Assembly (NCBI GenBank): GCA_009869945.1
Contig: WIXG01000055.1
Span: 231,485-295,484 of the forward strand
From: Mesaphorura yosii
Taxonomy: Eukaryota > Arthropoda > Collembola > Poduromorpha > Tullbergiidae
Direction of reading: 5' to 3'
DNA: 64,000 nucleotides
Within the stretch, counting starts at the first letter, position 1. Each line of letters starts with the position of its first letter. The position numbers and the translations under genes were made by a program. The notes beneath the pieces are model-generated. The model worked only from the letters and a program-made list of their open reading frames with translations. It did not search any database and was not told the DNA's origin. Below are positions 1-64,000 of this stretch, in pieces.

Positions 1-2372
1 GCGATATTTTCCTTCGAACTTCAAATTACGAAAAACGAGTTTTACGCAAATTCCTCAAAATTCAGCAAAGTGCAATTTAGACAATTTTACGGCAACTGCA
101 ATAACTGGCTTACTACTGGACTGTGATATTTTCGTCTTGTGTTCATTTACGCTGCTCCTCTTCTGTGATAATGTGCGAAAGTCGAGTTTATTTTTTATTT
201 TGCGTCTGCCAAAGTCCTTTTACTATATCCGCATTTCTTCGTCGCGTGCTACTTTTCTCCAATCGCATTATTGATGAATTTACAAGTTTATAAACAATGT
301 TGTCGACGATTCCTTGATTTTTCTACGCAGTTGTACAAAAAGCTTCTCACGTTCTGCATACACATTGACCGAATCAACTACAAAATCGAAATCAAACCAA
401 ACAAAGCAAAAATTAGGACTCTTCTTCGTGCTCGCTCGATTCATTTGTGACTGACGACGATTCAATTTTGCGGTGTAAACAGAAATCAAATACCAAACTC
501 ACAAACTACGAACGCGTCTTCGCTTCGATCCTTCGATTTCGATGAAAATGAAACAAAAACAAACAGAACTCAAAATCAATCCGAAAACTCATTCCTTAAT
601 GCGACAGTTGTCTTCTTAGAACGGCGACGTAAGTTTTTCCAACTCTGCGCTGCGCATTTTGTATGTTCATTAACGACAGCTGCAACTACATTTAAAAACG
701 AAACTTTGTTACTGTTTTGTGATCTCTCGAATCGAGCCTTCGATGTAACTTCGCCACAAATACAAATTCTAAAAGTATAGTCTCTGAAAATTACAAATTG
801 TCAGACATTTTTAATTGTTTCGCTGCAAGAGAACATTTCCGTGTGCTCCGATGAATCTATGTTGAACTAAACGTTGGTAATGAAGTTGATGTTGATGGTG
901 GTGTGGGTAAGCCAAAACATCTCGAATTCTTTATTCTACATTTGCCCCACTGGATTAGTTAGTGCTAGTTCGTATTTGTCCTTGGTCAGGTCGGCGTGTC
1001 TACATTAAGTTATTATTCTACATTCTACTCTACTCTTCTACCACACTTATTCATTGTTGCAATGCGTCTTATGCATTTAAATATTCCATTTAATGAAATA
1101 AAACTTAAACATTTTGGTTTCTCCACGAGTCTGGACCTTCGTATTGTGTACTGTTTTTATTCGCGTTAGCACCATGATTTTAGTTGTCATTCAAATTTCG
1201 TATGCTGTCGGAAATGGAAAATGAGGCTCGTCGTATCAATCGTGCGCCAGTACCGGCGGAGTTGTTTCAGCATCAACGCCTATTCTGACCCGAGTCCGCA
1301 GTACGTGCAATTGTAGTGGAAATCCTTCATTCGGAATCACGTTGCTATCAGTTTTCTTTTCGGAGTTAAATTAAGCGAAAATAACTGCATGGTTCATGTA
1401 CGTGATCAAATTGACTCAAGTCTCTATGTCTAAAGACACCACAGCGGCTGGCGAACCCCGCGAGTTTCATGCGGTAATCACAATACAGATGTGATTCTTT
1501 CCACTTCTCCATCTAACAAACGAACGCGTGTAGTTAACAGCATTAATTGCAAAAAGTTGACAAAAGCTTAATCAACGAAGCAGTGTTGCAACCCAACCAT
1601 TATTGGGTAGTGGCCTGCAGACTAAATAAAACATTAAACCAAGTGTGCTGCATCCGACCTGCTGTTCCTAGACACCATTAAAGATGAGGTAAGTCAATTT
1701 TAGAAGTCAACAATGAACCCAATGAACGCAGTTCGTTCGATTGTGCAAAATGCAATTAAGATTGGCTAATGCTTGCATTCGTCATTGGATGACATAGCAC
1801 AAAAGGGTTCATCTAACATGGTGAGGAGTAAACTTTTAAGTGTACAGTATTTCTCGCCGACTAACTCCAATAATTATAAGGAAAGGAAAAGTTCTGTGAT
1901 TCCATTGGTTTTATTACAACGACTCGGGCATTTTAAAATAATGATTACAACTAAGAAAAATCTGTAGCGGCTCCCAAGCTTTATGGGTGATATCAGAGTC
2001 CCTTAACTGAGCACTAGGATGGATCATGATCATGCGTTTAGACATGTGGCATATTGAATCGTATTTACGATATCAGGATTGTATTCGTTAGAATGCTCGG
2101 GTATGTTGATGCTGACGCCCAGAATTCAACTTCGATTTATTAGCTTGAATCCACTGAGAGCTGGACTTCCCCAGCGGAGGTGAGATTGAAACCGAAAAAA
2201 ATTGTTTTACATGTCAAATCCTTTTGCGCCAACTTGAGTCCAAGTAAATTGAAAATCTGGTGGTGGTGGGCATCTCGTGTGCGCAAATAAAAGAAAATGG
2301 TAGGATGGTAGTGGGCATTGCAGCGCAAACACAAATTAGCCTGGCCAAGCCTGAATCGAGGAATTGTTCGGA
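1..2372. other. Intergenic or untranslated sequence, no gene recognised
   Basis: No open frame here resembles a protein family. The sequence is AT-rich with isolated AATAAA signals (for example near 1098) and scattered splice-like motifs. It may include the 3' end of a gene outside the window and the upstream region of the secreted precursor gene that follows. Confidence 0.5.
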
Positions 2373-2379
2373 TATAAAA
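2373..2379 (+). promoter_or_regulatory. TATA box for the secreted precursor gene
   Basis: A good TATAAAA lies here, followed about 30 bases later by a TCATT initiator-like sequence near 2400. It would drive a 5' untranslated exon ending at a GTAAGT donor at 2561, spliced to an acceptor at 2943 just before the coding exon. The link is inferred from spacing. Confidence 0.45.
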
Positions 2380-2951
2380 GGCAAGATTTCGAGTTTGCTT
2401 CATTCTACTCGTCTGAACGCTGGAATGTTCACTCGTGCACTTTCCGTGGAGTAAACATTTCTTACAACATACATTGGATATTTAAATCCTGCATTTATTA
2501 TCTGCTAAATTCTGCTGTACTTCGTGTCTTCAATACTCAATTCCTGTTGCTGCACTTTTTCGTAAGTCAACGCATCGCCAAATATTCATTTGACAGAATT
2601 TCACCCGCTCGCGTTTGCATTCGGTTTTTTGTTGCATGCTTTTCTTGTCATCTTTTCTATTTGCAACTTGGTGCTAATTTCTCTGAGCTCGTACTCGACT
2701 CAGCTTCAGCTCAACATCGTGCATGGCTTGCGTAGGAAGCCAAGGTGCGTTGCGTGTTTGATCTGAAAAGAAAAACGAAAGGCTGCATGAATAACGAGAC
2801 ATTCGTTTGTTATGTCTTTATTTTTATTATTCACCATTGCGTTTTGTGTTGCAGTACTTCATTTTCATAATGGTAATTGTGTCTGCCTCTTCATCATTGC
2901 GTGGCTTTGGCTTGGGTCTTGAATACTTGAAATTGTGTTGTAGTCTTGAAG

Positions 2952-3386
2952 ATGGCCATGACAAACATTCCCGCGGCAGCTGTGATTCGTCTGATACTCT
3001 GCACAATGATGGCGGCCAGCCTCGCGTCTGCTGCGGTGTCTTTCTCATCACTCGACCCGTACTTTGGAGTTGGCAGGGGATCGGCTCCGGCGGCTGATTT
3101 TGGCGGTCCTCCTCCACTGCGTCAGCCGCAGTCGCAACCAATTTTGGACCATGGATCTCACAGCTTGGACTACGACAATTTTGTACCTGTGAACACGATG
3201 AACGCATTTCCATATTTACCATCTTGGGCCCGAAACACAAATAATAATGGCAATGGAAATGGTTATTACGGCTTGGGATCACCTTCGCTGGGCAAACGAG
3301 CGTTCTGGGATCGAACATCAACCAATCCCTCGTCTTCGTCATCAGGCTCTCACAAAAATCGTAAAAGTTCGTTTGAAAAGAAATAA
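2952..3386 (+). CDS. Putative secreted neuropeptide-like precursor
   Basis: This is a single coding exon of 144 residues. I do not recognise the family. The N-terminus (about residues 1-27) is a hydrophobic signal peptide ending in a small-residue cleavage site, so the product should enter the secretory pathway. The body is rich in Pro, Gly, Asn and Ser and has no cysteines. Around residues 108-120 it carries GSPSLGKR, a glycine followed by a dibasic Lys-Arg site, which is the classical arrangement for prohormone convertase cleavage and C-terminal amidation. The tail is Ser- and Lys-rich. The ATG chosen is the first one after a good acceptor (TTGTGTTGTAG, ending 2943). It could instead be a cuticular or other low-complexity secreted protein, because only one cleavage site is present. 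Confidence 0.5.
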   Translation: MAMTNIPAAAVIRLILCTMMAASLASAAVSFSSLDPYFGVGRGSAPAADFGGPPPLRQPQSQPILDHGSHSLDYDNFVPVNTMNAFPYLPSWARNTNNNGNGNGYYGLGSPSLGKRAFWDRTSTNPSSSSSGSHKNRKSSFEKK

Positions 3387-6300
3387 GCATTTGCTACAGT
3401 TTTGAAGTTGTAGATGATATCAGCAGCGAGTAGCATTTAAAATGTATTCCTTTTTTTGACTTCTGCTTACAAATTACACCTAATTTAGCAAGTGGCAAGG
3501 CAAAACAGGAAGGATAATTAGGAATTAGCATTTACAAAGAAAATGGTCTGAGCATTTGCACGCACGAAGGTCTGTTAAAGTGGAAATATAATTAGTATTG
3601 CTATTGCCATTGCTTCTAGAACAGAGCCGGCACGGAGCTTTGTTATCTTCGAATTTACTCTTTACCTTCACATTAAGCCTGGTGATGTTAAGAGCGAATC
3701 GAACTCCTACGCGCATAGCCCAAGATTTCTTGGAAATATGGAAATCTATCCTGAAATGAAAAATAAACCAGTATCTTCCCATCAGGCTCAGGTTGTATTT
3801 GGGATTCCCCAAATCCCGGTTGCATTGACTATTGTAATCGAATATCGAAACCATTGTAATATTGCAAAGGCGTATGTCGGCGCATGGGCTCGGACCTACC
3901 TGCTACCAATTTGACAACTTGCCTTTCGGCTTTCCTCCATTTCGTTTTCGATTCCGATGATTTAGACTTTGTCCTTAAAGAGAGCGTCTCCATGACAGTG
4001 ATAATACTAAACTGTCGACGGATTGCTCTCTTGCAGGCTTCAAAGTTAGCTGGCTTCGAATTTTGTCCTGGCTCCCAATTTGTGGCAAGGAAACACTCAG
4101 AAAACCTATCTCGAAACTGCGCTTTAGTAAATTGTACTAAATTAAGAAAGACGGTGCCCAAAAAACCGAGTGAAAAAGCAAAACAATGGAAATACGAAGG
4201 TTGAAGGAAATAAATGAAATGGCAGAGACAGAGACGTGTCAAACGTCGAAGCTTATCAGTCAAGACGCGCAGATACAATGAAACATTGTTTCGAGCTGCT
4301 AAGTAGTTTAGTACCCGACGCAGGGTTTCTGCATCTATTTTGCATTAATAATGCCCGTGTTACACCTCCCCAGCCTTTCTTACCAAGCAAGCCAAGCACA
4401 AATGCCGAGTCTGCACTGCAGAACAGCAGAGCTAACTGGTAGTGTTTAGTTTGAAATTAGTGGACGGATTCAGGAAAAGGTGTAATAACGTATTAGTACT
4501 TATTTGCCAACAACTAACCCTACAAACTACGCGTATGTGTGCATGACGCGACTGAGAGAAAAGCGACTGTACAAAAATGATCCTGGCTAATACATTAAGC
4601 TGACTGAAAAATGTAGATGAGAGACTTTTATGTAGATTGGAAACAAAAACGAAAAGTAAAAGGTGTGACTTGTGAGACGATGAGTGAATTAATGCTCGCT
4701 GTGACCCGAGTACGAGTTTATATACCAGGTAAAACCATCACGTGCCTGAGCATACTTAATGACCAAAAATATTATATTCTTCCTCTCATTTACCGTCCTC
4801 TGCACTGAACAATTAGCTGCTCCTGTCTGACACGACTTGGAAACTTTGGAGCATTCCGTCATTTCGGTTTAGTTGCTGCTTGGCCTTTGTTTTTGCTTGT
4901 GCGAGGTTCAAGTATAAATAATTCTGGATAATGCGATGCTATTAGTCTATGTAATAGGAAAGAAATGACTTGTTGATGGTTCGCGAGAGAGCAACAAGTC
5001 AACACCCAAATGATGCACTGTACTTTCCATCGTCCTCAATATCAAATTCCACATCCACACGAACAATTTGAATGATTCACGCTGCCAGCATAGCATGAGC
5101 AATAGGTACAAGATCGAACTCATGGTGTGTGGTTAATTGGATTCAAAATATTTACATTGGCTTTGCAGTTTGCATTTGCAGGACGCAAAACTTGGAAGCA
5201 CGGATGAGCACTGAACAGGGCTTATTAAATTCTTATCTATTCTCAGACGTGAGGAGTCAGCGTGATGCACTTGAGTCATCGCGAATCTTCCGATATTCTC
5301 CCGACTTGAACTCGTCTTCGAAATTTGGGCGCAGTTCTTTGTTTTCATGTTTTGAAATTGGATCCCTAAATTGTTATTGCTATTGTTGACGGCTGGCCAT
5401 AGTGTGCTGCGAGAGAAGGGAAGAATCAATTAGCGCACTCAAAAGTAGAACGCATTTCGTATTAATTATCATTTTGCTGTCTGTGCCCTTGTTCGTAACT
5501 GAGTAAGTCAGTAATTAACTTGAGGAAAACAAATTGCGCCGTGCCTTGCTTGAGAAGACCGTGGCTCAAGGCTCGAGGTAGAATTGTCTTCCTTCCGAAA
5601 TGACGAGGAGTTGACATGATTCTGAGTCATTCTTAGAACCGGCGTGGTCTCATGATGGTCCCGTCGTCTGTCGTGGCTTACAGACTAGGCTAAGTTCCTC
5701 TGTTCACTGGCTCTACGGTACATGGATTAATGCGTATTTAATGTGCTGGAAATTACCGTTCACTAGTTTCAATGGGTTTGATGCCTGCGAAAGTTTCGTC
5801 TGTGCTGTCTGTCCAGAATTCACCCTTTTGTCCAAAAATAAGAACAAAATGGAGCGAAAAATAGAAACGATTCACTTTACAGCTGGACGCTGGATTCAAA
5901 CTGAAATCGGTTACATTTACGTCTGTTCTTTTGTCTGCTCCTTCAGACAGCCATTAAGCCCAATTACCATCGACCACAAATTAGGCGCGGCGATTCCAAC
6001 GTGAACTTTCCTAATTTAAATGGAGATGAGTGTAATAATTAGAGGTCTCTAATTGCTACTTTCTGTTTCTAGCCAGCAGCCAAGCAACCTTCTGCATTTC
6101 GTGAGAATTGCCAATCGTGACTTTGAAGAGACTGCAATTCGAGAACGCTGCCGACTCGATTCTTTTGTGCTTGACTGCTCGAAGCTGAAATCGAAATATT
6201 TCTGGGCTCATTTCCATTGCGAAACGTGTTAATTGAATTCGTAAATACCTCCGCACCAAGTCTCCTTTTTATGGCCAAGCAAGCGTCGGTCGACTGCACG

Positions 6301-7287
6301 TTGAATTGCGGAGCTCTTGCGAGCATCAGCATGCGCCTGTTTAATTTTTTTCTCATCCGCCTGTCTGTCGGTCATAAAATCGAAAATGCACGCTTGCAAG
6401 CGCAGGTAGCAATACATTTTCAAAGTACGGCTTTCTCTCCATTATTTTCTGTTCTGCCGTTGACTCGGAAAATCCGGTGCAGCCAACCAAATAGAAAATA
6501 TGACTTAATTTTTATTTTGCTAATTTCACGCCTGATTGATTGGAGATTTTACGAATGACCTTTACAGCAGTGTCATGTAAAGACCATTGTCGGCAGTCAA
6601 CTTTCCTTGAGGAGCATGCAATAATAACATCGCCATCGCTGTTCATCAATCTCTCCTATTCATCGGAATTCTCCATAATTTGGAATATGTGTTTTCAGCC
6701 TCATGAGTCCAGGTTGAACACATATCCACGATTCGTTTTCATCATCCCAAATTATCCGTTTCGCTGACTTTCTTTTGTATTCCCTCCGTTTAGTAACATG
6801 ATGTGATGAAGGTTGCGTGCGAGGCATCAATAAATATGAGAACCTCTCCGACTCAGAGAGCGAGTGAGTTGAGTGAAGACTGGGCGACTTCCATTTCCCA
6901 TGCAGCCCAATGCTTTCACTCCATTCTAGTCACACTGTCACTGAAAAATCGAGTGACAGTGACAGGAAGGGTTGCGTCAATAACAATAGCCGGTCTTGTT
7001 CTAAATGAGGAACTTAATCTTATATTAAAGAAATCGGCAACTCAGAGCGTCAATTGCGTTGCGTACCTTTTTATAAATTCACATTATTTGATGTTGAATT
7101 CAAAAAATTGTGAAAAGTATTGAAAGTTAGAAGACACTTTCAAATGATAAACTCCATTCCATGTTCTTGGGCATGCCGTTATCATGTCGCTAGAATCTCT
7201 CCTGATCTCACACCGCTTAATACTTAGATACTTCTTAATACGATCTTACTATATTGGCCTCTCTCTGCTCGTTGTTAATCAAAAACG
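3387..7287. other. Long intergenic region, no supported gene
   Basis: Nearly 4 kb separate the secreted precursor from dynactin 6. Several frames of 60-150 codons exist, but none shows family resemblance, splice continuity or a convincing signal peptide. It holds the 3' untranslated region of the upstream gene (AATAAA near 3762) and presumably the control region of DCTN6. Confidence 0.45.
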
Positions 7288-8089
7288 ATGTCTTTGGAAC
7301 TTATTAGTTTGGGAGTGCAAATCGCTCCGGGCGCTGTCGTCTGCGTGGAAGCAGAAATGCGTGGAGATGTAAAGGTCGGGACAAAAACGATTGTTCATCC
7401 ACATGCAAAGATTTTCGCCACTGACGGTCCCATCATAATTGGTGAGTTCAACATAATCGAAGAGTACGCCGTGATTGAAAATAGGTAATTGCCACCCTGC
7501 ATTGAATCTGCATTTGGAATGTCCAAGCACTGCAATCAAGCGTTTTTATCGCCTCCTCAGATCAGCAGCGCCTCTGATAATCGGAAATAACAATGTCTTC
7601 GAAGTTGGATGCAAAATCATGCCGAAATCTATTGGAGACTTCAATGTGTTCGAGATCAGAAGTGAGACCAGGCACTTCTTTCTAATCTGTAACAGACATT
7701 TATAGCAACCGAACCCTTTTTACAGGCGTGATCGGCGAAGGAGTTGAGATTGGAAGCGGTTGCACATTTGGAGCCGGAACGAAGACTGTGTCGCCCATTT
7801 CCATCCCAGACAATTCAGTATTCTACGGCGACCCAATTCGGCATCGCATTGCGCCAGAAAAACCATCGGTACTCATCTACATTCCATCTTAATTTACAGT
7901 GTTTGTGCGACCGCAAATTAATTTTGACTTCCATGCATTTTGTAGGTGCAAAATTTACAAATCGATTTCCTGAGCCGTGTATTACCAAACTACCATCACG
8001 TGAAGACGACAGCCAAGCAGCCCGTGGGATCTGCACCATCTCCGAAACAAGACGCTGGTGCCTCAGCTTCGGCCTCTTCTTCTCAATAA
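7288..8089 (+). CDS. DCTN6: Dynactin subunit 6 (p27)
   Basis: The gene has four exons: 7288-7484, 7561-7661, 7726-7868 and 7946-8089. They join in phase into 194 residues, close to the usual 190. The protein is a left-handed parallel beta-helix built from hexapeptide repeats ([LIV]-G-x-x-x-x type, for example [14 protein letters not shown] and [17 protein letters not shown]). The family-typical end is present: DNSVFYGD, then [15 protein letters not shown], then a Ser/Ala-rich tail. p27 sits at the pointed end of the dynactin complex with DCTN5 and DCTN4 and helps attach dynein-dynactin to cargo membranes in the cytoplasm. AATAAA follows at 8099. Introns are 57-77 bp. Nothing looks broken. Confidence 0.95.
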
Positions 8090-8098
8090 TAGCAGTTT

Positions 8099-8104
8099 AA
8101 TAAA
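8099..8104 (+). terminator. Polyadenylation signal of DCTN6
   Basis: An AATAAA hexamer lies 10 bases after the stop codon. The 3' untranslated region is therefore very short. Confidence 0.6.
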
Positions 8105-8596
8105 TTGTCTTTCGCATAAATATTGAATAATGTCCAATAACTAAATGATAAATAATTCTTTTGTTGATGTTCCAAATCACGTCGTCTCTGACTTTGCTAC
8201 AGTTCACCTTCCTTTGCCCTCTATGCGTATGCGCAACAGGTTTCTCAATTTCTTCCAGCACGCTGTCTCATCTCATCCACATCCTCAGCAAATGCACTTG
8301 TAATCTGTGGCAGTGATTTTAGTAGAACTGCATGGCAAATGCCGGTAGCGTGGGATATTCAAGCCACAAACTAAAGCTAAGCTGCGGTAACAGCGTGTCG
8401 TGTTGTCATTCGACGGGTGAGCTGGAATCTGAATTTCTGGAATTGGCTTTGATTTTAAACTACCCAGCTAGGATTAAGTCACTGGCTCAACTTGTACTTA
8501 TTAGGTAAGTTACATGTCTGGGACAAGAAGAGGCAACAGGTATCGAAGTAGAATTAATATCGCTTTTCATTTAACAAATCGTGGCTAGGACAGAAG
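8105..8596. other. Intergenic spacer between DCTN6 and RPN2
   Basis: About 490 bases with no coding potential that I can support. It must contain the RPN2 promoter. No TATA box is evident, as expected for a housekeeping gene. Confidence 0.5.
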
Positions 8597-11500
8597 ATGC
8601 AGACATTCGTGCTCTATGTCAGCTTCACGCTGCTGCTCGTTTGCACCATTTGGACCTCAGGTGTCGAAGATAATGGCGCTTATAATGGAGCCCCGCTTGG
8701 AGCAATTAACTCTGAGGACATCCAGAATTTGCAAGTAGTGTTGGCGAAAAGTTTGGCCCAACTTACCGATCCACTTTTAGCATCGTATGCTGTGTTATCG
8801 TATTCCATTTTGAAATTGGATATTCCTAAAGCAAACGTAAGCCGACTAGCCATTAAAATCTTTGAAAAGAAAATACAATACTTTGTATTGTACAGGACGT
8901 ATGTAAATACTTGCTCTCAAGCTTAGAAGGTGCCAAGCCTGAGCTGTTGTACGCGGCTTCTGGCGCTGTGACAAAATTGCCCGGTTGCAAATTGCCGTCA
9001 ATCAAGGCGGATGTTAAAACGGTAAGGAAGAGGCAATACAATGACCTACAATACTGATTGTACCCGAATTATTGCCACATGGCTTGCATCTTAAATGCCT
9101 TAAGATAGCTATTGTGGTTATGCTATTGGGTTAAACTAAGTACCAAGTGGATAACCACATTTGTCCGGTTCAGATGTTTTTGAGACTGCTGAAATGTGAA
9201 ATTCCACACAATTACAAACAACTGTGAATGTTCATATTTACAGCGATTTGATCTTTTGATAGAGCCTGGAACAAATCATGAAGCAAGGTGGTACTTCTCA
9301 AAGCATCTTTTACGCGACGGAAACATTGAAAAACTTTGTAGTGTCCTTGGACGGTAATAAGATACTGGAGCAACTCAAAGTCTCCACAAAATCAGACGAC
9401 AGTCTTGCATCTCTTGGTTATGCATTCTGGGCTACGAGCAACTTTGTGAAAGCTGGACAAAAAGTTGACGACATTTGGAATCGAATTGAAGATGTTGTGG
9501 CTCAAGCGGACGAAGTTGATAAGAGAAACCTGCAGTTTGAGGGCGGACTCTCAGTGACAGGTTTGTTATCACATGCAGCAGCAGTATCGTCGAGTTTTCT
9601 AATGAAAGGTCCTTGATTTTCAGGAATTGTCATTAATGGAATGGTACGCCTGGCCGAAAACGCAAACCGAGCAATTGCACTCACAGCCGACCAAATTGTG
9701 AAGTTTGGAAACTATTTGGTTTCGAGGAAGACTGTGACAACGCCACGCGGAGCTTTTCTGCTACTCTCAGCGCTTGATGCCCTTAGCAGGAATAAGGTTG
9801 GCGTGCCTTTGTTTCATTGAAGTCAAGTCCCATTATTTTACCCGTCAAGGATTGTCATCTTTGTCTGGTTATACGCGTGGGACAAATTAATCTGTAACAA
9901 GATTGTGCGTTCGGTACCGTGGTTCAGTCTTTGTGGTGACGTTATCACAGTCAAGAAACACAAACAATAATGACTTAATGACCCAAGACCTGGACTTGCT
10001 TATTCCTTCTATCGTAAGTAACTCATTTATCACTTACAGTTTCTCAAACCCGTCTACGTGGGACTCGCTGACAAAGGAATCTTGAGTGATTCCAACAAAG
10101 TGCTTACTCTTCGCGCCTCAGATTTACTTGGTCGACCAGTCGACGTTTCCGTGCAGCTGGAATCATCAACTAACGAGAAGGATGGAAAGAAACTGGAAGG
10201 AGTGGAATTCATTCAGGCTGTGGCGTCCACAGCCGACAAAACGCTTTACACAATCGACTTGAAGTCTAGAACCCTGCCACGAGGATTTTACAGAGTCACT
10301 TTGTTACCAAAGTCGCTAAAGACCGATAAGACGCTTATTCTGAAGCCAACTACAGTTTCGGTAAGTGCACGGCCGTCAGAGAGTCTTGGCTGAATAGTTT
10401 CAATGGAAAATGCAGATTTACCCCACCCAATTAAGCCGACAATTTTCTCGAGTTCAGTCTGATTATTGTGTGCTCGTGGTGGGAACAGTAACTTCTTTAT
10501 TGTGTAGGATTGAGTACGTTCTTAGTACGACTTTATCCAAGGAATTTATTGATACATTCAAACTATTAGTAAGGTCGACTGGTTTAAAATGCTTAATTTT
10601 TACTTACCTGCTAAAAGCATCGATATGTGTCTTGGGTACTTGCAGGTGAAAGTTATTGGAAAGCTTGACCCGGTCACTGTGCGTGTTGGAGTTACCGAAG
10701 CGGATCAAGATGCTGCTGCGTCATGGAACGATTTGAATAAAGGGCAAAAATTGTCCACTCAACTCAGTCTGGATGCCAGCCAGAAGCTGCAAGTCAAAAT
10801 CTCGACTGATACTAAACTGCATCAAGTATTTGTGATGCTTCGTCGAAAAGAGGACAAACGAGAAGTTGTCTTTGTTGTGCAACCCGAGACACCAGGAAAG
10901 ACAGACTACAAATTGGAAGTGGACATGACGGCGAATGCAAAGGACCTGAGCTACAAATCTGGAGTTTACGAAGTCATAATTTTCCTCGGAGACTTCTTAA
11001 TTGACGACTCGATTCAATGGCAGTTGGGAGAAGTCAAGATCCAAGTTCCTGCCGGGAAATCAAAGGCTGTAAATCCACTTTATGCTGTCAACTACGGACC
11101 GAAGCCTGAAATTAAGGTGAGCCTATTAAATTAAAGCCAATTTCAATTGGGTCAAGCCAATTTTCGTTCGTAGTTAATCGCTGCCCTGATTAATCTTATG
11201 TCCATTAAATTGGTAAATTAAGTCGTTGCTGTAGCTTGAATTAAATACACACCATGCGTGCATTGCGTTGCATGGATTATAAGATGCAGTAACCACAAAT
11301 ATAACAATGTTTCTTCTCTACCTAGCACGTCTTCCGTCAGCCCGAACCGCGTCCGCCAAGACTTCTCTCAGACCTCTTCACGTTGATTGTTCTGGCACCT
11401 TTCTTGGTCCTCTTTGTGCTGGTAAGAACAACGCGTACTTACTTGCTGAGGTCTGGTTTACTTTATTTCCAACCGTTAATTAATTGCCGTTTCATCTTCA

Positions 11501-11906
11501 GTGGTTCAAGATCGGAGCCAACATCAAAGCCTTTCCAGCTTCCTTAAGCGCCATTGCCTTCCACATCGGACTTGCAGGTAACCCCATAAACGTGAAAACT
11601 AACTTTATGCTGACTAACTGATGTTAAATACAACTTTCGTTCTCCTGAACAAAATCTATGTTGACCTCCTTAAACTACTGATACTTTAACTTGTCTGACC
11701 CTCCAAATTAATTTTTCTTCAATACTAGCGAGTACTATTCGGCATCTTTGTATTTTACAGGCATATTTGGGGTTTATTTCCTGTTCTGGCTGAAACTGAC
11801 AATGTTCGAGGCCTTGAAGATTCTCACAATTCCAGGACTCATCACCTTCGTAGCTGGGCACAGACTGCTGGCGTACATTTCAGAGAGAAGAACTTCATCG
11901 TCTTAG
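8597..11906 (+). CDS. RPN2: Ribophorin II, oligosaccharyltransferase subunit (Swp1 family)
   Basis: Nine exons join in phase into 648 residues (human about 631): 8597-8836, 8896-9021, 9263-9560, 9624-9796, 10040-10360, 10646-11116, 11326-11421, 11502-11577 and 11761-11906. The product starts with a signal peptide (about 1-22). A long ER-lumenal domain follows, with the family pattern around LGYAFWATSN, FEGGLSVTG and the C-terminal lumenal block REVVFVVQPE...YKLEVD. Membrane helices in the last three exons include LFTLIVLAPFLVLFVLW, GLAGIFGVYFLFWLKL and TIPGLITFVAGHRLLA. RPN2 is a non-catalytic subunit of the oligosaccharyltransferase complex, which transfers the preassembled glycan to Asn-X-Ser/Thr as proteins enter the ER. 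AATAAA is at 12135. Confidence 0.94.
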
Positions 11907-12140
11907 CCTTTCATTGCTGCATTTCGGCAATTTCGGTGAACACGCGTGCTACCTTGAAATCACGTATAAGTTGGTTTGAAATCAGCGGCCTTGATACATC
12001 GGACATTCCCACATTTGAAATTGTGGAAAAAATTGGTGATCACGTATACTTTGCTATACTATTTGATAATTTATTAATGTGGAGAATCCAAATTGTTAAG
12101 CACTAATTCTGTTGACTGACTAACGTAAGAGAATAATAAA

Positions 12141-12761
12141 TTGTTACTACCAAAATATGCCGGTGTGCAATAAATGGGAAATGACCTAATTCTCACAATG
12201 TTTGTCGGAATTCGGTGCCTAATTTACACCTCTTTTCTCGTCTCGTGCCATGTGCCATGGAATTCAAATTCAATACGTTCAATCCGCTGATGACGCTTAG
12301 CATTCAGTCAGACGTTTCACTATTCTGTGTGTTGACAGTGCGACACGCCTTGCAAATTTAAAAATCTTAAATGCCAAATGCACACATCCAGAAATCACGG
12401 CAGATTATGGCAAAAACGATAAAGTAGACAAAATGGAAATTCTTTTCAAGCATATTGCCTGTTTGCAGCTCCACAGCTCATAAATGGCTCACATATCGCA
12501 TTGATGAAGATTATTGTGCAATTCGGTTAGCTCATTAATTACAATTCCTGAGTTGATTGTCATTCGGATATCTCGATCAGGAAGAGGAACTCTCTGTAAT
12601 TAACATGTTTGCCATTATGCCATTGCCATTTAATGAGGGTTGGATGAGAAACCGCAATGAGCTCTCTTGCTATGCATCCGTCGCCAACTCTACAAGAAAA
12701 GAGTGCGGACTTGAGACCACCATAATTCTAATCTCGGATTGATGATACGGATGGCTGTGGC
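12141..12761. other. Intergenic spacer upstream of a small secreted protein gene
   Basis: This follows the RPN2 polyadenylation signal (12135-12140). No gene is seen. The end of the spacer is the promoter of the next gene. Confidence 0.5.
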
Positions 12762-12769
12762 TATATATA
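12762..12769 (+). promoter_or_regulatory. TATA box of small secreted protein gene 1
   Basis: TATATATA lies 77 bases before the start codon, with a TCATT initiator-like sequence near 12802. This spacing is typical of a strong, tissue-restricted promoter. Confidence 0.6.
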
Positions 12770-12838
12770 CAACCAAGAAACACAAACGGCCAGTATTTTT
12801 GGTCATTCCTGCTCGTGTCCGGAATTCTCTGCAGAATC

Positions 12839-13130
12839 ATGCGTGCCGTTATTCTTCTCTCGCTGCTGGTTGTGCTGATGGCGATCAGCTCAACAATGGC
12901 GCTCCGTGACGTTCGTAAGAACCAAATGCATTCTTATAAGCTTGGCTTTACCCAACGCTCCAGCGACGACAACGGCTAATACCCCAACTTTTGTGGTTAC
13001 AGATCACTTAGGAATTGAAACGCAGAGACTTGGAGAGAAGAACGAACCCGACTACATTCTGGTGTACGTGAAGAAACCAATTGTGCGCTACTACGCATCC
13101 AAACCGGTGCCAATTGCTGAGGCTGCCTAA
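12839..13130 (+). CDS. Small secreted protein 1 (DYI/YYA family, paralogue of 16412)
   Basis: Two exons, 12839-12914 and 13003-13130, give 67 residues. Exon 1 is nearly all signal peptide (MRAVILLSLLVVLM followed by a small-residue site), and a phase-1 intron comes right after it. The mature part, about 45 residues, has no cysteine. It contains DYILVYVKKPIVRYYA, which matches DYIVVDVPKPKVHYYA in the gene at 16412 at 10 of 16 positions. I do not recognise the family. The TATA box, tiny size and signal peptide suggest an abundant secreted peptide such as a gland, cuticle or haemolymph component. AATAAA at 13255 is a plausible 3' end. Confidence 0.7.
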
Positions 13131-13260
13131 GCAGCTCAATGGCTCCAGCACGGCAAACCGGCTGCGGTGGGGATTTCGGCTTGGTTTAGTTGACAAAGTT
13201 TTATAATAATTTGATACGGATCCTTAAATATGATTTTGTAGAAAAAGTTGATACAATAAA

Positions 13261-14019
13261 GAACAAAGTCAGATTTCCAATACAGCTCGAATGTGTCTTC
13301 AAAAATGCAGGTCTCAACTCCATGAACACAAAGTTTTGGTACTTCATTGTCATTTGTCTCTCTTTGTCAGCGCAGCGTCAACTTCATTACAGAAATACAA
13401 ACTACAGAATTGACGAGCTAGGACTGGGTGATAAGCAACAAACGCTTATTAACTTTGCACGGAGCAAACAGTCACCATTCACATTTCATCATTCGTCGGT
13501 TGTGTGCACAAATAATCTTTAAATCCTTCACGAAAATCCTTAAGCCTAGCAAAAACAGGCAAAATGAGACAAGAGAGCGTAAGGTAATTGAATGTTGCAT
13601 GGACCAAAAGAATGACGTGATTCACATACGCACGAATTGAAAGTGCAAATCAAATTCCTTTGATATTTGATTTTTTGTAAGCGTGGTGTTTATTCAACTC
13701 ATACATCGGTAGCATCAGCTAAAAACCTTTTAATGGTTCCTGGTTTTGTACATTTCACAATTATTATTGTAGACGCAAATTCCTACAAATTTTGGGCTTA
13801 TTTTAGGGGGTGACAGGGCGTAGTGCGAGTTAATAAGTGCCGATGTTAATTCATTCATCCCCCAGTGTCTTACTAAACATTAATTTTCTGCCAGGGTGAG
13901 CAAACAGCACCGGAAATCTTCATGGTTGTGAACAAAGGGCACCTTTTTGACAAGGTTGGCGTAATTCCAGCTGCTACACAAATCACGCCCACGAATTTGC
14001 ATCAACGCAGATTAGTCCA
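13261..14019. other. Intergenic region before the SLC35D gene
   Basis: About 760 bases. A 66-codon frame starting at 13322 begins with a hydrophobic stretch, but nothing else supports it. The last part is probably the 5' untranslated region of the transporter gene. Confidence 0.45.
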
Positions 14020-15598
14020 ATGCCAGCTGATACAGAATCCAAAATCCTTCTCCTGCATGACGAGAGTCATGATGATGAAGAGAAACAACAAAGTGTAGAA
14101 GAGAGCAATCACCAGCATCGCTATTATAACAATATCAAAGACAACTTGGAAGCCATCAGCGGAAGCAGTAGCATGAATAAGAGCTTCAAGAATGGGTTGG
14201 TCATTACTAGAGAATCACAACAATCGCCTTACGTTGCCCGAGTTTGTTCCGCGTTATTCTATGGAGTGGCATCATTTCTTATCACAGTCGTCAATAAATT
14301 GGTCCTTACCAGTTGCAAGTAAGTTGGTTTTATAAATTAAGTAAAGACCTTGGCATTGTAACTGTGGTTGATGTATCTGGGTTGCCTTTCCAGATTTCCT
14401 TCCTTCGAAGTACTTGCTCTGGGTCAAATTGCGTCCACAGTCATCATTCTCTTTGTAGCTAAGTCATTGAAGCTTGTGTCGTACCCGTCCTTCGAAAGAG
14501 ACACCTTTAAGAAGGTAACTTTCGCTAGTGTACGTAAGTTGGTGTAATACTTAGGCTTCCATTTTTGTTTCTCTTCTTACAGATCTTCCCTCTTCCGTTA
14601 CTATTTCTGGGAAATGCCGTGACTGGCCTTGGTGGCACAAAAGAACTGAGTTTACCGATGTTCACTGCGCTAAGACGGTTTTCAATACTTTTAACCATGT
14701 TGGCTGAACTGTATATTTTGGGGTAAGTGCTCATGTTTAGCAATTTGCGGTTAATTGGTTGCAATGCAAACAGTCAAGATTTGTTCGCATGTGCATTACT
14801 GCATTGCAGTTGTCCAAATTAATCAAGTTTATTTTTTTTATTTCAGAATCCGTCCTAGCTTCGCTGTTCAGGTATCAGTCTACACCATGGTTGGCGGAGC
14901 GCTGCTCGCAGCAGGGTGAGTTATTTGCTCAATAAAGTGCGTACAGTCGCAGTGCCGGCGTTCGGACATAAACTAATATTGCGCTATTGTAGGAACGATA
15001 TCTCGTTCACTTTAAACGGGTATTCGCTAGTTATGTTCAACAACCTGTGCACAGCTGCAAATGGAGTCTACACCAAGAAAAAGCTGGAATCAAAGGAGTA
15101 CGGGAAATATGGGCTTATGTACTACAATGCATTGTTTGTGCTTGTGCCCACAATTATGCTCACCTACTTTACTGGTGAACTGGATAAGGTAAATTTCTCT
15201 GTCATCATCAGTTATTCTGGCTATTTCCTTGCAATAACACAGAATTTGGTCCAGGCTGCTGCATTCACTGGGTGGATGGATCCGGTATTTTTGCTTTACT
15301 TCACACTATCATGCGTCATGGGATTTATACTGAACGCCAGCGTTGTAATGTGCACTCAACACAATTCGGCTCTGACGACAACGATTGTTGGGTGCCTGAA
15401 GAATGTTTCAATCACATATTTGGGCATGTTCATTGGGGGTGACTACGTCTTCCAACTCCTCAACTTTGTCGGAATTAACATCAGGTATGAAATGAATCGA
15501 AGGGTTCATCGTCCATGAATTTACTAATTCTCCTGTTGATTTTTAGCGTCCTTGGCAGTCTGCTTTACACGTATGTGACTTTTCGGCGCAAGAGTTGA
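14020..15598 (+). CDS. Nucleotide-sugar transporter, SLC35D family
   Basis: Seven exons join in phase into 368 residues: 14020-14318, 14394-14514, 14583-14722, 14847-14915, 14993-15188, 15255-15484 and 15547-15598. After an acidic, His/Asn-rich cytosolic N-terminus of about 70 residues there are around ten hydrophobic segments, as in the drug/metabolite transporter superfamily. Family marks include [53 protein letters not shown] and the GGDYVFQ-NFVGINI segment before the last helix. SLC35D proteins (Drosophila fringe connection is one) exchange UDP-sugars for UMP across Golgi/ER membranes to feed glycosaminoglycan, O-glycan and Notch-modifying glycosylation. The exact UDP-sugar preference cannot be read from sequence. 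The intron 15189-15254 is in frame and stop-free. Confidence 0.9.
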
Positions 15599-15811
15599 TT
15601 AAAATCTAATCTAGAGAACAGTAGCCCGCAAAACTGGTTGTGGACTACCAAGAACTTGACTCCGTCACAAACATTGCTGCTTAATTTATTTGTATTTGCT
15701 TTGATAGCAGGCCATATTTATAATGTTGAGTTTAATGATGAAGCCAGCCCACTCGAATTGTTTTGACATTCATCCGAACTGTTTCTTGATGCACTCGTGA
15801 AGGTGCTATAA

Positions 15812-15817
15812 AATAAA
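15812..15817 (+). terminator. Polyadenylation signal of the SLC35D gene
   Basis: AATAAA lies about 215 bases after the stop codon, and a GT-rich stretch follows. Confidence 0.5.
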
Positions 15818-16311
15818 GTGCATGCATTTATTCGCGTTTTAGTCCAGTATTTATTTTTGTACAACGAATTGACTGAATTCTGGAAATATTGTTGATAATT
15901 ACTATCAATAGATTAGGAATGTGCCGTAAGTTTAATATATTGATTGTGATGACAGTAAAAATAAAAAAAGTTCCGATGGCGAAGACTTCCTGATTTATTA
16001 AACCACCCAAACTTTGTGCATTGCAATGCGATTTAAACCGCGAGAACATCAACCAGGAAATCTTAAAATGCATCAGGCCTTTCTACTGAATTTTATCACG
16101 CATTTGTTATGAACGAGCTTTAATGAAACCACAACGTAGAACAATGCTGCTTGTTTTTTCAATATCAAAAATGATCAAACTAGGAAGCAGAGAGACAAGG
16201 CTTGACCAGCACATAGAAGAAAACCACGGCCGATTAAATGCCAATTAATTGTGTCGTAGGCCAATACGAGAAAGTGTAATAATGAGCAAATGCCCGAATA
16301 GGCTCGACGGG
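15818..16311. other. Intergenic spacer
   Basis: About 490 AT-rich bases with no supported gene. It ends at the TATA box of the second small secreted protein gene. Confidence 0.5.
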
Positions 16312-16319
16312 TATAAATA
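16312..16319 (+). promoter_or_regulatory. TATA box of small secreted protein gene 2
   Basis: TATAAATA lies 100 bases before the start codon. Its position relative to the gene resembles that of the paralogue at 12839. Confidence 0.6.
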
Positions 16320-16411
16320 CAAGTGGCTGTCAGCGCAGTCCGAAGTAGACCACTTTTGGACACTCCTCACGTTTCAGCAATAGAGCTCAAACACAAAACT
16401 TCTTCATCATC

Positions 16412-16712
16412 ATGCGTTTCTTGATCTTGCTCGCCCTCACCCTGGCCCTCGTGTCAATGGCTTATTCCGACGAGGACAGTAAGTTCAAATTTTCTCACAA
16501 CATTTGCGTCAATTGCAATTGCCGCTTGACACTTGACATTTGAGACGGGAATCTAACTGAGCCATGTCTTTTTCTTTTCAGTGACCCCTCCGGGCATTCT
16601 CCACTCTACCGCCGGCGGTGTGTCCGACGACTACATTGTTGTTGACGTACCCAAGCCCAAGGTGCACTACTACGCTGCGGAAGCCCACGCCCTGCCGTCG
16701 GCCAGAGCATAA
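16412..16712 (+). CDS. Small secreted protein 2 (DYI/YYA family)
   Basis: Two exons, 16412-16478 and 16582-16712, encode 65 residues. A clear signal peptide (MRFLILLALTLALVSMAYS) fills exon 1, and a phase-1 intron follows it. The mature peptide of about 45 residues has DDYIVVDVPKPKVHYYA, shared with the gene at 12839, and a short Ala/Pro-rich end. It has no cysteines or dibasic sites, so it is neither a disulfide-rich antimicrobial peptide nor an obvious hormone. Function is unknown. Between the two paralogues lies the unrelated SLC35D gene, so the duplication is dispersed over about 3.5 kb. Confidence 0.72.
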
Positions 16713-17738
16713 AGAACTGCACGCAGTTAAAAACATCTTTCTTCTTCAATTGGCATACGTTTTGAGTTCCAAACATTTTGTACTTTGATTTTTGATACCT
16801 GTGCTTCAACAATGAAATTAAAGCCGAATTGATGTAAAACTCTAAAAAATCTGACATATTCCTCTGAATAAAATTTGTCTGTACTTTCTTTATAACAGTG
16901 AATCAATGGGCCATGGGCTTTAGTTTCTGCTCGATGAGCTCGATGACCAGCTTACAGAATTCTGTCTGCTGTGAGAAGGGGCTTTAAAAACGCTGCTAGT
17001 TTAAGGTGGTTGGTGGAGTCTGAATTATGTTGAAGTTTGCGAAAGCGTTTTACCGGTCAACCAATACTGCACGAGAAATCTTCGTAAATTCAGCCAGATT
17101 TTGTGATAAGTGATAACTCTCGCATTTGTAATGGTGATGATAAACTTCAATTACAGCGAGCGACAACCATGAACATGCAAAATTAACTCTCAATTGATGC
17201 ATTCATTGAAAAGTAGGCTTTGTAAGTCCAATCCGTATTCGTATTCTGTGTCTTATCCTTGTGTTATCGCTAACGCTTTTCTTCTCCAGTATGAAACCAT
17301 AAGAGATTACTAGACCAGGAAGTCATGCGGCAAGCAATCCACATTCAAGACAGTTTTTATTCGCTAATTGGAGCCGCAGAATGCAATCACCGACGACCAA
17401 ACTCATCAGAGTGCAAAGAAGTAAAGAGCAGCATGGAAAGATTGGTCTCTGGTTGCTGTTGACCAACCAATGAAGGCTTATCGAGGTTTTGGTGAGTTGC
17501 TCATGTCCCGAGTCCATTTTCGCACTGCAGAAGTATAGTGTATTGAGGATTTGCGTACCTCTTTGTGCTGCATGAACCCCGGCCCTGCTCTTTAGTATGA
17601 TTTACTGATAAGTTCACAGCAATATTGCATATTGTGAAGGAACTCACAAGTGTAGTGGCGGTCAAAGGTGATCCCTTGAACTACTTCCTTCGATATTATT
17701 ATTAGTTGGCGATTGAAGTGCACCCTGCGTCAGAGATC
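16713..17738. other. Intergenic region, no supported gene
   Basis: About 1 kb. AATAAA near 16867 probably ends the upstream transcript. Nothing else is recognised. Confidence 0.45.
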
Positions 17739-18236
17739 ATGGGCAGCAAACACATTCTACTCTCCAGTCTGGTGATCCTTGTCGCGTTTGCGCTACAGGA
17801 TTCTTTTGTCTTTTCCCAGGACATGAACATGAGTAAGATCGCATTCGATACGTTCTTCGCACTCCGTATGAATCCTTCTCTTTCACGAATCTTGTGTTGC
17901 AGATGACGTCATCAAAGAGGAAGGCTACATGGAAATTAAGGACCGGTCAAAAATATCCGCCGGAGCCGACTCGCTGAGAATTAGGCTTCCGCCGAAGGAG
18001 TCAGGGCGTAAGCCCGAATTTAAGTACAGGGTTCAGGCAGTGAGAGGCAAACCACCCGTTGAGATTTCTGTGAGTGTCACGTGCAAGAATTTTCTGCCAC
18101 ACGCAAACTGCAATCTGATGTAAATAACTGCCATTTACAGATCGAGCCCGACGCACCGATTGCAGTGGCAGAATCACTCGACTGGAGCAAGGCATCGGAT
18201 GTCAGCAAGAGCGCAATGAAGCAACTCGGAAAATGA
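17739..18236 (+). CDS. Secreted protein of unknown function, 118 residues
   Basis: Three exons join in phase: 17739-17832, 17903-18069 and 18141-18236. The N-terminus is a signal peptide (about 1-26, core HILLSSLVILVAFAL). A phase-1 intron follows shortly after, as in the other small secreted genes here. The mature chain is charged (repeated Lys/Glu/Arg) and has no cysteines. It carries a short patch, RIRLPPKESGRKPEFKYRV, that suggests beta-strands, and a helical C-terminus (WSKASDVSKSAMKQLGK). I do not recognise a family. The start chosen is the first ATG giving a signal peptide. AATAAA is at 18300. Confidence 0.65.
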
Positions 18237-18299
18237 TTCCAGACGAGCAATGAGGAATTTTGATGTACTTTTTTATATCACGGATATTGTAATCTGCCA

Positions 18300-18305
18300 A
18301 ATAAA
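18300..18305 (+). terminator. Polyadenylation signal of the 17739 gene
   Basis: AATAAA lies 64 bases beyond the stop codon. Confidence 0.55.
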
Positions 18306-18992
18306 ACCTACAGCAAATCTGTTTTGTTTATAAATCTCGAAGCTTTGGCAAATCGGTGGTAGGAATTTCCGAGTTCATGAATGCAATTCATTTTTAAATA
18401 CACATTGCTTGTCTTGCCTCCTCGCAACTTCTTCAACCGAGCGACATCGAGAGCAAAGCGCGTGTGCGAATGTACCGGCTTTCCCCTGAATTCATGTTTT
18501 GCAAACTGATAAGCCCGATCTAGTGCTGGTGCCAGTCGACTCAGGTACATTACCCTTGACTTTCGCGAGGAACGAGTACACTACAGCGCTTGTGTTTGTG
18601 AGTGATCTCATACGAGAAGACGAGATACACGATGTCAAGGGTTAAGCAAGAATCCCCACGAGATTAAGATGTCTTCCGTACAGGGAGTACCTAATTGTGT
18701 CTTCTCTTAGGTCAAAGGTACGCATCACTGAAAACGCACGAACTCCACACTGATGACAGAAATAGAAAAACCCAGCAGCAGTAGCACTTGTGTGATTAGA
18801 GTCAACAAAGATTCAATCGCCGGATCACAAAGTACTGATTTCATTTTTCATTTGACTGTAGAAAACAACTTGGAGAAGTTTATCCGTGAATGGTGATTCA
18901 TTTTTAATTTGCACAAGTTTTAGTAACACTTTTGTTCTTGTTCTTCTTGCTTAGGAGTTAAAAGCTAATTTCCACTGCGACTTTGGTGCAAA
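18306..18992. other. Upstream region of the large lectin-pore gene
   Basis: About 690 bases without coding support. A polypyrimidine tract and CTTAG at about 18945-18956 look like a splice acceptor before the start codon, so the large gene probably has a separate 5' untranslated exon in this region. Confidence 0.4.
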
Positions 18993-19397
18993 ATGAAGTA
19001 CAAAGACAAAGATCTGACATGCCTCTGGGTGTTGATAAGTGTCGGGTGCTTACTGGTGCCGGAAGTGGCTGGATTCGCTGTCCAGCACAATTGCCACACA
19101 ATGTTCCGCGTTTACCCCTCCGAGGAAGGCCACATCAAGTACTTGACCGATTTGAGAAATTCGAATGAAGGGGTAACCTGAATCAACAATACAACAGTAT
19201 TAAGCATATTAGCACAATTAAGCTTGTCCCAAGTCTGAGAATTTCGTACCTGGTTAATTGCAGCTGATCTTTTGGAGCGCAATTGCCAATATCGGGCAGC
19301 CAACCGACATCCTCGTCCCGCCGGAGTTGCTGGGCTTGATGCAGACATTGAATGACAAGGGAATCAAGGGAGAGCCCTACTACCGGAATGTCGAGAT
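18993..19397 (+). other. Signal peptide and M14 carboxypeptidase propeptide-like domain (exons 1-2)
   Basis: After the signal peptide these two exons encode one copy of the carboxypeptidase A/B activation domain. The marks are FRVYPSEEGHIKYLTDLR, FWSAIANIGQPTDILVPPEL and a closing YYRNVE. In zymogens this domain covers the active site of an M14 peptidase. Here no zinc-peptidase domain follows. The next exon, reached through a 417-bp intron in matching phase, leads into a low-complexity linker and beta-trefoil units. The domain call is strong. Its membership of the same transcript rests on phase agreement and on the need for a signal peptide. Confidence 0.7.
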
Positions 19398-22300
19398 GTA
19401 AGTCCAATTTCGCAGACCTGGGCGTGGGCGTCCTCCTCGTCGGCGCCCGTCCAGGTTGGACACGAGTCTATAAGAACGTTCAGAGGTTCCACGTGCTACG
19501 TGCTGGTTAAGATTTGTGGCTCGGCCGGCAGTTTTGAAAATTAACATTAAAGTATTTTAATGACCACCTGAATTCACCCTCTCCTTGACCCTCAACTACA
19601 AAAGTTATATAATAGGCAGATGGCAGACTGTGTGAGTTCTTAATAAAAGTGATAGAATTTATGGCACCAAGTACGGACAGCCTATCACCTTTGCGTACGA
19701 AATGCGAAGCTGGTCTGCCATGAAATAAGCCAGAAAAAATACAAGTAAAGAAGTTGCACAAATGGCATTGCTTTTGCTTCGATGTTGTTAATTGAATTAA
19801 TTGTGTTTTTGCAGCTCGTTCTCCCAGGAAGTCTCGCCCACATCGACATGCCCGGCCAAGACACAAATTTTGAACTGGGGTGTGCAGACGACTGGATTCT
19901 CGCAGTTTTCGTTTACCATCCCGGGCACTCCTGGCGCCATCATACCCAAACCGAAATTTTCGATGCCCCGACCACAACGTTCATTCGTACAACCACACCT
20001 GTCTTTTGCGAGCGCCCCGAGCTTTTCGTCATTTTCATCCTTTTCATTCTCGTCTCCGAGCTTCTCCGCGGGACCTCCGATGGCTTTGGCCGTGCAGGGC
20101 GCCCCCGCCCCTGCGTCGGCCGTCTCGACCACGCAGCTGATCACGACCGGAGTCTACTTCACACTTGCGTTCCAGAGCCAGACCAGCAGCATCGTTACGC
20201 CTTCTGACGAGTCGAGCGGGTCGCAGAGCACGTACCTTATCCTCACACCAGCTACGGCGGAGCACAATCAGGGTGGCAGTCTCTTCAACTCGACACTTTG
20301 GCGGTTTCAGGCGAGTCAGTCGAATCCGGGATTCTTCACACTCACAAACAAAGCGCAGCCCAACTCTGTGGTTTCGTTTGTGAGCGACTTTATGGGCTTC
20401 AAGTCGTTGCAAATCACATCGGATCCGGCCTACGCGGTGGGTGGGCCGAAATACCAGGACACGCTGTGGAAACTCGTCGAGTCTGAGCGGCCAGGCTTCT
20501 ACAGACTTCGGCTGCAGGCAGTCCCGAAGGGAATGCTCACGTTCAAGAAGGGTTGGAGCCAGACTGCGTATCATCTGGTCGTGGAGGAATACAACACTGC
20601 TAGCTACCAGCCCGGTGCGATCTGGGCCAACAGTGCACTGATGGAGCTCAAGGTGATTGAGTTCTTTGACGGGCCGGGTCCATTCCTCCAACTCATTCCG
20701 CCTCCACAAACGATCGTGTACGAGTCAAATCTCCGCACGGGCTACTACTACACAGTCACCCTGAAAAGTTACCTCGGGAGCCTCCTCACCGTGCAGAATA
20801 ATACAAATGCGTTTGGTGGTCAGTCTGTGGAGCTCATCACGAAGAACCTCGACGCATACGGTCAAGGAACGCCGCTGTACACCTCGACTCAATGGAAACT
20901 CACGCTTGCTCCGACCGACGGTTACTTTGTACTGGAGAACAGAGCCTTCCCACATGCGCTGACAACATTCGCAAGAAGGGGCGAAAGCGGAGCCGACGGT
21001 GTCATCGTGCAAATGGACGACAAGTCAAAAATCACGACAGCCACGGATCCATTCCCTGAACCAGTGCTCTGGAAAATTGAGGGCACACAGCAACCAGGGC
21101 AGTTTCGACTCCGACCCAAGTCTCTGCCCACGCGCGTGTTCGCCGCTTTCAATGTCGAACCAACACAAAATGGGTACTTGACACAAGTCGTCGAAGATAG
21201 CGCGGTGCTAAATTTCTTCGACACGATCGTCAGTTTCCAGCTGATTGAAAAGGCTGATGTGCCAGACCAGGAAGTGCCAGATGACGCGAAGGAGCAATTG
21301 GAACTTACTTTCGACGAAGTCAGCTCCGGAGTGTATTACACGATAACTCTACGAGGACAGCCAAATTCGATTCTGACGTACTCGCCGGACGTCGCGACGT
21401 ACAGCGATGGTAAATTGGTACAGCTTCTGCTGAAGAACCAGGCTGATTATCAGTCTGGAGGCCCCAATTTTGGCGACTCACTGTGGAAACTCACGCCTTC
21501 TGAGGAGCAGGGCTATTTTCTGCTGCAGAACAAAGCATTTGAAAATGCGTACACAACTTACGTCGATACTCCATCGGGAGACAAAATTCTGCTCATTTCG
21601 ACAACAGACGCTAAGAACGCCGGCGATTACGCCGCTGGAGGAAGTCAACGCGACCATGTGCTGTGGAGCATTTTGAAGACGGAAGCGCAAGGCTTCTTCA
21701 GGCTCCACAACAAAGCATCACCGTCGGGCTACGTGACGTGGAAGGATGATCCCGTGGGAGCGAATGGAGTGATGATGTACATTGACGAAAACAAGGACCA
21801 TGCTCAATTCTACAAGTTTGGTGGCAAATGGTTTACGCAGGCAGTATTTCAACTTACTGCTATCGAGCTGATTCAGGGCATGCAGACGGCGGAGATCATT
21901 GACGACGGGGACATCGGAGGAGACGACGATCTGTACGTTGGCTACTATTACCAAGTCTCGATGAAGGGAAAGGCAGGCGCTGTTCTGTCGTACAGCGAAA
22001 AGAAGACTTCGCAAGGTAAGTTGATGGCGCTTGTCACTTACACTTGTCCGCCAACTTGCTGGATCCTAAATTTTTGAACTCTGAAGTTAAATTCGTTTGA
22101 TTACAATAGGCAACCCGTTCGTGCAGTTGTGGACGACGAACCTTCAGTTATTCACCGCAGGCCAGCAGTATTACGCCGACGGGCTCTGGGAGCTGGTGCC
22201 TAGCGAAGTGGACGGCTACTTCACCATCGTCAACCGCAGATTCCCAGGAAGTGTGATCACATTCACGGACCTCTATCCCGGCTCGAAGTATTTGCAAATC

Positions 22301-25300
22301 GTAACGAAGCCCGGGAAACTGAACTGGGCCACAGGCGGACCGGACAGAGACCACGCTCTGGTGAAGCTTGTGAAGTCCACTCGACCAGGCTACTACGTCC
22401 TTCAGCTCAAGTCGCTCGGAGAGGCTGCTGCGATCATCTGGAAAGAGGAAACCGAGACTGGGTTCTATATTCAAGTCGACTCTACGCCCGAAAACATTCC
22501 GTTTTATCAGCCAGGTAAACTTTTATGAGTCTTGGAATGCCGTTTCATGTTCAACATCACATGCCTAATATGCGAGGCGTTATAAAAAATTTAGGTTTAC
22601 ATCGAACATTTTATGTCGTTTAGGTGGCAAGTGGTACGCCAACACACTATTTAAGTTCACACGCGTGGAAAAAGTTTCTCCGCCAGACCCGACCCCACAG
22701 CCCACAACGCCACCACCGCCCCCGACACCTCTCCCGCCGCCCCCACAACGAGCACCGCTCCAGCGTGCCGTGCCAGGAAGTGCAACAACCCCGGGCGAGG
22801 TCACGGTCACAACCACGACCGTCGAAATCCCTCAGCAAGCCTGGACTTTCACATGGTGGACTGCGACTGGAACTCTTTCGTACGAATACCGAGCTGATTT
22901 GTACTACACAATAAGCGTTGCCAGCAAACCGGGCTCCATCGTGGCTGCGACTGCGCAAAAGACACCCACCGGAAATTATGTCCACCTTGCAACCAAAAAC
23001 CTGAACCATTACTTGCCTGGAGAAAGCAGGTTTGTGTATGGCAACTGGAAACTCGTGCCGGTGGAGAACGGATATTACGAACTCATCAACAAGGCATTTC
23101 CACACGGACTGCTGACGTACACGACCGAGTACTCGGGCTTGCGGTACCTCCAAGTCGTGTCTAAGAAGACTGAACTGGCTCCGTACAAACTGGGCGGTCC
23201 ACGACGGGACGACGCACTCTGGACGCTGGTGCCAGTGAAAGACGTGCCGAATGGATTCAAAATTACACTCAAGTCGACACCAAACGGGTACGTCACGTGG
23301 AAAGATGAGGCGACGGCAATTGGATTCTATATGCAAATTGATACGGTGAGTGATTTTTGATTTTCTCGCATTTAAGATGATTGAATCATAAAATTGTGTC
23401 TCCTGTTTGTAGAATCAAGAGAACGCTGTGAATTACAAGATAGGTGGCAGTCAGTACATGGATACAGTCTTCATCATTCTGCCTTCCGGTGGTCAGCCCC
23501 TGCCACCTCCACCACAACCCACCTCGGGACCGACTGAACAGCCTCCCATGCCAGACGGAGGACTCGTGTCTGGCGCCTATTACAGAATTGGCCTGAAGAG
23601 TAAACCAGGTACAACTCGAATACAAATATGCTGTCAACAATAAATAAAACTATTAGCTTTAAGAAGTAATACGAGAGTCCGTTATCCATCTGCCTATTTC
23701 AGGATCCGTATTGACGCACACTTACGATTTGACAAGTTTTGGAGGACGATTGGTGCAGCTAATCACAACCGACACTGATGACTACTTACAAGGTGGAAAA
23801 AATTACTACGACTCATTCTGGAAGATTACGAAGACTGAAGTCGAAGGTTACTACACCTTGGAGAACCGAGGCTATCCGCGGGGCATGTTGACAGCTTTCT
23901 CCAAATACGGACTGCTGTGGAAATTCTTGAAACTCAGCTCCAACCCAGCAAAACTTCCAAACTACCAGGCAGGGAAGTCAGAGCGGGAGAAAGTCCTGTT
24001 CAAGATCACACAGTCCGAAGTGCCCGGTTACTTTAGGATTCAGTGGAAGCTCAGTGAGGGTTCCCTGACTTGGTTCTCGACTGCCAAGACCGAGTCTGGC
24101 TACTTTTTCGGAATTGATGACAGCTCAGAGAAGAAGGAATGGTACTCGCTGGGCGGGAGATGGCAAGACGATACGCTCTTCTCATTTACCTTCCTGGAGC
24201 AGGGAACCGAGCAGCCTGACGCCCCGGCCCAGCCCAAAATCACGGGGCTCATGACCAACATTTATTACACTCTCACTCTCAAAAGCAAGGAGAACAGCCT
24301 GCTCTCGTTCACGCAAGAAGGCTCGACATCGTATGCGCAGCTGGTCACCTCGAAGAACGTGCAGGATTACAAGGCGAAGGACGCCACGTTGTACGCAAGC
24401 ACTTTGTGGAAGCTTGTGCCCACAGACCTCGAAGGATACTATTTGCTTCAGAACAAGGGGGCGGGCACGGACAGCTACATGACGACGGCCACAAAGTCCG
24501 GTGTATCTGACAAATACTTGCAAATTCTCAAGACCGACCCGAAGGCGCAAACGGAGAACTTGCTTTGGCACGTTGAACTCACAGAGGAACGAGATTTCTA
24601 CCGCCTGAAACTTAAGTCGTTGCCGAATGGAGTTGTGACATGGACGAATGACAGAACTGACCATGGCCTCTACATGCGAGTGGACGAGGACCCAGAGACA
24701 ATCGGACAGTACGAAGACGACGAGATTTGGTTCGATGACGCTTTGTACAAATTCTCACCCGCCACGGTCGAATTCCAAGACCTGACGTTGGAGCGCAAGC
24801 CAGTTGTTGTACCGCTGACGGACGACGAAGCGAATGAGAGCAGGTTTGAGGTCGTGACGCAGGTGCCGTCGACGACTCTCTTCACGGGAATCATGTACCA
24901 CATGCGACTGAAGGGCGAGGCCAAGAGCGTCATCACGTACGAAGAGGGCAATGACGCCGGCGGTGGCGGAGTCTTCATGCAGTGCGTCGTTAAAGAGCGA
25001 GATCAGTTCTTGACCGGTGGCGATAAGCATTTGCATGTGAGTATAGTTTTCGCACTACTATTGATCAGGATTCAAGTTACAGTGCATTTGAATTTAGTGC
25101 TCGCTAATTTTCTAGGCCCTTTGGAAATTCTCTCCCAGCGAAGTTCCCGGCTATTTCACAATCGAGAACATTGGCCAATTTGGAGGACTGATAACGTACT
25201 ATCAACGCAGCTTCATCAGCAAGAAGTACTTGCAGCTTGTGATTGATGTGGGCAGCAGAAAGAAATACCTCGTTGGAGGCTCAGATCGAAGCAAGGCGCT

Positions 25301-28036
25301 GTTCAAATTTGTGGCCAGCGAAATTCCAAATTATTTCATCATTGTGCCAAAAGATCTGCCATCGGGCTACGTGACAGTTGCGCCCGACGCATCTCCGCTC
25401 GGCTTCCACATGCAAATTGTGCCCGGTTCAGCACTTTACAACGTCGGAGGAAAACTGCGTGACAAAATCCTTTTCAGATTGCTACCCGCCGACGACCAGA
25501 CTGCGCTCAAAGCAACAGTCAATTACTTCAACTACGATTACCCGTCGTCCGAGGTTTGGGATTCCAGGAAGCAGATTGTGCAGCTGAGCAATACCACACT
25601 GACAAACACTTACAGCGAAGAGTCGCTGCTGTCCCTCAAATTCTCGCAAGAACGGCCGGTCATCAACCGCTTCGAGTACAAGTTTGTGGAGAGCTTTCCC
25701 TTCTTGAGCCAAGTGAAGATCATTGGTGGAATTACGGCGGCGGCGAATCCAACCGCGACGCTGCTGCTCCACTCGTCAGTTGTCGGAGGGGAAGGCCTTC
25801 ATCTCGCAAACTCCTTCACGTACACCAACACGATCGACATTCGCGTGGCCGGTCACTCTGAGGTAGACGTGGACAGCTTCTATTATTGGATTGACGACCT
25901 GGAGCTGCCTTTCACATCCCTCGTCGAAATACGCACAGAGTCAAATCGACCGACCAAAACCGGTTCAATCGCGAAAGGATTAATTCCTGGAGAAATAATT
26001 CTTGAGATGTTTGCACTGAAGGACAAACCCGGCGTTGAGGTGATTGGAGTGCAAAACAAGGCACTGTTCATCAAAATCACCGGAAACATGGTCACCTCGT
26101 ACTCGACACCCATCATCATCAAAATGCTTGGCCAGAAGAAGATTACGCCTGCACCGCCTCTGCCACCACCACGGCCATCGCCTGTGTCTAGTCTCAATGT
26201 GATACCTACCGTGGATACATCACACGACAACGACCCAAGCACACCGGAGGAAGTGTCGGGCACTCTGCTGAAGGAGGAGGATTACGACCCGATTGTTCCA
26301 ATCCCAGGCACAAACCTCTTCACGGGGCTGTTCTATTTCATCAGTGTCAAAAGTAAGTTCCATATTTAGCCAGAGTATAGCTTATTGAGCGAGCCTCATG
26401 CCTGGTGTAAATTGCCTGGGCCGTTGACCTCCATTTGTGTCACGACCTGCGCAATTTTTAGCAAGATAATATTCTGTATCTGCCCCTTCTCAGGTCAACC
26501 TGGGCCCGTGGTCACGTTCTCGGAGACACCGACCGACAATGGTGGAAATTTTGTAGAGCTGGCGTACACACAGGAATTGCGCAATACGAACGTTTTCGAA
26601 GCCGAAAAGACGAACCGACGCTACTACGTCAGTGGGCAGTACAGATTCTCTGTCTCAGAGGAAGACGAATTCTATACGCTGAGGGTAAATCCAAATCATC
26701 CTACGCTTATGCAATGTGACGTGTCAATTTGCTTTCTATTCTCCGCTTTAGAACCGAGACTCCATCGGATGGGTCGCTCAGTCTGCCGTGCACAGCACAG
26801 ACGGTAAAATGATCCATATCAGCCGCAAGTACTCGGAGACACAAACGTACTCTCCAAACGGAAAATACCGCATCGCAGCGCTATGGAAGCTTCGACCGTC
26901 AACTGTCCAATTCTACTATCAATTTGAGCTGAAGAAGTATCCCAACGGATACATTACTCTGGACTACGCGAAGGAGTCCACTTCGGGTATTCCACTGCAG
27001 ATCGACAACACCGTGCCTCATCGGGTTGACTATTCTCCAAATGGGCTAAAGTATGATGAATCACTTTTCAAATTCGAACCGTCGAACGCAAGAATCCATG
27101 GCACAGTAACTTCATTCACATACGATGTGCCGGACGACGACGTCATAAAAACCAAGATTAGAAAAGTGGCTCTGCTGTCCAACATCACATTGGCCAATCC
27201 AACCAAAAGCCTTCTCAACTTCCGGCTTCACGTCGATGGTGCGGAAGGAGTGAGCAATCGTCTCGTGTACAAATTTGAGCAAGACTTATCGTTCTTGTTC
27301 GATTATCATCTTCGGGCTGAGCTCGCAATTCCAAACAATCCACCAATCAAGAAGAGTTTCACCGGCGGGTTCAAGGCGGGGCAGGAAATTATCATTGAGA
27401 ACGACGTGGACTGGTCATTCACAAGCAATTTGCCGGATATTGAAGTTGAGCCGCAGAAGACTGTACTGGTCGACTACTACTATCAGCGCATCGATGGTAA
27501 GTTGAGATAAGGGCCGTTTTCATTGTGCCACAGCTACATTTGTCATTTCATTTTTGCATTTAAAAACAGAACTCCTGGTTCCATTCACCGCACTCGTGGA
27601 GCTCCAAGCCACTGCCGTGCGGGCCACAAAGGACGGTCGCATTGTGCTTGACGCCCCGATTGGAACACCAAATTACATCCTGCAATACTTGAAGGATCGG
27701 AATTTGGACAACTTGGTCAGTCACACGGATGGGAACACGGTTTTCCTCAAAATCACAGGATCCGCCCTCGCCTCGTACGTGCTTCCAGCTTCAGACTTCC
27801 AAATTGACGGCGAAGTGACGCCGTGCCCCGACCTCATTCCTGTGACACCGGCCACACTTCGGGTCACGACAACTACGCCGAAGCCCACAACCACGACCAC
27901 CACTCCGACAACGACGACCACGCCAACGACGACGACGACTACGACCACCACGACTACTACAACTACCACCACGACTCCGAGACCGACGACCAGAAAATCA
28001 AGATTCTTCATGAAGTGGACGGAGATCGAAGAGTAA
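18993..28036 (+). CDS. Giant secreted beta-trefoil lectin / double aerolysin-like pore-forming protein
   Basis: Eleven exons agree in phase throughout: 18993-19172, 19264-19397, 19815-22015, 22110-22514, 22624-23345, 23413-23608, 23703-25036, 25116-26352, 26494-26684, 26752-27496 and 27570-28036. They encode about 2,603 residues. In order the protein has a signal peptide (1-27), a carboxypeptidase-A-type propeptide domain (about 30-104), a Ser/Phe/Pro-rich linker, and nine beta-trefoil units starting near residues 217, 412, 608, 813, 1064, 1267, 1463, 1673 and 2127. Aerolysin/ETX-MTX2-type modules lie at about 1856-2063 and 2317-2524, and a Thr-rich tail at 2539-2603. Each trefoil unit has three lobes with the signature G-[YF]-[YF]-x-L-x-N-[KR] and D-x-LWKL. 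No stop or frameshift interrupts it. Lectin plus aerolysin pairing is known (for example in a Laetiporus lectin and plant amaranthin fusions), but this architecture is not one I recognise. It is presumably exported and may bind glycans and form membrane pores; that function is inferred. Confidence 0.8.
20149..25490 (+). repeat. Array of eight tandem beta-trefoil lectin-like units
   Basis: Units of about 170-250 residues begin near 20149, 20736, 21324, 21937, 22893, 23569, 24253 and 24883; a ninth, after the first pore module, starts at 26323. Each opens with a [VYM]-Y-[YF]-x-[IVM]-x-[LMV]-[KR] strand and has three lobes ending in LWK-like motifs. These are typical of the beta-trefoil fold seen in ricin B and amaranthin-type agglutinins, though the canonical QxW is mostly replaced by x-L-W. 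Pro-rich linkers occur between units 4 and 5 and between units 5 and 6. Units 1-3 and the start of unit 4 share a single 2.2-kb exon. Confidence 0.75.
25510..26130 (+). other. Aerolysin-type pore-forming module 1
   Basis: About 207 residues contained in one exon. The segment shows long alternating polar/hydrophobic beta-strands, Ser/Thr-rich stretches (SFTYTNTIDIRVAG) suited to the membrane-inserting hairpin, and the turn WIDDLELPFTSLVEI. That turn corresponds to the conserved proline-containing strand of the ETX/MTX2-aerolysin family. No catalytic residues are expected. A Pro-rich linker separates it from the ninth trefoil unit. The family assignment is by pattern, not by a profile search. 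Confidence 0.65.
27100..27795 (+). other. Aerolysin-type pore-forming module 2
   Basis: About 207 residues over two exons with an intron at 27497-27569, just before the ELLVPFTALVEL strand. It keeps the same order of features as module 1: an entry strand VTSFTYDVP, KVALLSNITL (compare IVQLSNTTL in module 1), LVYKFEQDLSFL (compare FEYKFVESFPFL), and the PFTxLVE strand. Identity between the two modules is clearly low outside these landmarks, which suggests an old duplication. Confidence 0.62.
27846..27985 (+). repeat. ACN-codon repeat encoding a threonine-rich tail
   Basis: Almost every codon is ACN with occasional CCN, giving runs of Thr broken by Pro near the C-terminus of the large protein. 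Such Thr/Pro tracts are usually heavily O-glycosylated and extended (mucin-like). The repeat is likely to vary in length between individuals. Confidence 0.8.
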
Positions 28037-28125
28037 AGTTTGCCAAGCTTAATTTTATGCGTAAAAAGTATAAACTCTACTTGTTAATATTGTAATAACA
28101 TGTTCATAGTTCATACAATACATAC

Positions 28126-28131
28126 AATAAA
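28126..28131 (+). terminator. Polyadenylation signal of the large lectin-pore gene
   Basis: AATAAA lies 90 bases after the stop codon, consistent with the 3' end of the transcript. Confidence 0.55.
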
Positions 28132-28404
28132 GTTGATTCGTATATACAGCTAATCAAATATGGTTAGTTATCACTCTTGTGCTAGAATTTAAATTGAGTG
28201 TGGTTAAGACTTTAATTTACAAGCCACATGTGTGTTGTATCTCAAAGGATTATAATAAAGTCATATCCTGCTGGATGTAAGCATGTCATTTTACATCTCG
28301 AATTCCGACCACAGCACTCACAGTTTCGGCACATTTGGCATTCGTACTTTCCTGTAAAGTTCAAAGCAGCAAAACCAAAACACAATTTTGATTTTTGGTG
28401 ACAC

Positions 28405-28655
28405 ATGGCCCACAACGACCAGTCATTTTTGAAGTGGCTCACATGCAGGTCCGCATCACGGACAAATCTGCTCATAGTTTTGTTCCTCGGACTGCTGGAA
28501 AGTTCGTCTTGTGCAGCTCTCGGAGGTAGGCACAATCCTTTCTATACCCAGCAAGCGTATTTTCAGTTTATTGTGGATATTAATTGAACTTGAATGCTTT
28601 TGTTACAGATTTCAGCCTGAGGAGACTGTTTGAATGGCTGTATTATGTTTCGTGA
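28405..28655 (+). CDS. Candidate short secreted amphipathic peptide
   Basis: Two exons, 28405-28525 and 28609-28655, join in phase 1 to give 55 residues. An N-terminal polar stretch is followed by a strong hydrophobic core (LLIVLFLGLL) and the cleavage-like SSSCAALG. The intron then falls in phase 1 as in the other small secreted genes of the window. The remaining residues, DFSLRRLFEWLYYVS, would form a short aromatic, amphipathic helix. No homologue comes to mind. Support is only splice signals and architecture, so it could be a chance frame. It sits 370 bases downstream of the large pore-protein gene in the same orientation. Confidence 0.35.
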
Positions 28656-29328
28656 ACCAGAGTTAATATGTTTTGGACGCTGGACCGGATGCATGCACTT
28701 AAAATGCACGTACGAATTAAGTTACAATGTGAGTTATGCACGGAGAAATACACAAAGAATAGAGAATAGGGAATTTTAGTTGTGAATCAAGTTTGTCAAC
28801 TCGTATCACAACTAATCGCAGTCCAATCTCATTAGTATAAATTACTACTTCCAGTTGAATGAAATTGATGGATAAACTGGTAGTGTTGTGTGTTGTGCAT
28901 TTTTGGAATAAATCGTAGACCATTTTCAAGCCAGTACCTAGCACTTATCGTCACTTCACATTCATTGCCCTGTCTAAGGACTTCATGGAAAATATCCCTC
29001 AGCCTCGACTGAAACTGAAATCGCTTCTGTATCTCAGCTGACTCAGCAACTTCGAAGGCTAAGGCTGAAAGAAATCATTGTACCAACAAAGGAACAAGCA
29101 GATCGAGGTCAAAAGTCAAGGAACTGAATGTGACAAGGAAAGTCTTTAGAAACTGGCTGTAAACTGTACAGACACTCTGTTCTGTAAAGTGGAGAAGTTG
29201 CACAACTTAACAGTTCATCTGTCTCAGTTGATGTTACTGCGTTACTGACATTATCGAGTCATTAATTTATGTTTGAGTCAATAATATCTTTTGAGATTGT
29301 GCTTCTGTAAACCTGCATTGTTGCGAAG
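28656..29328. other. Intergenic spacer before alpha-mannosidase
   Basis: About 670 bases with no supported coding sequence; presumably it holds the promoter and 5' untranslated region of the mannosidase gene. Confidence 0.5.
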
Positions 29329-32300
29329 ATGCGACTCTTCTCAAGCCAGGTGTCCAATCCTCGCTTGATTTTTACGTTATTGTGCTTCTGTTTAACCGGA
29401 CCCATTGTCCAGGTCCACTCATGCGGCTACAAGGTACGTTTGCCACAATTCCAACTAACACTTTATGTGAGCTCAAGTTCTTTGCCTTATGTGTACAACT
29501 AAATTCACACATTCATAGAGTTGTCCCAAACCGAAACCCGGATTTCTGAATGTTCATTTGGTCCCCCACACACACGACGATGTCGGGTGGCTCAAAACAG
29601 TTGATCAATACTATTATGGAGCCAAGAATTTTGTACAGCAAGCATCCGTCAAGTATTTGCTCGACTCCACCATCGACGAACTGCAAAAGGATCCGACCAG
29701 ACGCTTTATCTACGTGGAGACTGGATTCTTCTGGCGTTGGTGGTCAAATCAGACGCCAGAAAGACAGGACGTTGTTCGACAAATGATTGCATCCGGGCAG
29801 CTCGAATTTATTAATGGCGGTTGGTGCATGAACGATGAAGCCACGGCGCATTATAACGAAATTATAGATCAGATGAGTCTGGGGTTAAGGTGAGCTTCAG
29901 CTATCGAGCTTCGAGTGGGCGGTAAATTGTTGAAGGTTTTTCTCACAGATACTTAAATGATACGTTCGGAGAGTGCGCTCTTCCACGAGTTGCCTGGCAA
30001 ATAGACCCATTTGGACATTCCAGGGAACAGGCGTCCTTGTTTGCACAGATGGGATTCGATGGACTGTTCTTTGGGAGGCTCGATTATCAAGATAAGTTTC
30101 ACAGGAAAATGACACAAAATATGGAGACCATTTGGAACGGAAGTCCGCACAATTTAGGTTAACAATCATACTGAAAAGGAAAAAATTCGAGAGAGATCAT
30201 AGGAACTTCTGTTTCGCACTTATTTGGTGCAGGGAAGGAAGCATCTTTGTTCACGGGCGTCCTCTACAATGGTTACAATCCTCCAGACGGCTTTTGTTTT
30301 GACATATTCTGCGGTGACGATCCAATCATGGACGACCCAAGACTGCTGGGTTACAATCTAGAGGACAAGATCCACGACTTCATTAACGCATCGAAAATCT
30401 GGAGCGCTCCCTACAGAACCGAGAATGTAATGATGACGATGGGCTCTGATTTCCAGTATCTGTCGGCCAGGGCATGGTACGACAACCTGGACAAACTCAT
30501 ACGGTGAGTTTCTGCTGCTATGCTGGCAGCTCCAACAGGCGACGATCGTACTGACGATTTTGTATGCGCAGCAATGTGAATGCACGCCAAACAAGTGTCC
30601 ATTCGCATGTGAACGTGTTCTACTCTACTCCATCTTGCTACTTACAAGCAGTTCACGACGCGGGGCTGACCTGGTCAACCAAATCGGATGATTTCTTCCC
30701 GTACGCAAGCGACCCGAATGCATTCTGGACAGGGTACTTCACGTCCAGACCAGCCTTGAAATATTACGTCCATAAAACAAACATCTTCCTTCAAGCATGC
30801 AAGCAACTGGCGGCAATCACTGATGGATCGGAGGAAACACTGGAAAGAGTGTTTAAGCTGGCGGAGCCTGTTGCAGTGGCTCAGCACCACGACGCTGTGG
30901 CAGGCACCGCTAAGCAGCATGTGACTGACGATTACTCGCTGAGACTCAGCATTGGCATTGACTCGTGTGAGCGAGTGATCAGTTCGGCGATCATGTGAGC
31001 TATTCGACTCAATCCTAGTGATTAGTTGGGATTCTTGGCTGAAGTTCGTTTATCATTCTCACAGGAGTTTTCAGTACAAAACACACAAGAATTTGGACGA
31101 CAATATTACACTTGATCTAGAAAACTTTCAAAATTCGATTGACTTCAATCCTGGCGACGTGAGCTTTTGTCACAACCTGAACATCAGCAGCTGTTACGCG
31201 TCTGAATCGATGAACGACTTTGTTTTATCCGTCTACAATCCACTGGCAAGATACTTGAACAATACAAATGTGAGAGTTCCCGTCACAACTCCGCACTGGA
31301 AGGTGGTGGTGATTGGTGAAGAAGCAGGTACAATTACAGCTGGAGATAGATTCGTGTCTTCTACTCTGTATCTTTTTCTTTTCAGATGAAATTCCAGTCC
31401 AAGTCGTTGACATCCCCGAGCCCGTACTCAAGAATCCAGGAAGAGAAAGTAGCACGGCATACTTTGAAATTGTATTCCCAATTCCAAGGTTGACACCCTT
31501 GGCCGTGACACAATTTCACCTGATACGACAGAGAACCAACACCAGAGAACCATCACCAAAATCGAGAACCGAAGAGCTCTCGGTTGACGCACACCAGCTC
31601 ACTCAAGGCAGCGACATTCAGATTCAAAATTCCAAGGTTAGAAGTCATCATCCAATAGTTACGACTTACGGCTTTGCAGAAATGTAAATTACAACACATA
31701 ATTTCAAAATAGGGCGTGAGTTTTGTATTAGATGCCTCGAGTGGTCTCATCAAAAGCGTTGGACAATTCAATAAGAATCTGGGCAAAATTGTTTCGGTTG
31801 CCTTGAATCAAAACTTTTACTTCTACAGAGGGATGGTTGGGAATAACGAAGAGTTTCAAAATCGATCTTCTGGAGCATACATTTTTCGACCCAATGGAAC
31901 TGAACCAGTTCCCATTGCAAGCCAGGCGAGCTTCAGGATTTTGAAGGGTATTACCGCATGTTTTCGCAGATGCCCGCATTTTGCAATTTCGGATGATCGC
32001 CTAGTTTGAAAATACATTTTCCGTTTTGCAGGTGAGTTTGTGACAGAAGTTCACCAAACGTTCTCGAGTTGGATTAGCCAAGTCATTCGATTGTATGACA
32101 ATTCTGATGCAATTGAGTTTGAATGGCTGATTGGGCCAATTCCAATCAAGTAAGAGTCAAGGTCAAGTTAAATATTAGGTCGGGTTATCAACTGCAGTTG
32201 TCGGTTTCTTTTCAAGGGATGACGTGGGCAAGGAAATCATTACTCGATATTCATCCGACATAAGGTCGAATTCTGTCTTTTACACGGATGCAAACGGAAG

Positions 32301-33349
32301 AGAGATTTTGAAGCGAAGGCGCAACTCTCGCGAGACGTGGACTTATCAGGTCAAAGAGCATAGTCAGACTAAAAAATTTAGAACAGATTTGCATACGCAC
32401 TGTTGAATTTACGGATTGCAGATTAACGAGCCGGTCGCCGGAAATTATTACCCCGTAAACTCTCGAATCATGCTGAGCGAAAGCAGCGACCTGAAATTCG
32501 CCGACGTTGGAAAAACGCTTATAATCATGAATGACCGAGCCCAGGGTGGCACATCGATGAATGACGGTGAATTGGAGCTGATGCTCCACAGACGACTGCT
32601 GCACGACGATGCGTTCGGCGTTGGTGAAGCCTTGAATGAGACACAGTACGGAAAGGGTCTTGTGGTGAGGGGCAAGCACTGGCTGGTCCTGGCTGGCGGC
32701 GGAACTCAAGTACCGGTTGCCATTCATCGAAGATTAGGGCAGGAAATTTATCGCCCTCCATTGTATGCTTTCCAAGATGCGTCGACATTCTACAGTTGGA
32801 ACAGGCAGCATGGAACTAGCGAACCTCACCGCGTAAGCGATGTGTCGGTGTTTGGGCTCGGGGATAAGCGAACCGGAACCCTCTTAAACTGTTTTATGAT
32901 TTTACGCGCAGGGTATAAAGTTAGCTTCCGTGTTACCTGAAAATATTCACCTCCTGACTTGGGAGAAACTGGCAGATTCCAAATTCCTGTTTCGACTAGA
33001 ACACATTTACGAAAGAAACGAAGATAAGACTGACCTCTCAAAATTGGCGAGTGTGTCAGTTAAGGTAAGGTTCTAGTGCATCACGCAATAGAAATACCTT
33101 TTGCCTATCTACAATTTCCTTTTGCTGCCCCTGCAGAAACTCCAAAACGCCCTCCAGTTCACCAGCATTCGTGAAACTACTCTTGGAGCAAATCAGTGGA
33201 GAGACGAGTCCAAACGATTCGATTGGAAAACTGCGCACGGCAAAGGTGAAGAGACCGAAGCCGCCAAAATTGTTCGGTACCAAGAAGGCGATCAGAATAT
33301 TGTGCTGATTCCAATGGAAATCAAAACCTTCATCTACTACACAAATTAA
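29329..33349 (+). CDS. MAN2B1: Lysosomal alpha-mannosidase (glycoside hydrolase family 38)
   Basis: Thirteen exons join in phase into 1,051 residues (usual 1,000-1,010): 29329-29433, 29519-29889, 29949-30157, 30233-30503, 30572-30994, 31065-31327, 31386-31636, 31713-31947, 32032-32149, 32217-32349, 32422-32832, 32912-33064 and 33137-33349. A signal peptide occupies about 1-31. The catalytic GH38 domain has HTHDDVGW (52-59, zinc ligands), the nucleophile Asp in [10 protein letters not shown] (about 178), and HHDAVAGT with the fourth zinc-ligand region. The later jelly-roll domains are complete, including [23 protein letters not shown] and REMTLGANQ-like RETTLGANQ near the end. The enzyme removes alpha-linked mannose from N-glycans during lysosomal glycoprotein breakdown. 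No catalytic residue is missing. Confidence 0.95.
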
Positions 33350-33638
33350 TTTTACTGATAGGAATGTTTGTAATTTAGTCCAATTTCAGTTCATTGTGAA
33401 GTAGTAAATGAATGTTGCATGAGCGTAAAACCTTGAAGTTGTTTCAAACTTCAACAAAGAAGGAATTTTTTATGCGGTAAAACCAAGTTTAAATCGATCG
33501 CGGTCACGTCCGAAGATACTTCAAGCTGTGTGCGTACAAAACTCATTCCTGAGATGAGACATGGCATGGGACTTTATTTAAGTTTTAATTACAGTCAGCT
33601 TTTGTCCGTTCGGTGATCCACTTAAACGCTTAAACAAA

Positions 33639-35624
33639 ATGTCTATTGCATGTAACAAGATGTGCTGCTTGGTCATCGACGACTATTTTGGTCCGGTGGT
33701 GGAGCAAGTCGCCGCGTCGTTATTGTCAGATGGAACGATGTCACTCGCTCAACTTGTGAAAGCTACCAAGGTGCCGGCGGACAAGGTAAAATCAGAATGT
33801 GAACTTAGTTAACTTAGATAGACCGAACATAATTGAAAACCATGACTTTTTACTTATAGGTGAAACAATGCTTGAGAGCACTGATTCAGCACAATTTAGT
33901 ATATTACTCAAGAACCGCGGAACCCAAGCCCCTGACATTATATTCCATGAAATGCGACGACGTGCTTCCTCTGATGAGATATCCCACGTAAGTTTTGTCT
34001 TAAATACTATCAAGTTGACTGACGAAGGTCAGAAATAAGAATGTAATGTTCATGATATTGCCAGGTTTTTAACAATTGTGCAGAAAATTAGCCCCGATGA
34101 GAATCAAATAGTGGAGGAAATTACCGCAGCCGGTCAGGTGTCTATTTCCAAAGTGTTATATGTCCTTGGAGTTAAGTTCCTGAAAGAAAGTAGCGGTGAC
34201 AATGGAACTCATGAACTAATAGACAAACTCAACACATACTACGAAGCTTTTCATTCATTAACAAAACGGAAATATGTGATACGAAGTTTTATTGCAGCGA
34301 ACGGTTACCAGAGCTCATCAGAGATTCATTCAAAAAAGTCCTTTCATGTGCCACAACTAAATATTAAGCAAATTGTGTCAAAGATAGAAGCAGATGCTAA
34401 TAATGCAAACCCCGCGTCTGGAGTGAGTGATTTATCAGACTCAAAAATAATGTGGAAAGTGAATGCGCCACAATTTTACGAGGACATGAAGAACGAAGCG
34501 TTTATTGAAGCCGTAACGGAAAAGTTTAGCAGTTTCTTCGATGTACGAAATATACTGGAAGTTCTTATCAGATGTGGTTCTGTGGAGGACATTTTTATCG
34601 ACGAGACGACACCAGTTAGCCTCACAAGACTGAATCTGGAGCTCCAGAAACTTCCAGGTACAGCAGACGTCGTCAAAGACTTGAAAGACTACATGGAAAT
34701 GCTCGGTGAGTGTACGATTTATCTATTGTACTTAACTATTGAAATCTTGAACAAAATATTTGGTCACAGTCGCACATTCAAATGGACTTGTGGTGGAAGG
34801 CGAAGCCAAGGACCGCGGCGGCGGTGCATTTATGTTCAACATGAAACTTGCGTCCGAAGTCCTGTTATGGTCTTTAGTTGAGTCAATTGTTATTCAGAAA
34901 CACGGGGCATATGCTCTGAGGATATTTCGACAAATCAAAACGCACAAATATGTCAGTCAAGAGAAAATTACTCAGTTTAGTATGTTGCCGGCGAAGGACG
35001 CAAAACAAATCACTTACAAACTTCTGGAGGATAACTTCGTAATTCTTAAGGAAATCAGAAAATCGTACAACGTGAACGCGATGAATAATAAGGTTGAGTA
35101 CTGCTTCTACGTCAACCTACCACAAGTAAGTCGAATCCTCTGATTCGCCGAAAGTTAACGCTAAAGACTTTTGTCTCGTTGGCAAGTCGGTTTTAAGTGC
35201 TAAATTTGGCTACAACAGATCGCGTACGCGTTACGGGAGAACTGCTACAAGGCCATCAGTAATGCAAAAATACGTGCAGCAGAGGAGAGGCTGAAGTGCG
35301 CAAGACTCACCGGAAAGCAGGAAAGGATTGACCGAATTTTAGCCAATATGGTCAGTCAAGGATGTAATGAGGAGCAACTCCAAGAGGTAATTGTGCAACA
35401 AATTGCATCTCATAATAATTGTGAATGCTAGCAAGAACTTTCTTATTTTTCAGATACAAGATCTCATCACGCCTCCGGAACGAGCAGTTTTAAACCGTCT
35501 GGAACAAGTAGTCGACCAATTGAACACGAGCGTTTTTCACACTGACCACACACTGTTTATGATTTACACGTATTTTTATTATCATGATCGAGAAAATGTA
35601 AAGAAACTGGTTAAGAAAAAATAA
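33639..35624 (+). CDS. POLR3C: RNA polymerase III subunit RPC3 (RPC62)
   Basis: Six exons give 536 residues (human 534): 33639-33785, 33860-33987, 34065-34705, 34770-35125, 35219-35386 and 35454-35624. The protein consists of repeated winged-helix domains. The first covers roughly residues 8-95 (VVEQVAASLLSDGTMSLAQLVKAT and LIQHNLVYY), and the later ones include MKLASEVLLWSLVESIV, RIFRQIKTHKYVSQEKI and KLLEDNFVILKEI. The coiled C-terminus is typical of RPC3. RPC3 forms a heterotrimer with RPC6 and RPC7 that opens the promoter with TFIIIB during tRNA and 5S rRNA synthesis. The third exon must begin at 34065, not at a nearer AG, to keep phase and family length. AATAAA is at 35631. Confidence 0.93.
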
Positions 35625-35630
35625 ATTATC

Positions 35631-35636
35631 AATAAA
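35631..35636 (+). terminator. Polyadenylation signal of POLR3C
   Basis: AATAAA starts just after the stop codon. The convergent BTB/psq gene has reverse-strand AATAAA copies at 35852 and 35673, so the two 3' untranslated regions may overlap within about 300 bases. Confidence 0.5.
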
Positions 35637-35928
35637 GGTCAATAACTGAATTCAATGAATAAATTGTTAGCACTTTATTTTCGAACTGCAGTTGGAACGT
35701 CCAATCCACAATGCAGTAGCTTTCTTAGAGTCTTGTCATGTTGAACTTGAAATTAGGCAGTTTTTGGTGAATTCGTTGGCGGCATTCAGGCTGCAAATTA
35801 AGAGATATACCATAACCAAAGAATTTACTCATATGATTATCATTATTGGCTTTATTTCATCTTTGTTTTATAATTACTTATTTGAAACTTCTTTGACCAT
35901 AACTGTACTGTGAACGACAAAGTTGGCA

Positions 35929-37781
35929 TCATTGAATTTCCTCGTACTCGTCCGACCCATTTTCGATGTCTTTCATGGCTTGCCATCCGTCGTCACTGTC
36001 AGCCTCCTGTCCGTAGTTGCCTCCATCACCGTTGGGATTTTGACCTTGCATGATTTGAGATTGCAGAACTCGGCGTTGCTGTTGGTAGGCGTACTGGGCC
36101 ATGATGGCGCTCTTCACGTTCCGGGCTTGTGATGACAGGCCAAGCCTCTTCATGTACGCGCACAAGGTGGTTCGAGGAATTCCGTGATGGGCAGCGGCCT
36201 GGCGCACGGTGACTCCTTTCATTGCCAGCTCGGTGGCCATCTGCAGTCGCCTGGCGCGATGGTCCGCTTCTGGCCCAGTCATGCCTGTTCCAGTTGATCT
36301 TGTGCGCATCGGCAGAGCATTTTTATCAGAATAAGAAGTTAGACCTGTTCAATGGAATTGGACCTAAATTAAAGTGGACCGGATAATCAAAAGTTTTATC
36401 TCAATCATGTACGTTTACCTTTACCCGACAGGGAGTTCGGAGGATGACCTTCTTTCTTCCACTTGGCAAGCGCCTTTCTAGAAATACCGTATACTTCGGA
36501 ACACTGTCGAATGCTCATTCCTCTCCGAATTGCGTCAAAAGCCATCTCTTGAAGTTCAGGTGACCAAGTCGATTGACCTCGTTTTCGTGTCGTCTGGATT
36601 AATCGCCCCGTCTCGATTGGTGCCACTTCATCTTCTTCTGCTTCTCCATCTTCCTTCTCGCACGGTGACTCCTCATCGTCAAGTGCTTCGTCATCTTTTT
36701 CATCTCCAAGCTCGCTCGCATTGTCCATTTTCATTTGTCTATCATCGTAACTGTCCTCGCCCTCATATTGCTGTAGTCCCTCGTCATCCTCCACCTCATC
36801 ATTTCCAGTGAGTCGTGAGTGTCCGCTGTTCAGATCTGCGAAGCGGAACCCGATGTTTTGCAATTCTTGAAAATCATTACCCCACAAAGGCGACGATGAC
36901 GGTGACAGTGACTCCAACTCATCATTGTCCTTGTCGTCTTCACTGTCGTTGTCCACCATCTGGCCCACTTGACCAGTGAACTGAGCAGAGTTCGGTTCAT
37001 TGATGAATTCAGGCTCCTGTTGGCAAGTTTTCGACCTAATCCTGACACCCACATTATTTACATCATCCGAATGAGAATACTGAATTCGGGCCAGTTTCGG
37101 CATGTTGTAGAATACATTACGACGGTTCATTCCGGGTTGTGCTCCGTGCAATGACTGTTCCTGCATAACTGGCCCGGCTTTGACAATACTTGATTGCAAA
37201 TTCGGTGCATTCATCACTTTGACATTGAGTGCCTCAGCAGCCTTCAAAAAATCACGCAGCTGAGACTCCTCCACGCTCACTTGCCCCGTATACAAAAACT
37301 TAACCAAAGCCTTGACTTCCCAGGCTTTCATGCCCTTCAAATAGATGATCAAGTTGTTGTCTAGATTGTCGTTATCGGTGAATAGATCTTCAAAGTATGG
37401 CGAGCACGCGGCGAGAAGCATGCGATGACATTTGATACGTTCGCCCTCACAGATCAGGGTGACATCGGAGAACTGGTGCGAGGTGAGCAACTTGCGGAAT
37501 ATGTCTTGCAAAGCTACTGCGTGGCTACTCCATTTTAATTTGAAACTTCTGGTTGCAGATCCTGGAGTTTCCCATTCTGCATCGACTGCATCCATGTCTC
37601 CTCCAAGCTGCCAGGAAGGTGCCGGGTCTGATGAATTCAGGTTGATCATGCCGACTGGAAAAGACGCTCGAGATCGGATCGAAGCTGTGCTGGTTACTGG
37701 TATCTTAATTTTAGTGATAGTACCTGAGCTTGCCTTCTTGCCGGAGTTTTGTCTCGTTGGCTCAAGTGTAGACTGTTCCAT
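35929..37781 (-). CDS. BTB domain transcriptional regulator with two pipsqueak-type HTH motifs
   Basis: Two exons on the minus strand, 37781-36419 and 36344-35929, join in phase 1 into 592 residues. A BTB/POZ domain lies at about residues 80-195 (FSDVTLICEGERIKCHRMLL, ACSPYFEDLF), with the charge pattern of insect tramtrack/bric-a-brac proteins and a KLKW start. A long acidic, Ser-rich linker follows. Then come two psq-like helix-turn-helix segments: one around GMSIRQCSEVYGISRKALAKW, at the end of exon 1, and one around GVTVRQAAAHHGIPRTTLCAYM in exon 2. BTB-psq proteins dimerise through the BTB domain and bind GA-rich or related DNA to regulate development and chromatin. It resembles bric-a-brac/pipsqueak relatives, but I cannot name the orthologue. 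The gene converges on POLR3C. Confidence 0.88.
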
Positions 37782-38828
37782 ATCCTTTATCTTGTCCTTT
37801 CTCCCATTCAGAGATGTGAGGTTCGGTACAGTGATGACTCGAACTTTGACTTGGAACCGAGGGTCTTGCTGTTGCTGGAATTACTTTTGGTTATGTGATC
37901 ACTCGATTAACTGACCCTGGTGGAATTAGGTGTAAGTACTAGAACTGGAGTATGAGAATTTGTTGCATCAGACCTCAGAATTAATTCGCTCAAAGTGGCT
38001 CCTTCGTCAACTTTGACTACATGGTTTGATGTGTCGGGCTGGCTATTTCGAATTGGACGCGACGACAGGATACTGTGTACGAGGTGACACGTTGCACTTT
38101 GCCGACAGAATGACGAGCATACACGCTGTGCTTAAATGTCAGATAGGCGATCGGAAGGGTAGGTGGCGAGACGACACGGTGACGACGTCCCGTGTGACTC
38201 ATGGACTCATGTCAGTAGCAAGCACCACTTGCCTGAGCATCGCTTTGTCTTGTCAAGCGTCCACTAAAAATATTGCATGCCATGCTCCATGCAATGCATG
38301 GTCTGTCATCGTCACAGGTCAATGATAATTAATTCTTAAGTCCCGTCTCGTCCAAATATCAAGTTCGCGAAGCAGATTTTCATCCTCTTAGGCGTAATTA
38401 AGTGAATTAAGGCGTAATTAATAAATTCCGTCAAGTTTATTGATCGCTTCCACATTCCACTTTGAATGCCTTGAATAATTGTGAACTGATTGACTACTTG
38501 CTCTGTGTTTTTATAATGTGAGGTCTTGTTAATTGTATTTATTAGAATCTATTGCTCAATTTTTTGATTCATGACTAATTGGATGCCAGATGCATTAGCG
38601 CTGTCTATATCGGTCATAATAACACTAAAGAATTTTGCTTTGACAGCATTATTAATTTCTTGTGGACGTCTTAACTTTTCAACTGCAATATCAGTCAGTG
38701 TGTCATTTCACTTTTGGCAGATCGAAGCGCTACAGCTGACAGTTTAAATTAAAAGAAAGTGTAATTCGAAGTTAGAATCTTTCATCTTTTACAGAATCTT
38801 CATACGCACGCGCGTGGAAATCTGCAAA
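37782..38828. other. Divergent upstream region between the BTB gene and a secreted protein gene
   Basis: About 1 kb shared by two divergently transcribed genes. A 99-codon frame at 38026 has no family resemblance. No TATA box was identified for either gene. Confidence 0.45.
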
Positions 38829-39193
38829 ATGGGTTTGATACGAACAGTCTTCCTAATCGCTGCTGTGATTGCAGCCATCACTTTGTTTACAAAAGGTTAG
38901 CAATTCGAAGTTCTACCAGTTTCAGGTCCTTAAGTAATTGTGTGTATTTGAACTGTTTTTCAGCATCTGCGTTGAATGAACGAGACAACCGTGATTCCGG
39001 TTCTGCAACTGCAACAATTTCAGATTCATTCACAGCGTATGCGTTGAAATTTCTACCAAAAACAACCATCGAAGGACTCGGTGACAAATTCAAGAGCTTC
39101 TACAATGAGGAGATGCGTAAATACTACTCGAGGTATTGGTCCCGAGTCGGAGCCAGCAAATTCCCCACTCTGCCTGACTTTGGCCAGGAGTAA
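38829..39193 (+). CDS. Small secreted protein of unknown function, 98 residues
   Basis: Two exons, 38829-38895 and 38964-39193, join in phase 1. Exon 1 is a signal peptide (MGLIRTVFLIAAVIAAITLF). The mature part of about 75 residues is polar and cysteine-free. It contains SFTAYALKFLPKTTIEGLGDKF and a Tyr-rich basic segment, MRKYYSRYWSRVG, ending in FPTLPDFGQE. There is no obvious cleavage motif. The family is not recognised. The arrangement (signal-peptide exon, phase-1 intron, second exon with the whole mature chain) repeats that of the other short secreted genes in the window. AATAAA is at 39264. Confidence 0.65.
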
Positions 39194-39269
39194 TAAACCA
39201 GAATGAAACGTGAAAGTAAATTCGTTTACTTGCCCAATACTTTTAACTATATCCTTACAACTGAATAAA

Positions 39270-40111
39270 ATCCTTTGTCAATTAAAAAAGATTATCAACA
39301 GTCTGCAAAGTGTGCGTCATTTGAACTGAAGGAATCAGTCCAAACGAGGGTCTAGAGTTCATGATTATCATTTTATAATCCGTAATGCAATAACCATTTG
39401 CTCTTGCAACGGCAAACCTCTCCTCATGAAGTTGAACTAAATATCGCAATTGACAACTTTGTCAGTGTCTGAGAAATGTCTACAACTTTAAATAAATAGT
39501 CAAGATTGAATTCAACTTCAAACAGTTCAAAGTTACGCTGCTGTAGCCTTTAAAGTATATGGCGAGCATTTGAGAGATTGCAATGGATATGTGACGCAAA
39601 TTGACATCAAACTCAAAGGAGATATGCCGTGACGCACGAATGGCAATGATCTGAATTAATCGTTGATGGAGTTAGTCGACTGAATTGGAAATGTACTTGG
39701 AAAAACCTCCTGCTCAATGTGAATTTGCTGTAAACCTGAAACTAAAAGTAAGACCAGGTCAAGGCCAAAAGATATGACTGAGCCGAGTCTGTGAGCTCGA
39801 ATGATCAAGAAAGGTTAGTGATGATGCATTTCAATCTGAATCTGAAATGAAGAATGACGACAGTACTCAGTGAGGAGGCAGTAGTAAACTTGCCAACTAG
39901 CTCATGAAAAGATCGACATTCTTGGCCAACATTTTCCTTAAAAGCCAGCCGGTTTAGGATTTCTTCTCTCAGTGCTCGCAGTTCGAATTCGCTTCGTTCA
40001 TGCAATAATTCAATATTTCAAGTCAGAATCAAGTTTGGAATCATTAATAGCGAGAGTGCTGTGTTATCAGCTCTACCAGGAAACATATTACCTCAGGAAT
40101 TTCGACGCAAT
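39270..40111. other. Intergenic region, no supported gene
   Basis: About 840 AT-rich bases between two small secreted protein genes, with no coding signal that I can support. Confidence 0.45.
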
Positions 40112-41194
40112 ATGACAAGGAATTTTATCGTACGAGTTGTGGCTGGAATTGTGATTGGTATATGCTGTATCGAGTTGATCACCAGTGCACGTAAGTATTA
40201 ATAAATAAGTTATTCCTAGTAAGAACTTAAACGAGTAAACGCAAAACTGCTGCGCACTGCCCGAGCGCTCCATGCTGTACTGATTTTTCCTCTCAACGAT
40301 TCATCACACCGCTCTCACCCGTATGACAGGCTACAACCCTCTCCGCTCGCTCGCTACCCGTTCTCACCCGTATGACTGACCAACATACGCTCTGACCCAT
40401 CCCCCTAATTTTGTGACCCCTGACACCACCATTATCATTAACTCCATCCATCTTCAATTTTATTCCAAAAACCGACGCCTTACTCTATTTAAAAATCATT
40501 CCCAATCAAGGGTAAACGTTTGAATCGATATCTCCCCACGATTTACTCTAAGTTCTTACTATTGCCGTGACCGATAGTATAATGAGAGGCATTCCCCGAT
40601 TCCAATTTCACCGTAAGCTATAACCGTAAAACATGAAAGTAGCAAATCTACTTATTTGTCAAGAGTCCAGACAAGTCAAACACGATCTCCAAGGCACACA
40701 TACCCATGATTCACGACAAATGACGCAAGCGACAGATATATGTTGACAAACAATATCGTACTTGAATCTCGAGTACTTCATTGGATTTTACGCTGCTTTT
40801 CTGTCGAACCATAAAATGAAAAATGTCACGCGTGCAATTAACCTGACTAATAAGCATCATTGCAATTATTACAGCGATGAGTTCATCAATTGCTGCTGTT
40901 GGAGAAAATGGCAACAACGGTCGCATCAGAATATGGAAACGGCAGACAAATCCAAGCTCCGACGACGCTACCGATACCGATGCGGTTGAAGACTATGGGT
41001 TCGAAGACTGGATTTCCAATAAGTTAGACGATTGGCTGTGGAACGGTGATACAGACGAAAATGTCAGTGACAGCGATGCGAGTCCAGTATCTTCGCTTGA
41101 GAAAGAAGAAACGACGACCCGCAAGAATTGGTACCCGGACCTGCCCATTTCCTGGGGAAGAGTGGGCAAGCCTACAGGCCACTCCGGGAATTGA
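40112..41194 (+). CDS. Small secreted acidic protein, 132 residues, with a long intron
   Basis: Exons 40112-40190 and 40875-41194 join in phase 1. Exon 1 encodes a signal peptide (FIVRVVAGIVIGICCIELITSA). Exon 2 encodes a very acidic, Asp/Ser-rich chain with WKRQ near its start, a possible Lys-Arg cleavage site. A Trp-rich part follows (EDWISNKLDDWLWNG), and the chain ends NWYPDLPISWGRVGK. The 684-bp intron is long for this genome, and 341 bp of it is a MITE-like insertion. The family is not recognised. The product could be a precursor cut at Lys-Arg, but a single site is weak evidence. AATAAA is at 41292. Confidence 0.55.
40219..40559. mobile_element. MITE-like element with terminal inverted repeats
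   Basis: The ends are inverted copies: GTAAGAACTTA at 40219-40229 and its reverse complement at 40549-40559, with imperfect extension inward (AGTAAAC against AGTAAAT). The flanking dinucleotide is TA on both sides (40217-40218 and 40560-40561), which fits the TA target-site duplication of Tc1/mariner-type elements. The 341-bp body has no coding frame, and it contains two copies of TCTCACCCGTATGAC (40313 and 40362). It lies wholly inside an intron. Confidence 0.55.
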
Positions 41195-41535
41195 TTATCA
41201 TGAGTATTTATTACGCATTGCAAGCACTAATTTATTGTCTCAATTTCCGTGCGACACTTCTGAGTAATTTCCCTCCGTCCATTTACGAGCCGAATAAATA
41301 GACGCTTTGCATGTCGCGATGTATTTATCGCAGAAGAGAATTTTTATTGCACAAAACATTCAAAGCACTGATTTTGCAATGAATTGGCATAATATGGTCA
41401 CACCTGTTATATTTGCAAAGAGTGCAATGAGATTAGAAAACTGAATTACTACATAAAGTCCCTGAATAGTTGCTAAATCTGATGTCGCTAAGTCAGAGGT
41501 TGCTTCCTTGCTGTAAATGCAGTAAAGGGTCATCG
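41195..41535. other. Convergent 3' untranslated regions
   Basis: This is the space between the plus-strand secreted protein gene and the minus-strand STAT-A gene. AATAAA occurs on the plus strand at 41292 and on the minus strand at 41343-41348, so each transcript has its own signal. Confidence 0.5.
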
Positions 41536-44500
41536 TCATTCTTGCAACTGCTGCTGATTTGTGAGGAGGTGACTGCAAAGAACGTTGACGACGTACTCAA
41601 CAACAACGGTGCGAGTAGACAAAACGACTTCTGAAATCAATGCAAAGTGACTGTTCGTCATTCGCAAAACTGTATGCATAATTCTAAGAAGACTACTACA
41701 AACCTCGTGGATGCGGAATGCTGCCTTGACGGATAGATCGCTTGAAAACCGAACATTTAGCCACTGAGTTCTTATCAACGGTGTACAGCGTTTGCCACTT
41801 GGGGACATCCAGAAGCCGGTCTGCCAAACACCTTTGCATGAGGTCTTTCCGAGTGATTCTTGTGCAGTAAATTCGGTCTAAAGTGGACAAAGAAATGCTC
41901 AAGAGGCTGATAAGATACAGGCAAATCATTGCAGAATATCACCGTTTTCAACCCATTCAATTGTGATCGTGTTGAGTACATTTGGAGAAAACCTCAGCAC
42001 GAAACCGTTGGGCACTTCATTTCTGCGAGAGTAAAGCAAATTCTGCGTGTTTTCTGCCGTCACCAAACCCATGACGAAACTAGACGTACAAAATTATAGA
42101 GTTTTCAATAACTTTTGGGTGTTTGCGTTTGGTAGAGTACCCCTGATCCCAAATGCCGCTCTGTGGTCGACCGGGTCGCTTCGTTCCTCTCAAGTGTTCA
42201 GTGATGAGCTTCATTACCCCGAAAAGCCATTCCCACAGCGTGAAACTCTTGCTGCCATTCTCGATCGGCTCCATGCAAAACTGCTCGAGAGTGATGGGAG
42301 TCATCGAGCAGACTTGAATTAGTCTCGAAAGATGAGTTCTAGGCACATGAACAAATCAAACAGGTGCACGTGCGTCAATGGAGAGCAATCCTACGCCTGG
42401 CCTAGGTCAATGTTTTCCTCGGTACACAGTCAACAAGTGTAAAGGACTTACGGAAGCAATATTTGAACAATAAAGTCAACATTTTCATTTGTCAGCCCCC
42501 GTCCGGTCTGTCGTAGGAAGCAAACATTGAGTGCCTTGCTGACGTTCTCCCAAGAAGCAGCTAGCTTCCGGCCTTCTGACTCCCCAGGAGCAAGAGTACC
42601 CGTCGCCAGGTCCCAAATTGAGGTCTCCCAAGACTTTTGCTCTTGAGATCCATTTGTAATGACTTTGACGGGATATGAGAAGGCGCCGATCTAAACGTAA
42701 TCGCACTCTTATCAGTTTGATTGGACAGTTTCGGATCGGGATCACTTACATTGAACTTGATTCCGTTAACTTCAAATTGTCCCGAATAGTAGATGAAATA
42801 ATTGACATCCAAAACACTCCGGCTCATTTCACGAACTTCCTTCTCAATGACTCGCTTGAACGTCTTTTTAATTTTGGGATTTCTTCACAAAACCATTAAG
42901 CATGAATAAAAGGTAACGTTATCTCTCTTTATGGTACTCTAGTGCCTAATGCCTGGGCAAAATGTCAACTTACTTAAAGCAGGCGCAGTATTGCTGATCA
43001 TCGGTCAATTCCACAGTGACCACGTCCCCCTCGATCAGATTCTCCTGCGGGATGAATGTTTCTCTCTCCTCTCTAAGCGCTGCTTGATCCGAGTGCATAT
43101 TTCCAAAGCCTGTGTGTAATGCTGCAGCTTGTCGGTCTGTGAGTAGTGAAATTTTGATCCTGGGCAAGCGGAGATCCTGAACACCCACAAAAATCTGAAT
43201 GGTCGTGCAAAATTTCGTGTCCGCCTTCAGCACTTGGTAAGGCTGGATTCGAACGATGCTCGTGTGAAAAATCAACTTCTGCAGCATTTCTTCCACCTGG
43301 AATTTCACGAATTGTGAATTTTCTCCATTTGCAAAGTTCTTATTCAGCGATTTACCTCCGCTTTGAACATTTCAAACAGCGCAGTGTTGACGAGCTCTGG
43401 TGAATAAGAGGAAGACATGACCGACATTTTGAGGGTGATGACTTTTCGGACAACGTCGTGAATTGCCCACATGAATCTGGCCAGTTTGTTGACGAGTTGC
43501 CCCACGTGGTCCAGCGAAACAGAAACGTGTTCCGACTTTCCTTCGTAATTTAATTTCATTTCGAATTTCCATTGTGTCACTACTCGCAGAATTTTCTGAA
43601 GCAATGTTGTCAGTTCGTGAATACATATTTGAGCGTGTGTGTACAATTCCTGGTCGACGGTTCCCAATTCAAGGCGCTGTAGCAGAATATAATGTTACAC
43701 TTTAATATCCGAAATTGTTTGCCGATTTGAGCATGCATAGCTTAGATCTATGTTATGCATCCACGCGTTCACTCTTCCTGCTATTTTAAGTACAGACCAT
43801 CAAAACGCGGGTTCATTATTTTCTGTCATTTGGCTTGGCGTATGATGATTAATCATAAAAATAATGGCGAAGATATTGAAAAGGACGGCTGACTTACCAT
43901 GCGCTGAAGTTCATCCTCCTCTAATTGTAAGTGCAGCGGATCTGAATCAATGAATTAATAGTGCCACGCAGTAGTAATGATTTTTGATTTTGGCTTTCGG
44001 TGGTAAGCAAAGAGGCTAGACTAATCATTGGTCGCATACGGAATATGGCGATCCAGTAAGGACGACTCAGAATTTAGGAAATTTTGAAAGCTGTAATTTG
44101 TTCTTATTTACCATGTTTATCCTTTTCGAAGATAAACTGATCAAAACGTAAATAAGTCCTAATACTAAATCAGGGTGAAGTTGATCTGCGCTTACCTTTT
44201 CCGAAGTTCTGCAAAGCTGCAATCAAATCAGTCTGGCCTGTCTGAAGTCTTTCAAACGAGCGCGCAAGTTCTCCTAAATGGTTGATCTGAAAAGTCTCTA
44301 GTGTACGTTCTAACTCAACTACATCAGGCAAATTCGCTAGGGATTTTGGTGGCGAAAGTGATAGCTGCCCGCCGAGGAGCTGGCCCTCCACCTCTAGACA
44401 TTTTTTAATGTGCAAGAACAGAATGATACTGTCTGGGCAGCCAATCTGCGAGGAGATTTGATTAGCTCATGAAATTACGAGTTCCGGGCCAAATTCTGGA

Positions 44501-44889
44501 AACTTACTCGAATGTTACTCATGCACTGCCTCAAAATGTTGGAAATGTCTCGATTGTCAAAAGTTGGGCAAATGGAACCCGGCATAATTTTCCGGTCCAT
44601 TTCTTCCGTCATAAGCCACATCAACTCTTTAATTCTACCGTTGTCATTCGAGTCTTGTGGGTCTAGGTGACCGTTTGCTCTAGAATGTTTAAGTTTGGTT
44701 TACGAAGTTGGAAAAAGGAAGAATAATCTGAGAGGAGAAAACCAGAATAAAGGCTAACCTGAAGTTTTCCTCGATCCACGGGGCGAGCGCGTGACGGACT
44801 TCAATTGGAAAGGTCGAACCGCTTTCGTAAACCTCCCTTAAGTGAGGCATGAACTCTCGTTGCTGCAAAACTCTATCCCAGATCGCCAT
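41536..44889 (-). CDS. Stat: STAT transcription factor, copy A (short, no activation domain)
   Basis: Twelve minus-strand exons agree in phase: 44889-44759, 44679-44508, 44445-44196, 43941-43898, 43676-43356, 43296-42974, 42882-42750, 42690-42452, 42338-42141, 42079-41943, 41877-41704 and 41630-41536. They encode 738 residues. The order is the STAT N-domain (MAIWDRVLQQ, FPIEVRHALAPWIEENF), a coiled coil (to about 306), a DNA-binding domain opening at SIVRIQPYQVLKADTKF, a linker (TLEQFC, FTLWEWLFGVMK) and an SH2 domain (about 604-690) with its phosphate-binding Arg in GFVLRFS (about 633). The phosphotyrosine is Tyr 720 in EYVVN, matching QYVKT and GYVRT in copies B and C. The chain stops 18 residues later, so no transactivation domain is present. 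STATs are cytoplasmic until JAK phosphorylation, then dimerise and enter the nucleus. Confidence 0.88.
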
Positions 44890-45181
44890 ATTTTTCTACT
44901 TGAAACTGAATACTCACTCACTGAAGCATTCACGTGAAACGAAATGAAACTCAGTAGAATTTCACAGCTTATCAAATAATACACCGTTGAGAGTTCCGTG
45001 CTCGGATCAAACCTGAAATGAAGGAGCAAGGTCAGTTTTGGAAGTGGCTTTTATCCTTTATCCTATCTTCCTGTCAATCATGTCCTTTTCGGCGCGGTTA
45101 GTTCCAGGTGCATGAATGATAGCGAAATGCTTGGCAGTCTTTCATTCTTAGTTCAGAGTTGCAAAAGTGATGAATGATGAG

Positions 45182-45237
45182 TTCTAAGAAAAACTTAAAC
45201 GTGAGCGTCTCGACTTGGGAAGAGTTTGTTCTGGGAA
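45182..45237. promoter_or_regulatory. Pair of STAT-type TTCN3GAA sites upstream of STAT-A
   Basis: TTCTAAGAA (45182-45190) and TTCTGGGAA (45229-45237) fit the palindromic STAT consensus TTCNNNGAA. They start 47 bases apart and lie about 290-350 bases before the STAT-A start codon. Binding is inferred from motif and position only. Confidence 0.4.
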
Positions 45238-46378
45238 GTCAAATCGAGGAACGGATTCTGGAGAAGAAGAGATTTGTTTAGGAATCCAGAGTTTAAGTGA
45301 AGCAATAACGATCGGATGGCAGAAATTGCCCATCGCATTCATTTATATAGCGTCTGGGCTTCGGCAATTATAAATTGGACGAATTCTACCTGCTCGCAGT
45401 GCAATTTGTGCAGGTTTGTGGCATGACCATTTCTCTGTGATGAGCTGCAATCTGCATTCTGCATTTGCATTGGTGCTGGCAGCGTTTATGGAGTTGACTA
45501 TTGCGGTAGTTACGTACTGTTTACTTTCTCGCGTATGCTGTATTAATAGCTACTAAATTCGCGAGAAGTGAGTCTGTCGACAATGCACTGTACGGTTGTT
45601 CCGCGAGTGTTTAGTCTATAAGCCAAGTTGCGTCTCGTCTTCACGTGTATTCGTGTATTTATAACCACTCAGGCTGCGTAGTGATTCGTATTGCAGGTTA
45701 ACGGGCAGAAAATGTAGTTTGCACTCACACTTTCTCGCGTGCGAGGCAGGAGCACGAATCTTTCGCCTGTATATGAGTGTCATTCATTTAATGTATGTTT
45801 AGTGTAACTTCTGCGGTAATAATTGGCAATTGGCACTTCGCGCATGACGTACACGTTTCTGACCAAATGCTCAAATATTTGCGGGACGGGTTTTGAACTT
45901 CTACACATTTTCTAGTCTGAAAATTTTTCGTCGAATCTTCTGCGTCGAGGTTCGTCGTGCAGATTTGTTGATTTGGACAGTCTGCTGCCATTCCCAAGCT
46001 CGATTGTTGTGAAAGGGAATGCGAGAGTAAAAAAAAAAGGCGGCGGATTTTCCCGAGCCTGTTGCAATTGGAGGAATTGCCAAATGTACTGCATGCATGA
46101 TATCTCATGAATTAATATCTCGGTCCTTCAGCAGGTACAAATTATATTTACTCGTTGACAAACTAGGTCGTGTCCAAATCCTTACATTCTTGACCAATTA
46201 GTTCATTAGGACCAAGGTGGTCCAAAGACAAGTAAAATTCCAATTTGAAAGGATGCTGGTTCTAATTTTCAGGGAATGAATTGACAGGGAGCCTAAAAGA
46301 TGATTGAGAAAAGCATTTCTGAGCAAAGAACGAGCAAAATTTCTCGAGAAATGCACTCGCGAGCGGAGCCCGTGTACG

Positions 46379-46651
46379 TCATAGGATTATCATTTTTGGC
46401 TTTGAGCCTGGCTTCACCAGAGTTTGTTTTGAGGCTGGTGAGTCATTCAGCAGTGCAGAGTCGAACAAGACTAGCTTCGACTCGTCAACTGTATACGTAA
46501 TGCATACGTTCAAGACACTTTGATTGAGCTTCAAATTTCCTACTAAATCGAAGCTGAACTTCTGACCGTGCGTGAAGTCATCCGTCATTAATGCAGCGGA
46601 TTTATTGAAGACGCATTTTGTATTTTCTATCCCGCCGACGCTCAAACTCAA
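46379..46651 (-). other. Minus-strand frame with C2-domain-like pattern, possibly a gene relic
   Basis: The frame of about 90 codons stays open upstream for some 25-30 more codons without a start. Its middle, DFTHGQKFSFDLVGNLKLNQ followed by LNVCITYTVDES, resembles the strand pattern of C2 domains (N-x-x-F-F-x-F, then L-x-V-x-V-x-D), as in synaptotagmin-like proteins. No flanking exons were found. It may be a decayed exon or a coincidence. Confidence 0.2.
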
Positions 46652-46943
46652 ATTGAATTTTGTTAATCGATGTGCAAAGCCAAGCGGTTTGTTTATTAGT
46701 TGCCTCGTCGCAACATAACACCTTAACGATTACAAAAGATCCAATTCGATGGTGGCCTACAAATTATGCTGAACTCAATCTTCTAAACTTACAACTGGAG
46801 GTTGAGCAAATTCTGAGAAGCGAAATTAATAAAGTTAGAGCAATTCTAGTAGATCTAAAATTAAGTGATAATTGTATAATATGTGCATAGTATTCGTGAA
46901 TATCCTACAGTTTGGACAAAGTAGATTTGTACACGCCACACGC

Positions 46944-49900
46944 TCACAAGTGGTCGGACTCAATTTCTCCATTGCCCGCCGTCCCAAGCATTTGGTCATT
47001 GTCTTGCCAGTCGAGGTCCAGATCTGTGAGTTCTGTGTCCACGTACTGCTCCAGAAAGTTCTCCAAATCCGTGCGCAGATCGTCGTTGGCGGCCGGGGAT
47101 TGGTCGATGGGGTACCCAAGCATCTTGAACTGGGTTATAATTTCATCGTTGTCAGAACTGTCGTCTTCACGATTTCCGAAACTACTGCAAGAGCGAAATC
47201 AGCTAATCAGCAAAATAGTCGGACAGTGGGAGTAATGAAAATTCGTACTGTGATGAGGACGGGGAGCAGCCTGTGTAGCTGTCCGGCCTGCTTTCGTTGC
47301 TCATCGGATACGACGGTGTTGCAGGTGGAGTGGGCTGCGTAATCGACGATCTTGGGCTTGGGGACAAGCGATGCTCCCGTTTTGGCTCAACTGTGCTTGC
47401 GCCCGGAAGGCTGCATAAGTAGCATAATATTTAACTCATCTGTTAAACTAGCACACTATGAACCATTTGCACTTTGCGGGGCTTACTTCACAACAGTTTG
47501 CAGGAAAGTCTTCACGTATTGTCGATGCAGAGCAGTCGACTGCGTCTTGGCGTCTGTAATTTTAAAGTGCGGTTTGACATATGCAAATGCAGTACAGCTC
47601 GGATTATTAATGGCCAATGGTTTAACGAACCCTTCCTCTGCAGGTAAGGAGTAAACACGTCAGCCTTTGGCTTGTTGGGGTACAGATGCGTGAGGACCGG
47701 AAGGTCCAAAATGCGCTCTGCCAAAGGATGCTTTGCCAGTTCTTCGGCAGTTGCCGGTGCAATCGCAAACGTTGAGTAGCTCAAACCATCTGGAAATCAA
47801 GGTGTATCAGCATCGAAACGCTTCACCCAACGCCGCGCCATAATTTCCTTACTGTGTTGCAGTCCCACAATGCTGATCCCACCCAGCGAGCCATCAGAGA
47901 AACGAAGCAGGAATGACCCAACCTTCCCCTCGAACATCAGTCTGCGTTCAGCCTCGCCTCGGGACATGAAGCCAGCAATGTACCTGAAATTCATTCGTTC
48001 TTCTTTCAGGACTACGCCCTCGGTTTGGCTCTCGGCTGGCCACGAGGAGCAAGCACACATACCCATCCTGCCACGGTCCGTTCTTTCCCTCGGAGCCACA
48101 CAAGTACTTCGCAGTCAACTTCATGATTTCGTAAAACCACCGCCAGAAGGTGAACCTGTGCTCAGTGCTGAACTCAGTTTTACAAAACTGGTCCAATGTC
48201 AGGTGGTCTTGTGGAGCGTATCCGTTTTTCCTTGGAACACTGCGGCATAAGAGTCACGATGTTATTGCTCAGTCAAAGGAATTTTCCACGCCAGGCAAGG
48301 CACGCGCACAGGTGTTCATGTTGTGCATAATAATTCCACGAGATTCACCTGAATGCCTTTTCTCTCAGCACTTCCAGCTGGTCTGGTGTCAGATGTACTT
48401 TGGTCATCTCCACACATTTGCTATCCAACGCTCTGGCCCAGTTTGACCAGGGCAGACTCATTGGACGCTGCGTGTCGGAGAACAGCATTTCCGAATCCAT
48501 CGCATTCAGCCAGATGATGGTTTCGAAGGCGTGGGCGCGTTGGTCAGCGTGAGTATGAACTTTTATAGGGTTGGAGACCGCCCAAACCCATCTCTAAACA
48601 TTGCAGGATGAACAACCGATATCAGTTTTAGTTTATCATGTAAATGAATGAATCCTAATCCTGGCTAATCTAGCTCGAGTGCTCTGCCAAGTGATGACTC
48701 GTGACTCACCTGGTTCGGCATGCCATTGAATGTTTCTGTGATCGTCATATGGAAAAGAATCCAATATTCCAAGTCCAACACTGATTTTCCAGGCTCACGG
48801 TCGCGCTTGAATATATTTTCAATCTTTGAAGTTCTGCAACGAGCGTAAACAATCCAGTGTGAGCCACCGTCATTCAATTAGGATAAATTATTTTCTTCTG
48901 CTTACTGAAATGTGACGGAGAAGGACGCGTCGTCTGTCTGCAGGCTCTCAACATTGTTGGCAATTTCGCCACCAATCTCAATCACACACTTTTGTCCACT
49001 TTCGTTTGTGAGTTCCAGTGTTTCGCTGCATGGCGACTTTGCGCTCTTGGCTCGGACTGCAGGCTTCGTGGTTTTGGTTGACTTGCCCGGCTTTCCGGGG
49101 TTCTCACCAGCAGCGCCGTCGTTCACCTTGCATGCAAGCGTCGTTGACTCAGCATCGAAGCGCACGAGTTTCCGCACTTCCGCTTTTGTCAGGAATGACG
49201 CCCTGACACTCCCAAAACTCATGTACTTTGTCATGTTGCGAGACCCGGCCAAGAATCTCAGTTTCGCATTGAACTTTGTACCCTTTTTGATGACTTGGCA
49301 TGGCTGGGTCTCAATAATCAAAGAAAATCGCTCCAATTTCCGGCCAAACTCTGAAAACTGATATCGTATTGCACCATTTTAGAAAACATTTCGGAGATGT
49401 GACTTGAAACATGCTGGAGTTGCAAAAATACCTGTTTCTGCAGTGTAGACAACTCAGCCATATTTGGGTACCGTGCCTGCAGTTCAGCGAGCTGCAGGCG
49501 ACAACGAAGCAGTACCAAGTCAGCCAATTCAGAGCAGTAACCATGAAGCACATCAATCAAGTTGCTGGTCAAAGTTGTAGTTTCGTATCTGCGGCTGACG
49601 AGCTCCTTGAGAATGCTGTCATTCAGAACGCAAGAAGCACGAACCAGAATGCGACGGATTTTGTCGATGAAACCACGGACGAAGCAGTTGAGTTGGTCAT
49701 ACTAGCGAACAAGCAATAGAAATGTCACTACATTTCGAAATCTTACATTTGTTATCATGTTATTTTTTATGATGTACTAATTACTTTGTCCTTGTATTTG
49801 TTCTCAACGTCTTCCAGCTGTCTTCTTGCATCTTCGGCTGTTGTCTGTCCATTTCCGGTGGGACTGCCTGCAATCTCTGGAATTAACGCGAAACTTTGAG

Positions 49901-50886
49901 TCTACCAGTCGAGTAGTAGAGAAGAGATTAGCTAATGCAAATCATGCCTCACCAAGCAAAGTCTTTTTAAGGCAGTAACTTTCTGCAACTTCATTTTGTT
50001 TCTGGAGAATGGCCTTCAGCATCTGAGCCGAGTTGTCGGCTTCCATTCTCAACTGCAAGCAAGTTGTGCCAACTTGTGCATAGACGGGATTGACCAGATT
50101 CTGTGTGATCGCGTTGGGTTGACTTGGAGCACCAGCGCCTTGATCCGAAGAAGTCCTTCTTGCTGTAGCATTGCCGGCCTGAGCCTATTTAACCAGTTTA
50201 ACGCGATTAATTTAAAGACCCTGATGCCATTGCAATTCGAGGACTCATGGCATTTAACCGGCGTTGGCAGTTTGGCAACCTTGGAAAGCAACTCACCTGC
50301 TGTAGTTGTTGCTGCTGCAGCTTGAGGTCTTGGACGTAAGCATTCTCATTGTTCAGAATGCGGCGAATTCCTCTGTACAATATTGGTACACATTGCGAGA
50401 AGGCGAGTTCGCTCTGTTTACACACAATTAGCGAATTAGGAGCTGAGATGAGGTTGAGACTGAGACTTGCAAGCTATCTTCGCCGAATTTGAATGTCAGT
50501 TTACCTTCATCAGGTTGGCAGCCTGGACAAGCTTATGGATTAGCGCATGGGCATGCGGAGTCTCTCGGTTTAGCCTTGCAACTTCCTCGTCAATCTTCTG
50601 GATGAAATCGTGAAGCAGTTTGAAGATGTAGGGATAGTGATCCTGATTGTCAGCATCCAAGTAAGCATTCCTGTCACATTTTAATTCGTCCGTGATTTTA
50701 TATGTACCAAGATTTTGCATGGACCATGCGAACTTACGAGTTGATAAGATTTTCTTCTATCCACAACTTGAGCTGATCTCGGACCTCAAGCAGAAACGGA
50801 AGCTGATAATTGGCATAGAGCCGTTCCAGCCCGGCTTGGTTGGCGCAGGCGTGGATAAAGTCCCAAATACACATGCTCGAACTCAT
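46944..50886 (-). CDS. Stat: STAT transcription factor, copy B
   Basis: Fifteen minus-strand exons agree in phase: 50886-50738, 50670-50505, 50413-50297, 50184-49953, 49876-49785, 49701-49432, 49357-48906, 48833-48710, 48593-48349, 48230-48063, 47983-47853, 47789-47631, 47553-47487, 47410-47249 and 47184-46944. They encode 924 residues. The N-domain starts MSSSMCIWDFIHAC and reaches LKLWIEENL. The coiled coil (to about 342) contains Gln-rich parts. The DNA-binding domain opens FSLIIETQPCQV and holds a Lys/Pro-rich insert, and the linker has FTFWRWFYEIMKL. The SH2 domain has GSFLLRFSDGSLGGISI with Arg about 699. The phosphotyrosine exon has RQYVKTFLQTVV, Tyr about 781, much like vertebrate Y-[IV]-K-[TP]. 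A Ser/Pro-rich then acidic tail (FLEQYVDTELTDLDW) looks like a transactivation domain. The exon 6/7 boundary is ambiguous and is discussed as a finding. Confidence 0.88.
49358..49431 (-). other. STAT-B intron 6 with an apparently displaced 5' splice site
   Basis: The frame-compatible 74-nt intron uses donor GTATTT at 49431 and acceptor ATATCAG ending at 49358. Inside it the coding frame continues for 19 codons that look like the end of the coiled coil (HVSSHISEMFSKM). These are followed by ATG-GTGCAATAC, which matches the STAT-C donor context ATG-GTACAAATT. The two possible donors are 57 nt apart, so both keep the frame. Confidence 0.45.
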
Positions 50887-53296
50887 TTTGTGGCCGTCGC
50901 GTCGAAGGTTATTAGCTGACAGCTTACTAAAATCAGAACCTGTGACTGTGAGCTGACTCCAACGATGTTGTGTTCAACTCTTGCACTTTGTGAAGACTGA
51001 CTTTTGCACTCGGGTTCTTGGAACGAATCACGGAGAATGCTGCTCTGGAGTTGAATTTATAAGTTCCAAGAACTCGAACACAGTTTATAGTCGTTTACGG
51101 CAGGCAGACATGGAATGAAAAATTCTCAGAAATGAGAGGTACCAAACAGTACACGCACGGGTGAAGGATGTTTATATAATCAAAAGTTCCTTGTGCATTG
51201 CAGAGTAGTGACGCGAGATGATGAAATCCAGCAGAGCCTGCCTAACAATTCTGCTAATATCACCAGAACCTTGCCATAGTCGGTGAGGTAGGCAGGCATT
51301 CAGAGTGGCAACGAGTACTACAATTCACGAGTTAATACAACTTGCAAAAAATGCAAAAATATCACAAGCACAATCCACTGCAGCGTTGCTTCCAGCATCA
51401 AAAGTTAGTGCACAAATCCATCTCCCACTTGCTCATTACAATGTAATGTAATTACAATTAGAATACAGATTTAACGCTTATCGCGTCAAGCGCGTTAAGG
51501 TTAGTTCACCAGCTTGAGCCTTGGCTGTTGGCTGTCGTTTTGCATTACCGTTTGGACAACAGTGCAAGTGTTGTTATCGCCACACGGCAATCACAATAAC
51601 CAAGTTCTCATCCGTGCTTTATCCTGCCATTATCATGAAAACAGCTTGACAGTTAGATAGAGGCACGAATTTGCTATTTTTCCTCGTAATGAATGGACGA
51701 TAAGAATGGCTAGACTGGAAATTCGCATAGGCGCCCAATTGCAGGCAAGGACCGTATTGACAATTCGATAATTGACATTGTGACAAATAATTTGACGAAT
51801 AATAAGCGCTGAGCCGGCTAAGCAAAGATCAGCGATCAACCTCAGCGGAAGAGAATGAATTAAACGCAAAACTATCTACTATATTTTTATCCCGACTGAA
51901 TCATAAATTGGCACGGATTTAAAAAGCAAATTATGTTGGGGCACTGCACTGCCTATAAATAAATAAACGGATGCATGAAGAGATGAGTTATTCATAACCA
52001 ATGACGTTCTCTGGTTAATGCACCATTGTGGCTGTATTCGAGGCACGCACGAGCTTGAGCAGTGCCAGTGCTTAAGATTGATTAATTTTGTCGCAATGCG
52101 CACAAGATTCGCGGGATTCGGAGCGAGTACAATCTTTGCGATTTCTTAGCCCGTCACGATAGCGATCGTGATCCTGTCCAAACTAGAAATAGCCGGATGA
52201 CGCGTCTAATTAGTTTCTCGCTCGGGGCATTGCGTTTTGAGTCAAGACCGATTATGCAAACAATGCCTCGTGCGAGCATCTGCTTGAAACTCGACGTGAC
52301 AAGAATTTCGCTCTGTGATGGTAATTGCAATTATAAAAAAGAGTGACTCATGCTAGTACTATGCTGCATTACATAATGTGTGATGTGTGCGCTGAGCTGA
52401 GGCAGCAATGACAGGGTTAGAATGAAGTATCAGTTAAGTTTAATGCCTCGTCCTCATTTAAGGCTAGCGTCCCTGATTCCCTCATTATGGTTGTCAATTC
52501 CGCAATGAATTTGTCCGGCGGTCTAAATTTTGGGTTTCCCAATAAAAATTAGCCTGTGTTTATTTTCTCGATTCTTATGCCATTCAAGATGAACTCTTGA
52601 ACTCATCGACGATAATGTCCAAGTTCTCTGTTTATATTATCGTCATTGGCGATGGGCTGCCCTGTCAAAAGTCATGAAAGGTCAATTTCATGTCTTTGCA
52701 CTCATAAACGTTTAGAAAACGCGAAACTCGCACTATTCAGCGTCAGCACTAGCAAGCTGGGCAATTCTTCGGAAAGCGCACGCAATTAGCATTAATTAAC
52801 GCGCACCTCGGCATAGAGAAGTCAAGCTTATGAGGCTTTGAGGTGCTATTAATACTATCAATACGTGCCAGGAACATGCTTAAAGAGTGACGAGATCGGC
52901 AGCGTTGATTTCGTCGTAAATTCTGACTGAGCACGGATGCAATGTCCATATGCACGTGGATAACAAATTACAGCTTACATCTATGTAAGCCGTAGTTTCA
53001 TATCAAAATCGTCTGCACAGCGCAGGCGAACTCTGAAATCTGGGTTTACCCATGAGCTGATAAAACGAGCCAAATTTATTGGAACTCCTATTCGTATGAG
53101 TTCCAAAAGTACATCATTCACATTGAGACAACATTTTCGAGTGCCATAATTGATAATAATTATCATTATTGTAATCCAAGGCCTAGGAATTAGTTTGAGA
53201 CGTCATGGCCGTGAGAACGCCAGCTGCAAAGCAATGGAAGTCATGACTTTATCTCAAAATCAATTAATCATTGATCAGAAATCAAGTGTTGGAATT
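50887..53296. other. Spacer between STAT-B and STAT-C
   Basis: About 2.4 kb. The part next to STAT-B contains paired STAT-type sites (51015 and 51064) and a likely 5' untranslated exon boundary near 50938. The rest is AT-rich sequence in which I find no gene. Confidence 0.45.
51015..51072. promoter_or_regulatory. Pair of STAT-type TTCN3GAA sites upstream of STAT-B
   Basis: TTCTTGGAA (51015-51023) and TTCCAAGAA (51064-51072) start 49 bases apart and are nearly inverted forms of one another. They lie 130-190 bases before the STAT-B start codon. The spacing is close to that of the pair upstream of STAT-A (47). Function is inferred. Confidence 0.42.
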
Positions 53297-56200
53297 TCAC
53301 TGAGGATATTGCACGTTATACACATGTCCAAACCAAAAAGCGACATCTGTGTCCATTGTATGGCCATTCACTTGTACAGGGTTTCCCGTTTCCAGATTCT
53401 GGTAGGTCATGACCTCCGTGTCCGGACTCGCTTGGTTCACCTCTCCTATCTCACACCCGAGCCCACTACCAGCAATGCCGCCGCCGCTATCGAACAATTT
53501 CAGGAAAGCATCATCAACTTCCATGCCTTGGAGATCATCTACCAAGTCCAGTATTTCCATTTCTGTTTCAATGCCACTAAAAGAAGTCAGAAGTTTATTT
53601 TACTCAGGCCCAAACTCTCGGCTGGTTCAATTTAGCAAGAATTAGGCGCGTTTGGCAAACCTGTTAATAGCTGGAAAGCAGTTCGCCGCACTACTTTCGT
53701 ATTGGTCAGGCCATTGCACTGGCGAACTCTCGGCTGGAGTTGGCGGAAACGTATTGGCGAAGTGCTGCATGTCTGGCTCATGGTTCATCAGTTCATTCCC
53801 TGCCGGCGTCAAATTGTATTGTCCCTGATTCGCTTGAGGCAAAGGCGTTGCTAGTTTCGCTTCGTTGGTTTCAATAGCGGCAGAAGTGTCGGTTGTCGGA
53901 TTCGGATTCCTCCGCGACCTGTGAATTAAAGTGTAAAGATGAGGATACGCAATATCTCTTCACTGCTTGTAAATTTAGGTCTTTCTAACCATGAAGTGAA
54001 GTATCTGACGCAAGTCCGAACGTAACCATTAACCTTAGGCTTTCCTGTAATTCGAAAGCTAGTTAGTTAGGTTAATACCATTTGCACCGATTCTGCACGC
54101 TAAAATTAGGTTTATTAGGCGTTTTAGCATGGAGAATCAGTGACCATTTGGGTAGTTTGTAAATTTAAGAATAGGAGCATACCATCAACTACGTGATGAC
54201 CAAACGCTTCTGTCTTCGGTGTGTTCGGAAATAGAAACTTGATATCCTCCAAATTCATTATAAGGTTGGCCAATGGGGAGACCTTCAGCACATTTTCCTC
54301 GGGCATGTGATATATGACGTCATGGCCTTAAAGTTCAAGTTTGTCACAGCACAGCGTTAAGATTTACCATATGGCCAAAAAATTCAGGAGGCTGACTCAA
54401 GTTTCCAGTGACTTACCTATGTATCCGATTGTGATTGCCCCCAAAACAGAGTCCGAAAAGCGGAGCAGGAACGTTCCTTTCCTACAACGCCTCAAGCGAT
54501 TGGTTGCCTCTTCCTTGTCAATGAAGCCAATGATTTTTCTGTAATTAAGGTTTCCGCAATTACACTAAATTCTGGAGACCAAATTCAGGATTCCGTACCC
54601 TTCTTCCCACAAAGGGGCAATCTTCTTTTTTCCAGTAGAACCTTTCGCGGAAAGGTGCCCTGCTGTCAGTTCAGCTATTTTGTAAAACCACTCCCAGAAC
54701 GTAAAGTTCCTGCCGGGCAACTTCTTCTCGCAAAATTGATTGCGCGTGATGTGATCGTCCGGTGTGTCGTCAGGAGCGCTATAGTGCAGCCAACAGGCAT
54801 ACCTGAGTATTGGGTCTAGCCTTGCCTGAATTATTGGTTTAGTAATTACCATCCTAGCTTTGACCTCAAGAAATCTAAATGATCCTGATTTAATCCAGCA
54901 TTAGTCATTTCACGAAACCATTCACTCAATGCGGCGGACACTTTCTTCCAAGGTAGCCTGTCCGGCAAATTGTCGCCCGAGTACTGGTTGTTACTATTCC
55001 GCTCGCCGATGTCAGCTGCGCTGCACCAAACTAAAGCCTCGTGCGGAAAAATGTCCTGTATCTTGTTGGTTGTAATTCGGTTTGATTTCGGTGAGGCAGT
55101 CCAGATCCACCACTGCGAAAGCAATTGTCATTAGTTAGGCGGGAGGCAAATTTGGATGCAACCAGAGCTAAATGCGCCTGACCTTGCGAGTTTCGCCATT
55201 TATGACCTCGGACACTTCCGTATGAAAAATCATGAAAAAGCTCTCATGTAGTACGGTCCTCTTGGTCTGCTTATCCCTTTTAGCACCCTTGCCAGCTACT
55301 TTTACTCTGCTGTAGGTTGAAATCAAGCAATTTAGGTCTAGGTAGTGGAGTCCTTGCTCTTTTAAGAGAGCTTACTTTAAACTGGCGACTAAATGGTCCC
55401 CCGTGGTCCACTCAACTTGGTTTGCATACAGCCACGGATATGCCGGGCCAATCAGGTACGGGCTTGCGCTTCGTTCCATGGTTGAATCGTAGACAACAAG
55501 TTCGAGTGCGCCGGTACCGCCGACAATTGATTCAGCTTTCGGCTTCATTGGCCCCCTCTTGCCCTTCCGTGGCTTTGCTTTTGGGGTTGACTCTTTGGCT
55601 CCGGTAGAAGAGCCTGCGAGTGTCATTCTGGAGCATACTTTGGATTTCTTCAGCAATTCCATAAAGTCTGCATGCTTCATGACCAGCGATTTCAACGTGC
55701 CGATCGTAAACGACGAATTGTCAAGCAAGCAGCGAACAGTTGCTTCGAAGTTTGTGCAGGTTCTTAAGACTTGCATTGGTGGCTTTTCAATGACCAGAGC
55801 TTTCATAATCAAACTTCCGTGAATCTCGAAAAACTGAGAGCAAAAATTAAATAAATTCAGTATTCAGTTAAAATGTTTGGCTATTGAATTTGTACCATCG
55901 ACTCTATATCGTCGGCCGAAATGCCGTCAATCGGATCACGTTTCAGGTGCATCTTGAGCTGACTGACCAAAATTTGACAGCTTTTGCTGATTGCAACGGC
56001 GTTTTTGTGGCTAGACTCAATTTCGTCCAGTTCAGACAAATGTACCGCGGCTGACGACTGCCAGGTCGCAAGATCCGCAAGAACACGTCTTCGAACTTCA
56101 TTCAAGCGTGAATAGAGGCAGTACATCTGGTTCAGAAAACTCTGGAGGGACTGCAAGTACTGTGAATATAAACAATGTCCAATTCATATCCACAGAAATC

Positions 56201-57075
56201 GGCTCATGAGTGTGCAATTGATAAATTCCTCACATTGAGACTCTTTGGACCAGGATTTTGCTTGATAATTGGATCCAGACCGATCTGTAAGTTTTGAAGC
56301 TGTACATTGAGGTCATAGGTCGGAGATGAGAATCCAATCGAAGGGTTTTGACCACCGGTTGGATTATTCTGCCACATAGAACGTAAATGTACTCGACCCA
56401 AATGAGGTTTAAGTTAAATAAGTTTGCAACCAACGACGTACCAGCCCTTGCAAGTTGGGCTGACTTGCCTGAGTTGGATTTTGCAAAAGTCCGTTTTCTT
56501 GCAACAATAGTAATTCGGACACTAAAATGTGGTGGATGTGCTTGTAAACTGTGACAAATTGTGCGGGTGTCTCATACGAAGCCTGGAGAAAAGACATACA
56601 TACAGTCTCAGTATATATTTCTAATAAAGTAACTCCGAATTTTACTATGCGAAGTTCATTAACTTTTAATTCTTACCCGAATCACATTCCTCGATTGGTT
56701 GAGAATCTGAACTTTGGCAGTCACTAGTTGTATGCGTTCACAATCCAGAGTTGGAATTTGATTTTCGAATTTCTGAATCGTGTTGTCAATTCCAATGCAG
56801 AGGCGACGCAGCAGCCCCACAATTGCTCCGTAGTTGACCGGATCGTTTGGGTTGAGCTTCAAATTCCTGCAAAAAATTAATCTATTGCAAAGCTCTTACT
56901 CTTTTATTTTTATGCTTCACCTCAAGCCAACTTACTTTTTTATAAAATTTTGCTCAATCCATTCTTTGTGGTAGTACCGTACTTCAACTGGGAACGGTTG
57001 TTTGTAGTTCTGGCGCAGTTTATTTATCAACGCTGTTTTCTGTAGGCAGTCCCAAATACCCATTGGGGTTGCCAT
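53297..57075 (-). CDS. Stat: STAT transcription factor, copy C
   Basis: Fourteen minus-strand exons agree in phase: 57075-56936, 56866-56677, 56582-56442, 56368-56234, 56159-55896, 55833-55376, 55309-55183, 55112-54850, 54802-54599, 54538-54417, 54326-54183, 54044-53990, 53918-53661 and 53576-53297. They encode 926 residues. The start follows an upstream acceptor, and MATPMGIWDCLQKT begins the N-domain (FPVEVRYYHKEWIEQNF). The coiled coil runs to about 290. The DNA-binding domain opens ALVIEKPPMQVLRT and has a Lys-rich insert (TPKAKPRKGKRGPMKPK). The linker has FTFWEWFYKIAEL. The SH2 domain is the most canonical of the three (IIGFIDKEEA, GTFLLRFSDS, Arg about 667). The phosphotyrosine is Tyr 737 in NGYVRTCV. 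The acidic C-terminus (LDLVDDLQGMEVDDAFLKLF) is a likely activation domain. The 47-nt intron 54803-54849 is unusually short. Confidence 0.88.
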
Positions 57076-57775
57076 TTTCAAACGCTCTAGAATTTTGTTA
57101 TTGCAGTTACGAGGTTCAACCTGCAACTGACGACTGACGAGATAAATATTGAAAGACGATTTCGAGCTTCACATCACTCTTAATATTAGTGTGGCCCATG
57201 AATACTTTACGTTCTTAGCGTGCTCTTGTTTTGGTGCAGTTGACCAATGAGAGGCGAGGTCAAAGATTAGAGATATGAGATACAATTTGCATTAGCCTTG
57301 TACATTTATGCATAATTGGCATGATTTTTACGAAGAAATGCGAACAGCGATTCTTTTTGCACAACATGTGGTCAAGTAAAAAGTAAGACATCTGTGGTCA
57401 AGCAAAGGGTTATCATTTATTTCCTGGAAATTGAACACTTCTCTCTCGTCTGTGGTAAACACAACTGCAATTAACAACAGAATGACAAACAAACGTGCAA
57501 GGAGCATTTCGAGCTTGTCAAACTTTTGAACGTTAATGTTGAACGTATTTGAACTAGACTACTTTTTCCTTAATTTTAATTGAATAAGAATGTGAGAGGA
57601 TCATGATTCATGATTCATGAATCATACATAATAGGAGGCAGATCTGCAAATTGCGCACAACTTTAATACATGAAAACACACATGAAATGACCGATTAAGT
57701 TCCGCCGTTTTTTCCTCTCGAGCGCGTCAAGTCTATTTGTTCGCAAGGAGTGATGCAATAATTCTTGAAGTGTTG
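57076..57775. other. Upstream region of STAT-C
   Basis: About 700 bases with no coding support. It includes an acceptor-like TTGCAG (ending about 57119), consistent with a 5' untranslated intron, a single STAT-type site at 57421 and a 16-bp perfect palindrome at 57610-57625. Confidence 0.45.
57421..57429. promoter_or_regulatory. STAT-type TTCN3GAA site upstream of STAT-C
   Basis: TTCCTGGAA matches the STAT palindrome and lies about 350 bases before the STAT-C start codon. Unlike the other two copies, no partner site was found within 100 bases. Confidence 0.3.
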
Positions 57776-58690
57776 TCAAATCAAATCAAATCAAAGTATT
57801 TTATTACTGTCAACGCTTGTCACATACATAATGTCGTGGTTTACGGGACAGGTCTAACGAATTATCCCAACAACCATTATAAAACCAGGATCAAGCCGAA
57901 TCGTTACCAGAAAGAGAATGTATGAAAAGTTATACACGGATTAAGTTACAACTTCGTATTGACGGGATTTCATTATCCATTCTTTAATCATGATTTTAAA
58001 GTTACCAACGCAAAAAAGATGGTGGTACTGCATTATAAAAAGCAAATTATTAGTGCTAGCAAATAAAACCGCACTAAAAATGAGTAAAACTTGGCTAAAT
58101 AATTAATTAAAACTTGATCGAGCAGCTGCATTGCAAGTACAGCTTACTCGGCATTTCATTGTGGTATCTTGAGGTCTGTGAGAGAGGAAAAGGATTCTTC
58201 GCAATTTTTAAGTGCGTTGGTAAGAAGAATTGTAGTCAAAAACCTCAAAGACGCCAAAGATTGATCGGACTCCAAGCTGAGTTCCTGTCCAAACACTTCG
58301 GATATCCTTGGTCGGTTAAGAATTGAATGAACCCATGTCTTATGAGCTTCTCAGAACTCAGAACCCGATAGTCTGAGATGTCCAAAGTGAAGACTCGCCG
58401 TAGCCAAAACGACTTGCACGAAAAGGGCAGACCCATCCGCGCCGTCAGGACCACTAAGCGAGTTGGCTCAACTTTCAATCTGACTCGTGCCTTGTTCACT
58501 TTGCCAAGTTCGATTAAGCGAAAATTACCACGACCCAAATTGGTAAAAAGTAAGTGGGCTTGGATCTTATTTTTTGCCCTGCCATTAATCTGCTCGAACA
58601 GGGCCAAGTGAAATAAATCTCTCGCCAGTTTTCTGTATGTCAATGCCCGGTCCATGAAAAATTCATCATCTTGGCTTTCGGAAAGCAATC
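57776..58690 (-). mobile_element. Possible decayed non-LTR retroelement fragment
   Basis: At 57779-57800 the plus strand has three or four copies of TCAAA followed by GTATTTTATT. Read on the minus strand this is an A/T-rich 3' end with a short tandem tail, as many LINE copies have. Upstream in the same orientation, 58688-58245, is a 147-codon frame with no start context. It is rich in Arg/Lys (RVRLKVEPTRLVVL) and ends in a helical segment (LIRHGFIQFLTDQGYPK) that loosely recalls nucleic-acid-binding ORF1 domains. No reverse transcriptase is seen. The call rests on pattern alone. Confidence 0.25.
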
Positions 58691-61600
58691 GAATATGAAA
58701 TTCTTTTCTTTACTCTGCCGCCCGCAATTCATTTAAAAGAATTTGCTTTAAACACGAATCGAGCCAATTATGCATTAAGGTAATCAAAATGAGATCATTT
58801 GTGAATTGGTCACAAATTACATGCATAAAAGTTGAGCAAACGGCAAACCATAGCATAGGCTTTCACTTTTCACCAAAGCAAGCAGTCAGAGATCGGCACG
58901 GAGTCTGCGTTGTGTTCCTGCTTTCATTACAAATTTCCAATAAGAGTTGATTCAGCAACATTTTAACGAGATTCGGACACGCCTTCGGTTGGTTTTTAAG
59001 AGGAATGTCTCTCCTCGTAAGGGAATCTGCACTATTGAACGTGAGACCCATCTCGAGCGATTTTCTTTTCGGTAGTTTGGCTATTCTCAATTTATTTTCC
59101 ATTCCTTCTCTGCTCCAGTTGGTTTGTGATTCTTCGTCGTTGTGTGCCATAAATTGCACATTTATTGCTTCTGGTCATTCTACAAGGGTAATTTGCAAAA
59201 TAGAACTTTTAGTGGTCCAATTTTATTTCACTGGAAGTCATTTGAAGACGAGATAGTATTTGGCCGCAATCTACTGCCAAGTAACCAGTTACTGCTAATT
59301 GGCTGGTGTTTACATGACCATTGCGGAGTTACTAATAATTAGCAAGGAAATTAGCCGTCATTCAGACAAATGTTACATAAACACCGGTTCAGAGCTCCAA
59401 ATGCATACGCCCAGTCGTCCAATTGCCTTGCAAGACCCACAATGCACAAAGAATGGCAGGTTTCAGCCCCCACACGTTGATTAATTGGATAAATGCGTCG
59501 TAATAATTGCATCTAACCACTGCATAGCAATGGCAAGAATATTATAGAATCCAAACTCAAACCTAAGCAAACTGTGGCCACAAAATGATGAAACGGACGA
59601 TGATGCCGTCTTAAATCAATCGTTTACTTTTATAACGCGCCAAAGCCAATACTTTGTTCGTTTGGGGCTTTTATGCGTTCGTGGTCCATTGAAAAATGGG
59701 GAGCGATCCCAAAAGATACTCTTTCACTCGCAAAGTGCATCTGAGAGGAAAATAGTTTTATTTCATTTTCATGAATCATCATCAATTATTCGGATTGCGA
59801 TGATGAGTCTATATATGATTCGGATTCGGATACTTTTTCGTTGTGTGTGATAACGTGATATGCTTTAACTCGAGTTATGGCTATGCTGATGGAAACATTT
59901 ACCTCGCACCACCGCGTTACGTTGTCACTCCCACTTGGAATGGAAAATATTATTATGGTCCCACATCATAAAACGTGCGTCAATGCCTTCAATCCGAGTG
60001 ATGAATGTGAGTTTGAGTGGAATTGGCTAATGTATGAACTGAAAGAGATTCTCTCGCTGTTTGCGGTTGAGACCGAGTTCCTCTTGATGCAATTAGTCAG
60101 ATTCGCTTAAATTATATTAGCTGTGCCAAGACAAATTGCTTCAACAAATCTATCAACGAATTGGAATTTGCCATAGGTCGTGTGTAATTCTGCGTTTGTA
60201 AACTCAGAGCACGACATTGAACGAAAATCTGTCCAAGTTATTTAATTGCGGTAAATTATAACATTGAATTCAAAATATTGAGTGTTAAAATTGGAGCTTG
60301 ATTCGTGGATTAATGGTCCGACGACCCAAACCGCCGGGCATTGACACAATACACTTAAAAAATCTCCGAGCCACCGACCGACCGACCCTCCTTAACATTT
60401 GCCTCCCGCTGCGCGGGCTGCCGACTGCAAATTAGAGCATTTGAGCAGCCCGTCACTCAGTCAATTCCCTTCTCCCGTCATCATTTAATCTAATCTCCGC
60501 CGAACAGAAACCGAGCGAGCATCGAGTGCGAGTGGGAAATCGGCGTCGGTTTGGGAATTGACACGAGAACCGAGCCAAGAAGTGGATATTGGTGGTAGAA
60601 TAAACGCACGGATAATTGGGAGCCGTTGTCATTTCATGCTGCACTTGTTTTGACCCTTCTTTCTCGCTCTCTTGTGCTGCTGCACTGTAGTCCAAGTGGA
60701 CACGCCACGCGCACACATCCCTCAATTTCAGTGTCATAATACGAACCACGGCCAAGGGCAAGAACCACACCGTGGCCGCGGCGAATTAATTGAGGTCTCA
60801 GCCTAAAATCAAAATGCTGATGGAGCTGCCCTGCGCTGTTCGCTCAAGTCAAGTGAAAAGCTTCCAGCAACTCGATAATCGAGATTCGCTAAATATGCAC
60901 AAATAATTCATACCCTACATGGCCTGGACGCCTGGACGTCCGGACTCGATTACTTTCACTTCATTTTGTACACACTTTTGTGCTTTTTGTGGATTTAGAT
61001 TTTCGGTCCGCGTCTAGTCTGTCTATTCCGTCGGGTACATATGCAAGTTCAGTCAAACGCACTACGCAGGCTGGGGTGAGGAATTCAAGCAGTGTGTTCC
61101 TGTTGCTCGATAATTGGGTTTCCCAATTTTAACAAGCGGACGACAGCAACGCGGTCGCGTTGCGCACTGTAGTGGGCATCATTTTCAGGCCAATGAATTG
61201 GCAATTTGATTAATGACTGGCCGCGAACAAGAATAACTAAACTAATTCAGGCCTGAAACTGCTGCACTGCGTTCCTTTCCCAGGCGATTGTGGTCGCGGT
61301 TGCAATTAATTAATAATTCACGAGTTCGAGCGAGAGCACGACTTTTCAAGTAGCGTTCCTGTTCGCACGCAGGTAATTGTTTCCAGGCAATGTCCAATCA
61401 CGCAACTCAACTCATTCCAAGCATTAACGAACGAATTTCTCACATGTCGGCAATTAGTTGATGGATTCCGAAATCGGAACACGTCAAATTCAGCGCCAGA
61501 AGTCCGAACCGTCGGTGGACAGCAGCAGCACGAAGGCCATTAACAATTCATCACCTCCGCCACCAGAATGAGTGATTGCAAACAAATTACTTTCTTTCAT

Positions 61601-61771
61601 GCCTGCACTCGTACGCAACATAACATCGTGATTTATTTACATGGTTTATTTCACAGAGCAGAGCAGGGAAACTGTTGGTTTGCATTTCTTGGCGACTTTG
61701 CGGGTGCGCATTGTAAGTAATTTAAGACTAATCGAGCACGACCACACACGTCGTCGTCGCCGGCTGATTCC
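58691..61771. other. Long intergenic region downstream of Gbx
   Basis: About 3 kb without supported genes. Several frames of 60-105 codons exist on both strands but lack family resemblance. It includes a CG-richer stretch at about 60350-61600 with many short conserved-looking blocks, which may be regulatory sequence for the homeobox gene. Reverse-strand AATAAA copies at 61632 and 61646 probably end the Gbx transcript. Confidence 0.4.
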
Positions 61772-63731
<1,960 letters not shown>

Positions 63732-64000
63732 TTTACCCGATTAAACTCGATTGGAACTTTGTAAATTCGCTTAACGAGTCACTGATTAGGCTTCAGCGCT
63801 TAAACACTGAACTGAACCGTGGGACGATCTTGGCACTGGCACTATCGCATTCCTGCCCGATAGAACGGAGCTCTGATATCACATGTTCTCTTGCCACTTT
63901 CACCGCCCGAACTGATCTCGAAATCATTCTTGTCCACTTGCTTATGAATCCGATTGCTGTGAGCCCGGGACGGGTTCTGAATCTGATACTGCTGAACAGT
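63732..64000. other. 5' flank of the Gbx gene
   Basis: The last bases of the window lie upstream of the Gbx start codon and contain no other recognisable gene. They are probably the 5' untranslated region and proximal promoter. Confidence 0.4.

Follow-up and report, generated by a model that had tools for sequence, protein, structure and literature searches.

The locus analysed here raises the question of whether one gene of the collembolan Mesaphorura yosii encodes a single giant chain that joins a peptidase propeptide to nine beta-trefoils, two pore-forming modules and a mucin-like tail. The window, i.e., the whole 64,000-nucleotide stretch of contig WIXG01000055.1 that was analysed, holds the candidate gene on its forward strand (Table 1). 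When the eleven exons were spliced, their phases agreed and the sole stop was terminal, giving a frame that runs from ATG at 18993 to TAA at 28034-28036; all 10 introns (67-417 bp) are of the GT-AG type. This bears out the original prediction of eleven in-phase exons forming a single chain of about 2,600 residues, the exact length being 2,603 aa. AATAAA lies at 28126, 90 bases beyond the stop, and occurs within the gene span only at 19642, 23639, and 23643, all of which are intronic. The open frames of exons 3, 7, and 8 (733, 444, and 412 codons, respectively) are far longer than expected by chance.

Table 1. Features of the candidate gene; positions refer to the window.
Feature	Residues	Position	Strand	Basis or remark
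Whole gene	1-2603	18993..28036	+	11 coding exons, 2,603 aa
Exons 1-4		18993-19172, 19264-19397, 19815-22015, 22110-22514	+	
Exons 5-8		22624-23345, 23413-23608, 23703-25036, 25116-26352	+	
Exons 9-11		26494-26684, 26752-27496, 27570-28036	+	
Predicted signal peptide	1-27	18993..19073	+	Cleavage site placed by eye
M14 carboxypeptidase propeptide domain	38-106	19104..19818	+	Propep_M14; split by introns 1, 2
Ser/Pro/Phe-rich linker	107-215	19819..20145	+	Composition
Trefoil T1	216-401	20146..20703	+	Trefoil comparison, profile match, lobe repeats
Trefoil T2	413-598	20737..21294	+	Trefoil comparison, profile match, lobe repeats
Trefoil T3	609-794	21325..21882	+	Trefoil comparison, profile match, lobe repeats
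Trefoil T4	813-990	21937..22673	+	Cut by introns 3, 4; lobe repeats
Pro/Thr-rich linker	991-1063	22674..22892	+	Composition of 996-1063
Trefoil T5	1064-1240	22893..23490	+	Cut by intron 5; lobe repeats
Trefoil T6	1267-1445	23569..24199	+	Cut by intron 6; lobe repeats
Trefoil T7	1464-1635	24254..24769	+	Lobe repeats
Trefoil T8	1674-1848	24884..25487	+	Cut by intron 7; lobe repeats
Putative aerolysin-like module A1	1850-2062	25491..26129	+	Three-core profile; putative insertion hairpin 25695-25799, placed by spacing only
Pro-rich linker	2063-2126	26130..26321	+	Composition of 2065-2126
Trefoil T9	2127-2311	26322..27084	+	Cut by introns 8, 9; lobe repeats
Putative aerolysin-like module A2	2312-2528	27085..27808	+	Cut by intron 10; putative insertion hairpin 27289-27399
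Thr-rich mucin-like tail	2531-2603	27815..28033	+	Composition

Since introns 3-10 each interrupt a trefoil or a module, exons 3-11 are tied together and do not form separate genes. A division of the locus into exons 1-2, 3-7, and 8-11 had been named as the case that would speak against one chain; the split between exons 3-7 and 8-11 is ruled out because intron 7 cuts T8, and a separate gene for exons 1-2 is unlikely. The joint between exons 2 and 3 is the only one resting on phase and gene structure alone; its phase agreement has a 1 in 3 chance of arising by luck, and exon 3 has no signal peptide. Taken at sequence level, the locus is an intact gene for a giant, predictedly secreted, chimeric lectin, and its architecture (propeptide leader, nine trefoils, two modules, one chain) is very probably as described. 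The domain order first proposed, from propeptide head through nine trefoils and two aerolysin-like modules to the mucin-like tail, likewise finds support, the aerolysin part being the least firm.

The nine trefoil units share 18-35% pairwise identity. Of the 27 lobes, 24 were recovered by a profile made from a different lobe class (E <= 0.05; one of these spans just 24 residues), the exceptions being lobes 1 and 3 of T2 and lobe 2 of T7, and the profiles matched nothing in 20 shuffled chains. A PDB search with a profile of 11 window pieces placed the mussel R-type lectin SeviL (6lf1) first, with an E-value of 2.2e-5 for the whole sequence and 0.0092 for the best single stretch, followed by a 16 kDa salivary protein (0.0046), presumably a trefoil as well, and four BEL trefoil chains (0.23-1.2); no mytilectin was among the rows. 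Judged by these comparisons, the nine units are beta-trefoils with a threefold internal repeat. No trefoil exceeded a Pfam cut-off, and searches of Pfam and NCBIfam with the trefoil pieces assigned no family. RicinB_lectin_2 reached 15.2 bits with exon 5 against a cut-off of 25.6, and it matched 2 of the 11 pieces (best E 0.0074), by inference below the cut-off. When the whole 2,603-aa chain was scanned for QxW, the motif of R-type lectins, it was absent from the lobe cores; the chain holds two such strings, one within T4 and one in a linker. Since the lobe cores lack the classic motif, sugar binding is something that we infer, and it appears reasonably likely for some of the trefoils. PF14200 matches at 25 other places in the genome, none of them on the contig of this gene.

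The C-terminal part of the chain consists of two cassettes, T8-A1 and T9-A2, in each of which the module stands directly behind the trefoil. BLASTP gave 31% identity between A1 and A2 (E 7e-22), and the two agree at 63 of 210 aligned positions; on this similarity they are duplicates of one another. They were compared with a profile built from three aerolysin cores of solved structure: 5zu4 and 4zno, which we take to be LIP and Dln1 (PDB title "natterin-like protein"), and 1w3a, the Laetiporus sulphureus hemolytic lectin (LSL); 5zu4 was picked as the top PDB row for A1. Among 856 sequences, including 842 background ORFs, reversals, and the nine trefoils, A1 (17.5 bits) and A2 (7.0) ranked first and second, the best background score being 4.4, and none of 500 shuffles of either module reached its score. 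Thus, A1 matches the profile clearly and A2 weakly when taken alone, but A2 is a duplicate of A1. We consider that both modules probably have the aerolysin fold.

The best surviving alternative to membrane damage is a structural or adhesive extracellular protein (of mucus, cuticle, egg, or gut lining), in which the trefoils would bind matrix glycans and the modules would do no more than act as rigid spacers or mediate oligomerisation, having lost membrane insertion. It would fit the Pro/Thr linkers and the Thr-rich tail, which is 52% Thr (32 of the 41 residues from 2550 to 2590) and gave 0.1 and 0.17, below cut-off, with two mucin/glue Pfam models. It would also fit the conservation of exon 10, which shows 73% identity over 229 aa with P0001; this protein comes from another assembly, and its reading diverges right behind the residues matching the end of exon 10. 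The genome yielded neither another exon 10 of comparable identity nor a second locus for the gene, and one locus together with this identity suggests constrained evolution; for the same reasons, the gene does not look like a venom gene. When protein databases were searched with exon 8 and, separately, with the chain (2,481 residues, at most 100 words drawn), candidates being limited by length in both cases, nothing reached E <= 0.001. Polar/apolar alternation is weak in the putative hairpin of A1, which would also suit a structural role, while the ascending arm of A2 is among the most alternating segments. Against a purely structural role, the distance from the hairpin-tip Pro, itself putatively placed, to the Pro of (L/V)PFT is 53 residues in A1 and 59 in A2, near the 57 of 5zu4, and two cassettes have been retained. 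A structural role has some weight without being favoured, and real membrane insertion is somewhat less likely than not.

It is unlikely that the modules adopt some other all-beta fold, although several results could be read in that way. Pfam recognised neither module, and the hhalign probability was only 65. Smaller profiles did less well: with LIP and Dln1, A1 came first (11.2) and A2 third, under one background ORF; with Dln1 and LSL, A2 fell to rank 4, under two background ORFs (best 6.3); and the LSL core by itself failed, ranking T2 first, A1 11th, and A2 77th. A PDB search with the module alignment gave a natterin match at E 0.34, which was lost when P0001 was added, leaving only TqaM at 1.3 and 1.4, so that the LIP match is not robust; P0001 came 58th among the 856 sequences scored with the three cores, though it stops ahead of the PFT signature. 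A PDB search with P0001 returned YerB (0.11) and four rows of intermedilysin (0.57-1.1), a different kind of pore-former, none being significant, and exon 8 alone returned one row, a lipocalin (0.41). What argues for the aerolysin fold is that A1 and A2 outrank every background ORF, reversal, and trefoil with the three cores, and that A1 is still first (13.0) with Dln1 and LSL only. A genome search with ETX_MTX2 found no match, but its control matched nowhere either.

The peptidase propeptide foreseen at the head of the chain was confirmed by Propep_M14 (E 2.2e-10; 40.9 bits against a Pfam cut-off of 22.1). Of the profiles originally put forward for checking, this one passed its cut-off, whereas ricin B stayed below and the modules went unmatched in Pfam. 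Both introns that split the propeptide of the leader recur, at matching places and in matching phase, in M14 carboxypeptidase genes of this genome. Of the other 13 Propep_M14 matches, 10 carry a GT where intron 2 begins here, in the corresponding phase (the donor of L019 looks weak), and intron 1 is also common to two genes on contig C106, L026 and L028, which are nearest to exon 2 by sequence (E 7.8e-9 and 1.0e-8; next best 5.1e-6). This tandem has the same signal peptide and propeptide exons, but the peptidase domain that follows there, and that adjoins all 13 of the other Propep_M14 matches, is absent here, no catalytic domain standing behind the propeptide. Since the intron places and phases are shared, the leader was quite probably captured from a carboxypeptidase gene by exon shuffling. 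The idea that exons 1-2 instead belong to a separate carboxypeptidase gene as its front part, whether intact or decaying, and that the trefoil chain begins in exon 3 and lacks a signal peptide (as do most mytilectins; PMC10744619), could appeal to intron 2 being the longest (417 bp) and to in-frame Met codons at 155 and 194, but it is quite improbable, as exons 1-2 are open, have good splice sites, and are in phase with exon 3, and no Peptidase_M14 lies on this contig among the 68 scored genome matches listed.

A captured leader on a secreted, multivalent, glycan-bound chain whose paired cassettes damage membranes is, in our estimation, about evenly balanced between true and false. Exon shuffling would have brought the leader, so that the lectin array gained a secretion signal and a pro-domain, and the protein would be secreted. 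The trefoil array would then bind glycans multivalently, anchoring the protein on a glycosylated surface (microbe, gut lining, mucus, or cuticle), and the paired C-terminal cassettes might join side by side, like SaroL-1, into membrane-damaging oligomers, perhaps only following proteolysis in the Pro/Thr linkers. A bolder version, in which one chain of this exon-shuffled chimerolectin would supply two protomers of a glycan-anchored pore and the propeptide would be a built-in inhibitor or maturation switch, is unlikely. Because the rival explanations are partly non-exclusive, the confidence placed in them and in the best explanation need not add up to certainty.

Among known proteins, LSL has one trefoil, placed before its aerolysin core, and the lectin domain of LIP and Dln1 is not a trefoil. 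The original prediction assigned single-trefoil aerolysin chimeras to fungi and plants but overlooked animals and choanoflagellates, which have such lectin-aerolysin chimeras in the mytilectins and SaroL-1 (PMC10744619, PMC9468336). Their order, a trefoil and then a C-terminal aerolysin-like domain, is that of T8-A1 and T9-A2; however, they have one of each (about 150 + 140 aa in mytilectins; PMC10744619) against nine and two here, which departs from the chimera-type mytilectin plan of one trefoil and one C-terminal pore domain, and the gene described here has a carboxypeptidase-type leader as well. Within Ecdysozoa, PMC10744619 reports mytilectins only from krill. Mytilectin membership by way of the SeviL match was rejected, as SeviL is not a mytilectin; it is described as a lone trefoil of 129 residues whose sequence shows no relationship to that of MytiLec and which keeps QxW in one subdomain only (PMC7744527). 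Plant amaranthin-aerolysin lectins combine a pair of amaranthin domains with a single aerolysin domain (PMC5554364, PMC12355970), the lectin domains preceding the core as here. Among the papers listed by searches of the open PMC literature, no title or abstract opening shows the nine-trefoil, two-module architecture, and it seems new.

The lectin-aerolysin chimeras in the literature examined are small and join a single pore domain to no more than two lectin domains. If our reading is true, such chimeras can grow in animals through cassette duplication and exon shuffling, for which the common intron places offer a clean, checkable case, and it would raise the question of whether aerolysin folds persist for work besides cell killing.

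The eleven-exon gene that was originally predicted at 18993-28036 was borne out, since GT-AG borders occur at all 10 introns, the exon phases are consistent, and a chain of 2,603 residues ends in a single stop codon; an AATAAA lies 90 bases 3' of the stop. The original reading of the gene product was a propeptide and nine trefoils, with two modules of aerolysin type and a mucin tail. The four 2-kb windows spanning 20001-28000 have a GC content of 0.50-0.54, the other 2-kb windows of the window 0.39-0.51, and the gene's introns 0.31-0.45. When domain boundaries were compared with exon ends, introns 1 and 2 fell in the match to the Propep_M14 leader (intron 2 just at its last residues). Since introns 3-10 each interrupt a trefoil or a C-terminal module, exons 3-11 belong to a single gene, which argues against separate genes for exons 3-7 and 8-11.

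The sequence also upheld the nine trefoils (T1-T9), whose aligned units share 18-35% pairwise identity. Profiles built on first, second or third lobes detected lobes of another class in 24 of 27 cases by a tally of profile matches (missed: T2 first, T2 third, and T7 second), and matched nothing in 20 shuffled chains. Against all PDB chains (E up to 10), the unit profile returned 11 rows, headed by SeviL (E 2.2e-5; best single stretch, 0.0092) and including a 16 kDa salivary protein (E 0.0046), which we take to be a trefoil, four BEL trefoil chains (0.23-1.2), and five that are non-trefoils judging from their names. No Pfam family exceeded its cut-off for the gene's trefoils and the classic QxW motif was absent from their lobe cores; sugar binding is putative. 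Elsewhere in the genome, RicinB_lectin_2 had 25 matches over cut-off (contigs C471, C913, C875, C597, and others), none of them on C55, the gene's contig. The window covers bases 231485-295484 of C55 and reaches the contig's end.

Six-frame searches of the genome (93.0 Mb, 1,127 contigs) detected this locus alone: the 8 rows for exon 8, the 6 for exon 3, and the 3 for exon 10 all lie on C55. Protein database searches with exon 8 and with the full chain, the latter drawing at most 100 words from 2,481 residues, found nothing at E <= 0.001 among length-limited candidates. A search of 5.8 billion proteins yielded 935 candidates, of which one matched the trefoil profile (P0001, from another assembly; E 1.6e-14). 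P0001 is the counterpart of exon 10 (73% identity across 229 residues) and, judged from its protein sequence, diverges soon past that exon's end, as though its frame entered an intron there. Since this genome holds no second copy of exon 10 at the 73% level, we infer that P0001 is an orthologue from another species.

The two modules near the C-terminus, A1 (residues 1850-2062) and A2 (2312-2528), are duplicates of each other (31% identity by BLASTP, E 7e-22). Neither matched a Pfam family, and their joint profile drew a single PDB row at E up to 10, a natterin-like protein (E 0.34) that disappeared once P0001 joined the profile. In a reverse test, a profile of the aligned aerolysin cores of 5zu4 (natterin-like protein), 4zno (Dln1), and 1w3a (Laetiporus sulphureus hemolytic lectin) was run on 856 sequences: A1, A2, both reversals, the nine trefoils, P0001, and a background of 842 ORFs, of which 517 (>=45 aa) came from five stretches of the same genome and 325 (>=60 aa) from the part of the window that lies beyond the gene. 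The highest score was that of A1 (17.5 bits, E 2e-7), followed by A2 (7.0 bits), the top background ORF scoring 4.4 and P0001 ranking 58th; none of 500 shuffles of either module reached its real score (highest, 9.6 and 5.2, respectively). This test is partly circular because 5zu4 had been picked as A1's best PDB row. Without 5zu4, A1 was still first (13.0) and A2 fourth (3.8), below two background ORFs (6.3 and 4.4); with 5zu4 and 4zno, A1 was first (11.2) and A2 third, below one background ORF (4.7). The 1w3a-only profile did not pick out the modules (A1 11th, A2 77th, T2 top). In hhalign, the 39 columns surrounding the PFT signature aligned with a probability of 65. The published order of the aerolysin core is beta1, beta2, insertion hairpin, beta3, beta4 in the part of the source consulted (PMC3110756), and the presumed hairpin-tip Pro precedes the PFT/PYT Pro by 53 in A1 and 59 in A2, versus 57 in 5zu4. 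The original prediction of two aerolysin modules therefore held in part, favored by the leading ranks on the three-core profile and disfavored by Pfam's silence and the failure of 1w3a alone; the presence of an aerolysin-like core is likely but unproven.

A genome-wide profile search gave at least 13 Propep_M14 and at least 68 Peptidase_M14 matches, the former list omitting the gene's own intron-split propeptide and the third copy on C106, a contig with tandem M14 carboxypeptidase genes. All 13 listed Propep_M14 matches adjoin a Peptidase_M14 match, and none of the 68 listed Peptidase_M14 matches is on C55. At 10 of the 13 listed Propep_M14 loci, a GT right after a D/N-V-x-like motif plus two bases matches the gene's intron 2 in position and phase; the donor is weak at L019, and L024, L027, and L029 are without that GT. 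Ten of the 13 read straight across the place of intron 1, L026 and L028 (both on C106) break exactly there in phase 0, and L027 breaks nearby, apparently in a different phase; the third C106 copy has a similar exon-1 end, judged by eye. Exon 2 drew matches from nine of the 13, L026 and L028 being closest. Since these two agree with the gene in intron places and phases and in exon 2 sequence, the leader probably came from a C106-type carboxypeptidase gene, most likely by exon shuffling. The tandem genes of L030 (C106:83501-93500) probably represent the lineage from which the leader exons were derived.

Three STAT-like ORFs on one strand are perhaps a tandem STAT-like family. The microRNA match and the BTB-Psq ORF are consistent with a protostome.

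Features neighboring the gene in the window
Feature	Position	Strand	Score or remark
microRNA precursor, mir-46/mir-47/mir-281 family	3965-4046	-	61 bits
Alpha-mannosidase (glycosyl hydrolase family 38) exons, 3' of the gene	29519-30998	+	
Second Psq-like ORF	35932-36348	-	
BTB domain and Psq helix-turn-helix	36405-37880	-	
STAT DNA-binding-domain-like ORF	42973-43371	-	E 8.9e-5, under Pfam cut-off
STAT DNA-binding-domain-like ORF	48905-49378	-	E 9.6e-6, under Pfam cut-off
STAT DNA-binding-domain-like ORF	55375-55863	-	E 0.046, under Pfam cut-off
Homeodomain exon, presumably Gbx-like	62118-62603	-	E 4.6e-24

In the portions of the sources consulted, chimera-type mytilectins (PMC10744619) and SaroL-1 (PMC9468336) each combine a single trefoil with a single aerolysin-like domain, and plant amaranthin-aerolysin lectins have two amaranthin domains and one aerolysin domain (PMC12355970), whereas the gene described here encodes nine trefoils and two aerolysin-like modules. 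Arthropod aerolysin-like proteins are reported, again in partial text, from ticks (PMC9779611) and caterpillar venom (PMC11187147). No account of the gene's architecture appeared among the open-access papers listed, as judged on titles and abstract openings. The facts support a chimeric lectin that is predicted to be secreted, has a probably captured leader, and carries two cassettes, each pairing a trefoil with an aerolysin-like module. Our first choice of function is closely followed by a role in matrix or adhesion, because one locus was found in the genome, exon 10 is conserved, and the insertion competence of A1's hairpin is only putative. That first choice, glycan-anchored membrane attack, is a candidate function of the product in M. 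yosii.
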